Assembly: GCA_016214955.1 (NCBI GenBank)
Contig: JACRMN010000023.1
Span: 274,501-338,500, forward strand
Direction of reading: 5' to 3'
DNA length: 64,000 bases
Origin: Deltaproteobacteria bacterium
GTDB taxonomy: Bacteria > Myxococcota > Myxococcia > Myxococcales > Anaeromyxobacteraceae
The position numbers and the translations under genes were made by a program. Shown piece after piece: positions 1 to 64,000 of this stretch (its first letter is position 1; each line of letters starts with the position of its first letter). The notes beneath the pieces are model-generated. The model saw only the letters and a program-made list of their open reading frames with translations. It was not told the DNA's origin and did not search any database.

Positions 1-149
1 CCTGGGTGCAGGTGGCCCGCGGCCGGGTGGAGGTGAACGGCGCGCTGCTCGGGCCCGGCGACGGCGCCGCCGTCGAGGGCGAGGAGGCGGTGGCGCTGGC
101 CGGGCGGGGGCCCGAGGAGGCGGAGCTGCTCCTCTTCGACCTCGACTGA
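1..149 (+). CDS. pirin-family protein, C-terminal end only
   Basis: The window opens inside this gene; codons are in frame from base 3 and only the last 48 residues are present. The visible tail runs from WVQVARG through VNG, a GDG turn and AVEGEE, and ends with ELLLFDLD. This pattern of an NG-x-x-L-x-x-GDG beta-turn and a closing LLFDL strand is typical of the second cupin barrel of pirin/YhaK-type proteins, some of which oxidise quercetin. The function cannot be told from the tail alone. The stop lies 32 bases before the thioesterase start. Confidence 0.6.
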   Translation, partial: WVQVARGRVEVNGALLGPGDGAAVEGEEAVALAGRGPEEAELLLFDLD

Positions 150-166
150 TGCGGGGCGGCGCGCGG

Positions 167-172
167 TAGGAT
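167..172 (+). promoter_or_regulatory. candidate -10 box of a near-leaderless promoter
   Basis: TAGGAT lies nine bases before the thioesterase ATG. Taking the first base of the hexamer as -12 puts the transcript start at about 179, three bases before the start codon. There is no Shine-Dalgarno sequence in between. The same geometry recurs at several other genes of the window. No good -35 box is visible, so the call rests on the recurring pattern. Confidence 0.35.
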
Positions 173-181
173 GCCGCCCGC

Positions 182-1255
182 ATGCGCCCCGCCGACACCA
201 CCCGCGAGGAGATCTTCAGGCTCTCCGCCGACGCCGAGCTCCGGCGCCGCTTCCTGATCGTCAACGAGCACATCCCCGGCAACTTCCGCATGGGCGTGCT
301 GCTGGAGATGCTGGACCGCTTCGCCGGCATGACGGCGGTGGACTTCGTGCGCCGCACCATCCCCGACGCCCGGGTGGTCACCGCCGCCCTCGACGAGGTG
401 GTGGTGCGGGCGGTGGCCGATCCGGAGCGCGACGTGCGCTGCCGGGCCCGCATCAACCGGGTGGGGCGCAGCTCGATGGAGGTGGGGGTGCGGGTGGAGC
501 AGCTCCCCGAGGAGACCCACCTCGCCACCTGCTACTTCACCATGGTGGTGCTGGCGCCCGACGGCTCGGCAGAGCGCGCCGCCCGCCTCGAGCCCTTCGA
601 GCCGGACGACGAGGTCGGCCGCCAGCGCGTGCGCCGCGCCGAGGCGCGCCGGGACGCCTACCGCCGGGAGCAGGCCCAGGCCTTCGCGCCGCCCTCGGCG
701 GAGGAGTTCCAGCTCATCGCCCGGCTCTACCGCGAGCAGGAGGTGCCGGGCTTCGCCGGCCTGCCGGCGCGACAGGTGGTGGCCGAGACCTGGGAGCGCA
801 CCTACCCGGAGCAGGAGAACCCCTGGAAGATCATCTTCGGCGGCTTCATCATGCGTCGCGCCTACGAGCTCTCGGCCATCTGCGCCGACTTCGTGGCCAC
901 GCACCGGCCGGTGCTGGCGGCGGTGAACCGGGTGAACTTCGTCCGCCCGGTGCAGATCGGCGACAAGCTCCACCTGACGAGCCGCGTGGTCTACACCGCC
1001 GGCCCGGCCATCTGCGTCGAGACCGCCATCGAGCGGCAGAGCCGCGACCGGCAGAGCCGCGCCCTCTCCAACTCCTGCCTCTTCACCTTCGTCAACGTGG
1101 ATCCGGGGCTGGCGCCGCAGGACGTGCCGCGCATCTACCCCGGCAGCCACGGCGAGGAGCAGCGCTACCTGGCGGCTCGCCGCAACCTGCGGCACCTGAC
1201 CTCGCGGACCACCAGCGGCTGGCTGGCCGGGCTGCTGCCGGAGCCCAGGTACTGA
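182..1255 (+). CDS. acyl-CoA thioesterase, double hotdog (ACOT9-like)
   Basis: A 357-residue cytoplasmic enzyme expected to hydrolyse acyl-CoA to free acid and CoA. Two hotdog domains can be seen, at about residues 20-135 and 200-330. The second contains NPWKIIFGGFIMRRAYELS, the Asn plus GG-x-x-MR-x-A-x-E signature of the BFIT/ACOT9 group, followed by VNRVNFVRPVQIGD, the usual strand that closes a hotdog fold. A linker rich in Arg and Glu joins the two halves. The ATG has no ribosome-binding site but sits just behind a -10-like box, so the message is probably leaderless. The acyl chain specificity cannot be read from the sequence. Confidence 0.82.
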   Translation: MRPADTTREEIFRLSADAELRRRFLIVNEHIPGNFRMGVLLEMLDRFAGMTAVDFVRRTIPDARVVTAALDEVVVRAVADPERDVRCRARINRVGRSSMEVGVRVEQLPEETHLATCYFTMVVLAPDGSAERAARLEPFEPDDEVGRQRVRRAEARRDAYRREQAQAFAPPSAEEFQLIARLYREQEVPGFAGLPARQVVAETWERTYPEQENPWKIIFGGFIMRRAYELSAICADFVATHRPVLAAVNRVNFVRPVQIGDKLHLTSRVVYTAGPAICVETAIERQSRDRQSRALSNSCLFTFVNVDPGLAPQDVPRIYPGSHGEEQRYLAARRNLRHLTSRTTSGWLAGLLPEPRY

Positions 1256-1286
1256 CCCAGCGAGCCGGCGCCGCGCAGGCCGGGGC

Positions 1287-1877
1287 TCACGCGGCGAGCA
1301 CCTCGGCAAGGAAGGCGCGGATGGCCTCCAGCGCCTCTCCGTCCACCTCCTCCTGCGTCCGCCCGGCCGCGCGCAGGGCCCGCACGCCCACCTCCAGCGA
1401 GTGGTCGCCGCCCTCCACCACGTGGAGCCGCGTGGTGGCCCGCATGCGGGCGCGCACGTCGGCCAGGAGGTCGAGCGGGCAGAGCCCGTCGCGCGTGCCC
1501 TGGACGAAGAGCACCGGCGTGCGGAGCGCCAGCAGGACCTCGTCGCGCAGGTCGCCGCGCTGGCCCCGCAGCGGGTAGCCCAGGCACACCAGGGCGTCCA
1601 CCGGGGCCTGCAGCGACAGGTGGCAGCCGATGCGCGAGCCCATCGACTTCCCCGCCAGCACCGCCGGCTCCCGGCCGTGGCGCGCGGCGGTCAGGGCCGC
1701 GGCGTGGGCCTCCACCAGCCGCGGCAGGGGATCGGGGTAGGGCCGGCCGGCGGCCATGTACGGGTAGTCGAAGCGGGCCACGCGGCCGATGGTCCCGAGG
1801 CGGCGAGCCCAGCCCTCCATCCAGGGAGAGCCGGCAGGGGCGCCAGCTCCCGGCGCGAGCAGCAGCAGGGGGGTCAC
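1287..1877 (-). CDS. small alpha/beta hydrolase (KANSL3/TEX30-like)
   Basis: A 196-residue cytoplasmic alpha/beta hydrolase. The oxyanion region LLLAPGAGAP is at the N-terminus, the nucleophile elbow GKSMGSR places the catalytic Ser near residue 78, an Asp follows in QGTRDGLCP, and the His is in EGGDHSLEV. GKSMGSR is characteristic of the TEX30/KANSL3-type hydrolases of unknown substrate. The GTG start is preceded at exactly leaderless spacing by TAGGCT (bases 1889-1884), and there is no ribosome-binding site. The gene converges on the thioesterase with a 31-base gap. Confidence 0.8.
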   Translation of the reverse strand: MTPLLLLAPGAGAPAGSPWMEGWARRLGTIGRVARFDYPYMAAGRPYPDPLPRLVEAHAAALTAARHGREPAVLAGKSMGSRIGCHLSLQAPVDALVCLGYPLRGQRGDLRDEVLLALRTPVLFVQGTRDGLCPLDLLADVRARMRATTRLHVVEGGDHSLEVGVRALRAAGRTQEEVDGEALEAIRAFLAEVLAA

Positions 1878-1883
1878 GGGCCG

Positions 1884-1889
1884 AGCCTA
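1884..1889 (-). promoter_or_regulatory. -10 box placing the transcript start on the GTG codon
   Basis: TAGGCT reads toward the hydrolase gene and is followed by six bases and then the GTG. With the hexamer at -12 to -7, +1 is the G of the start codon (1877). There is no purine-rich ribosome-binding site, which supports leaderless translation. Confidence 0.4.
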
Positions 1890-2035
1890 GCAGGTCCGTG
1901 TCCCCTGACGCCTCGACAGCATCCGCCGGAGCGGCCTCCTCCCGAGGGGTTGCGCCCGGCCGCCTGCATGGCTCGCCCTTGCCGTTTCCGGAGCGTGCAT
2001 AGATTCGGTCTCGCGGCCGCGCCCGCCCCGACCCC

Positions 2036-3088
2036 ATGCACACCCTGCTCGCCCTCGCCCTCGCCGCCTCGGCCGCCGCCGAGGTCCCCGTCCTCTCCGC
2101 CTGGGAGGCGGAGAGCCCGCTCCGCCCCCTGCCCGAGGCGCCGCTCGGCGTGCCCGCCGACTTCGGCACCCTGCCCTTCGCGGTCACGCCCGAGAAGGTG
2201 CGGCTGGGCCGCTGGCTCTTCTTCGACGCCCGCCTCTCGGCCGACGGCACCATCTCCTGCGGCTCCTGCCACCGTCCCGAGCATGGCTTCTCCGAGCCCA
2301 CCGCCCACTCCCGCGGCATCCGCGGCCAGGAGGGCGGCCGCAAGGCGCCGCCCATCCTCAACGCCGCCTTCACCATCCAGCACGCCTACTTCTGGGACGG
2401 CCGCGCCGGCTCCCTCGCCGAGCAGGCCAAGGGGCCGATCGCGAACCCCATCGAGATGGGCTCCAGCCACCCGGCCGTGGCGGCCGCCGTCGGCGCGGTG
2501 CCCGGCTACCGCAAGGCCTTCCGCGAGGCCTTCGGCGACGACCAGGTGGGCATCGACCGCATCGCCGAGGCCATCGCCGCCTACGAGGCCACCCGCCTCT
2601 CCGGCAACTCCCGCTTCGACCGCTTCCAGGCGGGCGACCGCACCGCGCTCAGCGAGGAGGAGCAGCGCGGCCGCGAGATCTTCTTCGGCCGCGGCCGCTG
2701 CGACCGCTGCCACGGCGGCGCCGGCTTCACCGATTCCCGCTTCCACGCCATCGGCGTCGGCACGCCCGGCCACTTCACCGCCCGGCCCGGCGCCGCCCCC
2801 GACCCGGGCCGCCAGGCCGTCACCGGCGCCGAGGCCGACCGCGGCGCCTTCCGCACCCCCACCCTCCGCGACGTCTCGCGCCGCGCCCCGTACATGCACG
2901 ACGGCTCCGCCGCCACGCTCTTCGAGGCGGTGCGCGCCTACCAGTTCCAGGCCGAGGGCGTGGCGCTCGATCCCGTCATGAGGGAGATCGACATCACCTG
3001 CCCCGACGTGGACGCCCTGGTCGCCTTCCTGGGCGCGCTCGACGGCACCGGCTTCGAGGACCGGCCGCCGCGCCACTTCCCGCAGTAG
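2036..3088 (+). CDS. diheme cytochrome c peroxidase (CcpA/MauG family)
   Basis: A 350-residue periplasmic enzyme that reduces hydrogen peroxide to water with electrons from c-type carriers. A short signal peptide (MHTLLALALAASAAAE) is followed by two heme sites: CGSCH at residues 75-79, with the family sequence RPEHGFSEP behind it, and CDRCH at about 222-226, followed by GGAGFTD. FRTPTLRDVSRRAPYMHDG near residue 285 is the strongly conserved C-terminal family motif. The length is normal for a classical diheme peroxidase. It stands alone on the plus strand and converges on the next gene with only 11 bases between. MauG-type modifying activity cannot be excluded. Confidence 0.92.
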   Translation: MHTLLALALAASAAAEVPVLSAWEAESPLRPLPEAPLGVPADFGTLPFAVTPEKVRLGRWLFFDARLSADGTISCGSCHRPEHGFSEPTAHSRGIRGQEGGRKAPPILNAAFTIQHAYFWDGRAGSLAEQAKGPIANPIEMGSSHPAVAAAVGAVPGYRKAFREAFGDDQVGIDRIAEAIAAYEATRLSGNSRFDRFQAGDRTALSEEEQRGREIFFGRGRCDRCHGGAGFTDSRFHAIGVGTPGHFTARPGAAPDPGRQAVTGAEADRGAFRTPTLRDVSRRAPYMHDGSAATLFEAVRAYQFQAEGVALDPVMREIDITCPDVDALVAFLGALDGTGFEDRPPRHFPQ

Positions 3089-3099
3089 GCTCCCTCCGG

Positions 3100-3489
3100 T
3101 CAGCCTCCGCCGAGCCTCTGGCGCGTCGCGTCGTCCTCCGGGCGCAGCGCGTCGCGCCGCACGTCGTCCCAGAGGAACCGGTACGGAACCGGATCCCCCT
3201 CCAACGTACAGGTCACGCGGCTGATCCCGCGGAATCCGCTCACCACCTCCGCGACGCAGCGCGGCGGATGTCCCACGCCGCGGGTCCGGAGTGTCTCCTC
3301 CAGGCTGGGCCCGCCCTGGCGGGGAAAGGTGTTTTGCAGCCCAGCCAGCGCCCTGCGCCGGTCGCCGGCATCGAACGTTTGCTGGAGTGTGGAGACCGCC
3401 ATGAGCAGCAGCACCACCAGCAGCCCCGCCAGGGCCGTCCGCCCCCAGGCCGGGGAGGAGGGGCCGCTGGCTGGAGAGCCCGAGGACAC
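3100..3489 (-). CDS. hypothetical membrane-anchored protein
   Basis: A 129-residue protein I do not recognise. After a Ser/Pro-rich start it has one clear membrane segment at about residues 18-36 (ALAGLLVVLLLMAVS), then a soluble, probably periplasmic, domain with two Cys (PPRCVAE and VTCTLEG) that could form a disulfide. The 5' end overlaps the annotated start of the divergent sensor kinase by about 90 bases, so one of the two starts is probably too long. The membrane segment and the codon pattern speak for a real gene. Confidence 0.5.
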   Translation of the reverse strand: MSSGSPASGPSSPAWGRTALAGLLVVLLLMAVSTLQQTFDAGDRRRALAGLQNTFPRQGGPSLEETLRTRGVGHPPRCVAEVVSGFRGISRVTCTLEGDPVPYRFLWDDVRRDALRPEDDATRQRLGGG

Positions 3490-5446
3490 GCAGCGAGCCT
3501 ACCCGAGCGACGGAGCCGCCTGGAAGGCGGAGCCCCCGACAGGATCCGGCCCGCCGCGAGCGAGGCCGCAGCGCGGCCCCCTGGCCCGTCTGGCCACCCA
3601 CTTCCGCCTCCGCGGCCGCCTCGCCTTCCTGACGGCCGCCGCGACCACCGCGGTGCTGGCCGGGGGCGCCTACTTCACCCTCCGTCTCTTCCGGGGCCAG
3701 CTGCTCATGTTTGCCGCCGAGGCCAGTTCCAGCCACAGCGACACGCTGCGGGTGGTGCTGGAGGAGCAGATGGTCACCGGCGACCTGAAGCCGCTGCGCC
3801 GGGTGGTGACCGATCTCGGGCGCGAGCCCCACATCGCCTGGGTGGGCGTGCTCGCCAACGACGGGCGCGTGAAGATCTCCAGCGACCCCGCGGCCGTGGG
3901 CCAGCGCATCGAGCGGGACTCGCCCGACTGCGCCATCTGCCACGAGCGGCCCGCCGCCGACCGGCACCGCTCGGTGACGCTGCTGCGCCCGGGCGGCGCG
4001 GTGCTGCGCACGGTCACGCCCATCCTGAACCGCCCGGCCTGCCACCGCTGCCACGGCGAGGAGCAGCGCATCAACGGCATCCTGGTGGTCGACCGCTCGC
4101 TCGACCCCATCCAGCGCGCGGTGCTCTCCAGCCGCGCCCAGGTGATCACCGGGAGCGCCGCGGCGGTGCTGGCCCTGCTCGGCACCCTGGGGCTGGCGGT
4201 GGAGGGGCTGGTGCTGACGCGACTGCGCCGGCTGGGGGCGGCGGCGCGCGCGCTGGGGCGGGGGGATCTGTCGGCCCGGGCCCCGGACCGGGGCACCGAC
4301 GAGCTCGGCGACCTGGGCCAGGACTTCAACGCCATGGCCGACGGCCTGGAGGCGGCCCTGGAGCGGCTCTCGGCCGAGCGGCGACAGCTCGAGGAGCTGG
4401 TGAATGGCATCGGCGACGGGGTGGTGCTGGTGGACCGCTCGCTCCGCGTGATGACCATGAACCGCGCCTTCGCGGAGCGGCTGCCGCCAGGCCTCCCCCA
4501 CGGCCCGGGCCGGCCCCACGCCGAGCTCTCCCGGGCCGCCGGCTACGCCGGCCCGGACGGCGCCTCCTCGGTGGCCGCGCGGGCGCTGGGGAGCGACGCG
4601 CTGGAGAAGGAGATCGTGCGCGTGGCGGCCGCCGGGGGCGAGCGCGTGGAGGAGATCTACGCCCAGCCCCTGCGCGGCCCGGACGGCGTCACCGTCGCGG
4701 CCATCGAGGTGTGGCGAGACATCACCGACCGGCTGGCGCTGGAGGCCGGCCTGGAGCAGTCGGAGCGCCTGGCCGCCATCGGCGTGCTTGCCTCGAGCGT
4801 GGCCCACGAGGTGGGCAACCCCCTGGCCGCCATCGCCACCGCGGTGGAGGGGCTGCTGCGCCGCATGGGGCCGCCGCAGCCCTGCGATCCGGCCGAGGTG
4901 CGCGAGTACCTGGAGATCGTGCAGAAGCAGGTCTTCCGCTGCCGCGACGTGACCGAGCGGCTGCTGGGGTTCGGCCGCGTCCCCTCCCGCCAGCTGGGGC
5001 CGGTGGATGCCGCGGCGGCCGCCCGCGAGGTGCTGGCCCTGGTGGCGCCGCAGGCCCGGGCCCAGCAGGTCGAGGTGCGGGCCGACCTGGGCGGGGAGGC
5101 GCTGGCGCTGGGCGAGCCGCTGCTGCTGCAGCAGGTCTTCCTCAACCTGGTGCTCAACGCCCTGCAGGCCATGCCCGGCGGCGGCCGGCTCGAGGTCTCG
5201 GCGACCGCCTCCGCCGCCGCGGTGGAGGTGGCCGTCGCCGACACCGGGCCCGGCCTTCCCGAGGCGGTGCGCCGGCGCCTCGGCGAGCCCTTCCTGCGGG
5301 GCCGCCCCGACGGCGGGGGCACCGGGCTCGGGCTCTTCCTGAGCCAGGCGCTCGTCCGCCGCTGCGAGGGGACGCTGGCGGCCGCGAGCGTCCCGGGCCG
5401 GGGGACCACCTTCACCGTCCGGCTGAGGCCGGCGGGCCAGGCATGA
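3401..5446 (+). CDS. sensor histidine kinase with periplasmic c-type heme motifs
   Basis: A membrane sensor of about 681 residues. The order is a poorly conserved N-terminal stretch, a membrane helix (residues ~70-96), a periplasmic domain, a second helix (~248-272), HAMP, a PAS region (~330-440), a HisKA dimerisation helix with the phospho-acceptor in SSVAHEVGNPL (~469), and a HATPase domain with an N-box (NLVLNALQAMPGG) and DTGPGLP and GTGLGLF G-boxes. The periplasmic domain holds two heme-attachment motifs, CAICH (~177) and CHRCH (~214), followed by INGILVVDRSL, as in delta-proteobacterial heme sensors. It should sense redox state, O2, NO or another heme ligand. The start is uncertain: ATG 3401 or GTG 3389 are the only options upstream of the first helix. 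The partner regulator follows 16 bases later. Confidence 0.87.
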   Translation: MSSSTTSSPARAVRPQAGEEGPLAGEPEDTQRAYPSDGAAWKAEPPTGSGPPRARPQRGPLARLATHFRLRGRLAFLTAAATTAVLAGGAYFTLRLFRGQLLMFAAEASSSHSDTLRVVLEEQMVTGDLKPLRRVVTDLGREPHIAWVGVLANDGRVKISSDPAAVGQRIERDSPDCAICHERPAADRHRSVTLLRPGGAVLRTVTPILNRPACHRCHGEEQRINGILVVDRSLDPIQRAVLSSRAQVITGSAAAVLALLGTLGLAVEGLVLTRLRRLGAAARALGRGDLSARAPDRGTDELGDLGQDFNAMADGLEAALERLSAERRQLEELVNGIGDGVVLVDRSLRVMTMNRAFAERLPPGLPHGPGRPHAELSRAAGYAGPDGASSVAARALGSDALEKEIVRVAAAGGERVEEIYAQPLRGPDGVTVAAIEVWRDITDRLALEAGLEQSERLAAIGVLASSVAHEVGNPLAAIATAVEGLLRRMGPPQPCDPAEVREYLEIVQKQVFRCRDVTERLLGFGRVPSRQLGPVDAAAAAREVLALVAPQARAQQVEVRADLGGEALALGEPLLLQQVFLNLVLNALQAMPGGGRLEVSATASAAAVEVAVADTGPGLPEAVRRRLGEPFLRGRPDGGGTGLGLFLSQALVRRCEGTLAAASVPGRGTTFTVRLRPAGQA

Positions 5447-5462
5447 CGGAGCGGAGGCGAGC

Positions 5463-6827
<1,365 letters not shown>

Positions 6828-6836
6828 GGCGCTGCC

Positions 6837-6872
6837 CGGCCGCCGGTGGAGCCGGAGCCCCGCCGGCGGCCG
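6837..6872. terminator. hairpin between convergent genes, possible bidirectional terminator
   Basis: CGGCCGCCGG (6837-6846) and CCGGCGGCCG (6863-6872) form a perfect 10-bp stem with a 16-base loop, just after the stop of the sigma-54 regulator and before the stop of the convergent membrane protein. No T-run follows on either strand, so it would be a weak or non-canonical terminator. Confidence 0.35.
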
Positions 6873-6888
6873 TCCCGTCCACCTCTCC

Positions 6889-7194
6889 TCAGCCCCGCAG
6901 GCTGCCGGCGCCCTCGGCCCGCCGCGCGGCGCGCTTCTTCAGGCCGCGCTGCATGTAGGCGTAGCCCACCAGCAGCGTGGCCAGGAACGGCGAGGTGGCC
7001 ACCAGGGTGGCGACCACCCCGTTGGCGAAGACCACGCCGTCGAGCAGCGCCGCGGCGGCGGTCAGCGACTCGGCGCGGGCCACCAGGAAGATCACCAGCG
7101 CTGCGCCGATGACCGCCAGGGCCGAGGCCAGCGCCAGCAGCAACGCCGCGTGTCCGAAGGCGGAGGGCGCCGATCGCGGGGCCGGGGCCGCCAC
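6889..7194 (-). CDS. small two-helix membrane protein, end of bc operon
   Basis: A 101-residue protein with no recognised family. It has two hydrophobic segments (ALLLALASALAVIGAALVIF and, 20 residues later, GVVFANGVVATLVA plus FLATLLVGYAYM) and a basic tail (RGLKKRAARRAEG), so two membrane helices are likely. The GTG start lies one base beyond the stop of the cupredoxin-like gene, which implies translational coupling and co-transcription with the cytochrome bc complex. It could be a small accessory or assembly subunit; that is inference from position only. Confidence 0.6.
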   Translation of the reverse strand: MAAPAPRSAPSAFGHAALLLALASALAVIGAALVIFLVARAESLTAAAALLDGVVFANGVVATLVATSPFLATLLVGYAYMQRGLKKRAARRAEGAGSLRG

Positions 7195-7196
7195 GC

Positions 7197-7901
7197 CTAT
7201 CCCTCGCCCTTCTCGGTCCCGTCGTACTTGAAGGTGACGGTGGCCGGCTTGCCGGCCTCGACCGTGACCTCGGCGGTCTTGGCGCCGTAGCGCTCGTGCC
7301 AGGCCTCCACGGTGTACTTGCCCGGGGGGATGTCGGCGATCTGGAAGGTGCCGTCGGCGCCGGTGATGGCCTGGTGGGGGTTCTTGTTCACGCCCACGAA
7401 GGCGCGCATCCAGTCGTGCACGTCGCACTGCCAGCGGATCACGCCGGGCTTGGCGGCCACGTGGCTGATGGGCTTGGCCGAGGAGTTGGGCATGCCCTTG
7501 TTGAAGACCGTGGTCGCGCCCAGGTAGGTGTGCACGTTGTGGAGGATGGGATCGCCGTTCTTGGCCACCACCTTCTGGCCCACCAGCGCCATCTGCATGC
7601 GGGGCTTGTAGGCGCAGTCGATCTGGTCCACCACCACCTCGGGCGCGGTGTCCGGCGCCTTGCTGTCCGGGGCCCCCTTGACCACGTGGACCCAGACGTT
7701 GACGAGCTTCTTGTCCTTCACGATCACCGCCTCGTCGTTCATGGACTTCTTGGCGCAGAAGGCGTCGGCCTCGCGGTTGAGCTTCTGCATCACCGGCGGG
7801 GCACCGGTGAACTCTACGGCGCCGGAGAGGCTCTCGGCGCGCGACGGGGCGGGCAGGATGGCCGCGGCCAGCGCGGTGGCGATGAGGACACGGGTCGGCA
7901 T
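7197..7901 (-). CDS. periplasmic cupredoxin-like protein with carboxypeptidase-regulatory-like domain
   Basis: A 234-residue exported protein: signal peptide (LIATALAAAILPAPSRAES), then a domain with DPILHNVHTYLG and, about 40 residues on, RWQCDVHDWMRAFVGV. The spaced His, Cys, His and Met are arranged as in type 1 (blue) copper sites. Residues ~175-225 (AITGADGTFQIADIPPGKY) form a beta-sandwich repeat of the carboxypeptidase-regulatory type. A GAGGAG ribosome-binding site precedes the ATG. It follows the octaheme cytochrome in the bc operon and is a plausible mobile electron acceptor for it. Copper binding is inferred from the residue pattern. Related copper-like proteins of unknown role occur in other bacteria. 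Confidence 0.78.
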   Translation of the reverse strand: MPTRVLIATALAAAILPAPSRAESLSGAVEFTGAPPVMQKLNREADAFCAKKSMNDEAVIVKDKKLVNVWVHVVKGAPDSKAPDTAPEVVVDQIDCAYKPRMQMALVGQKVVAKNGDPILHNVHTYLGATTVFNKGMPNSSAKPISHVAAKPGVIRWQCDVHDWMRAFVGVNKNPHQAITGADGTFQIADIPPGKYTVEAWHERYGAKTAEVTVEAGKPATVTFKYDGTEKGEG

Positions 7902-7939
7902 GGTCTCTTCTCCTCGGGTGGGCTGCGTGGGCTGCGGGA

Positions 7940-10900
7940 TCAACCTCGGGGCGGCGGGACGGCGCTGAGGCGCGGGGCGGGCGCGGGCGACAGGCCCGGC
8001 TCCCCCAGGTGCATGAGCAGGTCGCGCAGCGCCTCCATCTGCGCCTGCTTGTCGCCGCCGAGGGCCTTGTGGGGCGCCTCGGCCGACGGCTCCATGTCCC
8101 AGAACGAGGGCATGCGGGTGCCCTCCATCAGGGCGTTGGGGTTCCGGAGCCACAGCGGGATCCAGTCGGGCCGCAGCCGGCGCCGGGCCAGCAGGAAGTC
8201 GGGGGCGGCGGACCGCGGGTCCTGCTTGGGCCCGAGCTTCCCGACCACGTGGCACTTGGTGCACTGCAGGTCGCGGAACAGGGTGAGCGTCTCCTGGGCC
8301 CGCTGGCCGGTGGGCCGGGGCACGTCCACCGTCAGGTAAGGGAAGCTCTTGCCCGAGGCCGAGGCGAAGTACTTCACCAGGGTCCCGGCGTCGTCGTCGC
8401 TGAAGTGGAAGGTGGGCATCCGGATCTGGAGCCAGGGGCGCAGCGGGCTCGGCTCCTTGAGGAAGGAGAAGAGCCAGCCGGGCTGCACCTTGGCCCCCTC
8501 GCCGGTGAGGATGGGCGGGGCGTAGCTCTGGGTGCTGGCCCTGAAGAGGTCGCGCACCACCCCGCCGCGCCGCTCCACCTCGTGGCAGTTGCGGCAGCCG
8601 TTCCAGAAGACCAGCCGCTCGCCGGTGAGCACCGCCAGCTTGGGCCCGTCGATGCCCGGCAGCAGCTCGCGGGGGATGCGGTCGCGCTCGCCGGTCTGCC
8701 CCTTGAGGAAGGTGAGCAGCGCCAGCGCCTCGTCGTCGGAGAGGTCGAACTGGGGCATGCGCGTCTCCACCAGCTCGTAGCCGTAGATCCGCGGGGTGTG
8801 GAGCTTGGTCCAGACGAAGTTGACGTAGGTCTGGCGGTGGAGCGGCTCCTCGGTGAACCAGCGCACGTCGCCGAAGTCGAGGAGCCTGGGGTCCTTGCGG
8901 CCGTGCTCGCCCAGCTCGGTGGCGATCTTCTGGGCGTTCTCGAAGCCGCGGATGGCGTGGCAGCCGGAGCAGCCGTACTTGGCGATGAGGACCTTTCCCG
9001 CCGCGGCCTGCTTCTCCAGGGCCGGCCGCTGCTCCGGCGCGTAGTCGGGCGGGGTCGGGTAGCTGCGCCCGCTGCGGAGCGACGACAGCCAGGCGGTGAC
9101 GTGGGCCGCCTCCTCGTCGCTGAGCCGCAGGTCGGGCATCTTGGTCTCGATCCACTGGGCCCGCGGGTTCTTGATCCACCCGTAGATCCACTCGGGCGTC
9201 GCCTTGTCGCCCACGTTCCAGAGGTTGGGAGCGTAGTCGCGGGTGGCGCTGGCCTCGCTGCGGCGCGCCGCCGAGCCCTGCTCGGCCACGTGGCAGGCGC
9301 GACAGCCGACGGTGTCGAAGATCTCCTTGCCCCTCGCGGGCGACCCGGCCCGCGCCGGCGGCCGCGGCAGCGAGGCCGGCTGGCTGCTCACCCAGAGGTA
9401 GGCGGTGATCTGGGCCACCTCCTGCTCGCGCAGCCCGACGTGGCGGGCCTTCACCTGCTCGTCGCTCTCGCCGCCGAGCCGGGGAACGCTCTGCGGGTCC
9501 ACGGCGCCGGGCCAGAAGTTGGGCATGCGGGTGTGGGGGCGCCAGCCGCGCGGGTAGGCGATCCAGGTCTGGAGCCAGCCCGGCGAGGTCTTGCTCTCCA
9601 GGCTGGTGAGGGCCGGGCCGCGCCGGGGGAGGTCGTTGTAGCCGTCGGTGGGGTGGCAGCCCCAGCAGCCGGCCTCGACGAAGAGCTTCTTGCCGCGGGT
9701 GAGGAGCGGCGCCCGGTTCACCGTCAGCTCCTCGCGGTGGCACTTCTCGCACTTGGCCTCGACGAAGGCCCCCTTGAACTTCTGGCCCAGCACCCGGACC
9801 TCCTCGGTGAGCGGGTCGTTCCAGTGGTGGTCGTCGGCGCCGTGGGCGAAGGGCCTCCCGGCCACGCCCTTGGTCTGCGCTCCCTGCCCGCCGTGGCACA
9901 CGGTGCATCCGAACTTCTCCGGCGGGTGGGCCCGGGTGAGCAGCTCGAAGCGGCGCGGGTGGGTGCGGAAGACCGGCTTCACGTCGTAGGGGTCGGCCTT
10001 CTCGGCCGCCTCGAAGGCCTCGACCAGCTCGGGAGACGCGCAGGCGCTGGCCACCCGGGCCAGCCCGTCGTCGCCGGCGGCTTCGTGGTCCTGGCCGTGT
10101 CCCTTCATGGCCTGCACCCGGGGCCCCTCGGCGCCGGGCGGCGGCAGCGGCGCGCCCCCCCGGTCCTTGCGCACGAAGCCGGTGCGGGCCAGCCAGCGCT
10201 GGCTGGCGCCGCAGTAGGCGCGGCTCATCTCCAGCCAGCGGCGGTAGCGCTCCACCGGCCGGCAGGCCGTGGCCGCCGCCTCGTCGGGCGGTGGCGCCTC
10301 GGCCACCACCGGGTTCCCGCCCACCGGGACGATGGCGCTCGGCAGCGGGATCTTCTCGCAGATGCGCTCCTGGACCGCCTGGTAGGCCTCGGCCAGCTCC
10401 TCGTCCACGCCGTACTGGATGCGGAAGTCGGACGGCCCCATGCCGGCCTCGCGGGCCTCCAGCACCTCCCAGGGCGCCGAGAAGCCGGCGCGGTCGACGG
10501 CGGCGTGGCAGCTCTGGCAGCGGTCCACGCTGTCGGCGCCCCACGAGTTGGGCAGGCCGCGGATCCAGACCTGCTCGATGGCGGGGAGCGTGCCGGTGAA
10601 GCTGGAGAAGACCGCCAGCCGCTTGTCGATCTCCTGGACCGGCTTCTCCAGGGCGTCGAGGCGGGCCTGGGCGTCGTCCACCCGCTTCTGGAAGGTGCGG
10701 CGCGCCTCGGCCGCGGCCTGCCGGCTGCGGGTGGCGTCGGCCAGGATCTTGGCGCGGCGGGCGATCTCCTTCTCCTGGGCCTCGAGGCGGCCTTTGAGCG
10801 CCAGCTCCTCCCTGCTGCCCTCGTGGCGCGCCTCGCGGAGCTGGTAGTAGATGGCGTCGGCCTCGGACTTGTCGAAGCCCAGGTAGAGCTTGGCCTCGGC

Positions 10901-11236
10901 CTCGTCCTGCCGGGCCTTCTCCTCGGCGGCGACGATGGCGTCGTAGGCGCGGCGCTGCTCCGGCGACCCGCTCATCGCCTGGCGAGCCGCCTGCAGCTCG
11001 GCCCGGGCCGCCTCCCGCTTCTGCTGCGCACCGGGCGCCTGCAGCCGCTTCTCGGCCCGCTGCCTGTCGGCGCGCAGGTGCCGCTCGGCGAGCTGGAAGA
11101 ACTCGCGCTGGTGCTGCTTCCAGGGACGGCGGGCCACCACCTCGTCCCAGACCGCCCAGGCGGTGGACAGCGCGATGAGCGCCGCCAGCACCACGAAGGC
11201 GCGCTTCTGGCTCGTCTGCTCCAGGGGCTTGGCCAC
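7940..11236 (-). CDS. membrane-anchored octaheme cytochrome c of a bc-type complex
   Basis: A 1098-residue protein unlike the cytochrome c1 or f normally paired with cytochrome b. One N-terminal helix (FVVLAALIALSTAWAVW) anchors it. Residues ~40-210 are charged, Ala/Glu/Arg/Gln-rich coiled coil. Eight CxxCH motifs follow: CQSCH (~240), CTVCH (~444), CEKCH (~496), CWGCH (~524), CRACH (~645), CSGCH (~756), CRNCH (~881) and CTKCH (~992). Several of the later ones have a downstream Met (for example RMPNFW, KMPDL, RMPQF, RMPTF, RMPSFW) as expected for Met-ligated class I cytochrome domains. The GTG start has GAGGA eight bases upstream and lies eight bases after the subunit IV gene. It should accept electrons from the Rieske protein and spread them over the periplasm. 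Confidence 0.88.
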   Translation of the reverse strand: MAKPLEQTSQKRAFVVLAALIALSTAWAVWDEVVARRPWKQHQREFFQLAERHLRADRQRAEKRLQAPGAQQKREAARAELQAARQAMSGSPEQRRAYDAIVAAEEKARQDEAEAKLYLGFDKSEADAIYYQLREARHEGSREELALKGRLEAQEKEIARRAKILADATRSRQAAAEARRTFQKRVDDAQARLDALEKPVQEIDKRLAVFSSFTGTLPAIEQVWIRGLPNSWGADSVDRCQSCHAAVDRAGFSAPWEVLEAREAGMGPSDFRIQYGVDEELAEAYQAVQERICEKIPLPSAIVPVGGNPVVAEAPPPDEAAATACRPVERYRRWLEMSRAYCGASQRWLARTGFVRKDRGGAPLPPPGAEGPRVQAMKGHGQDHEAAGDDGLARVASACASPELVEAFEAAEKADPYDVKPVFRTHPRRFELLTRAHPPEKFGCTVCHGGQGAQTKGVAGRPFAHGADDHHWNDPLTEEVRVLGQKFKGAFVEAKCEKCHREELTVNRAPLLTRGKKLFVEAGCWGCHPTDGYNDLPRRGPALTSLESKTSPGWLQTWIAYPRGWRPHTRMPNFWPGAVDPQSVPRLGGESDEQVKARHVGLREQEVAQITAYLWVSSQPASLPRPPARAGSPARGKEIFDTVGCRACHVAEQGSAARRSEASATRDYAPNLWNVGDKATPEWIYGWIKNPRAQWIETKMPDLRLSDEEAAHVTAWLSSLRSGRSYPTPPDYAPEQRPALEKQAAAGKVLIAKYGCSGCHAIRGFENAQKIATELGEHGRKDPRLLDFGDVRWFTEEPLHRQTYVNFVWTKLHTPRIYGYELVETRMPQFDLSDDEALALLTFLKGQTGERDRIPRELLPGIDGPKLAVLTGERLVFWNGCRNCHEVERRGGVVRDLFRASTQSYAPPILTGEGAKVQPGWLFSFLKEPSPLRPWLQIRMPTFHFSDDDAGTLVKYFASASGKSFPYLTVDVPRPTGQRAQETLTLFRDLQCTKCHVVGKLGPKQDPRSAAPDFLLARRRLRPDWIPLWLRNPNALMEGTRMPSFWDMEPSAEAPHKALGGDKQAQMEALRDLLMHLGEPGLSPAPAPRLSAVPPPRG

Positions 11237-11244
11237 GAGGATCC

Positions 11245-12042
11245 TCAGACGTTCAGGATGTTGGGGATGACCAGCACGTACTTGATGTTGAAGGCCAGGC
11301 GCAGGGCGATCTTCACCACCACGCCGGCCATCATCATGAAGAGCGAGGCGACGATGGCGTAGCGCACCGGCCCGAGCTGGCGCATGGGCTCGGCCCGGCG
11401 CTTCCAGCGCCACACCGCCGCCGGGACGCCCACCAGCCAGCCGCCGACGCAGAGCAGGCCGAAGGCCATCGCCCAGCCGGTGGAGCGGATGCCCAGGAAG
11501 TACGGCAGGTCGATGTTGGTGAGCGGGACGACCTTGTGCGGATCCCAGTAGTCCCAGGGCATGAAGAGGTTCCAGCCCGGGCCGCGCAGGAACACGCCGA
11601 TGACGATCATCCCCAGCCACAGGCCGATGAAGCCGACGAGGAAGGTGGAGATGGCGAACTTGCGCTCGCTCCAGGTGTAGTAGCCGTTCCCCCTGGGGTT
11701 GATGTCCACGTAGGGGATCACCATCAGGCCGACGATGATCAGGCCCGGCAGCACCACCCCGGCGATCCAGGGGTCGAAGTAGACCAGGATCTCCTGCAGG
11801 CCCAGGAAGTACCAGGGCGCCTTGGAGGGGTTGGGCGTCTTGGTGGGGTTGGCCGGCTCCTCCAGCGGCGCGTCGATGCCGATGGACCAGATCATCAGGA
11901 CCAGGACGAGGACGCAGCCGGCGATGAACTCGGCCCGGACGAAGTAGGGCCAGGAGTGGATCTTGTCGGAAAGCGTCGCGGGCGCGTCCGCCTTGCGCTC
12001 GGCGGCGGGGGCGGGGGCGGGGGCGGGCGTGGCTTCGGCCAT
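11245..12042 (-). CDS. petD: cytochrome b C-terminal subunit (subunit IV/PetD-like)
   Basis: A 265-residue inner-membrane protein corresponding to the C-terminal part of cytochrome b. After an Ala/Pro-rich head it has a helix (FIAGCVLVLVLMIWSIG), then NPSKAPWYFLGLQEILVY, which contains the quinol-site sequence variant PW(Y) found in place of PEWY in some split complexes. At least four further hydrophobic segments follow. Its separation from the b6-like gene (10 bases upstream) marks the split, b6f-type architecture. It works with the b6-like subunit, the Rieske protein and the octaheme cytochrome in quinol oxidation. The symbol is by similarity to PetD. Confidence 0.9.
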   Translation of the reverse strand: MAEATPAPAPAPAAERKADAPATLSDKIHSWPYFVRAEFIAGCVLVLVLMIWSIGIDAPLEEPANPTKTPNPSKAPWYFLGLQEILVYFDPWIAGVVLPGLIIVGLMVIPYVDINPRGNGYYTWSERKFAISTFLVGFIGLWLGMIVIGVFLRGPGWNLFMPWDYWDPHKVVPLTNIDLPYFLGIRSTGWAMAFGLLCVGGWLVGVPAAVWRWKRRAEPMRQLGPVRYAIVASLFMMMAGVVVKIALRLAFNIKYVLVIPNILNV

Positions 12043-12052
12043 GGCGTCCTCG

Positions 12053-12856
12053 CTACAGCGGCCCGGAGATGCCGCCGTCCTTCCGGACGCGCCAGAAGTG
12101 CAGCATCATCAGCACCGAGGCGAAGATGGGCAGGACGATGCAGTGCAGGACGTAGAAGCGCAGCAGCGTCGGCGCCCCCACCACCGTCCCGGCGGTCAGC
12201 AGCGCGCGCGCGTCGTAGCGCGGCGTCACGCCCAGCTCCGGCCCCAGCGGCCCCTCGTTGCCGAGCAGCGGGGTGGCACGCGCCATGTTGGTGCCGACGG
12301 TGACCGCCCAGATGGCCAGCTGGTCCCAGGGCAGCAGGTAGCCGGTGAAGGAGAGCAGCAGCGTCAGGGTCAGCAGGACCACGCCGACCACCCAGTTGAA
12401 CTCACGGGGCGGCTTGTAGCTCCCGGTCATGAAGACCCGGAACATGTGGACCCAGATGTAGATCACCATCCCATGCGCCGCCCAGCGGTGCATGTTCCGC
12501 ATGATCATTCCGAAGGGGACGTCGAAGTCGAGGTACTTCACGTCCCAGTAGGCGTACTCGGCGGTGGGCCGGTAGTAGAACATCAGCACCACGCCGGTGA
12601 CGACGGTGACCAGGTAGAGCAGGAAGGTGAGGCCGCCCGCACACCAGGTGAAGCGGAAGCGGACCGCGTGGCGCCGGATCTTGGAGGGGTGGAGGTGGAG
12701 CCAGACGTTGCCGGCCACCTGGAGCACGCGGTTGCGCGGGGTGTCGGCGTAGCCGTGCCGGAAGATGGAGCGCCAGACGTAGTTCCGCGCCAGGCGGTCG
12801 GCGAGGGTGGGCCTGGGCGCGGGGGCGGCTGCGGCGGCCTGGGTGTCGGGAGGCAT
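12053..12856 (-). CDS. petB: cytochrome b6-like subunit (PetB-like)
   Basis: A 267-residue membrane protein that carries the b hemes of the quinol-oxidising complex. Helix B has [20 protein letters not shown] and helix D has [19 protein letters not shown]: two pairs of His, each 13-14 residues apart, that ligate the two b hemes. [12 protein letters not shown] is the classical loop after helix B, and [13 protein letters not shown] follows. The ATG (12856) was chosen because it starts just after the Rieske stop, with 8 bases between, and the N-terminal [17 protein letters not shown] is amphipathic as usual. The length is somewhat above cyanobacterial PetB (about 215 residues) because of the N-terminal extension. 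Confidence 0.93.
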
Positions 12857-12864
12857 GGTGGCCC

Positions 12865-13422
12865 CTAGGCGCCGGTGTAGCGGAGGAACGACTGGGGGTC
12901 TTCCCACTGCCCCAGCTCGTGGCGGTAGCGCACCGCGGTGTCGACGAGGAGCTGGCCGTCGTCGGCCAGCGCGATCTTGACCCGCTCCAGCGGGCGCGGC
13001 GTCGGGCCCTCGAAGTTGACGCCGTCGATGGTGTAGCCCGAGCCGTGGCAGGGGCACTTGAACTTGCCCTCCGGCCCCAGCCAGCGCGGCGTGCATCCCA
13101 GGTGCGTGCAGATGCCCAGCAGCGCGTAGATCTCCCGGTCGTTGCGGACGATCCAGACCCGCTGCGACTTCATCCAGCGCTCCGAGACCTCGCCGACGAT
13201 GTACTCGTTGGGGTAGCCGGCCTTGAAGGTGGTGGGCGGCTCGAAGAGGACGCGCGGGAACAGCATCCGGGTGACGGCGGCGCCTGCACAGGCCAGGCAG
13301 CCGAGGATGGCGGTGGAGGCGGCCAGCGAGGCGACGTCGCGCCGGCACCAGATGTGTTCGGTGGCGCCCTCCACGGTGGGGGCAGCGCCGTGGGTCGCGG
13401 TCCCGCTCTTCGCGTCGGTCAC
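12865..13422 (-). CDS. petC: Rieske iron-sulfur protein of the bc complex
   Basis: A 185-residue protein with one N-terminal membrane segment ([21 protein letters not shown]) and a periplasmic Rieske fold. The [2Fe-2S] ligands are in CTHLGC and CPCHGSG, about 17 residues apart, and a Pro-loop (GPTPRPLER) follows. It takes the first electron from quinol at the b6-like subunit and hands it to the c-type subunit. The GTG start at 13422 has GGAGG eight bases upstream, which decides it over longer reading-frame extensions. It is the first gene of the minus-strand operon that runs to 6889. Confidence 0.94.
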
Positions 13423-13473
13423 CTTCGGCCTCCTCGGTTGACGTGCTCCGCTACTCGGATGGGAGCCGCTCCT

Positions 13474-13490
13474 TTCCCAGATCCGTGCCA
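13474..13490 (-). promoter_or_regulatory. conserved element C, left copy
   Basis: On the minus strand this reads TGGCACGGATCTGGGAA and is identical in all 17 bases to 14775-14791. It lies 52 bases before the Rieske GTG. The TGGCAC-N5-TGGG layout has sigma-54 -24/-12 spacing, but the near-invariant GC at -12 is replaced by GG, so it is more safely called a conserved site of unknown reader. Confidence 0.55.
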
Positions 13491-13555
13491 GCGCCCCGGC
13501 CCTCGCCAAACGGCCGGAAAGCGCGCGCCGCGCCCCGGGGCCGGGGACGGCCCGC

Positions 13556-13582
13556 CTGCCAGAACGGCTTGTGCGCGATCAA
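13556..13582 (-). promoter_or_regulatory. conserved element B, left copy (FNR/CRP-like half-sites)
   Basis: On the minus strand it begins TTGATCGCGCACAA and continues GCCGTTCTGGCAG. Twenty-three of 27 bases match the right copy at 14670-14696. The first 14 bases have the TTG-N8-CAA outline and the length of FNR/CRP-family boxes, with half-sites TTGAT and TTGTG. A regulator of that family is a reasonable guess; no such gene is in the window. Confidence 0.5.
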
Positions 13583-13634
13583 GGGAGGCCGCATCCCCGC
13601 GCCGGGCCGGCCGATTGCGCCGGGCGGCCGCCAC

Positions 13635-13649
13635 CTGCCAGCTTGGCAG
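13635..13649. promoter_or_regulatory. conserved inverted repeat A, left copy
   Basis: CTGCCA-GCT-TGGCAG is a perfect 6-bp inverted repeat with a 3-base centre. The right copy (14604-14618) keeps both arms and changes only centre bases. It lies about 50 bases upstream of element B in both cassettes. The symmetry suggests a site for a dimeric regulator. Confidence 0.55.
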
Positions 13650-13717
13650 CCGCCGCCTGGCCCGGGCGGGGGACGAAACGAAGATTGTCGGGTGGTGGGC
13701 CGGCCCCTGCTTGTGAT

Positions 13718-13733
13718 TGGCAATCCGATTGCG
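13718..13733 (+). promoter_or_regulatory. sigma-54-like promoter
   Basis: TGGCAATCCGATTGCG matches the consensus TGGCA at -24 and TTGC at -12 with the exact 10-base gap between GG and GC. The predicted transcript start is near 13744, giving a leader of about 42 bases with a GGAGG ribosome-binding site before the ATG at 13786. The sigma-54 activator gene at 5463 is a candidate partner. Confidence 0.6.
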
Positions 13734-13785
13734 CTAGAGATGCCCGACCGGCGGGCCATGAGGGTGACCCGCGCGCGGAGGCCGC

Positions 13786-13962
13786 ATGGGACCGCTGCAG
13801 AACTTCTGGGCCATCGTCTCGCTGCCCGACAACATCCCCATCGTGCTGATGCTGGGCCTGGTGGGTTACTTCACCTGGCTCAGCTTCCGCGAGGCCCGCA
13901 AGCACGATCGCCTCATCCAGGAGGGAAGGCGCGACGAGGTGTTGAAGGCGATGCAGGACTGA
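13786..13962 (+). CDS. 58-residue single-helix membrane protein, conserved near respiratory genes
   Basis: A short but convincing gene, with GGAGG five bases before the ATG. The protein has a head with LQNFWAIVSLPDN, one membrane helix (IPIVLMLGLVGYFTWLSF) and a charged tail (REARKHDRLIQEGRRDEVL). From memory, similar PDNIP-helix-FREA proteins sit near multiheme cytochrome and bc-type genes in Geobacter-like bacteria; this was not checked. It resembles CcoQ-type small subunits in design. It stands divergent to the bc operon behind its own sigma-54-like promoter, so it may be an inducible accessory subunit. Confidence 0.7.
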   Translation: MGPLQNFWAIVSLPDNIPIVLMLGLVGYFTWLSFREARKHDRLIQEGRRDEVLKAMQD

Positions 13963-14016
13963 GCACCTCGCGTTCCGCGGAATCCTGGAGGGCTCCGGGC
14001 TCCGGGCTCGTACCCC

Positions 14017-14538
14017 TCACACCGAGCGCGTGGCCCAGGCCTGCGGCAGGTGGCGCCGGAGCAGCGCCGCCAGTTGCTCGCCGTCGAGCAGGTCCACCGG
14101 CTGCCCCCGGGCCGCCTCGTGCGCCTCGGCCGAGAAGCGGCCCAGCGTCACCAGCACCGCCTTGCCCACCGCCTCGGCCCGCGCGGCGTCGAGCAGCGTG
14201 CGCACCTCGTCGGCGTCCACCGATCCTCCCTCGGCAGCCAGCAGCCCGCGCACGTAGATGCGCCCGCCGCGGATGGGGGTCGGGTCGTTCGCCAGGAACT
14301 CCACCGCGCCGCCCCCCTGCTGCCCGGGCTCGGGAGCGAAGCCCATCTCGGCGAAGAGCGCGCGCAGCGCCCGCTGCAGCGCCTCGGTGCCCCCGGCCCG
14401 CAGCCAGCCCAGCTCGGAGGGCGCTGCCGCCTCGCCGCCGGCCGAGGCCGCGGGCGAGACCGGCTGCCCCCTGCCCACCAGCAGGATGATCAGGAAGCCG
14501 ACGACGGTGGCTGCGCCGGCGAGGAGGAGGAGGCCCAC
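14017..14538 (-). CDS. membrane-anchored Mrr/restriction-endonuclease-like domain protein
   Basis: About 173 residues: one N-terminal helix (LLLLAGAATVVGFLIILLVG), a linker, then a domain with GFAPEPGQQGGGAVEFLAN, GRIYVRGLL, a helix around DADEVRTLLDAARAEAVGKAVLVTLGRFS, and a final DLLDGEQLAALL. The last segment (VTLGRFS ... DLLDGEQL) is the tail motif of Mrr-type PD-(D/E)xK nucleases. The acidic and Lys catalytic residues are not obviously intact, so it may be a non-catalytic member. The start is uncertain: GTG 14538 just before the helix, or ATG 14643, which would run through the regulatory repeats; neither has a clear ribosome-binding site. It lies inside the interval between the two cytochrome modules. 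Confidence 0.6.
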   Translation of the reverse strand: MGLLLLAGAATVVGFLIILLVGRGQPVSPAASAGGEAAAPSELGWLRAGGTEALQRALRALFAEMGFAPEPGQQGGGAVEFLANDPTPIRGGRIYVRGLLAAEGGSVDADEVRTLLDAARAEAVGKAVLVTLGRFSAEAHEAARGQPVDLLDGEQLAALLRRHLPQAWATRSV

Positions 14539-14603
14539 GCCGGCATGTTGCGCGGGGGCGGGCAGCCCGCGCAAGGCCGGGCCCCGAGCGGCGCCTGCGC
14601 CAC

Positions 14604-14618
14604 CTGCCAACCTGGCAG
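14604..14618. promoter_or_regulatory. conserved inverted repeat A, right copy
   Basis: CTGCCA-ACC-TGGCAG, a perfect 6-bp inverted repeat extended to 7 bp by a flanking C and G. It matches 13635-13649 and lies about 51 bases before element B, as in the other cassette. Confidence 0.55.
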
Positions 14619-14669
14619 GCGCGCCGGCGCAGCGCCAAGCCATTGCCACTTGGCGGCAATCGCGGGCAA

Positions 14670-14696
14670 TTGACCCCGCACAAGCCTTTCTGACAG
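14670..14696 (+). promoter_or_regulatory. conserved element B, right copy (FNR/CRP-like half-sites)
   Basis: It begins TTGACCCCGCACAA and continues GCCTTTCTGACAG, matching 23 of 27 bases of the left copy on the opposite strand. It reads toward the NHL/cytochrome operon. The TTGACC could also serve as a -35 box, but no good -10 follows at 17 bases. Confidence 0.5.
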
Positions 14697-14774
14697 AGGG
14701 GTGGCCCGCGCGCGTCCGGCGGCGGCGGGCCGCCCGCCCTGCGCCGGCGGGCCCTTGGCGCGGCCGGAGGCCGG

Positions 14775-14791
14775 TGGCACGGATCTGGGAA
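14775..14791 (+). promoter_or_regulatory. conserved element C, right copy
   Basis: TGGCACGGATCTGGGAA, identical to the left copy. It ends directly before the GGGGGAGG ribosome-binding site of the NHL gene. If read as a sigma-54 promoter it would start the transcript inside that ribosome-binding site, which argues against that reading. Confidence 0.55.
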
Positions 14792-14808
14792 TGGGGGAGG
14801 TGAACCCC

Positions 14809-15876
14809 TTGGCCCCCGCCCGCCCTCCCCTCCCGCTTCGCCCCGGCCTCGCCCTGGCACTGGCGCTGGGCGGCGCCGCCTGCGCCGGCACGGTGCGCCC
14901 GCCGCCGGTCTGGCCGGCTCCACCGGCCACCGAGCGCATCCGCCACGTGGGCACGCTCTCCGGGGGCGCCGACCTGGAGGGCAGCGCGGCCCGCTTCTGG
15001 CGGCGCCTGGCGGGCCTGGAGGCGCCGGCGCGGCTCTACCACCCGCTGGCGGTGGCGGTGTCGCCCGGGGGCGACCTGCTCGCGGTCTCCGACCAGGGGC
15101 TCAACCAGCTCCTGGTCTTCGACCTGGCCGCCTCCCGCCTGGCCACCATCGGCCGCGACGACCTCGGCGAGGCGCCGGGCGGCGTGGCCGTGGAAGGCGA
15201 GACGGTCTGGGTGGTGGTCCCGCTGCGCCGGGTGGCCCTGGCCTACGGGCGCGACGGCCGTCCGCTGCGCTCGCTCGACCTCTCCGACTGCGAGCGCCCG
15301 CTCGGGCTGGCCGTCGACGCCGCGCGGAAGCTGCTCTACGTGAGCGACGTCTCCTCGGCCCAGGGCGCCGGCCACGCGGTGCACGTCCACGCCCTCGTGG
15401 GCGGGGAGCACGTCCGCACCCTCGGCCGGAAGGGGCACGGCAAGGGCGAGCTCTTCTTCCCCACCTTCCTGGCCCTCTCGCCGGGCGGGAGCCTGTACGT
15501 CGCCGACACCATGAACGCCCGGGTGGTGGAGTACGACGCCGAGGGGAACGCGATCCGGCAGTTCGGCGAGCGCGGCGACCGCTTCGGCCAGTTCGACAAG
15601 CCCAAGGGCGTGGCCCTCGACTCCTTCGGCAACCTCTACGTCGTCGACTCCTTCTTCGCCGCGGTCCAGATCTTCCGCCGCGACGCCCGCCTGCTCCTGT
15701 TCTTCGGCGGCCCCGGCGACTCCCCCGGCTTCCTCGCCAACCCGGCCGGCATCGCCATCGACGCCCGCAACCGCATCTACGTAGCCAACGGCCTCAACTT
15801 CCGCGTCGACGTCTACCAGCTGGTCAACACCTCGGCCCAGGACACCGCCCTGGCCGAGCTCCCCGCGGCGCGCTGA
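14809..15876 (+). CDS. NHL-repeat beta-propeller protein, first gene of cytochrome operon
   Basis: A 355-residue exported protein. A hydrophobic signal (PGLALALALGGAAC) ends in a Cys that may be lipidated, although the lipobox is imperfect. The rest is a beta-propeller with NHL repeats, for example HPLAVAVSPGGDLLAVSD, RPLGLAVDAARKLLYVSD, FPTFLALSPGGSLYVADT, KPKGVALDSFGNLYVVDS and NPAGIAIDARNRIYVANG. TTG 14809 was preferred because GGGGGAGG lies eight bases upstream; ATG 14791 would have no ribosome-binding site and would overlap element C. Such propellers are recurrent neighbours of filament-type cytochromes. A scaffold or assembly role is inference. Confidence 0.85.
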   Translation: MAPARPPLPLRPGLALALALGGAACAGTVRPPPVWPAPPATERIRHVGTLSGGADLEGSAARFWRRLAGLEAPARLYHPLAVAVSPGGDLLAVSDQGLNQLLVFDLAASRLATIGRDDLGEAPGGVAVEGETVWVVVPLRRVALAYGRDGRPLRSLDLSDCERPLGLAVDAARKLLYVSDVSSAQGAGHAVHVHALVGGEHVRTLGRKGHGKGELFFPTFLALSPGGSLYVADTMNARVVEYDAEGNAIRQFGERGDRFGQFDKPKGVALDSFGNLYVVDSFFAAVQIFRRDARLLLFFGGPGDSPGFLANPAGIAIDARNRIYVANGLNFRVDVYQLVNTSAQDTALAELPAAR

Positions 15877-15905
15877 CCCCGACGCCGCGACCCCCGGAGC
15901 CCGCG

Positions 15906-16685
15906 ATGATCGAGCCCTCCCGCCGCGCCGCCTCCCTGCCGCTCCTCCTCCTCCTGCTCGGCCTCGCCGGGCCCGCCGCCGCCCAGACCGGCCCGGCCTC
16001 CATCGCCACCTCGAAGCACAACTTCCAGCTCCAGACCAACCCGGTCCACGTGGACGGCGCGGTGGCGGGATCCGAGGACGGCCTCTGCGTCTTCTGCCAC
16101 ACGCCGCACAAGGGCGCCTCGTCGCTCCTGCTCTGGAACCACCAGTTCTCGGCGGGCAGCTACTCCTGGAAGGACGTGACCGCCGGGCGCACCACGGGCG
16201 GCACCAGCTACCCCGCCAACCTGCGCACCTGGTCCGGCTCCACGGCCAAGTGCCTCTCCTGCCACGACGGCACCGTGAGCGTGGGCTCGCTCTACTGGAG
16301 CAACGCCACCGCCAACCCCGGCGTGGCGATGGCCGGCCCCGACCAGACCGCCGGCGCCATCAGCAACCCGGCCTACGTCATCCCCCAGTTCGCCGACCGC
16401 GGCGACCTCTCCGGCAACCACCCGGTGGGCGTGCCCTACAGCTACGGCCAGGTGGCCAGCACCTACAACGGCATCACCACCGGCCCCGACGTGCGGCTGG
16501 CCCAGTGGGTGCCGGCCCCCACCGGCGTGAAGATCTTCGGCGCCGGCGGCGGCGGAGCGCCGGTGGCCGGCGCGGCCGGGATCGAGTGCGCCTCCTGCCA
16601 CGATCCCCACGGCACCGGCAATGCCTTCTTCCTGCGGGTGACCAAGACCGGCAGCCAGCTCTGCCTCTCCTGCCACATCAAGTGA
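15906..16685 (+). CDS. OmcE-like tetraheme cytochrome c (possible filament subunit)
   Basis: A 259-residue exported protein with a signal peptide (LPLLLLLLGLAGPAAAQ) and four heme motifs in the order CVFCHTPHKG, CLSCHDGT, CASCHDPHG and a C-terminal CLSCHIK. The conserved opening SKHNFQ, the HTPH after heme 1, NHPVGVPY before heme 3 and a motif at the very C-terminus are the layout I know for OmcE, the tetraheme cytochrome that polymerises into extracellular filaments in Geobacter. Length and spacing agree. It lies between an NHL protein and an outer-membrane barrel. Filament formation is inference from the family. Confidence 0.85.
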   Translation: MIEPSRRAASLPLLLLLLGLAGPAAAQTGPASIATSKHNFQLQTNPVHVDGAVAGSEDGLCVFCHTPHKGASSLLLWNHQFSAGSYSWKDVTAGRTTGGTSYPANLRTWSGSTAKCLSCHDGTVSVGSLYWSNATANPGVAMAGPDQTAGAISNPAYVIPQFADRGDLSGNHPVGVPYSYGQVASTYNGITTGPDVRLAQWVPAPTGVKIFGAGGGGAPVAGAAGIECASCHDPHGTGNAFFLRVTKTGSQLCLSCHIK

Positions 16686-16695
16686 GCGGCGCAGG

Positions 16696-18438
16696 GTGAG
16701 GGAGGAGCCCCTGCGAGCCACCACCCGAGCCCTGGCGGGACTGGCGCTGGCCGCCGCCGGCTCGGCGCGCGGCGGCGTGACCGGCAACGTCGAGGTGCAG
16801 GCCCAGGCCACCCAGAACGTCTCCCAGGCGCCGGGCGGCCCCAGCCAGGTCACCGCCGGCGCGCTCCTGCTCGAGAGCCTGTCGCTCCACTACGCCGGCC
16901 TCCCCTTCGGCCCGGCGGTGGCGGTGGTCGCCGCCGGCGGCTCCTTCTCCCACGTCGACGGCTGGTACGGGCGCGGCCTGCAGGCCAGCGGGCAGGTGGT
17001 CTCCTTCGACGCCTCGCTCGGCTTCCTCCCGCGGCGCGCCGTCCCGCTGCGCCTGTACGCCGGGGGCTCCTACGCCAGCGGCACCGGGGGCCTGCTGGCC
17101 CGGAGCGGCGCCGGCCCCAGCCTGCTCTACGGTGGCTCGGTGAACCTGGAGCCGGGGCGCATCGCGCCCGGGCTGCGGCTCGACGCCTCGGAGAGCCGCA
17201 GCTCCCGGCCCGGCCTGGAGCGGCTCTCCGACGTGCAGCGGCGGCTGGTGGCCACCGCCTACGACACCTGGCGCGGCCAGAGCCTCCAGCTCACCGCCCG
17301 GGTGGACACCGACCACCGCCAGGGCGCGGGCGACATCCGCTCCCGCGGCCTGACGCTCCTGTGGAGCTCGCCCTTCCACCAGACCACGGTGCTGGCCTCC
17401 GAGGTGCGGCGCACGCTGGCGGTGCTGGGCGGCATCACCAGCGATCGCCAGGCCAGCGCCTCTTCGGAGCAGCGCTGGTCGCCCACGCTGGCCACCCAGC
17501 AGGCGCTGCGCCTCTCCGAGGCGGGGGCGGGCTCGTCCACCGGGCGGCTGGGCGAGGGCCGTGCCTCCTTCACCTGGCACCGCGGGCTCGGCGCCGGCGC
17601 GCTCACCTTCTCCGGCGGGGCCAGCGCCGGCTCCACCCGCTCCACCGGCCCGGGCGGCGACGGGCGCGGCGAGAGCTGGGCCGTCAACGGCCGCGCCGCC
17701 TACGGGCGGCCCCTCGGGCCGCTCACCGCCAGCGTCGCCGCGGGCGCCGCCACCTCGGCCTGCGCCTGCCGCTTCGGCACCGATGGCCAGAGCACGCTCC
17801 TCGACGCCACCGCCTCCCTCGGCCTCCAGGGCGGGGCCCGGGGCGCCGCCCAGGCCGACTACACCCTGGTCCGCGCCCTGGCGCCGCTGGCGCGGGGCGG
17901 CGACAGGCTGGAGAACCACGCCCGGCTCTTCGGCCGCCTGGCCCTGACCGAGCTGGCCCAGCTCACCAGCACCCTGGCGTGGGACGACGGCGTGCGTGAG
18001 CTGCTCGACATCACCCGCGGCCGGGCCACCAGCCTGCACGAGCGCGCCCTCTCCGGATCGCTGGGCGCCGCCACCCGCCTCGGCCACCTCTACCCCAGCG
18101 CCGAGGTGCGCCACGCGCGCAACGCCGTGGTCACCGACGGCTCGCTCTTCGTGGCCGGCAGGCCCACCCTGGTCCGCTCGGTCACCAGCGCCCTGGCCGG
18201 GCTCACCTGGAGCCCGCGGGAGACCCTGGGGCTGCAGGGCCAGGTGCAGGGCGCCTGGACCCAGCTGCAGGAGAGCCCCGACCTCACGTCGCTGGGCGCC
18301 AGCCTGGCCCTCACCTGGCGCCTGGGCCGCCTCACCGCCAGCCTGCAGTACCAGGCGGCCCGCAACCGGCAGGGCGACGACCCGGCCACCTTCCAGCAGT
18401 CGATCCGGGCGGTGCTGACGCGCCCTTTCGAGCTCTGA
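16696..18438 (+). CDS. large outer-membrane beta-barrel protein
   Basis: A 580-residue exported protein with a signal (ALAGLALAAAGSARGG) and then continuous alternating amphipathic strands rich in Gly, Ser, Thr and aromatic residues. It ends RAVLTRPFEL, with the Phe near the C-terminus that barrel proteins often have. No soluble domain or heme motif is seen; a CAC lies near residue 356. By size and position it could be the porin part of a porin-cytochrome conduit carrying electrons over the outer membrane, comparable in role but not evidently in sequence to MtrB or OmbB. The GTG start follows the tetraheme gene by 10 bases. Confidence 0.72.
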   Translation: MREEPLRATTRALAGLALAAAGSARGGVTGNVEVQAQATQNVSQAPGGPSQVTAGALLLESLSLHYAGLPFGPAVAVVAAGGSFSHVDGWYGRGLQASGQVVSFDASLGFLPRRAVPLRLYAGGSYASGTGGLLARSGAGPSLLYGGSVNLEPGRIAPGLRLDASESRSSRPGLERLSDVQRRLVATAYDTWRGQSLQLTARVDTDHRQGAGDIRSRGLTLLWSSPFHQTTVLASEVRRTLAVLGGITSDRQASASSEQRWSPTLATQQALRLSEAGAGSSTGRLGEGRASFTWHRGLGAGALTFSGGASAGSTRSTGPGGDGRGESWAVNGRAAYGRPLGPLTASVAAGAATSACACRFGTDGQSTLLDATASLGLQGGARGAAQADYTLVRALAPLARGGDRLENHARLFGRLALTELAQLTSTLAWDDGVRELLDITRGRATSLHERALSGSLGAATRLGHLYPSAEVRHARNAVVTDGSLFVAGRPTLVRSVTSALAGLTWSPRETLGLQGQVQGAWTQLQESPDLTSLGASLALTWRLGRLTASLQYQAARNRQGDDPATFQQSIRAVLTRPFEL

Positions 18439-18440
18439 CC

Positions 18441-19463
18441 ATGGCCCGCCTCCTGCTCCTCGCCGCCGCTGCCTGCGCCGCCGCCTGCGCCCACGGCGAG
18501 GTGCGCCGCGTCGGGGCCCGCCTCCCCGGCGACCCGGCCTGGCCGCGCGGCGAGCGGCGGGAGATCGCCTGGGTGGGCGAGATCCGCGGGCCGGAGAGCC
18601 TGGGCATCGAGCGCGGCTTCTGGCGAAGGGTGTGGGATCTCGTCACCGGCAGCGACGACCTCTCCGGCCTCTACCGCCCCTTCGGCGTGGCGGTGGACGG
18701 CGCGGGCCGCGTGGCGGTCGCCGACCCGGGCCGGCGGCTGGTGCACCTGTTCGACCCGGCCTCGGCGAGCGCGCGCCGGATCGGCGGCGGCGACGAGCCC
18801 CTCGTCTACCCGGTGGCCGTGGCCTTCCTGGGCAGGCTCCTGCTGGTGGCCGACGCCGAGGCCGGCGCGCTGCGGGCCTTCGACCTCGAGGGCCGGCCGG
18901 CCCCCCTGCCGGTCGCCGCACCGCGCCTGGTGCGCCCTTCGGGCCTGGCCGTGGACGAGCAGCGCAGGCGGCTCTACGTCTCCGACGCCGCCGAGCACCT
19001 GGTCCACGTCCTGCCCCTCGACCCCGGCGGCGCGGCTTCCCGCCTCGGCGGGCGGGGCCGCGAGGCCGGCCGCTTCAACTTCCCCACCCACCTGGCCCTC
19101 GACGCCGGAGGCGGCCTGGCGGTCTGCGACGCCCTCAACTTCCGCATCCAGCTCTTCGACGCCGAGCTTCGGCCCCGCTCCGCCTTCGGCCAGGTCGGAG
19201 ACGGGCTCGGCGATCTGGCACGGCCCAAGGGCATCGCCTTCGACCGCGACGGGGTGGTCTTCGTCGTCGAGGGCTACTTCGACGTGGTGCAGGCCTTCGA
19301 GCCCGGAGGTCGGCTCCTGGGGGTCTTCGGCGGGACCGGCGTCACCCCGGGCCGCTTCTGGCTGGCCGGCGGCATGGCCACCGACGCCCGCGGGCGGCTC
19401 TACGTGGCCGACACCTACAACGCGCGGGTGCAGGTCTTCGACCTGGAAGCGAGGACGCCGTGA
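18441..19463 (+). CDS. second NHL-repeat lipoprotein
   Basis: A 340-residue relative of the first propeller of this operon. The signal LLLLAAAACAAACAHG has a lipobox-like AAAC. Repeats include RPFGVAVDGAGRVAVADP, YPVAVAFLGRLLLVADA, RPSGLAVDEQRRRLYVSD, FPTHLALDAGGGLAVCDA, RPKGIAFDRDGVVFVVEG and GGMATDARGRLYVADT. Both NHL genes share the sequence FWRR before the first blade and the FPT(H/F)LAL repeat, so they look like a duplication. It starts two bases after the barrel stop and overlaps the next cytochrome by four bases, so translation is probably coupled. Confidence 0.84.
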   Translation: MARLLLLAAAACAAACAHGEVRRVGARLPGDPAWPRGERREIAWVGEIRGPESLGIERGFWRRVWDLVTGSDDLSGLYRPFGVAVDGAGRVAVADPGRRLVHLFDPASASARRIGGGDEPLVYPVAVAFLGRLLLVADAEAGALRAFDLEGRPAPLPVAAPRLVRPSGLAVDEQRRRLYVSDAAEHLVHVLPLDPGGAASRLGGRGREAGRFNFPTHLALDAGGGLAVCDALNFRIQLFDAELRPRSAFGQVGDGLGDLARPKGIAFDRDGVVFVVEGYFDVVQAFEPGGRLLGVFGGTGVTPGRFWLAGGMATDARGRLYVADTYNARVQVFDLEARTP

Positions 19464-21415
19464 TCGCCCTCACCCTGGCGCTGCTGCTGGCGCAGCAGTC
19501 GGACGTCCGCTCCACCCGCCACAACCTCTCGGCCAGCGGCGGCCAGGCCGTCCGCGCCGCCACCCTCGACGAGGTCTGCGTCTTCTGCCACACGCCCCAC
19601 GGCGCCTACCAGTCGCGTCCCGTCTGGAACCGCAACCTCTCCTACCAGGACAGCCCCACCCTCTACTCCCTGTACGGCTCCACCACTCTCGACGCCACGG
19701 TGGCCCGGCCGACGGGCGCCTCCAAGCTCTGCCTCTCCTGCCACGACGGCACGCTGGCCCTGGGCTCGCTCATGAACCTGGACGCGCAGCGCCCCGCCGC
19801 GGTGACCATGGAGGGCGGCGTCACCACCATGCCGGCGGGCCGGACGCTGCTCTCCACCGACCTGCGCAACGACCACCCCATCTCGATGGTGCCCAACCCC
19901 GCCGCCGATCCGGAGATCCGGCTGCCGCCGCCCGGCGACGCCATCCGGCTGCGCGAGGGATCGACGGCGGGGGTGAAGGACTCGGTGCAGTGCACCTCCT
20001 GCCACGACCCGCACCTGGCCACCTTCAAGTTCCTGGTGAAGGACAACCTCCGCGGCGCGGTGTGCCTCACCTGCCACGACAAGCCCGGCTGGCTGGGCAG
20101 CCGCCACGAGGCCTCCCTGGCGCCATACCCGGCCGGCGGCGCCACCACCGTCGGCGACCTGGGCTGCCTGGCCTGCCACGCACCCCACAACGGGCAGTCC
20201 CCCTCGCGGCTGCTGCAGACCAGCAACCGCTCCCAGGGCGCGCCCTTCCCCTGGGCCGAGGAGAACGTCTGCTTCTCCTGCCACCAGCCCGGCGGCACCG
20301 GCACCGACCCCCTGCGCGGCCGCCCGGCGCCCGACATCCGCAGCCAGTTCCAGAAGCCCGTGCACCACCCGGTGGAGCTCACCACCGACGTGCACCAGCC
20401 GGTCTTCACCAACCACCTGCCCGAGCCCGAGCCGGTGCTCAACGACCGCAAGCACGTCGAGTGCGCCGACTGTCACAACCCGCACCGGGTCCAGGCGCTG
20501 CCCGGCAACGTCTACGAGGGACAGAAGGGCATCTCGCTCTCCGGCGGCACGGTGGTGGACGACGCCGCCACCGATCTCCACCAGTACGAGCTCTGCCTCC
20601 GCTGCCACGGCGACACCTTCGCCACCATGATCCCGCCGGCGCCGACGCGCCCCCCCGGCGGCGGCAACAAGCGCGTCGAGTTCCAGCCCACCAACGACTC
20701 CTACCACCCGGTCCCCGGCCCGGGCCGGAACCAGTCCACCTTCCTCAACAACGTCCTCGACACGCCCGACGGGCAGCTCCGCGGCAACGACTGGCAGGGC
20801 AACCGGCTCAACCGCTCCTCCACCGTGCTCTGCACCGACTGTCACAACAACGACCAGACCGCCGACACCCCGGGCAGCGCCCGCAACTCTCCCTCCGGGC
20901 CCAAGGGGCCGCACGGCTCGCTCAACACCCGCATGCTGCGCGCCAGCTACTCCACCCAGGTGGGCAGCGCGGGCGGTCCGCCCTTCGGCGCCTTCAACGC
21001 CGGCAACTTCGCGCTCTGCTTCCTGTGCCACGACCAGGGGCGCCTGCTGGGGCAGACGGTGAGCCGCAGCAACTTCTTCCAGGCGGGCGGCGTGGGAGCG
21101 GGGCGCGGCAACCTCCACAACATGCACCTGGTGGAGCGGACCAACGCCGCCTGCCACGAGTGCCACTACAACGTTCACTCCAACGTCCAGGCCGCCAACA
21201 CCGACTACCGCAACGCCCTGGGCACCGACACCCACCTCGTCAACTTCGCTCCCAACGTCCGCCCCTTCCCCGGCCCCGACCCGTACTACGGCGACCGGCC
21301 CACGCTGCCGCGCTACGGCCGCACGCCCACCAACCGGCCCTACTGCTTCCTCTCCTGCCACGGCCGCGACGCCATGGACGGCGACAAGACCGTCTACCTG
21401 CCCCCCAACCCGTGA
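19460..21415 (+). CDS. dodecaheme cytochrome c, OmcE-like head plus eight-heme extension
   Basis: A 651-residue exported cytochrome that starts at GTG within the stop of the NHL gene (GTGA overlap, GAGG upstream). Residues ~15-215 repeat the OmcE pattern: STRHNLS, CVFCHTPHG, CLSCHDGT, NDHPISM, CTSCHDPH, CLTCHDK. The rest adds CLACHAPH, CFSCH, CADCHNPH, CLRCH, CTDCH, CFLCH, CHECH and a final CFLSCHG, which is a CX3CH site. That gives 11 CxxCH and one CX3CH. Paired CxxCH-PH motifs mark the doubled-CXXCH family. It may be an extracellular or barrel-associated carrier. Confidence 0.88.
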   Translation: MIALTLALLLAQQSDVRSTRHNLSASGGQAVRAATLDEVCVFCHTPHGAYQSRPVWNRNLSYQDSPTLYSLYGSTTLDATVARPTGASKLCLSCHDGTLALGSLMNLDAQRPAAVTMEGGVTTMPAGRTLLSTDLRNDHPISMVPNPAADPEIRLPPPGDAIRLREGSTAGVKDSVQCTSCHDPHLATFKFLVKDNLRGAVCLTCHDKPGWLGSRHEASLAPYPAGGATTVGDLGCLACHAPHNGQSPSRLLQTSNRSQGAPFPWAEENVCFSCHQPGGTGTDPLRGRPAPDIRSQFQKPVHHPVELTTDVHQPVFTNHLPEPEPVLNDRKHVECADCHNPHRVQALPGNVYEGQKGISLSGGTVVDDAATDLHQYELCLRCHGDTFATMIPPAPTRPPGGGNKRVEFQPTNDSYHPVPGPGRNQSTFLNNVLDTPDGQLRGNDWQGNRLNRSSTVLCTDCHNNDQTADTPGSARNSPSGPKGPHGSLNTRMLRASYSTQVGSAGGPPFGAFNAGNFALCFLCHDQGRLLGQTVSRSNFFQAGGVGAGRGNLHNMHLVERTNAACHECHYNVHSNVQAANTDYRNALGTDTHLVNFAPNVRPFPGPDPYYGDRPTLPRYGRTPTNRPYCFLSCHGRDAMDGDKTVYLPPNP

Positions 21416-22143
21416 ACGCCGCCGCCGCCAGCGCCCTCGCCCTGCTGCTCGCCGCCGAGCTGGCCCCGGCGCGCCTCTCGCGCCTCGACGGCTCGCGCCA
21501 CAACTTCTTCGGCGCTGGCCACCCCGCCCCCTCCGCCGACCTCGACCTGTGCCAGTTCTGCCACGTCCCCAACCGGCTGCCCTCGGCCCAGGCCCCGGCG
21601 CCGCTCTGGGCCCCGGGCGCGCCACCCCAGGCCGCGGCCCTCGACGTCCGCGCCGATCCCGGCGGGCAGCCCCAGCCGCTGCGCTTCGCCGGCTCGACGC
21701 TGCGCTGCCTCTCCTGCCACGACTCCACCGTGTCCCGCATCAACATCCCCTTCCGCCCCTCCTCCACCTCGCTGCGCGGGGACGAGGTGGCCGCCGACCG
21801 CCACCGCCGCGAGGCGCCCGGCGACGCCTACCTCGCCATCCCCGAGGGCTGGACCGGCCGGGTGATGGGGAACCACCCGGTGGGGGTGCCCTACCCGCTG
21901 GGTTCGGCCGGCTACCGGCTCTACGACCCGCGGGCGGCGCCCCTGCCGGCACGGGAATGGGAGCCCGACCCCCGCGCCAAGGGGCTGAAGCTCTTCGCCG
22001 ACCAGAGCGGCTTCGACATCCCGCCGGGCGGCGCCGGCGTCGAGTGCGCCTCCTGCCACGACCCCCACGGAACGCCCAACCTCCCCTTCTTGCGCCTGCC
22101 CAAGGCCCGGAGCGAGCTGTGCCTCGGTTGCCACCGGAAGTGA
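21412..22143 (+). CDS. second OmcE-like tetraheme cytochrome c
   Basis: A 243-residue exported cytochrome. The GTG start lies inside the stop of the dodecaheme gene. After a signal (ALALLLAAELAPARLS) come GSRHNFFG, CQFCHVPN, CLSCHDST, NHPVGVPYPL, CASCHDPHGT and a C-terminal CLGCHRK. It is a divergent paralogue of the gene at 15906: HTPH after heme 1 is here HVPN, so a distal His ligand is lost or moved. Whether it forms a filament or a mixed filament with its paralogue cannot be told. Confidence 0.85.
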   Translation: MNAAAASALALLLAAELAPARLSRLDGSRHNFFGAGHPAPSADLDLCQFCHVPNRLPSAQAPAPLWAPGAPPQAAALDVRADPGGQPQPLRFAGSTLRCLSCHDSTVSRINIPFRPSSTSLRGDEVAADRHRREAPGDAYLAIPEGWTGRVMGNHPVGVPYPLGSAGYRLYDPRAAPLPAREWEPDPRAKGLKLFADQSGFDIPPGGAGVECASCHDPHGTPNLPFLRLPKARSELCLGCHRK

Positions 22144-23276
22144 AAGCCGCCGTCGCCTCGCTGCTCCTGGCCGCGCTGCCCGCCGCCGCCCGCGCCGCGG
22201 CGCCGCCCCCCGCCGGCCCGGGGGAGGACTGCCTCTCCTGTCACGGGGCCCTGGTCGCCGGGAAGAAGGTGGTCCACCCGCCGGTGAAGAACGGCCTGTG
22301 CCTGGGCTGCCACCTGCCGCTGGCGGCCGCCGAGCACCGCTTCGGCTGGCGCGAGGAGGGCAAGGCCATGTGCCGGCAGTGCCACGGGCCGCGCGACACC
22401 CAGAAGGTGCGCCACGACCCGGTGGAGCAGGGGCTCTGCCTCTACTGCCACGACCCCCACGCCTCCGACAACCACGTGCGGCTGCGGCTGCCCATCTTCC
22501 AGACCTGCACCCAGTGTCACCCCTCCAAGCGCGTCCAGGACGCCACCAGCGCCACGCGCCACGGGGCCCTGGATCCGGCGCAGAACCCGCTGGTGTGCGT
22601 GGCCTGCCACGATCCCCACCAGTCGGACCACGAGAAGCGGCTCAAGGCCTGGCCGCCCATGAACGTGTGCCTCACCTGCCACGACAAGGTGCAGCGGGCA
22701 CCCGACGGCCCGCTCCTGAACATGAAGGCCTGGCTCGACCAGCACCCGGACAACGAGCTTCGCCACGGGCCGGTGCGCGAGGGCATGTGCAACCACTGCC
22801 ACGAGCCCCACGGCACCGACGAGTTCCGCATGCTGCGCGGCTCCTTCCCGCCCGAGTTCTACTGGCCCTACAGGCCGGGAGACACCTACGGCCTCTGCTT
22901 CCGCTGCCACGACAGGCGGCTCCTCGAGACCCAGCTCGTCCAGGCCCCGCCGGCGGCGGCCCGCCAGGACCGGATCGACTGGGCCAGGCTGGCCGAGGGC
23001 GACAGGCTGGTGCGCGCCGGGACCACCGGGTTCCGCAACGGCGAGGAGAACCTGCACTTCAAGCACACCAACAAGCCCGACAAGGGCCGCACCTGCCGCG
23101 ACTGCCACGACTTCCACGCCAGCCCCAACCCCAAGCACATCCGCACCTCCACCGGCTTCGGCAACTGGGAGTTCAAGCTCAACTACGCGAAGAGCGAGAC
23201 CGGCGGCCGCTGCTGGCCCGGCTGTCACGTGGAGCGGCGCTACGACAGGCTCCAGAAGCTGGAGAACCCGCGGTGA
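22140..23276 (+). CDS. undecaheme doubled-CXXCH cytochrome c
   Basis: A 378-residue periplasmic or secreted cytochrome, started by a GTG that overlaps the previous stop. A signal (VASLLLAALPAAARAAA) is followed by CLSCH, CLGCH, CRQCH, CLYCH, CTQCH, CVACH, CLTCH, CNHCH, CFRCH and CRDCH, and then CWPGCH, a CX3CH site. Repeated CHDPHxSD(N/H) units match the doubled-CXXCH family. The C-terminal part NLHFKHTNKPDKGRTCRDCHDFH resembles the tail of other deltaproteobacterial cytochromes of this class. It probably relays electrons between the inner-membrane complex and the outer-membrane parts. Confidence 0.88.
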   Translation: MKAAVASLLLAALPAAARAAAPPPAGPGEDCLSCHGALVAGKKVVHPPVKNGLCLGCHLPLAAAEHRFGWREEGKAMCRQCHGPRDTQKVRHDPVEQGLCLYCHDPHASDNHVRLRLPIFQTCTQCHPSKRVQDATSATRHGALDPAQNPLVCVACHDPHQSDHEKRLKAWPPMNVCLTCHDKVQRAPDGPLLNMKAWLDQHPDNELRHGPVREGMCNHCHEPHGTDEFRMLRGSFPPEFYWPYRPGDTYGLCFRCHDRRLLETQLVQAPPAAARQDRIDWARLAEGDRLVRAGTTGFRNGEENLHFKHTNKPDKGRTCRDCHDFHASPNPKHIRTSTGFGNWEFKLNYAKSETGGRCWPGCHVERRYDRLQKLENPR

Positions 23277-24199
23277 TCGCCCCCGCCCTGGCCGCCGCCC
23301 TGCTGGCCGCGCCGGTGGTCCTGGCCCCCGGGCCGCGGGCCCAGTCGGTGCGCGCCGAGGTCTGGGTGGTGGCCGAGGGAGAGGGGCCGGTGTCGGCCTG
23401 GGCCGGCGGCGAGGCGCCCCGGGCCTGCCGCAGCGGGGGAGCGATGGAGCGGGTGGCCCACTGCCGGGTGGCGCTGCAGCCGGGGGAGAACCGGGTGGTG
23501 GTGCGCGACGCCGGCGGCGAGGCCTCCCTGGCGGTGCTGCGCTACGTCACCACCGGCCGCCTGGTGGGCGCCGACACCGCCGGCTTCGGCGAGGGGACGG
23601 TGCACAGGCCCGAGGTCGAGGCCCGCTGCGCGCGCTGCCACGACCTCGGCGCGGCCGCCGGGCACCCGCGCCAGGTGCCCCTGCCGGCGTCGGCCTGCGC
23701 CCCCTGCCACGCCGAGCTCTCCGCCCGCCGCTACCCCCACGGCCCGGTGGGCCAGGGCGCCTGCCTGATGTGCCACGACCCCGGCTCCTCGCCGCAGCGC
23801 TACGCGGTGGCCTGGCCCATCCAGGAGACCTGCTTCCGCTGCCACTTCGACATCCGCGGGCAGATGGAGCGCAAGGCCTGGCGCCACGGTCCGGCCGCCG
23901 CCGGCCGCTGCACCACCTGCCACGATCCCCACGGCTCGGAGAACCCCTTCTGGCTCAAGAAGCCCATCTTCGACCTCTGCACCAACTGCCACACCGAGAA
24001 GGCCAGCGGCCGCCACGTGGTGCTGGGCTTCGTGTACGGCGACGGCCACCCGCTGAAGGGCCGCCCCCATCCCCTGAAGCCGGGCGTGGAGCTGGCCTGC
24101 TCCAGCTGCCACAACCCGCACGCCGCCCAGGTCCGTTTCCTGTGGCAGTTCGACGCCACGGTGAGAGAGGAGCTCTGCCGCACATGTCACCCCAAGTGA
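23273..24199 (+). CDS. octaheme doubled-CXXCH cytochrome c with N-terminal beta domain
   Basis: A 308-residue exported protein, GTG start overlapping the previous stop. Residues ~25-110 form a heme-free, beta-rich region (QSVRAEVWVV, ENRVVVRDAGGEASLAVL) of unknown fold. Eight CxxCH motifs follow: CARCH, CAPCH, CLMCH, CFRCH, CTTCH, CTNCH, CSSCH and CRTCH, with CHDPHGSENPFWL and CHNPHAAQ as doubled-CXXCH units. The protein ends directly after heme 8 (CHPK). The N-terminal part may be a docking domain. Confidence 0.86.
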   Translation: MIAPALAAALLAAPVVLAPGPRAQSVRAEVWVVAEGEGPVSAWAGGEAPRACRSGGAMERVAHCRVALQPGENRVVVRDAGGEASLAVLRYVTTGRLVGADTAGFGEGTVHRPEVEARCARCHDLGAAAGHPRQVPLPASACAPCHAELSARRYPHGPVGQGACLMCHDPGSSPQRYAVAWPIQETCFRCHFDIRGQMERKAWRHGPAAAGRCTTCHDPHGSENPFWLKKPIFDLCTNCHTEKASGRHVVLGFVYGDGHPLKGRPHPLKPGVELACSSCHNPHAAQVRFLWQFDATVREELCRTCHPK

Positions 24200-25044
24200 T
24201 CCTCCTGGTGCGGCGCGCCGGCGCGCTGGCCGCCGCCCTGCTCACCCTCGCCCCGGCGGCTGCCGCCGGCCAGGCTCGCCCCCGCCCGGCCTCGGCGGCA
24301 CCGGCGGCGCGCACCTTCACCCCCTGGGACCAGCCGCCACCGCCTCCGCCCCCGCCGGGCGACGACCTGCTGGCGCTGGGAGAGCGGGTGTTCCGCGGGG
24401 CCTGCGTCGGCTGTCACGGCGAGAAGGGGCTGGGCGACGGGAGGGAGGGCAAGCTCATCTCCATCCCGCCGCGCGACTTCGTGGCCGCCCAGTTCCTGTG
24501 CCGCCACACCCCGTCCGGCTCGCTGCCCCGCGACGAGGATCTCTTCCGCTCCATCCGGCGCGGCTTCAGGCCAGACGTGGGCATGCCCTCCTTCCTCTTC
24601 CTCAGCGACAGGGAGGTGTGGGGGGTCATCTCCTTCCTCAAGACCCTCTCCCCTCGCTGGAAGGAGGACGAGGTCCCGCCGCCGCTGGTGGTGCCGCCGG
24701 CGCCCCCCTTCGGCAAGGACGGGGTGGCCCGCGGGGCGCAGGCCTACGTGGCCGCGGGCTGTGCCGCCTGCCACGGCAAGGAGGGGCACGGCGACGGCCC
24801 CTCGGCGCCCAAGCTCAAGTACGACAGCGGCCGGCCGGTGCGGCCCGCCGACTTCCGCCGGCCGCGCGACTTCAAGTGCGGCCAGCGCCCGGCCGACCTC
24901 TTCCGCACGCTGGTGAACGGGATGGACGGCAGCCCCATGCCCTCCTTCGCCGACGAGACCACCGTGGAGCAGCGCTGGGACCTGGTGCAGTTCATCCTCT
25001 CGGTGGGGGCCGCGCCCGGCGCCGCGCCCGCGCCGGGCCGCTAG
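24196..25044 (+). CDS. diheme cytochrome c with two class I domains
   Basis: A 282-residue exported protein with two tandem cytochrome c domains. The first has CVGCHGEKG and, later, GMPSF; the second has CAACHGKEG and, later, PMPSF, so each has a plausible Met ligand. A Pro run (WDQPPPPPPPPGDD) separates the signal region from domain 1. GTG 24196 was preferred to ATG 24184 because it repeats the GTGA stop-start overlap of the preceding genes. It is a likely small periplasmic shuttle, perhaps linking the bc complex to the large cytochromes. Confidence 0.85.
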   Translation: MILLVRRAGALAAALLTLAPAAAAGQARPRPASAAPAARTFTPWDQPPPPPPPPGDDLLALGERVFRGACVGCHGEKGLGDGREGKLISIPPRDFVAAQFLCRHTPSGSLPRDEDLFRSIRRGFRPDVGMPSFLFLSDREVWGVISFLKTLSPRWKEDEVPPPLVVPPAPPFGKDGVARGAQAYVAAGCAACHGKEGHGDGPSAPKLKYDSGRPVRPADFRRPRDFKCGQRPADLFRTLVNGMDGSPMPSFADETTVEQRWDLVQFILSVGAAPGAAPAPGR

Positions 25045-25054
25045 CGGAGCCGCC

Positions 25055-25579
25055 ATGGCCTACTTCATCGTCGAGACCTGCGTCGGCTGCACCGCCTGCG
25101 TCAACCGCTGCCCCACCGACGCCATCGCCGGGAGCCGCAAGGCCCTGCACGTCATCGACCCGGAGCTGTGCATCGACTGCGGCGCCTGCGGTGTGGTCTG
25201 CCCGGCGGAGGCCATCTATGACGACCGGCGGCAGCTCACGCTGCTCCTCAAGAAGCAGCAGCGACCGCTGGCCTACGTGGACGCGCTGGCCTGCACCGGC
25301 TGCGACAAGTGCGCCGAGCACTGCCCCTTCGACTGCCTGCACCTCGACGAGCGCGGCGACGCCGACTCGCCCCACTTCGGGCTCATGCGGGTCGAGGAGC
25401 CCAAGTGCACGGGGTGCCGCGAGTGCGAGGAGGCCTGCCCGTACGACGCCATCTTCGTCCACCGGCGCGACCAGGTGCCGGCCTGGCTCCAGGCCAACCT
25501 GGCGCCGCCCTTCGCCAGGGCCGGCGCCGCCGCGCCCCCGGCGGCGACGCCGCCTGCCGCGCCTCCCGCCGTCCCCTGA
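25055..25579 (+). CDS. four-cluster polyferredoxin
   Basis: A 174-residue protein with four Cys clusters: CVGCTACVNRCP, CIDCGACGVVCP, CTGCDKCAEHCP and CTGCRECEEACP, enough for four [4Fe-4S] centres. There is no signal peptide or Tat motif, so it should be cytoplasmic, which is unexpected in an operon of exported cytochromes. The C-terminal tail is low-complexity Ala/Pro. GGAG precedes the ATG. It may feed electrons from cytoplasmic donors to an unseen membrane partner, or serve an unrelated cytoplasmic step. Confidence 0.9.
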   Translation: MAYFIVETCVGCTACVNRCPTDAIAGSRKALHVIDPELCIDCGACGVVCPAEAIYDDRRQLTLLLKKQQRPLAYVDALACTGCDKCAEHCPFDCLHLDERGDADSPHFGLMRVEEPKCTGCRECEEACPYDAIFVHRRDQVPAWLQANLAPPFARAGAAAPPAATPPAAPPAVP

Positions 25580-25592
25580 GCCCGGAGGTCCC

Positions 25593-25820
25593 ATGGCCAC
25601 CCGCCAGACCGTCGCCACCGCCCTCGCCTACGCCCAGGCCCTGGTCCCGCACCTCGAGCACCAGGGCTACCGGTGCGACGATCCGTGGGCGCGCCGCATG
25701 GGCAAGGGTTGCAGCACCTGCGGCGTGGAGGTGGAGATCGCCATCGCTGACTTCCGGCGGACCGGCGACCTCGAGGTCTTCGAGAAGGAGATGAAGCCCC
25801 ACCTGAAGAAGAGGGCCTAG
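25593..25820 (+). CDS. 75-residue hypothetical protein with GCSTCG motif
   Basis: The last gene of the cytochrome operon, with GGAGG seven bases before the ATG. The protein is small, soluble and mixed-charge, with HLEHQGYRCDDPWARRMGKGCSTCG and a Lys-rich end (EMKPHLKKRA). Three Cys lie within 20 residues. I do not recognise the family. The stop overlaps the convergent MBL-like gene by four bases. Confidence 0.6.
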   Translation: MATRQTVATALAYAQALVPHLEHQGYRCDDPWARRMGKGCSTCGVEVEIAIADFRRTGDLEVFEKEMKPHLKKRA

Positions 25821-26536
25821 CCCGCCAGCCGCGCCGCGGCCCCGCGCAGCGCGGCGGCGGCGTTCTCCAGCACCGGCCCGTGGCTGGGCACGAGCCGCAC
25901 CAGCCCTGGCTCGTCGGCGAGCCGCAGCATGGTGCGGCGCACCGCGCCGGCGTCGGTCATGACCCGCCTCTTCCACACCGGGCCGGGGGCGGGCTCGCCG
26001 GTGAAGCCCAGGAGCCGCCACAGCAGGCCCCAGAAGCCGGGCAGGTGCGGCACTGCCAGGACGAGATCGCAGACGAGCAGGCTCGCCCGCGGACCGCTGC
26101 GCACCACCAGCACCCCCTCGCCGTTGGAGGCGCCGTCGATGGGCTCCATCCGCACCGCCGGGTCCTGCGGGAGGCTCCCGTAGTCGCCGTCCACCTTCAC
26201 CACCTGCTCGACGGCACCGCGCGCGGCCGCCGGGCACAGCACCCTGGCCCCGGTGCGCGCCGCCATGGCGTGGGCGTCGATGCAGTGGAAGGCGCTCGGC
26301 AGCACCAGCCAGGCGATGCGCCCGAGCTTGCCCAGCGCCTCCATGGTGGGCTCGCCGAGGGGCACGGCGTTGTGGAGCAGCAGCGTTCCGTCGGAGAGGC
26401 GCACCACGCCCATGGTTCGCGGGAAGTTGCGCCCGGGGATGCCGGGCACCACCGAGTCCACGGTCCAGAGGTTGTCGTCCAGCTGCCGGAGCGGGCCGTG
26501 GGGCATCACGATCCAGGGGCGCGGGGGCTTGGGCAT
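25817..26536 (-). CDS. metallo-beta-lactamase-like protein (DUF4336 type)
   Basis: About 239 residues. DDNLWTVDSVVPGIPGRNFPRTMGVVRLSDG, LLLHNAVPLGEPT, IAWLVLPSAFHCIDA and LVPSHGPVL follow the strand order of the MBL fold, but the HxHxDH zinc motif is reduced to a single His in SAFHCIDAHA. This fits the DUF4336 proteins, relatives of the fold with unknown activity. ATG 26536 was chosen over an upstream GTG; neither has a clear ribosome-binding site. There is no link to its neighbours beyond the convergent 4-base overlap. Confidence 0.6.
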   Translation of the reverse strand: MPKPPRPWIVMPHGPLRQLDDNLWTVDSVVPGIPGRNFPRTMGVVRLSDGTLLLHNAVPLGEPTMEALGKLGRIAWLVLPSAFHCIDAHAMAARTGARVLCPAAARGAVEQVVKVDGDYGSLPQDPAVRMEPIDGASNGEGVLVVRSGPRASLLVCDLVLAVPHLPGFWGLLWRLLGFTGEPAPGPVWKRRVMTDAGAVRRTMLRLADEPGLVRLVPSHGPVLENAAAALRGAAARLAG

Positions 26537-26632
26537 GGAGCGGACACGTCGCACGGACGTTGACCCTCAGGCAACGGGTGACACCCATCGGGGAGCGGTG
26601 CGGCCGCGGGCGCGCCTGGCCGCGGCGCCGGC

Positions 26633-27310
26633 TCAGGAGAGCGGCACCTTGCCCCCGGCGGCGTAGGCTTGCACCAGCCCGCCGTCGGCGAGGAAGTGCC
26701 CCGCCATCCCCGAGACGTCGCGGACCCGGGCGTCGAGGCCGCGGGCGGCGAGGGCCGCGGCAAGCGCCTCCCGCGCCCCGCCGTAGAGCGCCCGCTGCGC
26801 CAGGTTCATGCGCACCAGGCCGTCGCCCTCCTCGGCGGCCCGCTCGCGGAGCGCCTGGCCGCAGGCGCCGGCGTCGAGCGACGAGACCTCGCGGCAGGCG
26901 AGCGGCCGCACCGGGTGGACGAGGCAGGTGCCCGCCCGGTCGAGGAAGGGGCAGGTGAGGCGGCCGCGGATGCGGTCGGCGTCGTCGCACCAGCGCACCT
27001 GGGCGTGGAAGGCGAGCAGCGCGGTGCCGCGGCGGGCCGCCTCGGCGGGGCCGAGCGCGCGGCGCAGGTAGCCGGCCACGGCGATGCCCTCGAGCGGGAG
27101 CGTGGCCACGTTGACGGTGCAGCAGGCCGAGCAGCCCGGGCCGCAGGCCGGACGCGCGATCTCCTCGGGCGCGAGCGCCCGGGCGATGCGCTCCTCCACC
27201 CGGGCGAGGAGGCCGCCGCAGCCGGCCTCGTCGATGGGCCCCGCCCCCAGCGCCGCGGCCGCGAGCCGCTCCACCTCGGCCGCGAGCGCCTTCACCCGCG
27301 TCTCGTCCAT
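26633..27310 (-). CDS. YkgJ-like cysteine-cluster protein
   Basis: A 225-residue cytoplasmic protein with the cluster CGPGCSACC near residue 73, and further Cys in TCPFLDRAGTCLVH and RPLACREVSS, the pattern of the YkgJ zinc/iron-chelating family. These proteins are thought to bind a metal or Fe-S centre; their role is unknown. The ATG at 27310 has GGAGGGG six bases upstream. It appears monocistronic. Confidence 0.8.
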   Translation of the reverse strand: MDETRVKALAAEVERLAAAALGAGPIDEAGCGGLLARVEERIARALAPEEIARPACGPGCSACCTVNVATLPLEGIAVAGYLRRALGPAEAARRGTALLAFHAQVRWCDDADRIRGRLTCPFLDRAGTCLVHPVRPLACREVSSLDAGACGQALRERAAEEGDGLVRMNLAQRALYGGAREALAAALAARGLDARVRDVSGMAGHFLADGGLVQAYAAGGKVPLS

Positions 27311-27391
27311 GGCCCCTCCGGCGGCGAGCATGGCACGGCCCGACGGGACGGGACGTCCCATCGGGCCGCAGGCCTTCGGGGGAGATCGCTG

Positions 27392-28009
27392 CTACGTGGG
27401 GTTGGGCACGTCGATGTGCAGCTCGACGCGCCGGTTCTTGGCCCGCCCGTCGGCGCTGTTGTTGTCGGCCACCGGCTTGGTCTCGCCCAGGCCGAGGACC
27501 AGGATCTGCTTCTCCTGCACGCCGCGGGAGAGCAGCACCCGCTTCACGGCGTCGGCGCGGCGCAGCGACAGCTCCTCGTTGGCGGCGGCGCCGCCGACCG
27601 AATCGGTGTGCCCCTCGATGCGCACCCGGTCGTCGCCGTACTTGGCGACGATGTCGCCCACCTTGCTCACCTGCGCCACCGCGTCTTGCTTGAGCACGGC
27701 GCTGCCGGTGTCGAAGAGGATGTCGCCGGCCATCTGCACCAGCAGGCCGTTCTCGGTCTTCTTCACCTGCGCCACCTTCTCCAGGTCCTGGCGCTGCTTG
27801 TCGAGGTAGAGGCCCACCGAGCCGCCGGCCAGCGCGCCCACGCCGAGGCCGATGAGGGCGCCCTTGCCGCCGCCCACCAGGGCGCCGACGCCGGCGCCCG
27901 CGGCGCCTCCCACTCCGGCACCGATGGCGGTGTCGCGGCCGGGCGTCACGCAGCCGGCCATGAGGGTGATGGCCGCCAGTGCGGACAGGGAACGAGGGGG
28001 TGCGTGCAT
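27392..28009 (-). CDS. OmpA-family peptidoglycan-binding lipoprotein
   Basis: A 205-residue outer-membrane lipoprotein. The lipobox LMAGC is near residue 20. A Gly-rich segment (GAGVGGAAGAGVGALVGGGKG) of the glycine-zipper type may insert in the membrane. The C-terminal OmpA domain has DILFDTGSAVLK, IEGHTDSVG, NEELSLRRADAVKRVL and NRRVELHI, with the Asp and Arg that bind diaminopimelate. It should tether the outer membrane to the wall. GGAGACC precedes the ATG. Confidence 0.9.
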   Translation of the reverse strand: MHAPPRSLSALAAITLMAGCVTPGRDTAIGAGVGGAAGAGVGALVGGGKGALIGLGVGALAGGSVGLYLDKQRQDLEKVAQVKKTENGLLVQMAGDILFDTGSAVLKQDAVAQVSKVGDIVAKYGDDRVRIEGHTDSVGGAAANEELSLRRADAVKRVLLSRGVQEKQILVLGLGETKPVADNNSADGRAKNRRVELHIDVPNPT

Positions 28010-28091
28010 GTGGTCTCCTCCCAGAGACGTCGGGCGCGGCGGCCTCGGCTCACCGCGGGTGGACCTTCCCTGTAACGAAGGCGCGGCCCAC

Positions 28092-28104
28092 GGGGGACTC
28101 CCCC
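28092..28104. other. short G5/C5 hairpin upstream of the OmpA gene
   Basis: GGGGGACTCCCCC can form a 5-bp stem with a 3-base loop in the 134 bases between the aldo/keto reductase stop and the OmpA start. It may be a weak terminator for the reductase, which is also on the minus strand. No T-run is present. Confidence 0.2.
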
Positions 28105-28143
28105 GAAGGGTCGCGCGAGCGCGTCGCGGATCCCGCGGCGCGC

Positions 28144-29202
28144 TCAGGCACGGCGGAACCAGAGCGCCTGCGCCGCCACCGGCTCGGCCTTGCGCTCCAG
28201 CGCCGCGAGCTGCGGCCCGTCGAGCGGCGTGAACTCGCGGGCGATGGCCACGTTCTCCTCGAGCTGGGCCACCGAGTCGCAGCCGACGATCACCGTCGAG
28301 ACCGGCAGCGAGAGCACGTAGCGCATCGCCTCGCGCATGGTGAGCGTTCCCGCCCGCGTGGCCTTCACCCGGCCGCGCTGCTGCTCGATGGGCGGCGGCG
28401 TCCAGCCGGCGAGCAGCCGCCCGCGCGCCGGGATCTTCATGCCGATGATGCCCATCTCCTTCTCCACCGCCAGCGGCAGCAGGCCGGCGCGGAACGGCAG
28501 GTGGTGCGGATCGGCGGCGTTCACCGCCATGAGCACGGTGTCGAAGGGGTAGCGGCGGATGGCCTCGGCCAGCACCTCGGGGTCGGTGTGGCCCGAGAGG
28601 CCCAGGAACCGCACCAGCTTCTCCCGGCGCGCCTGCTCGAAGGCCTCGATGGCACCGCCCTTCGCGAACACCCGCTCCACGTCGCCCATGGAGTCCATGG
28701 CGTGGAGCTGCCACAGATCCACGTGGTCGGTCTGGAGCAGCTCCAGCGATCGGGAGAGGAGCCGCAGCGAGCCCTCGCGCGTGCGGTCGTGGGTCTTGGT
28801 GGCCAGGAAGGCCTCCGCCCGCCGGCGCTTCATCACCTGGCCGATGTAGCGCTCGCTCCAGCGCGCCTCGCCGCCGTAGCGGGCCGAGGTGTCGAGATAG
28901 TTCACGCCCAGGTCGAGGGCGCGCTCGACGAGGGGCACCGCCACCTGCTCGTTGTCGGGCCGCTCCACCGCCGCCTGGCCGCCCAGGCTGAAGAGGCCGA
29001 CGCGGTGGCCGGTGCGGCCCAGGTTGCGGGTGGGCATGGCCGCGGCGGTGACCGGGTTCCAGGGTCCGGCCGCGGGCCGCGCCGCCGGAGCCGGGGCTGC
29101 CGCGCCTGCCCGGGCGGCGGCCACGCCCAGGGCCGCGCCGGCGCCCAGCTTGAGGATGTCGCGCCGGCTCGCCTCGCCGCTGCTGCCCTTGCGCTTCGCC
29201 AT
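28144..29202 (-). CDS. Tat-exported aldo/keto reductase
   Basis: A 352-residue NADPH-type oxidoreductase. The N-terminus has a twin-arginine signal (ASRRDILKLGAGAALGVAAA). The catalytic Tyr is in LDTSARYGG with its Asp in NYLDTS, a Lys in FLATKTH and the His in DLWQLHAM, the four residues of the family. ATG 29202 has GAGGAG eight bases upstream. Export by Tat implies folding with cofactor in the cytoplasm before transport. The substrate is unknown. Similar Tat-linked reductases are common in myxobacteria. Confidence 0.85.
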   Translation of the reverse strand: MAKRKGSSGEASRRDILKLGAGAALGVAAARAGAAAPAPAARPAAGPWNPVTAAAMPTRNLGRTGHRVGLFSLGGQAAVERPDNEQVAVPLVERALDLGVNYLDTSARYGGEARWSERYIGQVMKRRRAEAFLATKTHDRTREGSLRLLSRSLELLQTDHVDLWQLHAMDSMGDVERVFAKGGAIEAFEQARREKLVRFLGLSGHTDPEVLAEAIRRYPFDTVLMAVNAADPHHLPFRAGLLPLAVEKEMGIIGMKIPARGRLLAGWTPPPIEQQRGRVKATRAGTLTMREAMRYVLSLPVSTVIVGCDSVAQLEENVAIAREFTPLDGPQLAALERKAEPVAAQALWFRRA

Positions 29203-29382
29203 GACCCGCTCCTCGCCGCGCCGCGGAACCTGGCGTGGCCGAAGGGAAAAGAGTAGCCCGCCGGGCCGGAGCCGGGGCGCCCCATCGGGGGCAGCGACGT
29301 TCATCTTCCCGTCATGGTCCGGGGCCTACCTTCGCTCGCGTGACGGGCCACGGAGGCCCGCAAGGAAACAGGAGACGCGGTC

Positions 29383-30417
29383 ATGAAAGTGAAGGTCTGG
29401 GATCTCTTCGTGCGGTTCTTCCACTGGGCGCTGGCGGCGGCGGTGCTGGGCTCCTTCCTCACCTCGGAGTCCGACGGGCTCGTGCACCTGCACGCCCGCA
29501 TCGGCCTGGCCGTGCTGGCGCTGGTGGCGGCGCGCGTGGCCTGGGGCTTCCTCGGCTCTCCCGCGGCCCGCTTCTCCGCCTTCGTGCGCGGCCCGCGCGC
29601 GGTGCTGGCCTACGGCCGCGAGATGCTCTCCGGCCGCCCGCGGCCCCACCTCTCCCACAACCCGATGGGCGGGGTGATGGTGGTGGCGCTGCTGGGCGTG
29701 CTCCTCGGCCTGGTGGTCACCGGCTCGCTCGTCTACGCCGGCCCCGAGTTCGCGGGCCCGCTCACCGGCCACCTCTCCCGGTCGGCGGCCCACGGCATCA
29801 AGGAGGTGCACGAGGGGCTCTCGGGGGCGCTCGTCGCCATGGTCGTGGCCCACGTGGCCGGCGTCCTCCTCTCCTCGCTCCTCGAGCGCCAGAACCTGGT
29901 GAAGGGCATGGTCACCGGCTGGAAGCGCGACCCGGCCGGCAGCGCCGCAGCCGCGCCGGCCGCCGGGGCGCGGCCGCTGCGCGTCGCCGCCGCCGTCCTC
30001 TTCGGCGCCGCCGCCACCGTGGGCCTCGCCCTGCTGCTGGGCGTGCCCTCGCGCGCCCACGCCGCCGCCCCCGTGGCCCAGGAGCTGCTGCGCGAGTACG
30101 AGGCCGCGGCCCGCAAGGAGAACCCGGCCTTCGCCGGGTTCCAGGCCGCCGAGGGGCGCCGCATCTACCAGACCACCCACCTGCAGGACGGCGCCCCGGT
30201 CTCCTGCGCCACCTGCCACACCGCCGACCCGCGCCAGCGCGGCACCACCCCGGCCGGCAAGCTGGTGGACCCGCTCGCCCCCTCGGCCAACCCGGTCCGC
30301 CTCACCGACAGGCGCGAGGTGGAGAAGTGGTTCAAGCGGAACTGCAAGCAGGTCATCGGGCGGGAGTGCACGGCCGCGGAGAAGGGCCACTTCCTCACCT
30401 ACCTCCTCGGCGCCTGA
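29383..30417 (+). CDS. cytochrome b561 fused to SHP-type cytochrome c (DUF1924)
   Basis: A 344-residue fusion. Residues ~1-190 are a four-helix cytochrome b561 with His in RFFHWALAA, LHLHARIGL, HGIKEVHEG and VVAHVAGV for the b hemes. A further helix at ~200-225 (VAAAVLFGAAATVGLALLL) leads to the periplasm. The C-terminal domain has CATCH at about residue 275, followed by GKLVDPLAPSANPVRLTD, VEKWFKRNC and CTAAEKGHFLTYL, the signature of SHP (sphaeroides heme protein). SHP and b561 are usually separate genes; here they are one chain. AGGAG precedes the ATG. Confidence 0.88.
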   Translation: MKVKVWDLFVRFFHWALAAAVLGSFLTSESDGLVHLHARIGLAVLALVAARVAWGFLGSPAARFSAFVRGPRAVLAYGREMLSGRPRPHLSHNPMGGVMVVALLGVLLGLVVTGSLVYAGPEFAGPLTGHLSRSAAHGIKEVHEGLSGALVAMVVAHVAGVLLSSLLERQNLVKGMVTGWKRDPAGSAAAAPAAGARPLRVAAAVLFGAAATVGLALLLGVPSRAHAAAPVAQELLREYEAAARKENPAFAGFQAAEGRRIYQTTHLQDGAPVSCATCHTADPRQRGTTPAGKLVDPLAPSANPVRLTDRREVEKWFKRNCKQVIGRECTAAEKGHFLTYLLGA

Positions 30418-30429
30418 TCGGAGCCCACC

Positions 30430-31029
30430 ATGCGAGCCATCCCCTTCCTCCTCCTCCCCGCCGCCGCCCTCTGCACCCTCCTCCTGGCCGGTCCCGGCCT
30501 CGCCCACGAGCGCGAGCACGGCGAGCGGGGGGAGCACGAGTCCCACGAGTCCCGCCAGCGCGAGGGGCGCGACCGGGGCGAGGGGCGCAGCCGCAGCGGC
30601 GGCGCCGCCCCTCTCCTCACCTCCCCGGCCGCCGCCCTCTACGTCAAGGAGTGCGGCTCCTGCCACCTGGCCTACCCGCCGGGCATGCTGCCGGCCGCCT
30701 CCTGGCGGCGCACCATGGAGGGGCTGGAGCGCCACTTCGGCCAGAACGCCGAGCTCGATCCGCAGGCCCAGGCAGAGCTCACCACCTACCTCGTGGACAG
30801 CGCCGCCGAGTCGGGCAGCGACCGCAAGTCGCGCAAGATCCTCTCCTCGCTGGGCGGCGGCGCCCCGCTGCGCGTCAGCGAGACACCCTACTTCCAGCGC
30901 AAGCACCGCGAGGTCGCCGCCGGCGTGATCGCCCGCCCGACCATCAAGACCTGGGCCAACTGCGGCGCCTGCCACGGCGGCGCGAGGGAATGGGATTTCT
31001 CGGAGGATCGGGTGAAGATCCCCCGGTAG
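30430..31029 (+). CDS. diheme cytochrome c (DHC), partner of b561-SHP
   Basis: A 199-residue periplasmic cytochrome with a signal (LLLPAAALCTLLLAGPGLA), then a His/Glu/Arg-rich linker that could bind metal (HEREHGERGEHESHE), then heme motifs CGSCH with LAYPPGMLPAASW and, at the end, CGACH with GGAREWDF. This is the DHC layout: DHC receives electrons from the b-type cytochrome and reduces SHP, which binds O2, NO or other small ligands. It follows the fusion gene by 12 bases. Confidence 0.87.
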   Translation: MRAIPFLLLPAAALCTLLLAGPGLAHEREHGERGEHESHESRQREGRDRGEGRSRSGGAAPLLTSPAAALYVKECGSCHLAYPPGMLPAASWRRTMEGLERHFGQNAELDPQAQAELTTYLVDSAAESGSDRKSRKILSSLGGGAPLRVSETPYFQRKHREVAAGVIARPTIKTWANCGACHGGAREWDFSEDRVKIPR

Positions 31030-31059
31030 CCCTTCGCGGCCACGGGAGCGGGGAACGGC

Positions 31060-31761
31060 GTGCGCATCCTGATCGTCGAGGACACGGCGTCGCTGGCCCG
31101 CTCCCTGGCCCAGGGGCTGACGGAGGAGGGGTTCGCCGTGGACGTGGCCGGCGACGGCGAGGAGGGGCTGCACTTCGCCACCGAGATCCCCTACGACGCC
31201 ATCGTCCTCGACCGGATGATGCCCCGCATGGACGGCCTCACCATGCTCCGCAGGGCGCGGGAGCAGGGCGTCCACACGCCGGTGCTGCTCCTCACGGCGC
31301 TGGGCGAGGTGCAGGACCGGATCGAGGGGCTCGACGGCGGGGCCGACGACTACCTGGTGAAGCCCTTCGCCTTCGACGAGCTGCTGGCCCGGGTGCGGGC
31401 GCTGCTGCGGCGCCACCGCGGCCAGGCCCGCAACCAGGTGGAGGTGGGCCGGCTGCGGCTCGACCTGGCCGCCCGGACGGCCGAGGTGGACGGCCGGCTG
31501 CTGCCGCTCACCGCGCGGGAGCTGGCGCTGCTCGAGCTCCTGTGCCTGGAGCCCGAGACCACCTTCTCGCGCACCGCCATCGCCGAGCGGCTCTACAGCG
31601 AGGAGAAGGACCTGGACTCCAACGTCATCGACGTCTTCGTGGGCCGCCTGCGCAGGAAGCTGGACGCCGCCGGCCTCCCCGGCGCCGACCTCATCCGCAC
31701 CCAGCGCGGCGCCGGCTACCGGCTCGACCCGGCCGCCGCTGCCCCCCCGGCCTCCCGATGA
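31060..31761 (+). CDS. OmpR/PhoB-family response regulator
   Basis: A 233-residue regulator. The receiver domain has EDTA near residue 8, the phospho-acceptor Asp in DAIVLDRMMPRMDG, Thr in LLLTALG and Lys in YLVKPF. The C-terminal winged helix has LTARELALLELL and DSNVIDVFVGRLRRKL. The GTG start follows the cytochrome gene by 30 bases and the stop overlaps the kinase start (ATGA). It probably controls the b561-SHP/DHC operon in which it lies, as in related clusters of other bacteria. Confidence 0.93.
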   Translation: MRILIVEDTASLARSLAQGLTEEGFAVDVAGDGEEGLHFATEIPYDAIVLDRMMPRMDGLTMLRRAREQGVHTPVLLLTALGEVQDRIEGLDGGADDYLVKPFAFDELLARVRALLRRHRGQARNQVEVGRLRLDLAARTAEVDGRLLPLTARELALLELLCLEPETTFSRTAIAERLYSEEKDLDSNVIDVFVGRLRRKLDAAGLPGADLIRTQRGAGYRLDPAAAAPPASR

Positions 31762-33134
31762 CCCTGCGCGGCAAGATCGTCCTGCTGGTGCTGGTGCTGA
31801 CCGTCGCCATCCTGGGCGGCCTGTGGTTCTTCCTGGCGGGCTCGGTGGGCGGCTGGTCCACCGACGCGCTGGAGCACGACCTCTCCGAGCGGGCCGAGGC
31901 GGTGGGCGCCGCCGTGGAGGTGAAGCGGGGCGGCCGGCTCGAGATCGAGGAGGAGGACCTGCCGGGCGCCGACGATCCCGCACGCCCCTGGCGCATCCTC
32001 GGGCCGGGCGGCTTCACCTGGGCCAGCAACCGCTTCCCCTGGCCGCCGGCGTCGCCGCGCCCCGCGCCCGGCGTCTCCCTGCTCACCGACGCCGAGGGGC
32101 GGGTCTGGCACGTGGTCACCCGGGCCGTGACCGTCTCCAGCAAGCACCGCGAGCGCGGCTCGGCCGACCTGCTGGTGCAGGTGGCGGGCGAGGAGGCTCC
32201 CTTCGTGGCGCTGGGGCAGCACTTCCGGCGCGGGCTGCTGGGGGCGCTCCTGGCGGCACTGGTGATGGGTGGCGGCGGGGCGGCCCTGCTGGCCCACCTG
32301 GCGCTTCGGCCGCTGCGGCGCTTCGCCGCCGAGGTGGACGCCATCGGCGCCCACTCCCTCGACCGGCGCATCGGCACCTCCGGGCTCGACCCGGAGCTCT
32401 CGCACCTGGGCGGCGCCTTCAACGACCTGCTCGCCCGCCTCGAGGAGGCCATGCAGCGGCAGCGGCGCCTGGTCTCGCGCGCCAGCCACTCGCTGCGCAC
32501 CCCGGCGGCCACCATCCTCACCCGCGCCGAGGTGGCGCTGCGGCGCGAGCGCGCGCCGCAGGAGTACCGGGAGGCGCTCTCCGAGATCGCCGGCGCGGCC
32601 CGGGAGTCGGCCGGGCTCATCGCCCACCTGCTCACCCTCTCGCGGCTCGACGAGCGGCAGCGGGCACTGGATCTCACGGAGCTGCCGGTCGCCGAGGTGG
32701 CAGGCGAGGTGGCGCGGCTCCTCGCCCCCCGCTCCGCCGAGGCCGAGGTCTCGCTGGCGGTGGAGGTGCCGCCGGAGCTCCGGGTCCGCGCCGAGCGCGC
32801 TGCGCTGCGCGAGCTGCTCGAGGCCCTCTGCGACAACGCCCTTTGCTACACCCCGCGCGGCGGCCACGCCGGCATCCGCGCCGCGGCGGCCCCCGGCGGC
32901 GCCGTGGAGCTCACCGTCTGGGACGACGGCCCGGGCATCCCGGCCGAGGAGCGGAGCCAGGTGCTGGAGCGCTTCTTCCGCGGCAGCGCCTCGGCGGGAA
33001 AGCCCGGCAGCGGCCTGGGCCTGCCCATCGCCCAGGCCATCGCCGAGGCCCACCGGGCCGCGCTCACGCTCGGCGACCGGCCGGGCGGTGGGCTCGAGGT
33101 GCGCGTCCGGTTCCCGGCCACGGCGAGCGCGTGA
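31758..33134 (+). CDS. sensor histidine kinase of the DHC/SHP locus
   Basis: A 458-residue kinase with two membrane helices (residues ~6-28 and ~160-182) around a periplasmic domain of about 130 residues with no recognised fold, then HAMP, HisKA with the acceptor His in SRASHSLRTPAA, and HATPase with DNALCYTP, DDGPGIP, RFFRG and GSGLGLPIA boxes. The usual Glu after the acceptor His is Ser here, as in several kinases of this type. It should phosphorylate the regulator just upstream. The signal is unknown but the context suggests a respiratory or ligand cue. Confidence 0.92.
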   Translation: MTLRGKIVLLVLVLTVAILGGLWFFLAGSVGGWSTDALEHDLSERAEAVGAAVEVKRGGRLEIEEEDLPGADDPARPWRILGPGGFTWASNRFPWPPASPRPAPGVSLLTDAEGRVWHVVTRAVTVSSKHRERGSADLLVQVAGEEAPFVALGQHFRRGLLGALLAALVMGGGGAALLAHLALRPLRRFAAEVDAIGAHSLDRRIGTSGLDPELSHLGGAFNDLLARLEEAMQRQRRLVSRASHSLRTPAATILTRAEVALRRERAPQEYREALSEIAGAARESAGLIAHLLTLSRLDERQRALDLTELPVAEVAGEVARLLAPRSAEAEVSLAVEVPPELRVRAERAALRELLEALCDNALCYTPRGGHAGIRAAAAPGGAVELTVWDDGPGIPAEERSQVLERFFRGSASAGKPGSGLGLPIAQAIAEAHRAALTLGDRPGGGLEVRVRFPATASA

Positions 33135-33137
33135 TCC

Positions 33138-34181
33138 CTACACCGCGAACCGGAAGTTGAGGATGTCGCCGTCCTGGACCACGTACTCCTTGCCCTCCAC
33201 CTTGAGCTTCCCCTCGTGGCGGGCCCTCGACTCGCTCCCCAGGGCGATGAAGTCCGGGTAGTGCATCACCTCGGCGCGGATGAAGCCCCGCTCCAGGTCG
33301 GAGTGGATGCGTCCCGCGGCCCGGGGGGCCCGGTCGCCGCGGCGGATGGGCCAGGCCCGCACCTCGTCCTCGCCCACGGTGAAGTAGGAGATGAGGTCGA
33401 GGAGCGCGTAGGCGGCCCGCAGGAACCGGGCCCGCGCCGGCTCGGCCAGCCCCAGCGAGGCCAGGAACTCCGGCTGCTCGGCAGGGTCCAGCTCGCCGAT
33501 CTCGGCCTCCACCCGGGCGCAGAGCGAGAGCACCTGCGCGCCGCGCGCGCCGGCGGCGGCCGTCACCTCGGGCGGGGGCGGGGCCGCGGCCGCCTCCTCG
33601 GCGGCGTTCACCACCACCAGGAGCGGCCGCCGCGAGAGGAAGCCGAAGTGGGCCATCTCCTTCTCCTCGGCGTCGCTCCAGCCCATGGCCCGCAGCGGCT
33701 GCCCCTTCTCGAGCGGGGCCAGGATCCGCTCCAGCTCGTGGTACTCACCCGTGCCGCGGTTGCCCTCCTTGCGGAGCCGGTCCAGCCGCTTCTCGACGAC
33801 CTCCTGGTCGTGGAGCGTGAGCTCGGCGTCGAAGTCGGCGAGCTCGCGGGCCGGGTCGGGCGGCGAACCGTCCTCTCCCGGGAAGGCCCGCAGCACCAGG
33901 CAGAAGGCGTCCACCTCGGCGAGCGCCCGCAGCGACTCGGCGTCGAGCCCCGTGCCCTTGCCCGCCGGGCCCGGCACGTCCACGAACCGCATCTCGGCAT
34001 AGGTGGTCTTCTTCGGCTTGAAGATGCCGGAGAGCGTGTCGATGCGCGGGTCGGGCACCTTGATGGCGCCCAGGTTCACCTGGGCGCGGCCGCCGCCGGC
34101 GCCTCCCTTGTGGAGGCCGGTGAGCGCGTTGAAGAGCGTGGTCTTGCCCGAGCGGGCGTAGCCGACGAGGCCTGCCTTCAT
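33138..34181 (-). CDS. ychF: YchF-type GTPase/ATPase
   Basis: A 347-residue Obg-family nucleotide hydrolase: P-loop GYARSGKTT, switch region and FVDVPGPAGKG (G3), VVVNAAEEA in place of the usual NKxD (typical for the ATP-preferring YchF), a coiled-coil insert and a C-terminal TGS domain (FTVGEDEVRAWPIRRG, GRIHSDLERGFIRAEV, VQDGDILNFRF). The G1 motif has Ala-Arg-Ser where YchF often has N-x-G. GGAGG precedes the ATG. A role in translation or stress response is known for the family. It is slightly shorter than the usual ~363 residues. Confidence 0.9.
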   Translation of the reverse strand: MKAGLVGYARSGKTTLFNALTGLHKGGAGGGRAQVNLGAIKVPDPRIDTLSGIFKPKKTTYAEMRFVDVPGPAGKGTGLDAESLRALAEVDAFCLVLRAFPGEDGSPPDPARELADFDAELTLHDQEVVEKRLDRLRKEGNRGTGEYHELERILAPLEKGQPLRAMGWSDAEEKEMAHFGFLSRRPLLVVVNAAEEAAAAPPPPEVTAAAGARGAQVLSLCARVEAEIGELDPAEQPEFLASLGLAEPARARFLRAAYALLDLISYFTVGEDEVRAWPIRRGDRAPRAAGRIHSDLERGFIRAEVMHYPDFIALGSESRARHEGKLKVEGKEYVVQDGDILNFRFAV

Positions 34182-34358
34182 GGCCCACCTCCGGCGGCCG
34201 GCGCGGTCCGTGGAGCCGGGCGCCGGGTCGCGAGGCCACGCTACCATCCCCGGAAGGCTCGCGGCGCACCGGCGCGCCGCCGCTTACATGCACGGGCGCC
34301 CCCCCCCCGGCCCCGGCTCCCCGGAGGCCAGCCACCCCGGGCCCTGAACTGCGAGACC

Positions 34359-35402
34359 ATGGACACGCGCGAAGGCTTCGTCCCCACCGTCGGCAACACC
34401 CCCCTCATCCGCCTGCGCCGCCTCTCCGAGGCCACCGGCTGCGAGATCTACGGCAAGGCCGAGTTCCTCAACCCCGGCGGTTCGGTGAAGGACCGGGCGG
34501 CGCTGGCCATCGTCCTCGACGCCGAGCAGCGCGGCCTGCTGCGCCCCGGCGGGGTCATCGTCGAAGGCACCGCCGGCAACACCGGCATCGGGCTCACCCT
34601 GGTGGGCAACGCCCGCGGCTACCGCACCGTGATCGTCATCCCCGAGACCCAGAGCCAGGAGAAGAAGGACACCCTGCGGCTGGGCGGTGCCACGCTGTAC
34701 GAGGTGCCGGCGGTCCCCTACAAGAACCCGAACAACTACGTCCACGTGGCCGAGCGCATCGCCGCGCAGCTGGCGCGCAGCGAGCCCAGCGGCGCCGTCT
34801 GGGCGCAGCAGTTCGACAACGTCGCCAACCGCCAGGGCCATTACCGGACCACCGGCCCGGAGATCTGGCGCCAGCTCGACGGCAAGGTGGACGGCTTCGT
34901 CTCCGCCATCGGTACCGGCGGCACCCTGGCCGGCGTGGCCGCGGCGCTGCGGGAGCGGCGGCGCGACGTGAAGATCGGCCTCGCCGACCCGCCGGGCGCC
35001 GCCATGCACGCCTACTTCACCACCGGCGAGCTCAGGGCCGAGGGCACCTCCATCACCGAGGGCATCGGCCAGGCGCGCGTCACCCGCAACGTGGAGGGCT
35101 TCCGGCCCGACATGAGCTGGCAGATCCCCGACGCCGAGACGGTGCAGACCGTCTTCGACCTGGTGGCGCAGGAGGGGCTGGTGCTGGGCAGCTCCTCGGG
35201 CATCAACGTGGCCGGGGCGGTGCGGATGGCGCGGGAGCTCGGGCCCGGCCACACCATCGTCACCATCCTCTGCGACTCGGGGACCCGCTACGCCTCGCGC
35301 CTCTTCAACCCCGAGTTCCTGCGCTCGAAGGGGCTGCCGGTGCCGCCCTGGCTGGCCGGCGCGCGGCCGGCGCTGCCCGACGGTGCGCTGGTGAAGGGCT
35401 AG
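34359..35402 (+). CDS. cysK: cysteine synthase
   Basis: A 347-residue PLP enzyme that makes cysteine from O-acetylserine and sulfide. The PLP Lys is in NPGGSVKDRAA, the substrate loop is EGTAGNTGIGL, the phosphate cup is GTGGTLAG, and the C-terminal Ser/Asp contact is in ILCDSGTRYASR. It is about 35 residues longer than CysK of enterics, with extra sequence at the C-terminus (RSKGLPVPPWLAG). The message appears monocistronic. CysM or CBS-like use of O-phosphoserine or homocysteine cannot be excluded. Confidence 0.9.
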   Translation: MDTREGFVPTVGNTPLIRLRRLSEATGCEIYGKAEFLNPGGSVKDRAALAIVLDAEQRGLLRPGGVIVEGTAGNTGIGLTLVGNARGYRTVIVIPETQSQEKKDTLRLGGATLYEVPAVPYKNPNNYVHVAERIAAQLARSEPSGAVWAQQFDNVANRQGHYRTTGPEIWRQLDGKVDGFVSAIGTGGTLAGVAAALRERRRDVKIGLADPPGAAMHAYFTTGELRAEGTSITEGIGQARVTRNVEGFRPDMSWQIPDAETVQTVFDLVAQEGLVLGSSSGINVAGAVRMARELGPGHTIVTILCDSGTRYASRLFNPEFLRSKGLPVPPWLAGARPALPDGALVKG

Positions 35403-36181
35403 CCGGACCGCCCCAGCACCGCCAGCGCCGCGCCCAGCGCCCCGGCGAGCTGGGGCTCGGGCAGCACCCGCACCGGGCGGCCCAGCGCCTCTGCCAGCGC
35501 CGCCACCATGGCGGCGTTGAGCGCCACCCCGCCGCTCATGAGCAGCTCCCCCTCCCCCGCCCCCCGCACCATGGCGGCGGTGCGCGAGGCCAGGGCGGCG
35601 TGCAGCCCCTTGACGATGCCCTCGAGCGGCTCGCCCGAGGCCAGCAGCGAGATGACCTCGCTCTCGGCGAACACGGTGCAGGTGGAGGAGACCGTCACCG
35701 GGCGCGCCGCCCGGGCCGCCTGCTCCGCCACCTCGGCCAGGGGCACGTGGAGCCGGGCCAGGATCACCTCCAGGAAGCGGCCGGTGCCGGCGGCGCACTT
35801 GTCGTTCATGGCGAAGTCCTGCACCTCGCCGCCCGGCCCCACCCGGATGACCTTGGTGTCCTGGCCGCCCATGTCGAGGAGCACGCCGGGCCTGCCGGCC
35901 AGGGCGAAGGCGCCCCGGGCGTGGCAGGTGATCTCGGTGAGGGCCCGGCCGGCGGCCACGCGCTTGCGCCCGTAGCCGGTGGCCCCCACCGGCGGCTCGC
36001 CGCCCACCTCGGCCCGCAGCGCCGCCAAGAGCCGCTCGGCCTGCTCGCCGATGCGCGGGTGGCTGGGCTCCACCCGGCGGGCCAGGATGCGGCCGGCGGC
36101 GTCGATGGCCACCGCCTTCAGGGTGGTGCTGCCGGCGTCGAGGCCGAGCGCCGCAGCGCCACCGGGGGCGGCGGCGCTCAC
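35399..36181 (-). CDS. 2-hydroxyacyl-CoA dehydratase activator-type ATPase
   Basis: A 260-residue ASKHA-fold ATPase: GLDAGSTTLKAV (phosphate loop), DMGGQDTKVI, NDKCAAGTGRFLE and STCTVFAESEVISLLA. The two Cys in the last motifs are the ligands of the single [4Fe-4S] cluster that bridges the dimer in HgdC, BcrA/BadF-like activators. It delivers an electron at very low potential to its partner using ATP. GTG 36181 overlaps the stop of the preceding dehydratase-like gene. The convergent cysK stop overlaps its stop by four bases. Confidence 0.9.
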   Translation of the reverse strand: MSAAAPGGAAALGLDAGSTTLKAVAIDAAGRILARRVEPSHPRIGEQAERLLAALRAEVGGEPPVGATGYGRKRVAAGRALTEITCHARGAFALAGRPGVLLDMGGQDTKVIRVGPGGEVQDFAMNDKCAAGTGRFLEVILARLHVPLAEVAEQAARAARPVTVSSTCTVFAESEVISLLASGEPLEGIVKGLHAALASRTAAMVRGAGEGELLMSGGVALNAAMVAALAEALGRPVRVLPEPQLAGALGAALAVLGRSG

Positions 36182-37494
36182 CCGAAGCTCTCCATGAAGG
36201 CGGTGAGCCGGTTCTCGCCCGGCTCGGCGGCCCAGGCCCGCGGGTCGGAGTGGTCGGCGTCGAGCAGCAGCACCTTCACCGACAGCTCCCGGGCCAGCCG
36301 CTCCCGCAGGTCCACCTGGCCGATCGAGTAGGGCTTGCAGGAGCGGTCGCTGTGGAGCACGGCGCCGTCGCAGGAGTACTCGCGGGCCAGGCGCCGGAGG
36401 ATGCCGAGCCGGTTCGAGAGGTCCTGGTTGAGGATCACGTGGGTGTAGGCGCGGGCCGCCGAGCCGTAGGGGTCGGCGGGGTCCACCTGGACGCCGGCCT
36501 CGGCCCAGGCGTTGGTGTAGCTGGTGCACGCGAAGTTGAAGCCCCGCTCGGCCAGCAGCGTCGAGAGCTCCCGCACCGCGAACCACATGGGCAGGTTGTC
36601 CCAGAGCAGCCGGTGGCGCTCCTCGCGGATGCCGCCGATGCCCCGCTTCACCCGGTCCTGCAGCTCGTCGCGCAGCAGCCGGTAGTAGGCGTTGCACTCC
36701 TCGCCGCCGCGCAGCGCCACGATGGGCGCCATGTGGAAGAAGCCGTCGAAGCCGGTCCAGGGGGCGGGCCTCGCCCGGCTGGTGGCCAGGCACTCGCCCC
36801 AGAGCCGCGAGCCCTCGCGGGCTCGCACCGTCACCGCCCGCAGCTCCTCCGGGTCCACCCTGCGCCCGGCCACACGCTCCGCCACCGCCACCAGCTCCTC
36901 GAGCTGGGCCCTCACGTAGGGGAGGTCGTGCGCCCGCACCTCCCCGTAGACGTAGGGCGTGTCCACCAGCACCAGCGGCACCTGGAAGTGGGCCGCCAGC
37001 GCCTTGTACCAGTAGAGGACCGTCTGGCAGATGTTGGTGCAGCAGCAGAGCAGGTCGGGGCGCGGCAGCCTCCCGGCCGGCGTCTTGCCGGTGACCACCG
37101 AGCCCAGGTCGGTGCGGGCGTAGCTGCACAGGTCGCGGGAGTAGCCCTGCTGCTCCACGGCGTCGGAGAGCTCGGGGACGATGCGCTGCACCCCGCACAT
37201 GGCGGCGTGGTTCTCGGGGTAGACGGCGTGGAAGCCGAGCGGGCGCAGGAGCTCCACCGGGAAGCCGCTCGTCACCCAGGCCACCGGCACCGCGCCGTCG
37301 GCGTAGCGGCCCGCGAGGTAGTGGAGGCTGAGCAGCTCCTTGAGCTTGCGGGTGCTCTCCAGCGGCGGGCCGAAGGGGCCGCCGCGCGGGCCGCGGCCGC
37401 TGCGGGCGCGCGCCTTCTGCCAGGCCTCGAGCCGGAGCAGCGTGGGGCCGACGACGCGCCGGGCCAGCTCGTACTGCGTGCGCCGCAGGATCAC
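36178..37494 (-). CDS. 2-hydroxyacyl-CoA dehydratase family subunit (HgdB-like)
   Basis: A 438-residue iron-sulfur protein. KELLSLHYLAGRYADGAVPVAWVTSGFPVELLRPLGFHAVYPENHAA is the family's N-terminal region; Cys that may bind the cluster lie in DLLCCCTNICQT, DLCSYARTD and AVLHSDRSCKPYS. The GTG start overlaps the stop of the upstream subunit. It should form the electron-accepting component with the next subunit and receive electrons from the activator. The substrate is open: dehydratase, benzoyl-CoA reductase-like or double-cubane reductase. Confidence 0.85.
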   Translation of the reverse strand: MILRRTQYELARRVVGPTLLRLEAWQKARARSGRGPRGGPFGPPLESTRKLKELLSLHYLAGRYADGAVPVAWVTSGFPVELLRPLGFHAVYPENHAAMCGVQRIVPELSDAVEQQGYSRDLCSYARTDLGSVVTGKTPAGRLPRPDLLCCCTNICQTVLYWYKALAAHFQVPLVLVDTPYVYGEVRAHDLPYVRAQLEELVAVAERVAGRRVDPEELRAVTVRAREGSRLWGECLATSRARPAPWTGFDGFFHMAPIVALRGGEECNAYYRLLRDELQDRVKRGIGGIREERHRLLWDNLPMWFAVRELSTLLAERGFNFACTSYTNAWAEAGVQVDPADPYGSAARAYTHVILNQDLSNRLGILRRLAREYSCDGAVLHSDRSCKPYSIGQVDLRERLARELSVKVLLLDADHSDPRAWAAEPGENRLTAFMESFG

Positions 37495-38573
37495 GCCGCC
37501 CTCCGCAGCATCTCGCCGAAGGCCTCGAGCCGGGTCTCGGCCTGGCCCGACAGCTCCCGCTCCAGCTCCCCCTCCAGCACCAGCACCGGGAGCCCGCGGC
37601 CGGCGAAGGCCGCCTTGATGGCCGGCACGTCGAAGAGCTCCGGCTCGCAGAACTTCTGCACGTGCACCAGCACGCCGCGGGCGCCGCTCCGCTCCGCCAG
37701 CCCCACCAGCCAGCGGATGCGCTCGCCCTGGTCGGTCCCGCGCGTCGGGCAGGGCGGCGCCGCCAGCATCCGCTCCACCAGCGCCAGGAAGGGCTCGCCC
37801 CCGGCCGGTACCGCCCGCACCACCCGCCGGCCCACCGCGGCGTAGTCGTCGGCCGCCAGGTAGAGGCCGGCGCCCGCCAGCGCCGGGAGCAGGCCCGCGG
37901 GCTCGGGCACGTAGCCGGTGACCAGCACCGGCACGCCCCGCTGCACCGGCGCCGGCGCCAGCAGCGCCCGGGCCGCGCCGAGCTCCGCCAGGTGCTCCTC
38001 GGGCCAGAGCCACTCGCCGCGGCGCAGCAGCGCGTAGAGGGCGGCGTCGTCCATGGGCAGGCGGGCGCGACCGTCGAGGAGCGCGGCCCGGCAGGCGTCG
38101 ATCTCGGCGTGGAGCCCGAGCGCCCAGCCGAGCCGGGCGGGGTCGAGCGGCGCGCCGGTGAGCTCGGCCAGCGCCGAGGACAGGTTCCTCAGCTCCGCCA
38201 GCGCGAAGGCCCGGGCGCTCGGCCGCGCGCCGCCCCGCGGGTGCTGGAAGACGAGGGTGCGGCCGGCCACGCCGCCGAAGTCGGCCGCCAGCGCCGCCAG
38301 CCCCTGGATCGAGTCGCAGGTGTGGGGGAAGAGGACGCCGTCCACCGCCCGGGCGCCGCCGGCCTGGAGGAAGGCGAGGGCGTTGCGGGCCACGGCGCAG
38401 ACGTAGGCCTGCAGCCTCCCGGCGCCGTCACCGCGCGGAGGGCCCGGCGGCCCCCAGAGCTCGACCCCGAGCACGCCGTGGGCGGTGAGCAGCTCCCTGG
38501 GGTGGTGGACCGGGAGCACGGCCAGCGCGCGCCGGCCTGCCTGCCGCTGTCGTTCGATGTAGGCGCGCCGCAC
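37491..38573 (-). CDS. 2-hydroxyacyl-CoA dehydratase family subunit (HgdA/BcrC-like)
   Basis: A 360-residue relative of the downstream subunit and the first gene of a three-gene operon with stop-start overlaps. PVHHPRELLTAHGVLGVELWGPP is the typical opening. Cluster Cys can be seen in LFPHTCDSIQG, and later in VQKFCEPELFDVPAI. No CoA-transferase or hydroxyacid dehydrogenase is nearby, so the amino-acid fermentation pathway of Clostridia is not supported by the context. The start GTG is at 38573. Confidence 0.83.
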   Translation of the reverse strand: MRRAYIERQRQAGRRALAVLPVHHPRELLTAHGVLGVELWGPPGPPRGDGAGRLQAYVCAVARNALAFLQAGGARAVDGVLFPHTCDSIQGLAALAADFGGVAGRTLVFQHPRGGARPSARAFALAELRNLSSALAELTGAPLDPARLGWALGLHAEIDACRAALLDGRARLPMDDAALYALLRRGEWLWPEEHLAELGAARALLAPAPVQRGVPVLVTGYVPEPAGLLPALAGAGLYLAADDYAAVGRRVVRAVPAGGEPFLALVERMLAAPPCPTRGTDQGERIRWLVGLAERSGARGVLVHVQKFCEPELFDVPAIKAAFAGRGLPVLVLEGELERELSGQAETRLEAFGEMLRRAA

Positions 38574-38614
38574 CGCGCGAGTAGAGCATCGGCGGCATGG
38601 GCTGTCGACTGCAC

Positions 38615-38643
38615 TTCACTCCGCGAATCGGGGCGCGTATCCT
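38615..38643 (+). promoter_or_regulatory. sigma-70-type promoter, near-leaderless
   Basis: TTCACT (38615-38620) and TATCCT (38638-38643) have a 17-base spacer. The predicted transcript start, about 38650, is three bases before the ATG of the lipoprotein gene, which lacks a ribosome-binding site. Confidence 0.5.
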
Positions 38644-38652
38644 CGCCTCCTC

Positions 38653-39432
38653 ATGACCGCCATCACCTTCGTTCCGGGCCCCCGGGCCTTCGCCCTTTGC
38701 TGCCTCGCCCTCGCCGCCGGCTGTGCCCTGCCCCCGCGGGCCACCGACGAGCTCCCGCCGCGCGCCGGCACCGTCGACGAGCACGCCGCCGAGGCCGCCG
38801 AGCGCAACCGGCAGGAGCGCGAGAACAGGGAGTTGACCGCCTACCGCGCCGAGCAGAAGCGGCGCGAGGAGGCGGAGGCCGCGGAGCGGCGGCGGGCAGC
38901 GGAGGAGCAGGTGCGGGTGACCCGGCTGGCCGACCTGCAGAAGCAGAAGGAGGCCGACGAGGCCCGGGCCCGCGCCGAGGCGGGCGCGCGCGACGCCGCC
39001 GCCGCCCAGGCAAGGGAGAAGGTGGCGCGCGCGCGGGCCAGCCAGGGCAAGTCGGCCGACGCCCCCGTCGACCCCGCGGCCCGCCTGGCGCAGCGCCGCG
39101 CCGACCCCCGCTGGACCCGGCCCGCCTTCTCCGGCCTGCTCTGCGCAGCCCGCGCCGATCGCGACAGGGCCACCTCCCGGCTGGCGGCCGAGAAGAAGAA
39201 GGGCGAGCGGGCCGACGCCGCCCGCCTCGCCGACGCCCAGCGCCGGGTGGAGGCGGCCGAGGCCCGCAGCGAGAAGGCGCGAGCCGAGCTCCAGAAGCTC
39301 GGTCTGGCGCCGCTGGGCTGCAAGGACCGGCGCACCGCCGAGGTGGCGGCATGCTTCCAGGCCGCCGACGCGGGCAAGGCCTGCAAGAAGGGGCAGGGCT
39401 ACGTCGAGGTGGCGAGGAGCTTCGGCGGCTAG
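38653..39432 (+). CDS. hypothetical lipoprotein with long coiled coil
   Basis: A 259-residue protein. A lipobox LAAGC lies near residue 23. Residues ~45-215 are Ala/Glu/Arg/Lys-rich helix that should form coiled coils, broken by a short Pro/Ala segment (ADAPVDPAARLA). The end has four Cys (GLLCAARADRD, LGCKDRRTAEVAACF, KACKKGQGY). No family is recognised. The promoter has -10 geometry for leaderless translation. Confidence 0.65.
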   Translation: MTAITFVPGPRAFALCCLALAAGCALPPRATDELPPRAGTVDEHAAEAAERNRQERENRELTAYRAEQKRREEAEAAERRRAAEEQVRVTRLADLQKQKEADEARARAEAGARDAAAAQAREKVARARASQGKSADAPVDPAARLAQRRADPRWTRPAFSGLLCAARADRDRATSRLAAEKKKGERADAARLADAQRRVEAAEARSEKARAELQKLGLAPLGCKDRRTAEVAACFQAADAGKACKKGQGYVEVARSFGG

Positions 39433-39442
39433 GCGCCGGTGC

Positions 39443-39961
39443 TCACCCGGCGTCGCTGCCGGGCTCGTCGGCCTCCGACTCCTCGACGTCGGGACCCCTG
39501 GGCAGCTTCTTGATGCGGGCCTGGAGCATCTTCTTGTGCTTCAGCTCCTCGGCCTTGAGCTCGGTGAAGAGCTTCTTCACCTTCGGATCCTTCACGTGCT
39601 TCAGGGCGCCGGCGAAGAAGTCGAAGGCCTTCTCCTCCGAGTCCAGCGCCACCTCCATCGCCTGGCGCGCCGACATGAAGACCCGCGGCTTGCCGCGATC
39701 GGGCGCCTCCACGTCGTCGAGCTGGTCGCGGGTCACGCGCGCCTTCTGCCGCGCGAAGAGCTTCTTGCGCTGCGCCACCAGCTCCTCCCGGTGCTTGGCC
39801 TCGTTCTCGGCCATGCGCGCGAACACCTCGCTGGCGTCGCCCGGGTAGCGGCCGCCCACGATCCTGGTGAACTCCCGGTACCTCTCCTCGGCCTCCTCCT
39901 CGATGAGGATGGCGAGGTCGAGCGCGTCCCTCAGGTCCAGCTTGGCGAAGTCGATCGGCAT
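39443..39961 (-). CDS. ferritin-like/rubrerythrin-type protein
   Basis: A 172-residue four-helix protein. Two helices with ExxH-type motifs can be seen: AILIEEEAEERYREF and ARMAENEAKHREEL in the first half, and ALDSEEKAFDFFAGAL and LFTELKAEELKHKKML in the second, which gives the Glu/His set of a diiron site. There is no rubredoxin domain. GAGGGGG precedes the ATG. It probably handles peroxide or iron. Confidence 0.85.
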   Translation of the reverse strand: MPIDFAKLDLRDALDLAILIEEEAEERYREFTRIVGGRYPGDASEVFARMAENEAKHREELVAQRKKLFARQKARVTRDQLDDVEAPDRGKPRVFMSARQAMEVALDSEEKAFDFFAGALKHVKDPKVKKLFTELKAEELKHKKMLQARIKKLPRGPDVEESEADEPGSDAG

Positions 39962-40008
39962 GTCCCCCTCGTGCTCCGGTTGGTTTCGCGGCGGCTCCTG
40001 GCGCCGCC

Positions 40009-40668
40009 TCAGGTTGGTGTAAGCGGCGGTCCGGCGCCGCGGGCGTCCCCATCGGGTTCGCGCCGGCCCGCGCGCAGCGCCGCCAGCAGGCCGGCGTCGG
40101 GCGCGCCCGACACGAAGAGGGCGCCGCCCCGGATGCGCACCTCGACCGGTCCCTCGCCGGCGCCGATGCCGCCGGCGCCGTCGTCGAGCGCCCGGTAGCG
40201 ATCGGTGAGGAAGTGGAGGCGCTGGTTGGCGGAGCCGACGAAGCGCCGGCGGCTGCTGCGCTCGGCCGCCCGGTAGCGGCCGTCCACCAGCAGGTCCACC
40301 TCGGCCAGCAGCGCGGCAGCCCCGGGGCGGGCCCGCAGCTCGTGGAGGGTGTAGCCGGAGAAGGCCATGACCCCCAGGCCGGCGCGCCGCACGCCGCCGG
40401 CCAGGAGCGCCAGCGGGCCGGCCTGCTCGAAGGGCTCGCCGCCCAGCAGGGTCACCCCCTCGATGCCCGGCGCCTCCCGGATCTCGCGGAGGAGCGCCTC
40501 CACGCCGACGAGGGTGCCGCCATGCGGGGAGAGCATCTCGGGGTTGCAGCAGCCGGGGCAGGCGAGCGAGCAGCCCTGCAGCCACAGGGCGTAGCGCAGG
40601 TAGGGCCCTTCGGCCTCGGTGTCGGGAAGGCGCGCCGCGATCCGAAGGGCCGCGGAGCCTCCGGTCAT
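40009..40668 (-). CDS. radical SAM activase, NrdG-like
   Basis: A 219-residue protein with YALWLQGCSLACPGCCNPE, in which the CxxxCxxC triad binds the SAM cluster, and GVTLLGGEPFEQ, the GGE motif that contacts SAM. Length and motifs are those of activases for glycyl-radical enzymes such as NrdG. No glycyl-radical enzyme lies in the window. The ATG overlaps the stop of the upstream small gene (ATGA), so the two are co-translated. Confidence 0.82.
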   Translation of the reverse strand: MTGGSAALRIAARLPDTEAEGPYLRYALWLQGCSLACPGCCNPEMLSPHGGTLVGVEALLREIREAPGIEGVTLLGGEPFEQAGPLALLAGGVRRAGLGVMAFSGYTLHELRARPGAAALLAEVDLLVDGRYRAAERSSRRRFVGSANQRLHFLTDRYRALDDGAGGIGAGEGPVEVRIRGGALFVSGAPDAGLLAALRAGRREPDGDARGAGPPLTPT

Positions 40669-40898
40669 CCCCAGAGCTTCTCGTCGCGGGACTGCACGAT
40701 GCGACCGCAGTGGACGCAGATCTTGGTGCGGTTCCCGGCGACGGCGACGGAGCCGTTGGCGTAGGTGTGCTCGCAGTCCGCGAGCAGCTTGGCCAGCTCC
40801 TCCTGCAGGTCGCGGATCTCCGCCTCGCGCTTGGCAACCTCGACGCGCAGCAAGTCCTTGCGCGCGAGCCTCTCGGCCTGGGTGATGCGGTTTTCCAT
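40665..40898 (-). CDS. small coiled-coil zinc-ribbon-like protein
   Basis: A 77-residue protein. Residues 1-45 are a charged helix (DLLRVEVAKREAEIRDLQEELAKLL is split by no Pro), and a CxxC pair (KICVHCGRIV) and a lone Cys (LLADCEHTY) form a possible half zinc site. ATG 40898 has GGAGA nine bases upstream. It is translationally coupled to the radical SAM protein, so a partner role is possible. No family recognised. Confidence 0.6.
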   Translation of the reverse strand: MENRITQAERLARKDLLRVEVAKREAEIRDLQEELAKLLADCEHTYANGSVAVAGNRTKICVHCGRIVQSRDEKLWG

Positions 40899-41090
40899 GC
40901 GTGGGATCTCCAAGGCGTAGGATACCCAGGCGGGCGGCCCTTGTCTCTCCTGGATGACGCCTTTCGGCGAGATTGGGGCCGGATTCCGCGCCTTCGCGAC
41001 GCAGCGCGGCAGAGGGCTTGCGCCGCCGCTGGGCGTGCGTCAGATTGCCGCACCCCGATCCTGTAGGATGCTGCGAGGAGATCTGAACCG

Positions 41091-42386
41091 ATGCTGACGC
41101 CCGCCCTGGCCCCCCTCCTCCCACTCCTCCTGCTGGCAGCACCAACTCCGGGTGCCACCGACGAGGCAGAGCTCGTCCGGGAGGCGAGGCTGGAGCTGGT
41201 ACTGCGCGTCGCGCGAGCGCACAGCCCCGACCTTCGCGAGGTCCGGGAGCGGGCCGCCGCCGCCGCCGGGCGGTCGAGCGGCTCGGGCTCGCTGCCCGAG
41301 CCGGAGCTCCAGCTGCAGCTCTGGCAGCAGCCGCTCTCGAAGCCCTTCGACGCCGACGCCGGCGGCATGTTCATGGTGGGGCTGCGCCAGCCGCTGCCCG
41401 CCCCGGGCACGAGGTCCGCCCGCCACCGCGCCGCCCAGGCCGACGCCGGCATGGCGGCCGCGGCGGCCCTGGCGCGCGAGGCCGACCTGTTGCAGCAGGC
41501 GCGGCGCGCCCTCGCCGAGTACGCGCTCGCCGAGCAGGAGCACGCCATCCACCTCGACCACATGGAGCTGACGAGCCGCTTCACCGAGCTGGCCCGGGCC
41601 AGCTACCAGGAGGGGCGCCTCTCCAAGCAGGAGTTCCTCAGGGCCTCCGCCGAGCTGGCGCGCGTCCACGCCGACATCGTGGCCACCGCCCAGGCCGGGC
41701 GCGCCAGCCGCGCCTTCCTCAACACGCTCATGGGGCGCGACCCCGACGCGCCACTGGGGCCGCCCCGGCTCGACCCGCCGGCCGAGAGCGAGTTCAGCGT
41801 CGAGGAGGCGGAGCACGCCCTGGCCGAGCGGCCGGAGCTGGTCGCCGCCCAGCGGGCGGTGGAGCGCAGCGCCGCCTCGCTGGAGGCGGCCCAGCGCTCG
41901 GCCCGCTGGCCCGGCTTCATGGTGGGCGCCGACGTCGGCTACATGCCCATGGACGGCACCCGGACCTACACCCTCATGGCAGGCATGACCCTGCCCTGGC
42001 TCTGGGGCCGGCGCAGCGACGAGGAGCGCGAGGCCTCCCACCTCCTGGCCGCCGACCAGGCAGCGCTCGATGCGGCCCGGCGCAACGCCCGGCTCCAGGT
42101 GCGGGATGCCAAGACCCGGCTGGACGCAGCCCGGGAGGCCTATGACATCCTCGACGGGCAGGTGGTGCCCCAGTGGCAGCAGGCCGCCCAGGCCACCCAG
42201 GCAGCGTTCGCCTCGGGGCAAGCGGCCGACGCGCTGGCAGTGCTGGACGCCAACCGCGGCTATCTTCAGGTGCGGCTGGAGCGGGTGCGGTCGCTGGCCC
42301 GGGTCCACGGCGCGCTGGGCGACCTGGAGCGGGCGGCCGGGCACCTGCACGGATTCAGCGAAGGCCAGGAGGCGAAGAAGCCATGA
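41091..42386 (+). CDS. TolC-type outer-membrane efflux protein (CusC-like)
   Basis: A 431-residue exported protein with a signal (ALAPLLPLLLLAAPTPGA) and two long helical hairpin repeats with ARAHSPDLREVRERAAAAAG, MVGLRQPLPAPGTRSA and, in the second half, LAERPELVAAQRAVERS and GMTLPWLWGRRS. These are the OEP repeats. It forms the outer-membrane tunnel of the tripartite pump encoded by the next two genes. GAGGAG precedes the ATG; a TAGGAT box lies upstream of that. The stop overlaps the adaptor start (ATGA). Confidence 0.88.
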   Translation: MLTPALAPLLPLLLLAAPTPGATDEAELVREARLELVLRVARAHSPDLREVRERAAAAAGRSSGSGSLPEPELQLQLWQQPLSKPFDADAGGMFMVGLRQPLPAPGTRSARHRAAQADAGMAAAAALAREADLLQQARRALAEYALAEQEHAIHLDHMELTSRFTELARASYQEGRLSKQEFLRASAELARVHADIVATAQAGRASRAFLNTLMGRDPDAPLGPPRLDPPAESEFSVEEAEHALAERPELVAAQRAVERSAASLEAAQRSARWPGFMVGADVGYMPMDGTRTYTLMAGMTLPWLWGRRSDEEREASHLLAADQAALDAARRNARLQVRDAKTRLDAAREAYDILDGQVVPQWQQAAQATQAAFASGQAADALAVLDANRGYLQVRLERVRSLARVHGALGDLERAAGHLHGFSEGQEAKKP

Positions 42387-43939
42387 GCGAGGTTCCGCAG
42401 CCGGAGGGGCACGGGGGGCACGGGCCGGGCGAGCCGATGCCCGAGGGCGAGGAGGCGGCGCCGCAGGGCGTGCGCACCATGGCTGTCGTGCGCTGGGCGC
42501 TGGTGGCCCTCATGGCGATCGCCGCGGTGGGCGCCTGGGTCTACTACGCCGAGCTCACGCCCAGGGCCGCCAGGTCGGCGGTCGTCTACCAGTGCCCGAT
42601 GCACCCCTCGGTCATCCAGGACCGGCCCGGCGAATGCCCCATCTGCGGCATGGACCTGGTCAAGGTCGAGCCCGGCCAGAAGAAGGCGGCCGGCGCCGTC
42701 ACCACCTCGGCCGCCGCCGGCCCGGGCAAGTACTGGTGCCCGATGCACCCCGAGGTGCACTCCGACGACCCCGAGGCCCGCTGCGAGAAGTGCGGCGGCA
42801 TGAAGCTCTTCCCCCGCGACGCCCCCGGTCCCGAGGGAGCCCAGGGCGTGCCCGGGCTGGTGCCGCTCGACGTCTCCGGCGAGCGCGTCCAGCTCATGGG
42901 CATCCGCACCGCCAGGACGGTGACCGAGAGCCTCTCGCCCCAGCTCCGCACCGTGGGCTTCGTCTCGGCCAACGAGTCCACCCTGGCCATCCTCACCGCG
43001 CGGTTCACCGGCTGGGTCGACGAGCTCAAGGTGGCCCAGAGCGGACAGCACGTGGACAAGGGCCAGGTGCTGGCCAGCGTCTACTCGCCCGAGCTCACCA
43101 CCGCCCAGCAGGTCTACGTCAACGCCACCCGCTGGGCCCGGGAGCCCGGCGGCGCCGCGCCCGTCGGCTCCCTCAACGCCGGCACCCTCGACCAGGACGC
43201 CCGCAAGCGGCTCGAGCTGCTGGGCATGGCCCAGGTGGACATCGCCGAGATCGCCAGGACCGCCAAGCCCCTCCCTTCCACGCCGGTCCGCTCGCCGGTC
43301 TCGGGCTACGTGGCCCGCCGCGGCGCCCTGCCCGGCCTCTACTTCACGCCCGGCACCGAGCTCTTCCAGATCGCCGACCTCTCCACCGTCTGGGTGATCG
43401 CCGACATCTACGAGTACGACATGAGCCGGGTGAAGGTGGGCCAGAGGGCCACCCTCAACCTGGGCGCCTACCCGGGGGAGCGCTTCTCCGGGCGGGTGCA
43501 GTTCATCTACCCGGCGGTCAACCCCGAGAGCCGCACGTTGCAGGCGCGGATGGAGTTCCGCAACCCGGGCCTGAAGCTGCGCCCCGGCATGTACGGCGAC
43601 GTCGTCATCGACCTCGACGCCTCCACCGGGCTGGTGGTGCCCACCGAGGCCATCGTCGACACCGGCGAGCTGCAGTACGTCTTCATCTCCAAGCAGGGCG
43701 GCCGCTTCGAGCCGCGGCTGGTCCAGCTCGGGGCCCGCACCGAGGGCAAGGTGCAGATCCTCGAGGGGCTGGCCGAGGGCGAGGTGGTGGTCACCACCGC
43801 CAACTTCCTGGTGGACTCGGAGAGCCGGCTGCGCGCCGCGGTGGAGGGCTTCTCCGCCGGCCACGAGGCCGCCGAGGCCAGGGAGTCGGCCGAGGAGCAG
43901 GCCCGGGAGAAGAAGCAGAAGGCGGAGCACCAGCACTAG
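42383..43939 (+). CDS. cusB: CusB-type RND adaptor with two heavy-metal-binding domains
   Basis: A 518-residue periplasmic adaptor. A His-rich head (EGHGGHGPGEP) and one membrane anchor (ALVALMAIAAVGAWVYY) precede two metal-binding units: YQCPMHPSV ... CPICGMDL and YWCPMHPEV ... CEKCGGMKL. The adaptor itself shows the barrel-sandwich (RFTGWVDELKVAQSGQHVDKG), hairpin and beta-barrel parts (VVPTEAIVDTG). A His tail (AEHQH) ends it. It should pick up Cu(I)/Ag(I), or another soft metal, and pass it to the pump. Confidence 0.9.
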   Translation: MSEVPQPEGHGGHGPGEPMPEGEEAAPQGVRTMAVVRWALVALMAIAAVGAWVYYAELTPRAARSAVVYQCPMHPSVIQDRPGECPICGMDLVKVEPGQKKAAGAVTTSAAAGPGKYWCPMHPEVHSDDPEARCEKCGGMKLFPRDAPGPEGAQGVPGLVPLDVSGERVQLMGIRTARTVTESLSPQLRTVGFVSANESTLAILTARFTGWVDELKVAQSGQHVDKGQVLASVYSPELTTAQQVYVNATRWAREPGGAAPVGSLNAGTLDQDARKRLELLGMAQVDIAEIARTAKPLPSTPVRSPVSGYVARRGALPGLYFTPGTELFQIADLSTVWVIADIYEYDMSRVKVGQRATLNLGAYPGERFSGRVQFIYPAVNPESRTLQARMEFRNPGLKLRPGMYGDVVIDLDASTGLVVPTEAIVDTGELQYVFISKQGGRFEPRLVQLGARTEGKVQILEGLAEGEVVVTTANFLVDSESRLRAAVEGFSAGHEAAEARESAEEQAREKKQKAEHQH

Positions 43940-43948
43940 GGGCCCGCC

Positions 43949-46900
43949 ATGGTCGCCAAGATCATCGAGTTCTGCGCCCGCAGCCGCTTCCTCGTGCTGA
44001 TGGGCGTGGCCATCGCCGCCGCCGGCTCCCTGTGGGCCATCCGCCACGTCGACCTCGACGCCATCCCGGACCTCTCCGATCCCCAGGTGATCGTCTTCAC
44101 CGAGTGGATGGGCCGCAGCCCCACCCTGGTGGAGGACCAGGTCACCTATCCCATCGTGGCCTCGCTCATCGCCGCCCCCCGGGTGGTGGACGTGCGCGGA
44201 TACTCGATGTTCGGGATGAGCTTCGTCTACGTCATCTTCGAGGAGGGCACCGACCCCTACTGGGCCCGCAGCCGGGTGCTGGAGTTCCTCTCCACCCTGC
44301 GCGGCCGGATCCCCGACGGCGTCGAGCCCAAGCTCGGCCCCGACGCCTCCGGCATCGGCTGGGCCTTCCAGTACACGCTGGTGGACCAGAGCGGCCGCCA
44401 CGCCCTCGACGAGCTGCGCACCTTCCAGGACTTCACCCTGCGCTACGCGCTGGGCTCGGTGCCGGGCGTGGCCGAGATCGCCAGCGTCGGCGGCTACCAG
44501 AAGCAGTACCAGGTGACCGTCGACCCCAACAAGCTGCGGGCCTACGACGTGACGCTGGAGGAGGTGGTGCGGGCCATCCGCGACTCCAACAGCGACGTGG
44601 GCGGCCGCATCATCGAGCTCGCCAGCCGCGAGTACTACGTCCGCGGCCGGGGCTACATCCGCAACATCGGCGACGTGGAGCGCACCGCCATCCGCGCCCG
44701 CGGCCCCAACGGCGTGCCGGTGCTGGTCAAGGACGTGGGCTCGGTGCGGTTCGGGCCCGACATCCGCCGCGGCCTGCTGGAGTGGAACGGCGACGGCGAG
44801 GCGGTGGGCGGCATCGTGGTGGTGCGCTACGGCGAGAACGTCCTCGACGTCATCGACCGGGTGAAGCAGAAGGTGGCCGAGCTCGGCCCCTCGCTGCCCA
44901 GGGGCGTGAAGCTGGAGGTGGCCTACGACCGCTCGGCGCTGATCCGCCGCGCCATCGACACCCTCAAGACCGCGCTCTTCGAGGAGGCGCTGGTGGTGTC
45001 GCTGGTCATCATCCTCTTCCTGCTCCACCTCCGCTCGGCGCTGCTGCCCATCCTGTCGCTGCCGCTGGCGGTGTCGATCGCCTTCATCCCCATGTACCTG
45101 CTCGACATCCCGGCCACCATCATGAGCCTGGGCGGGATCGCCATCGCCATCGGGGCCACGGTGGACGCCGAGATCGTGATGATCGAGGCCTCGCACAAGA
45201 AGCTGGAGCACGCCCCGCCCGGAGCCGACCGCCACCGCCTGCTGGCCGAGGCGGCGCGCGAGGTGACCCCGGCCATCTTCTTCTCGCTGCTCATCATCGC
45301 CGTCAGCTTCCTGCCGGTCTTCACCCTCACCGGCCAGGCCGGCCGCCTCTTCCGCCCGCTGGCCTTCACCAAGACCTTCGTGATGCTGGCGGCGGCGCTG
45401 CTCTCCATCACCTTCGCCCCGGCGATGCGCGACCTGCTCATCCGCGGCCGCATCCACCCCGAGTCCACCCACCCGGTCTCGCGCTTCATCATCCGGCTCT
45501 ACAAGCCCTTCGTCTTCGTGGCCCTGCGCCGCCCCAAGTCCACCGTGGCCATCGGCCTGCTGGCGGTGCTCTCGGCGGTGCCGCTGGCCCTGAAGCTGGG
45601 CCACGAGTTCATGCCGCCCCTCAACGAGGGCGACGTGCTCTACATGCCCACCACCTTCCCCAACCTCTCCATCGAGGAGGCCAAGCGCCAGCTCCAGCTC
45701 CAGGACCGGGTGCTGCGCTCCTTCCCCGAGGTGGAGACGGTATTCGGCAAGGCGGGCCGGGCCGAGACCGCCACCGACCCGGCGCCGCTCACCATGGTGG
45801 AGACCACCATCCGGCTCCGGCCGCAGGAGCAGTGGCGCATGCTGCCGGTGCCGCGCTGGTTCTCGGGCTGGCCCGCCTGGCTCAAGCGGCCGCTGGCCCT
45901 CTTCTGGCCCGAGGAGCGCCGCATCACCTGGGAGGAGCTCACCACCCAGATGAACAAGGCCATGCAGTTCCCGGGCTGGACCAACGCCTACACCATGCCC
46001 ATCAAGGCCCGCATCGACATGCTCTCCACCGGCGTGCGCACGCCGGTGGGCGTGAAGGTGATGGGCACCAGCCTCGAGGAGATCGAGAAGGTGGGCGTGG
46101 CGCTGGAGGGCATCCTCTCCCCGGTGCGCGGCACCCGCTCGGTCTTCTACGAGCGCAACACCGGCGGCCTGTACCTCGACATCGTCCCCAACCGCGACGC
46201 CCTGGCCCGCTACGGCCTCACCGTGGGTGCGGTGCAGCGCACCGTCGAGGCGGCCATCGGCGGCTCGCCCATCGCCGTGACCATCGAGGGGCGCAACCGC
46301 TTCTCCATCAACGTCCGCTACCCCCAGGACCTGCGCAACGACGTCGAGCGGCTGAAGCGCGTGCTGGTCCCCGTGACCCAGGGCGGCGGCGGCGATGGGA
46401 TGAAGTCCGGCGCCGCCGAGCCGGCCGGGCTCCCCGGGGTCTACCTGGCCCAGATGAACATGGAGCCGGGCCAGAAGGCTCAGCAGCAGCAGCCGACTGG
46501 CGCGCCCAGGAGCGGCGGCATCCCCGGCACCCTCTCCGACGCGCCGCTGATGCAGTTCGACAGCCGCCTGCAGGTGGGCGACCAGAGCTCGCTCTCCGGC
46601 ATCGGCCGCGGCAGCTCGCCCCGCCCGCCGCGCCAGAGCTTCGTGCCGCTCGGCCAGGTGGCCGAGGTGCACATCGTCGGCGGCCCGCCCATGGTCCGCG
46701 ACGAGGGCGGCCTGCTGGTGGGCTACGTCTACGTCGACATCGACCAGTCGCAGCGCGACATCGGCGGCTACGTCAAGGACGCCAAGCACGCCGTCGAGGA
46801 GGCGCTGGAGCACGAGCAGCTCAGGCTGCCGGCCGGCACCTACCTCAAGTGGACCGGCCAGTACGAGCAGCTCGAGAAGATGGCCGAGCGCATGCGCCTC

Positions 46901-47668
46901 GTCATCCCCGCGACCCTGCTCATCATCGTGGTGCTGCTCTTCCTCCACTTCCGCAACTTCGTGGAGGTGCTCATCGTCCTGCTCTCCATCCCCTTCGCGC
47001 TGGTGGGCTCGGTGTGGCTGCTCTGGGCGCTCGACTACCGGCTCTCGACGGCGGTGTGGGTGGGCATCATCGCCTTGGTGGGCCTGGCGGCCCAGACCGG
47101 CATCGTGATGATCGTCTACATCGACAACGCCTACGAGCGAAGACGGGCGGCGGGCAAGATCCGCGACCTCTCCGACATCATCTGGGCCCACATGGAGGGC
47201 ACGGTGATGCGGGTCCGGCCCAAGCTCATGACCGTGGCCACCATGCTCCTGGGCCTCATCCCGCTGCTCTGGGCCACCGGCTCGGGCGCCGACGTCATGA
47301 AGCGAATCGCCGCCCCCATGGTGGGCGGCCTCCTCACCAGCGCCTTCCTGACGCTGGAGATCATCCCGGTGGTCTACACCTACTGGCGCCAGGAGCAGGT
47401 GCTGTGGGAGCGGCTGCAGCCGCTCGACGCCCGCCTGCTCGAGACGCTGCAGGCCTGGACCACGCTGCAGACCGGCGGCTGGACGGCGCTCTGCTCCGTG
47501 GCCGTGGCCCGCTTCTACTGGGAGTCCATGCCGCGCTGGTTCCTGCTGCTGGCCGTCGGTGCCGGGGCGCTGGCGGTGGTGGTGGGCTCGGTGGCCTACC
47601 TGCGGGCCAGGCCGGCGGCGCGCCGGCAGGTGTGGCCGGAGCGGCGGGGGGAGGCGGCTGCCGCCTGA
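43949..47668 (+). CDS. cusA: CusA/CzcA-type heavy-metal RND pump
   Basis: A 1239-residue inner-membrane pump, about 190 residues longer than E. coli CusA. The twelve-helix core is visible, with LDAIPDLSDPQVIVFTEW at the start, the TM4 proton-relay region GGIAIAIGATVDAEIVMIE, and a HEFMPPLNEGD periplasmic motif. Two additions stand out: a low-complexity stretch of about 90 residues in the second periplasmic half (around 46370-46640), and a C-terminal extension of about 85 residues with another hydrophobic segment (FLLLAVGAGALAVVVGSVAYL). Metal specificity is not decided by sequence alone, but the neighbouring adaptor favours Cu/Ag. Confidence 0.92.
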   Translation: MVAKIIEFCARSRFLVLMGVAIAAAGSLWAIRHVDLDAIPDLSDPQVIVFTEWMGRSPTLVEDQVTYPIVASLIAAPRVVDVRGYSMFGMSFVYVIFEEGTDPYWARSRVLEFLSTLRGRIPDGVEPKLGPDASGIGWAFQYTLVDQSGRHALDELRTFQDFTLRYALGSVPGVAEIASVGGYQKQYQVTVDPNKLRAYDVTLEEVVRAIRDSNSDVGGRIIELASREYYVRGRGYIRNIGDVERTAIRARGPNGVPVLVKDVGSVRFGPDIRRGLLEWNGDGEAVGGIVVVRYGENVLDVIDRVKQKVAELGPSLPRGVKLEVAYDRSALIRRAIDTLKTALFEEALVVSLVIILFLLHLRSALLPILSLPLAVSIAFIPMYLLDIPATIMSLGGIAIAIGATVDAEIVMIEASHKKLEHAPPGADRHRLLAEAAREVTPAIFFSLLIIAVSFLPVFTLTGQAGRLFRPLAFTKTFVMLAAALLSITFAPAMRDLLIRGRIHPESTHPVSRFIIRLYKPFVFVALRRPKSTVAIGLLAVLSAVPLALKLGHEFMPPLNEGDVLYMPTTFPNLSIEEAKRQLQLQDRVLRSFPEVETVFGKAGRAETATDPAPLTMVETTIRLRPQEQWRMLPVPRWFSGWPAWLKRPLALFWPEERRITWEELTTQMNKAMQFPGWTNAYTMPIKARIDMLSTGVRTPVGVKVMGTSLEEIEKVGVALEGILSPVRGTRSVFYERNTGGLYLDIVPNRDALARYGLTVGAVQRTVEAAIGGSPIAVTIEGRNRFSINVRYPQDLRNDVERLKRVLVPVTQGGGGDGMKSGAAEPAGLPGVYLAQMNMEPGQKAQQQQPTGAPRSGGIPGTLSDAPLMQFDSRLQVGDQSSLSGIGRGSSPRPPRQSFVPLGQVAEVHIVGGPPMVRDEGGLLVGYVYVDIDQSQRDIGGYVKDAKHAVEEALEHEQLRLPAGTYLKWTGQYEQLEKMAERMRLVIPATLLIIVVLLFLHFRNFVEVLIVLLSIPFALVGSVWLLWALDYRLSTAVWVGIIALVGLAAQTGIVMIVYIDNAYERRRAAGKIRDLSDIIWAHMEGTVMRVRPKLMTVATMLLGLIPLLWATGSGADVMKRIAAPMVGGLLTSAFLTLEIIPVVYTYWRQEQVLWERLQPLDARLLETLQAWTTLQTGGWTALCSVAVARFYWESMPRWFLLLAVGAGALAVVVGSVAYLRARPAARRQVWPERRGEAAAA

Positions 47669-47690
47669 GCCCGGGAGCGCGCCTGTGGGC

Positions 47691-47720
47691 TTTACAGGGA
47701 CCTGCGCCATCGACTAGCTT
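47691..47720 (+). promoter_or_regulatory. promoter of the tRNA-Glu pair
   Basis: TTTACA (47691-47696) and TAGCTT (47715-47720) with an 18-base spacer predict a start near 47727, two bases before the first tRNA. TAGGTT at 47805-47810 may be a second -10 for the downstream tRNA. Confidence 0.45.
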
Positions 47721-47728
47721 CCGCGCCC

Positions 47729-47801
47729 GACCCTATCGTCTAGAGGCCCAGGACGCCGCCTCCTCAGGGTGGAAACCGAGGTTCGAATCCTCGTGGGGTC
47801 A
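47729..47801 (+). tRNA. tRNA-Glu(CUC), unusual anticodon loop
   Basis: A 73-base cloverleaf without encoded CCA: acceptor GACCCTA/TGGGGTC, D-arm GTCT/GGAC, anticodon stem CCGCC/GGTGG, T-stem CGAGG/CCTCG with loop TTCGAAT. The anticodon loop reads TCCTCAG. Anticodon CTC is at the normal place, but position 33 is C instead of the nearly universal T. Acceptor and T-arm are intact, and the body closely matches the next tRNA. It may be functional, decayed, or affected by a base-call error. Confidence 0.75.
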
Positions 47802-47821
47802 TGCTAGGTTCCCTTCGCTTC

Positions 47822-47894
47822 GGCCCCATCGTCTAGAGGCCTAGGACGCGGGCCTTTCAAGCCTGCAACACGGGTTCGAATCCCGTTGGGGTCA
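47822..47894 (+). tRNA. tRNA-Glu(UUC)
   Basis: A 73-base cloverleaf with acceptor GGCCCCA/TGGGGTC, anticodon stem CGGGC/GCCTG, loop CTTTCAA (anticodon TTC, normal T33), T-arm ACGGG-TTCGAAT-CCCGT. CCA is not encoded. It lies 20 bases after the other tRNA-Glu, likely in the same transcript. Confidence 0.95.
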
Positions 47895-47938
47895 CTCCCG
47901 CCTCCCCGCGCGCCGCGGCCGGCCAGGCCCGGCAGCCG

Positions 47939-48631
47939 CTAGCCCTTCAGCGCCCAGTCCACCGCCGCGCGGCAGTGAAGCTCGGTGGTGTCGAAGTAGG
48001 GCACCCGGAGGTCGCGCTGCCGCACCAGCATGCCGATCTCGGTGCAGCCGGCGATCACCGCCTCGGCGCCCCCGGCGCAGAGCTCCTCCATCACGGCCAG
48101 GTAGCGGGCCTTCGACTCCGGCAGCACCTTCCCCAGCACCAGCTCCTCGAAGATGACCCGGTTGACCTCGGCCCGCGCGGCCGGGCCGGGCACGCGCACG
48201 TCGAGCCCGTGGCCGGCGAGCCGTTCCCGGTAGAAGTCCTCCTCCATCACGTAGCGGGTGCCGAGCAGCGCCACGCGCCGCAGTCCGGCGGCGCGCACGC
48301 CAGCGGCGGCCACGTCGGCGATGTGGAGCAGCGGGATGGAGAGGCCGCTCGTCACCTGGCCGGCCACCTTGTGCATGGTGTTGGCGCAGATGAGGAGCAG
48401 GTCGGCGCCGGCCCGCTCCAGGCCCAGCGCGGCGCGGTGCAGGATCTCGCCGGCCTCGTCCCAGCGGCCGGCCCGCTGCAGCGGCTCGATCTCGGCGAAC
48501 TCCACGGAGGCCAGGAGACAGCGGGCCGAGTGCAGGCCGCCGAGCCGCTCCTTCACCAGCTCGTTCAGCAGCCGGTAGTAGTGGGCCGAGGATTCCCAGC
48601 TCATGCCGCCGAGGAGCCCGATGGTCTTCAT
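47939..48631 (-). CDS. aspartate/glutamate racemase family protein
   Basis: A 230-residue cofactor-independent racemase. GLLGGMSWESSAHYYR at the N-terminus is the YgeA/aspartate-racemase opening. The two catalytic Cys are in CANTMHKV (about residue 83) and GCTEIGMLV (about 195). It should interconvert L- and D-Asp or a related amino acid. No ribosome-binding site is seen before the ATG. It converges on the tRNA genes. Confidence 0.85.
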   Translation of the reverse strand: MKTIGLLGGMSWESSAHYYRLLNELVKERLGGLHSARCLLASVEFAEIEPLQRAGRWDEAGEILHRAALGLERAGADLLLICANTMHKVAGQVTSGLSIPLLHIADVAAAGVRAAGLRRVALLGTRYVMEEDFYRERLAGHGLDVRVPGPAARAEVNRVIFEELVLGKVLPESKARYLAVMEELCAGGAEAVIAGCTEIGMLVRQRDLRVPYFDTTELHCRAAVDWALKG

Positions 48632-48889
48632 GCACCCACATTGCCAGCCACGCGGGCCCGGTTCCAGCTGCCCGCGCCATGCGTTCCCTGCGCGGCGGCC
48701 GGCGCGGGCTCGAACTCCAGCCCGGCGGGCCAGGAGCTCGCCGGGGCCCCGCTGCCGTCACATGAGCCGTGGATGTCGCGCGACGCCTCATCCGGTCACA
48801 CTTCTCGTCCGGGTGGCTCGCTGCGCACCCGCAGACGCTCCGACGAGCCGGGGGGAGGCCGGCGACGCCAGGACGCAGGAGGCCACACA

Positions 48890-50116
48890 GTGAGCCACGC
48901 CGTGGCGCAGGCCGACATCCCGCTCCTCTCCGTCCCCTCCGGCCGGCTGCTCGCCGCCATCTTCGACCTGAGCCCGGACGCCATCGCCCTCAACCGCGTC
49001 GGCGACGGCATCTTCGTGGCCGTCAACGCCGGCTTCACGCTCCTCACCGGCCTGGCGCCCGGCGAGGCGCAGGGGCGCTCCCTGGCCGAGATCGGCATCC
49101 TCGCCGACCGCGCCGAGCTCCGGCCGCTGGTGGCCCGGCTGCAGCGTGAGGGTGCGCTGCGCAACCTGGAGCTGCGGCTGCGCCACCGCAGCGGCGCCAT
49201 CCGCACCGGGCTGCTCTCGGCCAACGTCGTCCAGCTCGGCCGGGAGGCGCTGGTGCTCTCGGTCTACCGCGATGTCACCGAGCGGGCCCGGGCCCAGGCG
49301 GAGAAGGCCCTGCTGGAGGGCCAGCTCCGCCAGGCGCAGAAGCTCGATGCCCTGGGCCGGCTGGCGGGCGGCATCGCCCACGACTTCAACAACCTGGTGA
49401 CCGTGATCCAGGCCGCGGTGCTCGACGCCCGCAGGGAGCCACTGGCCTCGCCCAGGCTGCGCGAGACCCTTAGCGACGTGGAGGTGGCCTGCGGCCGGGC
49501 CGCCGCCCTCACCCGGCAGCTCACCGCCTTCGGGCGCGCGCCGGCGGCCGGGAGCGGCGCCGTCGACCCCGCCGCGCTGATCGCCGGGCTGAGGCGCCAC
49601 CTGGAGCGTGTCGTCCCGGCGCCGGCCGCGCTCTGCCTGGAGGTGGGCGGGGGCCTGCCCGCCGTCGCCGGAGACCCGGTGCAGATCGAGCAGGTGGTGC
49701 TCAACCTGGTGCAGAACGCCCGCGACGCCCTGCGCGGCGCCGGCCGCGTGACCCTCCAGGTGGCGGCGGCCCGGGCGGCGGAGCTGCCGGCGCAGGCCCG
49801 CGCCAGCGGCCAGCCCTTCGTGCGGTTCACCGTGGCCGACGACGGCGCCGGCATGCCGCCCGAGGTCCAGGCCCGGCTCTTCGAGCCGTTCTTCACCACC
49901 AAGGAGCCGGGCAAGGGCACCGGCCTGGGCCTGGCCACCGTGCACGGCATCGTGCAGCGCCACCGCGGCTTCATCTCGGTGCGCTCCGAGCCCGGCCGCG
50001 GCTCCACCTTCGACGTCTTCCTCCCCGCGTTCCGCGCGGCGCTCCGGCCCATCCCGGCCGGCGAGGAATCCCCCGCGCGCCTCACGCCACCGCCGGAGCA
50101 GGGCGTGGAGCCGTAG
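48890..50116 (+). CDS. cytoplasmic PAS sensor histidine kinase
   Basis: A 408-residue soluble kinase. A PAS domain occupies ~20-135 ([38 protein letters not shown]). HisKA has the acceptor His in [15 protein letters not shown], and HATPase has [28 protein letters not shown] and [12 protein letters not shown]. No membrane helix and no receiver domain are present, and no regulator is adjacent, so it is an orphan kinase. The GTG start has AGGAGG seven bases upstream. The 258 bases before it show no other gene. Confidence 0.9.
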
Positions 50117-50254
50117 GGCGCGCTGCCGGGGCCGCTCGCGCGTGTGCTCCGGTGTCGGCGGGCGGCGCCGATGTGCGGTCGAACTTGGCGCTCGCGACCG
50201 GCGGCAGCCGTGGTAAACGACCGCTTCCGACACCGAGAGAGAAGAGGAGGACCC

Positions 50255-50833
50255 ATGGCCCGCGCCCCCGTGGCGAAGCCCGACGAGAGATCTGCCGGCG
50301 GCGAGCTGCCCGTCTGGACGTTGAAGCTGAAGCAGGCCCTGCAGCGCAGCGCCCCCACCGGCTTCGAGCCGTCCCCCGCGCCGCCGGAGCCCGCGGCCGT
50401 GGAATCGGCCGCGGCGGTGGTGGAAGCGCCGCCCCCGCCGACCCCGGCCAGCGCCCTGCCCCCGGCGAACGCGGAGCCGCCGGCTCGCCCGGCTGCACGC
50501 CACGCCGAGGTGGCGCACCACGGGCTGCACCTCCGGCCCGAGGCGCGGGCTCGACGGACCCTCACCCCCGCCCCGCGCCGGTCCCACACGCCGCCGCCGC
50601 TCGCCTTCGCCACCGGCGCCGCGCCCGGGTCCACGGTGATCCGGCTCCAGCTCCCGGACGGGCGCCAGCTCCTGGCCCTCCTGCCCCAGGTTCCGCGCGC
50701 CGGCGAGATCGTGGACCTGGCCGAGATCGGCGCCGCCACCGCGCAGCCCTACGACGTGGTGTCGGTCCGCTGGGGCGTGCACGCCGCCGGCGGGTTCACC
50801 GGGGTGAACGTGGAGCTCCGGCCGCGCGCCTGA
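50255..50833 (+). CDS. hypothetical protein with Pro/Ala-rich linker
   Basis: A 192-residue protein with GAGGAGG before the ATG. The first 120 residues are mostly low-complexity Pro/Ala/Arg. The last 75 ([34 protein letters not shown] ... VVSVRWGV) form a compact beta-rich domain of unknown family. It stands between an orphan kinase and a hemerythrin-like gene; no functional link can be shown. Confidence 0.6.
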
Positions 50834-50982
50834 TCCCCGGCCGCCGGCGCAGGAGAGCAGGCCGGCGCCGTGTGCGCCGCTCGGGCGGCTGCTCGCCGCG
50901 CGGGGAACCCTCTCCGGGGCGGCCCCTTCCATGCCCCGTGGTCGAGGGGCATGGTGGGCGGGTCCTGCGGGCGGGGGAGCGC

Positions 50983-51429
50983 ATGGCCTTCGGCGGCTGG
51001 AGCTTCAGGGACGATCTGGGCATCGAGCAGGTGGACGAGGACCACCGCCGGCTCGTCGAGCTCTTGCGCCGGCTCTACGACGGCACCGCCGCAGGCTGGG
51101 CCGGGGCCGAGGTGGCCGCGGCCTTCCGCGAGCTCGCGGAGCACGCCCGGGTGCACTTCCAGCGCGAGGAGCTGCTGCTCGAGGCCGCCGCCTGCCCGGA
51201 GCTGCCCCGCCAGCGCTCCGAGCACGCCTCCCTCCTCACGCTGCTGCGCGGGCTGGGCCGCGCGCCCGCGGAGCTCTCGCCGCAGGCCGTGGAGGACCTG
51301 GGCCGGCGGCTCCTGGCCCACATCCAGGAAGAGGATCGCAGCTACGCCGACTGGCTGGCGCGGGCCCGCCCCGAGGCGGTGGCCGCCTGGGCCCGCCGCC
51401 GGGCGCTGGCCGCGCTCCCTCGCCCCTGA
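50983..51429 (+). CDS. hemerythrin-like protein with one ligand position changed
   Basis: A 148-residue four-helix protein of the bacteriohemerythrin family: [43 protein letters not shown] and [15 protein letters not shown] supply His, His, Glu, His, His and Asp ligands. The usual H-x3-H of helix C is Q-x3-H here (Gln 77, His 81), so one Fe ligand is missing. GGGGGAG precedes the ATG. O2 or NO binding or sensing is the family role; the Gln may alter it. Confidence 0.82.
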
Positions 51430-51434
51430 TGGCG

Positions 51435-51464
51435 TTGCTCGCCTCCGGCCTTTGCGCCTAGTCT
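51435..51464 (+). promoter_or_regulatory. sigma-70-type promoter, near-leaderless
   Basis: TTGCTC (51435-51440) and TAGTCT (51459-51464) with an 18-base spacer give a transcript start near 51471, two bases before the ATG of the lipoprotein gene. No ribosome-binding site is present. Confidence 0.5.
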
Positions 51465-51472
51465 TGGCACCC

Positions 51473-52165
51473 ATGCGCCCCCGCGTGAACTTCGCCGCCT
51501 GCGCCCTCGCGCTCGCCTCGCTGGCCGGCTGCGCCCAGCAAGCACCGCGCCCCGCCGACGCCACCGGGGCCGCGCCCCGCGCGGCCCCCGCCGACCTGGC
51601 GGCAGCCCTCCGCCGCGCCGACGCCGCCTTCGCCCGCAGCGTCGCCGACCGCGACGAGGCCGCGTTCCGCGACTTCCTCGAGGAGGAGGCGGTGTTCGTC
51701 GGCGGCGCCGGCCTGCTCCGCGGCCGCGACGAGGTCTTCGCCCGCTGGCGGAAGTTCCTCGAGGAGGGCGGCCCGGTGCTGCGCTGGGCCCCCACCGGCG
51801 GCGACGGCGCCGCCTCGGGCGACATGGGCTGGACCGTGGGCAGCTCCCGCTACGAGGGCCAGGATGCGAGCGGCAAGCAGGTGGCCGCCGACGGCCGCTA
51901 CCTCACCGTCTGGCACCGGTCCGGCGAGGCGCCGTGGCGGGTGGCCTTCGACATGTCGCTCGCGCCCGCCGCCGAGCACGAGCCCATGAACCGGACCCCG
52001 GCGCGCGCCCTCACCTCCGCCGACGGCGCCCTGGAGGCCACCATCGGCACCTGGTCCCACGACGGCGTGAAGGGGCCGCGCCGGGGCGCCTTCCTCACGG
52101 TGCGCGCGCGGCGCGGCGCGGGCTGGGAGGTGGTGCACGACAGCGCGGTGGCCTTCGCGCGCTGA
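51473..52165 (+). CDS. lipoprotein with SnoaL/DUF4440-like domain
   Basis: A 230-residue lipoprotein: signal ACALALASLAGC with the lipobox LAGC, then a NTF2-like cone: LRRADAAFARSVADRDEAAFRDFLEEEAVFVGG, GRDEVFARWRKFLE, TVGSSRYEG and YLTVWHRSGEAPWRVAFD. This is the DUF4440 pattern. A second part (RALTSADGALEATIGTW) may be a degenerate repeat of the same domain. The ligand or reaction is unknown. Confidence 0.75.
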   Translation: MRPRVNFAACALALASLAGCAQQAPRPADATGAAPRAAPADLAAALRRADAAFARSVADRDEAAFRDFLEEEAVFVGGAGLLRGRDEVFARWRKFLEEGGPVLRWAPTGGDGAASGDMGWTVGSSRYEGQDASGKQVAADGRYLTVWHRSGEAPWRVAFDMSLAPAAEHEPMNRTPARALTSADGALEATIGTWSHDGVKGPRRGAFLTVRARRGAGWEVVHDSAVAFAR

Positions 52166-52194
52166 GCCAACGCCGGAGCCGCCGAAGCGGGCTG

Positions 52195-53100
52195 CTAGCC
52201 GTCGCGCCAGGGGGCCGAGGCGCGCAGCGCGGCCAGGATGGCGCGCGTCGAGGGGCTGCGGTTGAGCGTGTAGAAGTGCACGCCGGGCACGCCGCGCCGC
52301 AGGAGGTCGCCGCACTGCAGCGTGGCGTGGGCCACGCCCAGCTGCAGCGAGCCCTCCGGGTCCTCGCGCCGGACCTCCATCGCCGCCTTGAGCAGCGGCG
52401 GGATCTGCGCGCCGCACATCTGGGTGAAGCGCTGGGCCTGCTCCACGCTGGTGAAGGGCATGATGCCGGCCAGGATGGGCGCCTGGATGCCGGCGGCGCG
52501 CGCCCGGTCCACGAAGCGGAAGTAGTGGGCGTTGTCGAAGAAGAGCTGGCTCACCAGGAACTCGGCGCCGGCCTCGACCTTGAGCCGGAGGTGGCCGAGG
52601 TCGCGGTTCAGGTCCCGGGTCTCGACGTGCCCCTCGGGGTAGCAGGCCGCGCCCACGCAGAAGGGCCAGCGCCTGGGCTCGGAGCGGATGAAGGCCACCA
52701 GCTCCGAGGCCCAGCGGAAGCCCTGGGGGTGAGGCTCGAAGACCTTGACCCCGCGCGGCGGGTCGCCGCGCAGCGCCAGCACGTTCTGGATGCCGGCGGC
52801 CGCCACCTCGTCGAGCACCTCGGCCAGCTCGTCCCGGGAGGCGTCGACGCAGGTGACGTGGGCCACCGCCTCCACCTCGACCTCGCGCTTCAGGCGCGTG
52901 ACCAGGTCCACCGTCTTCCTGCGGGAGGAGCCGCCGGCCCCGTAGGTCACCGACACGAAGGCCGGCGCCAGCGGGCGCAGCGCCTCCACCGTGTGCAGCA
53001 GCTGGGCCTCGCCCTCTGGCGTCTTGGGCGGGAAGAACTCGAAGCTGAAGACCGGCTCACCCCGCTCGCGCGCGAAGCGCAGGATGTCGGAGACTTTCAC
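52195..53100 (-). CDS. metF: methylenetetrahydrofolate reductase
   Basis: A 301-residue flavoenzyme of one-carbon metabolism that makes 5-methyl-THF for methionine synthesis. FSFEFFPPKTPEGE carries the catalytic Glu. VSVTYGAGGSSR, HVTCVDASRDEL, LALRGDPP and SQLFFDNAHYFRFVDRAR are family motifs. The GTG start at 53100 is behind a -10-like TAGTGT (53113-53108), one base of leader, without a ribosome-binding site. Confidence 0.95.
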   Translation of the reverse strand: MKVSDILRFARERGEPVFSFEFFPPKTPEGEAQLLHTVEALRPLAPAFVSVTYGAGGSSRRKTVDLVTRLKREVEVEAVAHVTCVDASRDELAEVLDEVAAAGIQNVLALRGDPPRGVKVFEPHPQGFRWASELVAFIRSEPRRWPFCVGAACYPEGHVETRDLNRDLGHLRLKVEAGAEFLVSQLFFDNAHYFRFVDRARAAGIQAPILAGIMPFTSVEQAQRFTQMCGAQIPPLLKAAMEVRREDPEGSLQLGVAHATLQCGDLLRRGVPGVHFYTLNRSPSTRAILAALRASAPWRDG

Positions 53101-53107
53101 GCCGCCG

Positions 53108-53113
53108 ACACTA
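53108..53113 (-). promoter_or_regulatory. -10 box of a leaderless metF promoter
   Basis: TAGTGT reads toward metF and ends seven bases before the GTG. The predicted transcript start is 53101, one base before the start codon. This matches the geometry at several other genes here. Confidence 0.4.
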
Positions 53114-53188
53114 CCCCGGCCCCGGCCGCTTCGCCAACGCGCAGCAGGCCCTGCTACCATGCGCCCGTCCTCGCGGCCCGAACCGCCC

Positions 53189-53701
53189 ATGTCCGAGAAG
53201 AAGCCCGCCCCGCCCCGCCTGCGCCACATCACCCCCGAGGGGTTCCGGCGCATCGCCGAGGAGCACGAGAAGATCTGGACGGTGCTCCGGCCGAAGGTGG
53301 TGGCCGAGGTCGAGGCGGCCGCGGCGCTCGGCGACCGCAGCGAGAACGCCGAGTACCTCTACGGCAAGAAGAAGCTCCGCGAGCTGGATCGCCGGCTGCG
53401 CGAGCTCTCGGAGCGCATGGACTCCCTCACCGTCACCGAGCCCCGGCCCCACCCCTCGGGCCGCGCCTACTTCGGCGCCTGGGTGGCGGTGGAGGACGAG
53501 AAGGGCGAGGAGCGCAGCTACCGGCTGGTGGGGCCCGACGAGTTCGACGCCGGCCGCGGCCTGGTGAGCGTGGACTCGCCGCTGGGCCGGGCGCTGCTGG
53601 GGAAGAAGCAGGGCGAGGTGGTGGTGGTCCAGCGCCCGGCGGGGCCGGCCGAGCTGACGGTGCTGGAGGTCTCCTGGACGGCCCCCGGGGAGGCGGCATG
53701 A
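53189..53701 (+). CDS. greB: transcription elongation factor GreB-like
   Basis: A 170-residue protein: N-terminal coiled coil (GDRSENAEYLYGKKKLRELDRRL, with the acidic tip in GDRSENAEY) and a C-terminal FKBP-like domain (YRLVGPDEFDAGRGLVSVDSPLGRALLGKKQGE). YGKK-(R/K)-LRE is typical of GreB. It restarts backtracked RNA polymerase. The start is either ATG 53189 or ATG 53159; neither has a ribosome-binding site, and the chosen one agrees with the usual N-terminus. Confidence 0.9.
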   Translation: MSEKKPAPPRLRHITPEGFRRIAEEHEKIWTVLRPKVVAEVEAAAALGDRSENAEYLYGKKKLRELDRRLRELSERMDSLTVTEPRPHPSGRAYFGAWVAVEDEKGEERSYRLVGPDEFDAGRGLVSVDSPLGRALLGKKQGEVVVVQRPAGPAELTVLEVSWTAPGEAA

Positions 53702-54216
53702 AGACGGTCCCGCAGGTCGAGTGGCAGGCGCGCGTCGAGCAGCTGGCCGGGAGCCCGAACCCGGCGGTGCTCTACGACAGGGAGCGCGGACTGCTCCTCG
53801 ACGTCTTCTCGGGGAAGCAGCTGGCCGCCGACTGGGGGCGCATCGGCGCGGTGCACGAGCGAAGGAACGCCGAGAGCGGGCGCCCCTACCTGCTGCTGGT
53901 GCGCGACGATGGGCGGCAGCTGGTGCTGGCCGACGTGGGCATCGCCTTCGCACCCAGCACCGCCGCCAGCGGCCCCCTGCCGGACCTTCCGGCGGTGGTC
54001 TGCTTCCGCGACCTGGCCGGCGCCGAGGGGCGGCTCACCCACTTCCTGCTCGACCACCCCGACGAGGAGCCGGGCCCCTCGCACGTGGCCCTGTTCCTCT
54101 TCTGCCTGGCGATGGTGGACGGCGCCCGGGCGGTGGGCTTCGACGTCTCGGCCGAGGAGCGGCGCCTGGAGCGCGTCCTCGGGGAGCTGGAGGCGCGGCG
54201 GAAGGCGGGAGGCTAG
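53698..54216 (+). CDS. hypothetical protein co-translated with greB
   Basis: A 172-residue soluble protein. The ATG overlaps the greB stop (ATGA). No catalytic motif is evident. It looks like a mixed alpha/beta protein with LLLDVFSGKQLAADWGRI, PYLLLVRDDGRQLVLADVGIAFAP and an acidic helix at the end. I do not recognise the family. Coupling to greB suggests a related expression pattern only. Confidence 0.65.
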   Translation: MKTVPQVEWQARVEQLAGSPNPAVLYDRERGLLLDVFSGKQLAADWGRIGAVHERRNAESGRPYLLLVRDDGRQLVLADVGIAFAPSTAASGPLPDLPAVVCFRDLAGAEGRLTHFLLDHPDEEPGPSHVALFLFCLAMVDGARAVGFDVSAEERRLERVLGELEARRKAGG

Positions 54217-54233
54217 CCCGGCGGCGCGCTGCG

Positions 54234-54842
54234 CTACCGCGTCAGCTCCAGCGCCTTCTTCCACAGCGCCTCGGTGCCCGTGCCCTCGACGGCGCTGAAG
54301 GGCACGGCGCTGCCGGCCGGCAGGTCGAGCCCCTTCTCCACCGCGCGCAGCGCGCCGAAGCGGTGGCTCTTGCCCAGCTTGTCCACCTTGGTGGCCGCGA
54401 CCACCACCGTGCGCCCCTGGGCGCGCAGGAAGGCCAGGGCCTCGCGGTCGCTCTCGGCCGGCTCGTGGCGCGCGTCGACGATGAGCACCACGGCCCGCAG
54501 CGCGTCGCGGCCCGAGAGGTACTCCTCGATCATCGCCGCCCAGCGGTCCTTCTCGGCCTTCGGGACCTTGGCGTAGCCGTAGCCCGGCAGGTCGCAGAAG
54601 GAGAGCGCCACCGGCGGCGCGTCCTTGGCCAGCGAAACCTCCACCTTGAAGAACTGCAGCGCCTGGGTGCGCCCCGGCGTGTTGGAGACCCGCGCCAGCC
54701 CGCGGCGCCGGGTGAGGGCGTTCAGCATCGACGACTTGCCCACGTTGGAGCGGCCCACGAAGGCCAGCTCGGGCAGCGGCTCCGCAGGCCACTCGTCGCG
54801 GCGGGTGGCGGTCTTCTGGAACTCGGCGGAGAGGATCTTCAC
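54234..54842 (-). CDS. engB: ribosome-biogenesis GTPase EngB/YsxC
   Basis: A 202-residue GTPase with G1 GRSNVGKSS, G2 in VSNTPGRTQ, G3 DLPGYGYAKV and G4 TKVDKL, and the EngB-specific PGRTQALQFF. It assists in large-subunit assembly. The GTG start at 54842 overlaps the stop of the preceding cytochrome gene (GTGA), so a housekeeping GTPase is translated behind a multiheme cytochrome. Confidence 0.95.
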   Translation of the reverse strand: MKILSAEFQKTATRRDEWPAEPLPELAFVGRSNVGKSSMLNALTRRRGLARVSNTPGRTQALQFFKVEVSLAKDAPPVALSFCDLPGYGYAKVPKAEKDRWAAMIEEYLSGRDALRAVVLIVDARHEPAESDREALAFLRAQGRTVVVAATKVDKLGKSHRFGALRAVEKGLDLPAGSAVPFSAVEGTGTEALWKKALELTR

Positions 54843-55315
54843 GGGCGCCCTGCCGCGGCGGCGGCCCGGCGGGCCTCGCGCTCGGCCTCGCCGTGCTGGA
54901 TGAGCGGCAGCTTGCGGGCGTGGTCCCACTTCCCCAGGCTGGGCGTCGACTCGTCGTGGCAGCGCAGGCAGCTCTTCTCGCCCACGTCCTGCAGCCCCAG
55001 CGCCCGGGCCAGCTCCCTGTCGCGCATCACGTAGCGGCGGGCGTAGAGCTGCCCGTTGCCGTGGCAGCTCTCGCAGGTGACGCCGCCCTGTCCCTTCTGG
55101 CCCTCGGGGGCGTGGCACACCGTGCAGCGCGCGTCGCCGCGGCTCCGCTCCGGCAGGGCGGCGAGCGCCCGGGCGTGGGCGCTCTCCTTCCAGATCTCGT
55201 AGGCGGCCGGGTGGCAGGCCTTGCAGGTCTCGGCGCCCAGCGGGTCGAGGCCCCGCGCCGGGATGGGCGCCAGCAGGAGCAGCACCCACAGGGCCTCTGG
55301 TCGGGGGACGGTCAC
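54839..55315 (-). CDS. tetraheme c554-like cytochrome c
   Basis: A 158-residue exported cytochrome. After a signal (ALWVLLLLAPIPARGLDP) come CKACHPAAYEIWKESAHARAL, CTVCHAPEG, CESCHGNGQLYARRY and CLRCHDES. The YEIW...SAHA signature behind heme 1 is that of the cytochrome c554 group. It is a small soluble carrier of the periplasm. The GTG start is three bases behind the predicted transcript start of a -10 box (TATACT on the minus strand). Confidence 0.87.
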   Translation of the reverse strand: MTVPRPEALWVLLLLAPIPARGLDPLGAETCKACHPAAYEIWKESAHARALAALPERSRGDARCTVCHAPEGQKGQGGVTCESCHGNGQLYARRYVMRDRELARALGLQDVGEKSCLRCHDESTPSLGKWDHARKLPLIQHGEAEREARRAAAAAGRP

Positions 55316-55323
55316 GGGGGGCG

Positions 55324-55351
55324 GAGTATACAGCGGGTGGGCGGTATACTC
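55324..55351. promoter_or_regulatory. symmetric divergent promoter or operator
   Basis: GAGTATAC (55324-55331) and GTATACTC (55344-55351) form a perfect 8-bp inverted repeat with a 12-base spacer. Each arm holds a TATACT -10 box pointing outward, one placing +1 exactly on the ATG at 55357 and the other three bases before the GTG at 55315. The -35 region of each promoter is the -10 of the other. It may serve as a repressor site at the same time. Confidence 0.5.
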
Positions 55352-55356
55352 GCCCC

Positions 55357-55881
55357 ATGGAAACGCCCCCTCGCGCCCTCCACCTCCTCCTGGGCCTGGC
55401 GGCCCTGGCCCTCCCCGCCGCCGCCGCCCCCAAGAGCTGGCAGGGCATCCACCCCGGCCAGAGCACCCGGGCCGACGTCATCGCCCGCTTCGGCGATCCC
55501 TCCACCCACGGCAAGCTCGGCGAGCGGCTGGCGCTGGTCTACAAGGGCGACCAGGCGCTGGCCGGCACCCGCCAGGCCCAGTTCTTCACCCGGGACGACG
55601 GCCTGGTGGTCGAGATCACCGTCTTCCCGGCGACCGCGCTCGACAAGGACTCGGTGGAGGGCACCTACGGCAAGGGGGCCCAGAAGAGCTTCACCGACGA
55701 CTTCCGGCCGGTCTGGATCTACAAGGCCGCCGGGATCACCGTCTTCTTCGGCAAGGAGGGCGCGGTGGAGGCCATCTCCTTCAAGCCCGGCGAGGGAGCC
55801 GCCCGCGAGCCCGCCCCGGCCCCTCCCAGGGGCGCCGCTCCCGCCCCCCGGCCGGCCACCGCCGCGCCCCCGGCCCAGTAG
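55357..55881 (+). CDS. hypothetical exported protein
   Basis: A 174-residue protein with a signal peptide (LLLGLAALALPAAAAPKS). KSWQGIHPGQSTRADVIARFGDPS resembles the opening of small BamE/SmpA-like folds that sense G-x-T-x-x-x-V-x-x-x-F-G-x-P. Later strands include FFTRDDGLVVEITVF and AAGITVFFGKEG. An Ala/Pro tail ends it. The ATG has no leader behind the -10 box. It is followed by coaE after 9 bases. Confidence 0.65.
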   Translation: METPPRALHLLLGLAALALPAAAAPKSWQGIHPGQSTRADVIARFGDPSTHGKLGERLALVYKGDQALAGTRQAQFFTRDDGLVVEITVFPATALDKDSVEGTYGKGAQKSFTDDFRPVWIYKAAGITVFFGKEGAVEAISFKPGEGAAREPAPAPPRGAAPAPRPATAAPPAQ

Positions 55882-55890
55882 CGTCCGGCC

Positions 55891-56526
55891 ATGCGGCTCA
55901 TCGGGCTCACCGGCGGGATCGCCACCGGCAAGAGCACCTTCGCCCGGGCGCTGCGCGACCTCGGGGTCCCGGTCATCGACGCCGATCGGCTCTCGCGAGA
56001 GGCAGTGGCGGCCGGGACGCCGGCCCTGGCCGAGGTGGCCCGCCTCTTCGGGCCCGAGGTGGTCGGCCCCGACGGCGAGCTGGACCGCAGGCAGGTGGCG
56101 GCCAGGGTCTTCGGCGACGCGGCGGCCCGCGCCCGGCTCGAGGCGGTGATCCACCCGGCGGTGCGCGAGGCCATGCGGCGCGAGACCGAAAGGCTGGCCG
56201 GCGCCGGCCACGACCTGGCCTTCTACGACGTGCCGCTCCTCTACGAGGTGGGGCTCGACCGGGAGCTGGAGGCGGTGGCGGTGGTGTGGGCGCCCCGGGA
56301 GGCGCAGCTCGAGCGGATGGCGGCGCGCGACGGCTTCTCGCGCGCCGAGGGGGAGGCCCGGCTCGCCGCCCAGCTCCCCATCGACGAGAAGGCGGCCCGG
56401 GCCGACCTGCTGGTCCGGAACGACGGCGCCCCCGCCGACCTGGCCGCCAAGGCCCGGGCGCTGCTCGCCGACCTGCGGGCCGGGGCGGGGCGCAGGCTTC
56501 CCAACGCGCCGCCCAGGCGCTACTAG
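55891..56526 (+). CDS. coaE: dephospho-CoA kinase
   Basis: A 211-residue P-loop kinase that catalyses the last step of CoA synthesis. GLTGGIATGKST is the Walker A motif, PVIDADRLSREAV the substrate-binding motif, and VIHPAVREAMRRE, FYDVPLLYEVGLD and ADLLVRNDG are all conserved in CoaE. The gene follows the exported protein by nine bases. Confidence 0.95.
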   Translation: MRLIGLTGGIATGKSTFARALRDLGVPVIDADRLSREAVAAGTPALAEVARLFGPEVVGPDGELDRRQVAARVFGDAAARARLEAVIHPAVREAMRRETERLAGAGHDLAFYDVPLLYEVGLDRELEAVAVVWAPREAQLERMAARDGFSRAEGEARLAAQLPIDEKAARADLLVRNDGAPADLAAKARALLADLRAGAGRRLPNAPPRRY

Positions 56527-56532
56527 TCGGGG

Positions 56533-57648
56533 ATGTCGTCCGAAGGGCTCGCCTTCGTCACCGGGTTCCCTGGCTTCATCGGCCGCCGGCTGGTGCGCCG
56601 CCTGCGCGAGCTGCGGCCAGGCCTGCGCCTGGCGCTGCTGGTGAAGGCCGAGCGGGTCGAGGCCACCCGCCCGCTCCTCGCCGAGCTGGGGCCGGAGGTG
56701 ACGCTGCTGGAAGGCGACCTCACCCGGATGCACCTGGGGCTGGCCGGGCCGGACTACAAGCGGCTCACCCGCGAGGTGACCGAGATCTGGCACCTGGCTG
56801 CGGTGGACGACCTGGCCGCCGACCCGCGCCGGCTCCGGGCGGTCAACGTCGAGGGCACCCGCAACCTGCTGGAGCTGGCCCAGGCCTGCCCCGGCCTCTC
56901 CCGCTTCCACCACTTCTCCACCGCGGCGGTCTCGGGCAACCGCGAGGGCGTCATCCTCGAGGACGAGCTGGAGCAGGGCCAGAGCTTCGGGAACCCCTAC
57001 GAGGAGACCAAGTACCTGGCCGAGCGGCTGGTGCGCGAGGCCCAGGGCCGGCTGCCGGCCATCATCTACCGGCCCGGAATCGTGGTGGGCGACTCCCGCA
57101 CTGGCGAGATCGACCGCTTCCAGGGTCCCTACACGCTGGCCATCCTGCTGGTGGCCTCGCCCCTCTCCGTCCCCCTCCCCCTCCCGCGCAACGGCATCGC
57201 CCCGCTCAACGCCGTCCCGGTGGACTTCGTCGTCGAGGCGGCGCTCTCCATCGCCGCCAACCCGGCGGCGGTGGGGCGCACCGTGCACCTGGTCGATCCG
57301 GCGCCCATCAGCGTGCGGCGCGCCTACGAGCTGGTGGCCCGGCGGGCCGGCAAGTCGCTGCCACCGGTCTCCATCCCCCACCGCGCCGCCGAGGCGGTGC
57401 TCTCGCTGCCGCTGCTGGAGCGCCTGGTCCGCCCGCAGCGGGCCGCCATCCAGCTCGTGAACCGCATCGCCGTGTACAACCCGCGCAACATGCTGGAGCT
57501 GCTGGCGGGCACCGGCATCCTCTGCCCGCCCTTCCAGAGCTACCTCGACCGGCTGATCGACTTCGTGCGGGCCCACTACGCCGCCAGCGCGGCCGGGCCC
57601 GAGGCCGCCGAGGATCCCCTCGACGCCGACCAGCCGGCGGCGCGGTAG
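56533..57648 (+). CDS. NAD(P)-dependent epimerase/reductase-type SDR
   Basis: A 371-residue protein of the extended SDR/thioester-reductase-like class. GFPGFIGRRLVRRL is the nucleotide loop, EIWHLAAVDD the acyl-side strand, HHFSTAAVSG the Ser region and NPYEETKYLAERLV the Tyr-x3-Lys pair. GIVVGDSRTGE is a substrate-binding loop of this group. It could reduce acyl-CoA or lipid precursors, as fatty acyl reductases and myxobacterial lipid enzymes do. The substrate is not evident. It follows coaE by six bases. Confidence 0.8.
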   Translation: MSSEGLAFVTGFPGFIGRRLVRRLRELRPGLRLALLVKAERVEATRPLLAELGPEVTLLEGDLTRMHLGLAGPDYKRLTREVTEIWHLAAVDDLAADPRRLRAVNVEGTRNLLELAQACPGLSRFHHFSTAAVSGNREGVILEDELEQGQSFGNPYEETKYLAERLVREAQGRLPAIIYRPGIVVGDSRTGEIDRFQGPYTLAILLVASPLSVPLPLPRNGIAPLNAVPVDFVVEAALSIAANPAAVGRTVHLVDPAPISVRRAYELVARRAGKSLPPVSIPHRAAEAVLSLPLLERLVRPQRAAIQLVNRIAVYNPRNMLELLAGTGILCPPFQSYLDRLIDFVRAHYAASAAGPEAAEDPLDADQPAAR

Positions 57649-57723
57649 CGGCGAGGACGCCGCCCGCAGGCAGGGATCGCGAACGGGAGGCGAAGGAGCC
57701 CGTCGCCGAGGGCGGGGCCCGCC

Positions 57724-58895
57724 TCAGGAGACGATCACGCCCTCTTGCAGCAAGGTCGCCAGGATGCGGGCGGTGTCGAGGCGCGGCAGGCCGGAGAGAG
57801 CGAAAAGGTCCTCGTAGTTCACCAGGCCGTCGATCTGCGCCAGCAGGAAACCGGCGCGGTGGTCGAGGTTGAGCCACAGCACCTCCTCCGGCTTGATGGC
57901 CAGCCGCGGGATGTTGCTGCGGGTTCCCAGCTTCGACTCGTACATGGCGATGAGGGTGGCCTCGTTCTGGGCCAGGTAGGCGCGGGCCTCGGCGTGGGAG
58001 GGATCGAGCTTGAGGATCTTCTCGATCATCTCCAGGGAGCCGGAGAAGTCGCCCAGGGCGTGGAGCTCGCGGGCGCCCTGCATCCACACCTCGACGTCGG
58101 AGATGGGCTTGCGCAGCAGCGGCGGCGGCGGCGTGGGCTGCCCCATGTCGGGCACGAGCGGCGTCAGGTCCGACTTCTCGTCGATGCTGGCCAGGTCCAG
58201 CCCGCCTTCGCCCTCGAGGACGATGGCGCCCTGCTCGGCCGGGCCCTGGTCCCAGGGCGAGGGCGCGTAGTCGGTGAGGGTGCTGCGGCGCGCCCCCTCC
58301 GCCAGCAGGCCGGTCGCCCTGGCCCCGCCGGCCGGCGCGGGCAGCGGCACCAGCGGATCGGCGAGCTCGAGGTCCCGGTGAGGGGTGCGCTGCGGCGCGG
58401 CGTCCGGCGCGGCAGCCGGCGCTTCCGGGGCCTGCACCCCCGCCGCCGGCACCGGCGTCGCCGCCGCGCCGAGCGTGGCGTAGGTGGGCGGCGGCTCGGG
58501 TGGCAGCGGCGCGTACTGTGGCGCGGCCTGCGGCGGCGCTGCGTACTGCGGCGTGGCCTGCGGCGGCGCTGCGTACTGCGGCGTGGCCTGCGGCGGCGCT
58601 GCGTACTGCAGCGGCGGCGCGACGTACTGCGGAGCGGCTTGCTGCAGCGTGGCGGGCTGTGGCGGCGCTGCCCGCTGCGGCGGCTGGACCTCCGGCGGCG
58701 GCTGTGCCCCTTGCGGCGGCGGAGCCGCGGGCGCCGGCGTTCCGCGCGGCGCGCCCTGCAGGAGGTCGAGGTAGGCCCGGGCCCGATCGTTGAGCGGCTC
58801 CAGGGCCAGCGCCTCGCGCCAGTACCGCTCGGCCTCGCCGAGCTGGCCCCGGGTGTAGGACTTGATGCCCTGCTCGATGAGCTGGGAGGCCGGCC

Positions 58896-58899
<4 letters not shown>
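57724..58899 (-). CDS. TPR-type protein with Pro-rich repeat linker
   Basis: A 391-residue protein, last gene of the J-domain/Hsp70 operon. The N-terminal TPR-like helix pair is SYTRGQLGEAERYWREALALEPL. Residues ~50-140 are a Pro/Gln/Ala linker with a 10-residue repeat (PPQATPQYAA). A second TPR region has ELHALGDFSGSLEMIEKILKLDPSH. The C-terminal domain (NLDHRAGFLLAQIDG ... LSGLPRLDTARILATLLQEGVI) is a fold I have seen at the end of many myxobacterial regulatory proteins. Its ATG overlaps the Hsp70 stop. Confidence 0.72.
58531..58610. repeat. 30-bp tandem repeat inside a coding region
   Basis: Bases 58531-58560 are repeated exactly at 58561-58590, and 58591-58609 begin a third copy that then diverges. 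On the minus strand the unit encodes PPQATPQYAA. Such perfect repeats may change copy number by slippage. Confidence 0.85.
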
Positions 58900-60769
<1,870 letters not shown>

Positions 60770-60773
<4 letters not shown>

Positions 60774-61732
60774 CCGAAGAGGCCCCAGCGCTTCTTGAGC
60801 ACGGCCTTCGCACCCTCCAGCCGCGGGTCCAGCTCCAGCGCCCGCTCCGCCACGCGCCGGGCCTCCTTGGAGTCGCCCTGCGCCGCCAGCGCCTGGGCCA
60901 GGGCCTCGTGGGCCGCGGCGTCGCGCGGTCCGGCGCGCACCGCCCTCTCGGCCATGTCCCGGGCGGTCGGCAGGTCGCCGAGGGTGCGGGCCACGCGCGA
61001 GGCGGCGGTGGCCGCGTGGCTGCTGCCGGGATCGACCTCGACCGCCTCGCGGAACAGGGTCAGGGCCGCCTGCAGCGAGCCGCCCAGCTCGGTCGCCAGG
61101 CCCTTCTCGTGGAGCTCGGCGGCCCGGCTCGCGGCCGCCTTGCGCCGCGCCTCGTCGGCCTGCTTTCGCGCCTCCTCGTTCTTGGGGTCGAGGGAGCAGA
61201 CCAGCTGGAAGTCGTTGGCCGCCTGGCTCCAGCGTCCCTCCTCCAGGGCCCGGCGCGCCCGGGTCATGAGCTCGCCGACGCGCGCCACCTTGGCGACGAT
61301 GGGGTTCTGCCGCGCCAGCCGGGCGCGGCGCTCCTCGGCGCGGCGCTCCTCCTGGATGTCGCGGACCTCCAGCTTGGCCCGCTCGGTCGGGCTCGCCGTC
61401 TTGCGGGCGTAGGCGGAGCGGCGCCCGGGGTCGGCCAGCGTCTCGCGCGCCTCGTTGAGCTTGGGGAAGATGGCCTGCAGGCGCGCGCCGAACCTCCCCA
61501 GCCGCTTGCCGCGGAGGCGATCGGGGTGGAGGGAGAGGGCCTGGCGGCGGAAGGCCTCCTGGGCCTCCTCGCAGGAGGCGTTCCAGGGAATGCCCAGCAG
61601 GTCCCAGTAGCTCAGCGTGGCGAGGTTGGCGTGCAGGTAGAGGATCTCTTTCTTCTGTTCCAGGCTGAGCTCCGCCTCCTCCGCCAACTCCGCGGGAACG
61701 AAGACGAAACCCCTGTACCTTTCCCCGGACAC
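60770..61732 (-). CDS. J-domain protein with TPR region
   Basis: A 320-residue protein. Residues ~40-110 form a J domain: SYWDLLGIPWNASCEEAQEAFRRQALSLHPDRLRG (with the essential HPD) and LNEARETLADPGRRSAYA. Behind it are TPR-like repeats from ~160: LMTRARRALEEGRWSQAANDFQLVCSLDPKN, TLFREAVEVDPGSSHAA, DMAERAVRAGPRDAAAHEALA and RRVAERALELDP. There is no zinc-finger or Gly/Phe part. The GTG start lies in the first 100 bases after the argF end region. It opens the J-domain/Hsp70/TPR operon. Confidence 0.85.
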
Positions 61733-61840
61733 CGGTCAGCCCCCGTCTCGCGGTTGGCCCACATTAGCCACCGCCTCCCACCCGGTCAACGAAGGGCCCC
61801 GGCCGGCCCCGGGTTGGGCGAGGAGGCGGGACGCGCCGCG

Positions 61841-62764
61841 TCAGCCGAGGAGCATCTCCAGGAGCGCCTTCTGGGCGTGGAGCCGGTTCTCGGCCTGGTC
61901 GAAGACCGCCGACTGCGGCCCCTCCAGCACCTCGGCGGCGATCTCCTCGCCCCGGTGGGCCGGCAGGCAGTGGAGCACCACCGCCTTCGGGTCGGCCGCC
62001 TGCATCAGGGCCGGGTCGACGATGAAGCCCTGGAAGGCCCGGGCGCGGACCGCCTGCTCCGCCTCCTGGCCCATGCTGGCCCAGACGTCGGTGTTGACCA
62101 CCAGCGCCCCGGAGACCGCCTCGCGGGGCGAGCGGACCACCCGCGCCCGGCCGGCGCAGCGGGCCAGGAGCCCGGCGTCGGGGTCGTAGCCGGCGGGGCA
62201 GGCCAGCGTCAGCCGGAAGCCGAGGACCGCGCAGGCCTCCAGCCAGCTGTTGGCCATGTTGTTGCCGTCGCCGATCCAGGCCACCGGGAAGTCGGCTCGG
62301 GTGGCGGCGTCGGGGCCGAAGCGCTCGGCCACGGTCTGCAGGTCGGCGAGGAGCTGGCAGGGGTGGGAGGCGTCGGTGAGGGCGTTCACCACCGGGATGT
62401 CGGCCCAGCGGGCGATGGCCTCGAGCCGGTCGTGGCCGAAGGTGCGGACCACCAGGCAGTCGAGGTACCGGGCCAGCACCCGGGCCGTGTCCTCGATGGG
62501 CTCGCCCCGCCCCAGCTGCGAGTCGCGGGAGGCGAGCAGGAGCGAGCCGCCTCCGAGCTGCGCCGCCGCCACCTCGAAGGAGACGCGGGTGCGCGTGGAG
62601 GCCTTCTCGAAGACCAGGCCCACCGTCTGCCGGGCCAGCGGCTTCGGGCCGTCCTTGCCGAGGAGCTTCCACTCGGCGGCGCGGCCGAGGAGCCCCTGCA
62701 GCTCCTCGCGGCCGAGGTCGGTGAGCTTCAGGAAGTCGCGCTTGGCTCTGGGGGTGCGGGCCAT
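61841..62764 (-). CDS. argF: ornithine carbamoyltransferase
   Basis: A 307-residue enzyme that makes citrulline from ornithine and carbamoyl phosphate. FEKASTRTRVSFEVA is the carbamoyl-phosphate loop, DASHPCQLLADLQT the second phosphate contact, WIGDGNNMANS the ornithine region and LHCLPAHRGEEI the catalytic Cys loop. The start is three bases after the argD stop, so both are translated from one message for arginine synthesis. Confidence 0.96.
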   Translation of the reverse strand: MARTPRAKRDFLKLTDLGREELQGLLGRAAEWKLLGKDGPKPLARQTVGLVFEKASTRTRVSFEVAAAQLGGGSLLLASRDSQLGRGEPIEDTARVLARYLDCLVVRTFGHDRLEAIARWADIPVVNALTDASHPCQLLADLQTVAERFGPDAATRADFPVAWIGDGNNMANSWLEACAVLGFRLTLACPAGYDPDAGLLARCAGRARVVRSPREAVSGALVVNTDVWASMGQEAEQAVRARAFQGFIVDPALMQAADPKAVVLHCLPAHRGEEIAAEVLEGPQSAVFDQAENRLHAQKALLEMLLG

Positions 62765-62767
62765 GGG

Positions 62768-63985
62768 TCAGGCCTTCCTGGGCGCGGAGGCGGGAGCGGC
62801 GGCCAGGGCGGCGCCGATGCGGAGCACCACCTCGGCCGCCTCCCCGGCGGTGAGGGTCAGGGGCGGCGCCAGCCGGATGGTGTCGTCGCCGATGGGGTTC
62901 ACGAGCACGCCGGCCTCGCGGCACAGGCGCCCCACCTCGGGCGCGGCAACGCCGCGCAGCGCCAGCCCCAGCAGCATGCCGCGGCCGCGGACGTCCACCA
63001 GCCGGCCGCCGGCGCGCAGCGCCAGGAGCTGCTCCCGGAGCGAGGCCGCCACCTCCACCGAGCGCTCCAGCACGCCGCCCTCCAGCTCGCGGAGCACCGC
63101 CAGCGCGGTGGCGCAGGCCAGCGGGTTGCCGCCGAAGGTGGTGCCGTGGCTGCCGCCGCCGAGGTGCTGCCCCACCTCCTCGGTGGCCAGGATGGCGCCG
63201 ATGGGGAAGCCCCCGCCCAGCGCCTTGGCCGAGGAGAGGATGTCCGGGGTCACGCCGGCCCACTCGTGGGCCCACCAGCGGCCGGTGCGGCCGATGCCGG
63301 TCTGGATCTCGTCGAGGCAGAGGAGCGCGCCCGCCTTGCGGGTGAGCTCGCGGGCCGCCGCCAGGTAGCCCTCGGGCGCCGGGAAGACGCCGGCCTCGCC
63401 CAGCGTCGGCTCGACGATGAAGGCCGCGGTCCTGTCGGTGAGGGCGGCCCGCAGCGCCTCGACGTCGCCGAAGCGCACGTGGCGCACGCCGGGCACCAGC
63501 GGCTCGAAGCCGTGCTGGTACTTCTCCTGCCCTCCGGCGGTGACGGTGAACAGGGTCCGGCCGTGGAAGGAGTCCACGCAGGAGACGATCTCGTGGCGCT
63601 CGGGGTGCCCGAGGTCGGCGTGGAACTTCCGCGACAGCTTGAGCATGGCCTCGTTGGCCTCGCAGCCGCTGTTGCAGAAGAAGGCGCGGCCGGCCCAGGG
63701 CGTGTGGCGCAGCAGCGCCTCGGCCAGCTCGATCTGGCGGGGGATGAAGAAGTGGTTGGAGACGTGCCAGAGAGTCCCGGCCTGCTCGGTCAGCGCCTTC
63801 ACCAGCGCCGGGTGGCAGTGGCCCAGGGCGTTCACGGCGACGCCGCCGAGGAGATCGAGGTACTCCTTGCCGTCCGCGTCCCAGACGCGGGCGCCCTGAC
63901 CGCGCACCAGCGCCAGCGGCTGCTGGCGGTAGTTCGGGGTGAGGACCTTCTGCGCCCGTGCGGCCCACGCTTGGCTGTGGCTCAT
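62768..63985 (-). CDS. argD: acetylornithine aminotransferase
   Basis: A 405-residue class III PLP transaminase. PLP Lys is in LSSAKALGGGFPIGA, its Asp in LLCLDEIQTGIGRTG, and FFCNSGCEANEAMLKLSRK and GGVAVNALGHCHPALVKAL are conserved family stretches. It converts N-acetylglutamate semialdehyde to N-acetylornithine. It may also work on succinyl compounds as related enzymes do. The ATG lies 15 bases from the window edge; TTGCGATAAG just upstream could be part of its promoter. Confidence 0.95.
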   Translation of the reverse strand: MSHSQAWAARAQKVLTPNYRQQPLALVRGQGARVWDADGKEYLDLLGGVAVNALGHCHPALVKALTEQAGTLWHVSNHFFIPRQIELAEALLRHTPWAGRAFFCNSGCEANEAMLKLSRKFHADLGHPERHEIVSCVDSFHGRTLFTVTAGGQEKYQHGFEPLVPGVRHVRFGDVEALRAALTDRTAAFIVEPTLGEAGVFPAPEGYLAAARELTRKAGALLCLDEIQTGIGRTGRWWAHEWAGVTPDILSSAKALGGGFPIGAILATEEVGQHLGGGSHGTTFGGNPLACATALAVLRELEGGVLERSVEVAASLREQLLALRAGGRLVDVRGRGMLLGLALRGVAAPEVGRLCREAGVLVNPIGDDTIRLAPPLTLTAGEAAEVVLRIGAALAAAPASAPRKA

Positions 63986-64000
63986 GCCCGCTTATCGCAA

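Follow-up and report, generated by a model that had tools for sequence, protein, structure and literature searches.

Electron passage between extracellular cytochrome filaments and the cell interior has been described as not well understood (PMC10553843). For the OetABI system with OmcX/OmcS-like cytochromes, it has been put forward that one cassette combines a porin-cytochrome conduit with filament cytochromes (PMC10553843). The Uet system of Tenderiales and Gallionella comprises the undecaheme UetJ, the tetraheme UetA, the barrel UetC, two NHL proteins (UetHI), the PPIase UetB and the trihemes UetDEG, and its large subunit carries 11 or 12 heme motifs (PMC10734462). Here, we analyzed a 64,000-nucleotide stretch of myxobacterial DNA (the window), in which nine linked genes most likely build a route for electrons across the outer membrane to surface proteins of the nanowire type. 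A sequence-only reading of the window had regarded the gene set, counted there as eleven, as one not known to be described. That view has to be narrowed, since Uet likewise combines an undecaheme and a tetraheme cytochrome with a barrel and two NHL proteins (PMC10734462), and the locus represents a new form of a system that is widespread and has been described only in part.

Gene content and conservation of the locus

The locus comprises 11 genes (A-K), all on the plus strand between positions 14791 and 25820 of the window, six of which encode cytochromes. Direct translation revealed 41 heme sites (39 CXXCH and two CX3CH), in agreement with the earlier count, with four in B, 12 in E (11 CXXCH and one CX3CH), four in F, 11 in G (ten CXXCH and one CX3CH), eight in H and two in I. 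Shuffled proteins gave an expectation of 0.2 CXXCH in total, which excludes chance as the source of these sites. The A/B, B/C and C/D gaps measure 29, 10 and 2 bp and are followed by five consecutive 4-bp overlaps (D/E through H/I) and then by gaps of 10 and 13 bp. Judged from these coordinates, the spacing of A-K is operon-like, in keeping with the eleven-gene operon of the sequence-only reading, but only nine of the genes are conserved and J and K are not conserved with them. The first gene had been taken to run from 14809; its start is the ATG at 14791 or lies just downstream, and 14809 does not stand out clearly as the start.

The nine-gene unit (A-I) encodes, in this order, NHL, tetraheme, barrel, NHL, 12-heme, tetraheme, 11-heme, 8-heme and 2-heme proteins. 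These genes occur together in the loci L058, L059/L154 (a single locus), L150, L153 and L155, and in one further genome they are divided between two contigs (L151 and L152). L150 keeps the gene order of the window, and the two contigs of L151/L152 agree with it as far as they reach; tetraheme B is placed at the end in L058, L059, L153 and L155. Identities of the nine-gene set across the other Myxococcota loci range from 32 to 78%. Relatives of F with at least 57% identity were found in seven of the 195 genomes of the phylum (the window's included), representing three families, with none in the other listed genomes of the window's own family. Thus, the nine-gene set is patchy, as a result of transfer or loss.

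Downstream of the conserved set, gene J (25055-25579) encodes a polyferredoxin with several 4Fe-4S motifs (Fer4, 1.1e-26) and no signal peptide visible by eye, and gene K (25593-25820) a 75-residue protein with no Pfam or NCBIfam match. Both are missing from every other locus with the nine-gene set and were therefore dropped as parts of the system. The full path from periplasm to cell exterior suggested from the sequence alone is still plausible, but the ferredoxin and the 75-residue protein, which had been counted in, do not belong to the set.

Two NHL proteins and an outer-membrane barrel had also been predicted for the locus, and these assignments hold. A (14791-15876) and D (18441-19463, directly upstream of E) are NHL beta-propeller proteins with PF01436 matches of 8e-18 (64 bits) and 4.2e-24 (84 bits), respectively, against a gathering score of 20. 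Protein A is probably exported, carries a lipobox-like GGAAC detected by scanning, and shares 58-68% identity with its orthologues. For C (16696-18438), a search of Pfam and NCBIfam gave no sequence-family match, and its AF2 model, based on ten sequences, shows a signal helix followed by 28 strands (pLDDT 80.1), which predicts an outer-membrane beta-barrel of MtrB-like size. In VIA-align, MtrB (6r2q_B) ranked third with a Z score of 16.6 that is tied with other large and small barrels, and it gave the longest alignment (468 residues) and the lowest rmsd (5.9) among the matches listed. Orthologues of C share 32-48% identity. C used as a query against 14 relatives found no match, and the profile comparison of C with the barrels of relatives was co-linear and weak (E 8e-4, probability 24%).

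G (22140-23276) and H (23273-24199) are paired-CXXCH cytochromes with 11 and eight hemes, respectively, that resemble the MtrA chain 6r2q_A (phmmer 5.1e-9 for G and 2.9e-16 for H). Their matches to the DmsE family (TIGR03508) are significant (2.1e-19, 70 bits for G; 5.5e-25, 88 bits for H) and lie under the cut-off of 192; G is probably periplasmic. I (24196-25044) is a diheme class I cytochrome c (PF00034, 3.1e-22) and a possible soluble electron carrier or partner. Its closest PDB match, 6h5l_B (phmmer 2.7e-39), is unexpectedly strong for a conduit neighbour.

The surroundings of the locus contain further redox genes. A divergent cluster on the minus strand (7197-13422) encodes a Rieske protein, a split cytochrome b and a multiheme protein of 1098 residues that has 8 CXXCH motifs and two cytochrome c domains. 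This bc-type complex with a giant multiheme subunit could feed the conduit. Between the two cytochrome clusters lies a minus-strand gene (14017-14538) for an Mrr-type nuclease-domain protein, which is probably membrane-anchored. Outside the window, the same genome encodes a second large paired-CXXCH cytochrome group with about twenty motif matches (G000:C24:14106-20041).

OmcE-like tetrahemes and the fused 12-heme protein

By sequence comparison, the tetrahemes B (15906-16685) and F (21412-22143) and the N-terminal ~208 residues of the 12-heme cytochrome E (19460-21415) are homologous over their full length to OmcE (7TFS), the filament cytochrome of Geobacter, with identities of about 28-32%. 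The phmmer values were 2.6e-18 for B (covering residues 24-259), 8.1e-15 for F and 8.9e-27 for the head of E (about residues 16-208), which was also matched to OmcE by Foldseek (2.1e-6). The AF2 model of E is poor in the head (pLDDT mostly 35-50), so its OmcE match comes mainly from the sequence. Another PDB chain, 9yuq, matches B (phmmer 5.7e-13), F and the E head alike, and OmcE and 9yuq were the only close solved relatives found for B.

OmcE-type tetrahemes present four candidate distal His contexts (N-terminal HN/HD, CHTPH, (N/D)HP and CHxxH), and the full set of four His occurs in 70 of 77 tetrahemes and in 81 of 85 fused heads. In B, a candidate filament subunit, they correspond to H38, H68, H172 and H235, as in OmcE, and are invariant in seven orthologues (68-74% identity). 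The CXXCH steps of B are 55/112/25 compared with 52/98/25 in OmcE, and both proteins have the HN motif at the N-terminus and end shortly after heme 4. The OmcE layout had been ascribed to both tetrahemes and the 12-heme head; homology of all three was found, but F reads CHVPN and not CHTPH. This second distal His of F is absent in all seven orthologues, which have CHVPN, CHVAN or CHVPS instead, and its only invariant His besides the heme motifs are H30, H155 and H219. M152 of F is likewise invariant in the seven orthologues and represents a possible replacement ligand. Thus, one heme of F is likely to be His/Met-coordinated, five-coordinate or supplied with a ligand by another protein, and F is unlikely to be the main filament subunit.

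The structure 9yuq contains exactly four non-motif His, and both OmcE and 9yuq encode at least four such residues for four hemes, so that a complete own ligand set does not separate a monomer from a polymer. The discriminating point for polymerisation is whether one His acts in trans. In E, the 12 heme sites and 15 further non-motif His are conserved (36 homologues), including H216, located ten residues past the last heme of the head. With 15 such His for 12 hemes, the N-terminal His21 could serve in trans and H216 could close the head in cis. Within the 8-heme tail of E, residues 451-579 match domains II/IV of MtrC/MtrF in Pfam (46 bits, cut-off 30). Structural comparisons gave weak matches for the tail (OmcS, Z 4.3; an S-layer undecaheme cytochrome, Z 3.7, spanning residues 188-608 of E) and were not used to assign its kinship.

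A genome scan for the E family revealed at least 567 relatives, and the best 80 of these span about 14 phyla as named in their record titles. In their core, one protein combines an OmcE-like head with an 8-heme tail, an NHL gene precedes the gene for this fusion, and a free OmcE-like tetraheme is usually encoded close by. The loci used for neighbour counts were picked by their match to E alone, which means that the neighbours were not selected for. In 43 loci, the sequence extends at least 6 kb to either side of E; an NHL gene was present within 6 kb in 42 of them (two such genes in 41), and 34 of the 43 have a separate OmcE-like tetraheme near E. Directly upstream, within 250 bp of E, an NHL gene was found in 60 of 71 loci. 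A tree built from 159 domains separates fused heads from free tetrahemes with one change, compared with 53 when the labels were shuffled, and the split has an SH-aLRT value of 82. The fused heads are one clade. A single origin of the fusion is not contradicted by this tree, which is unrooted and has many unsettled branches.

Related clusters of the window's own family carry a PPIase and a protein of ~800 residues, with TMTC-like TPR proteins in some, beside an OmcE-like gene. The ~800-residue exported protein (L051-L056) has no clear Pfam family, and its gene adjoins the barrel gene. Extensive glycosylation has been reported for OmcE (PMC9473688), and the TMTC-like TPR proteins encoded beside the OmcE-like gene in L051 and L052 are therefore of interest as candidates for glycosylating the filament cytochrome.

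Proposed electron path and alternatives

We consider it reasonably probable that the nine-gene operon encodes an MtrAB-like conduit in the outer membrane that supplies extracellular cytochromes of the OmcE type, with E as the conduit-filament adapter. Periplasmic MtrA-like G and H, with the diheme I as a soluble carrier, would deliver electrons to or through the barrel C. The 8-heme tail of E would sit outside on the conduit, its OmcE-like head would present the same docking surface as a filament subunit, and B would stack onto this head as a filament or surface cytochrome. F would be a specialised subunit made beside E in which one heme is without its usual His ligand, and the NHL propellers A and D are probably lipoproteins that scaffold the assembly. 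Three features lead us to propose E as the adapter, namely its combination of a filament-type head with another multiheme domain, its conservation across phyla and the NHL genes that almost always lie beside it; E may be the part by which OmcE-type nanowires attach to the cell. More tentatively, E could be a general anchor of OmcE-type nanowires, its head serving as the initial filament subunit with a covalent link to the outer-membrane conduit, and the fusion could have arisen once and spread over about 14 phyla together with the NHL proteins and a free tetraheme. This broader proposal is possible, if doubtful.

The tetrahemes might instead be monomeric surface or periplasmic cytochromes that have the OmcE fold without polymerising, with E as a terminal surface reductase. 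OmcE and 9yuq were the only close solved relatives found and homology alone does not demonstrate polymerisation, the loss of one ligand in F and all its orthologues would suit a monomer, and the role of Geobacter filaments in physiology is itself disputed (PMC11077965). However, B retains all heme ligands of OmcE, its N-terminal HN motif and its chain end close behind heme 4, and a separate tetraheme usually accompanies the fused head. We regard the monomeric arrangement as rather unlikely. An unlikely placement of E is at the filament tip, where it would touch minerals, with G or H in the barrel C forming the conduit at which the B filament begins. The match of the E tail to MtrC/MtrF domains II/IV would be consistent with such a position, as MtrC faces outward, and so would the weak structural match to the S-layer undecaheme cytochrome. 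Nevertheless, the E gene shares 4 bp with the NHL gene before it, comes after the barrel gene and, along with NHL neighbours, has been conserved across phyla, features that would better fit a one-copy part at the base.

We infer an outward direction of electron flow, but the same conduit might work inward and draw on Fe(II) or some other solid electron donor, the role suggested for Uet in Tenderiales and Gallionella. The same gene outline is found in Uet of cathode- or iron-oxidising bacteria (PMC10734462) and in locus L111 (gene order NHL-T4h-c3h-c3h-NHL-E11h); in addition, the genome has three haem-copper oxidase matches, and the Rieske/cytochrome b cluster adjoins the locus. On the other side, no RuBisCO was found in the 96%-complete genome, which leaves an electroautotrophic role unsupported, and the homologous core is present in Geobacteraceae and Desulfobacterota genomes as well. 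The oxidases, the Rieske/cytochrome b cluster and the negative RuBisCO search are compatible with a role in respiration and leave the direction undecided, which is not fixed by the sequence itself; inward flow appears distinctly unlikely to us. For the passage of electrons between filaments and cell, E provides a specific, testable part, a conserved fusion of filament-type and multiheme domains whose gene lies almost always beside NHL genes and usually beside a free tetraheme gene. The Myxococcota version has two paralogous tetrahemes, one of them lacking one heme ligand, and may allow major and special subunits to be separated.

Comparison with described systems

Uet, although uncharacterised, is the closest published system and, when set against the window by gene type and not by sequence, shares with it an undecaheme-class cytochrome, a tetraheme, a barrel and two NHL proteins. 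No PPIase or triheme gene was found among the 11 genes, and the locus has instead a second tetraheme and the 11-heme, 8-heme and diheme genes. With counterparts of the first four kinds of Uet genes and without the PPIase and trihemes, the locus is classified, by gene type alone, as Uet-like and is not filed as Uet.

With MtrCAB (6R2Q), the locus shares MtrA-like paired-CXXCH cytochromes and, possibly, a large barrel of MtrB-like predicted fold, for which MtrB ties in Z with other barrels. In contrast to MtrCAB, C has no MtrB family match, there are two MtrA-like proteins, and OmcE-type cytochromes are present with no MtrC gene recognised. As G and H also fall far under the curated MtrA/DmsE cut-off, the locus is not MtrCAB. 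OetABI, likened here by description, follows the same cassette idea, with OmcS-type hexahemes where the window has OmcE-type tetrahemes.

OmcE of Geobacter sulfurreducens resembles B, F and the E head over their full length, with four similarly spaced CXXCH motifs and the same distal His in B and in the E head. In contrast to OmcE, F is without one distal His and the E head continues into an 8-heme tail. The Geobacteraceae/Desulfobacterota cluster (L085, L100 and L112) has the gene order 14-heme, tetraheme, NHL, 5-heme, ~700-aa gene (no Pfam family), NHL and 12-heme, and the product of the 5-heme gene in L085 carries a lipoprotein-like signal. This cluster keeps the same core order around the fused 12-heme protein as the window, whereas it has one tetraheme, and 5-heme and 14-heme genes replace the 11-, 8- and 2-heme genes.
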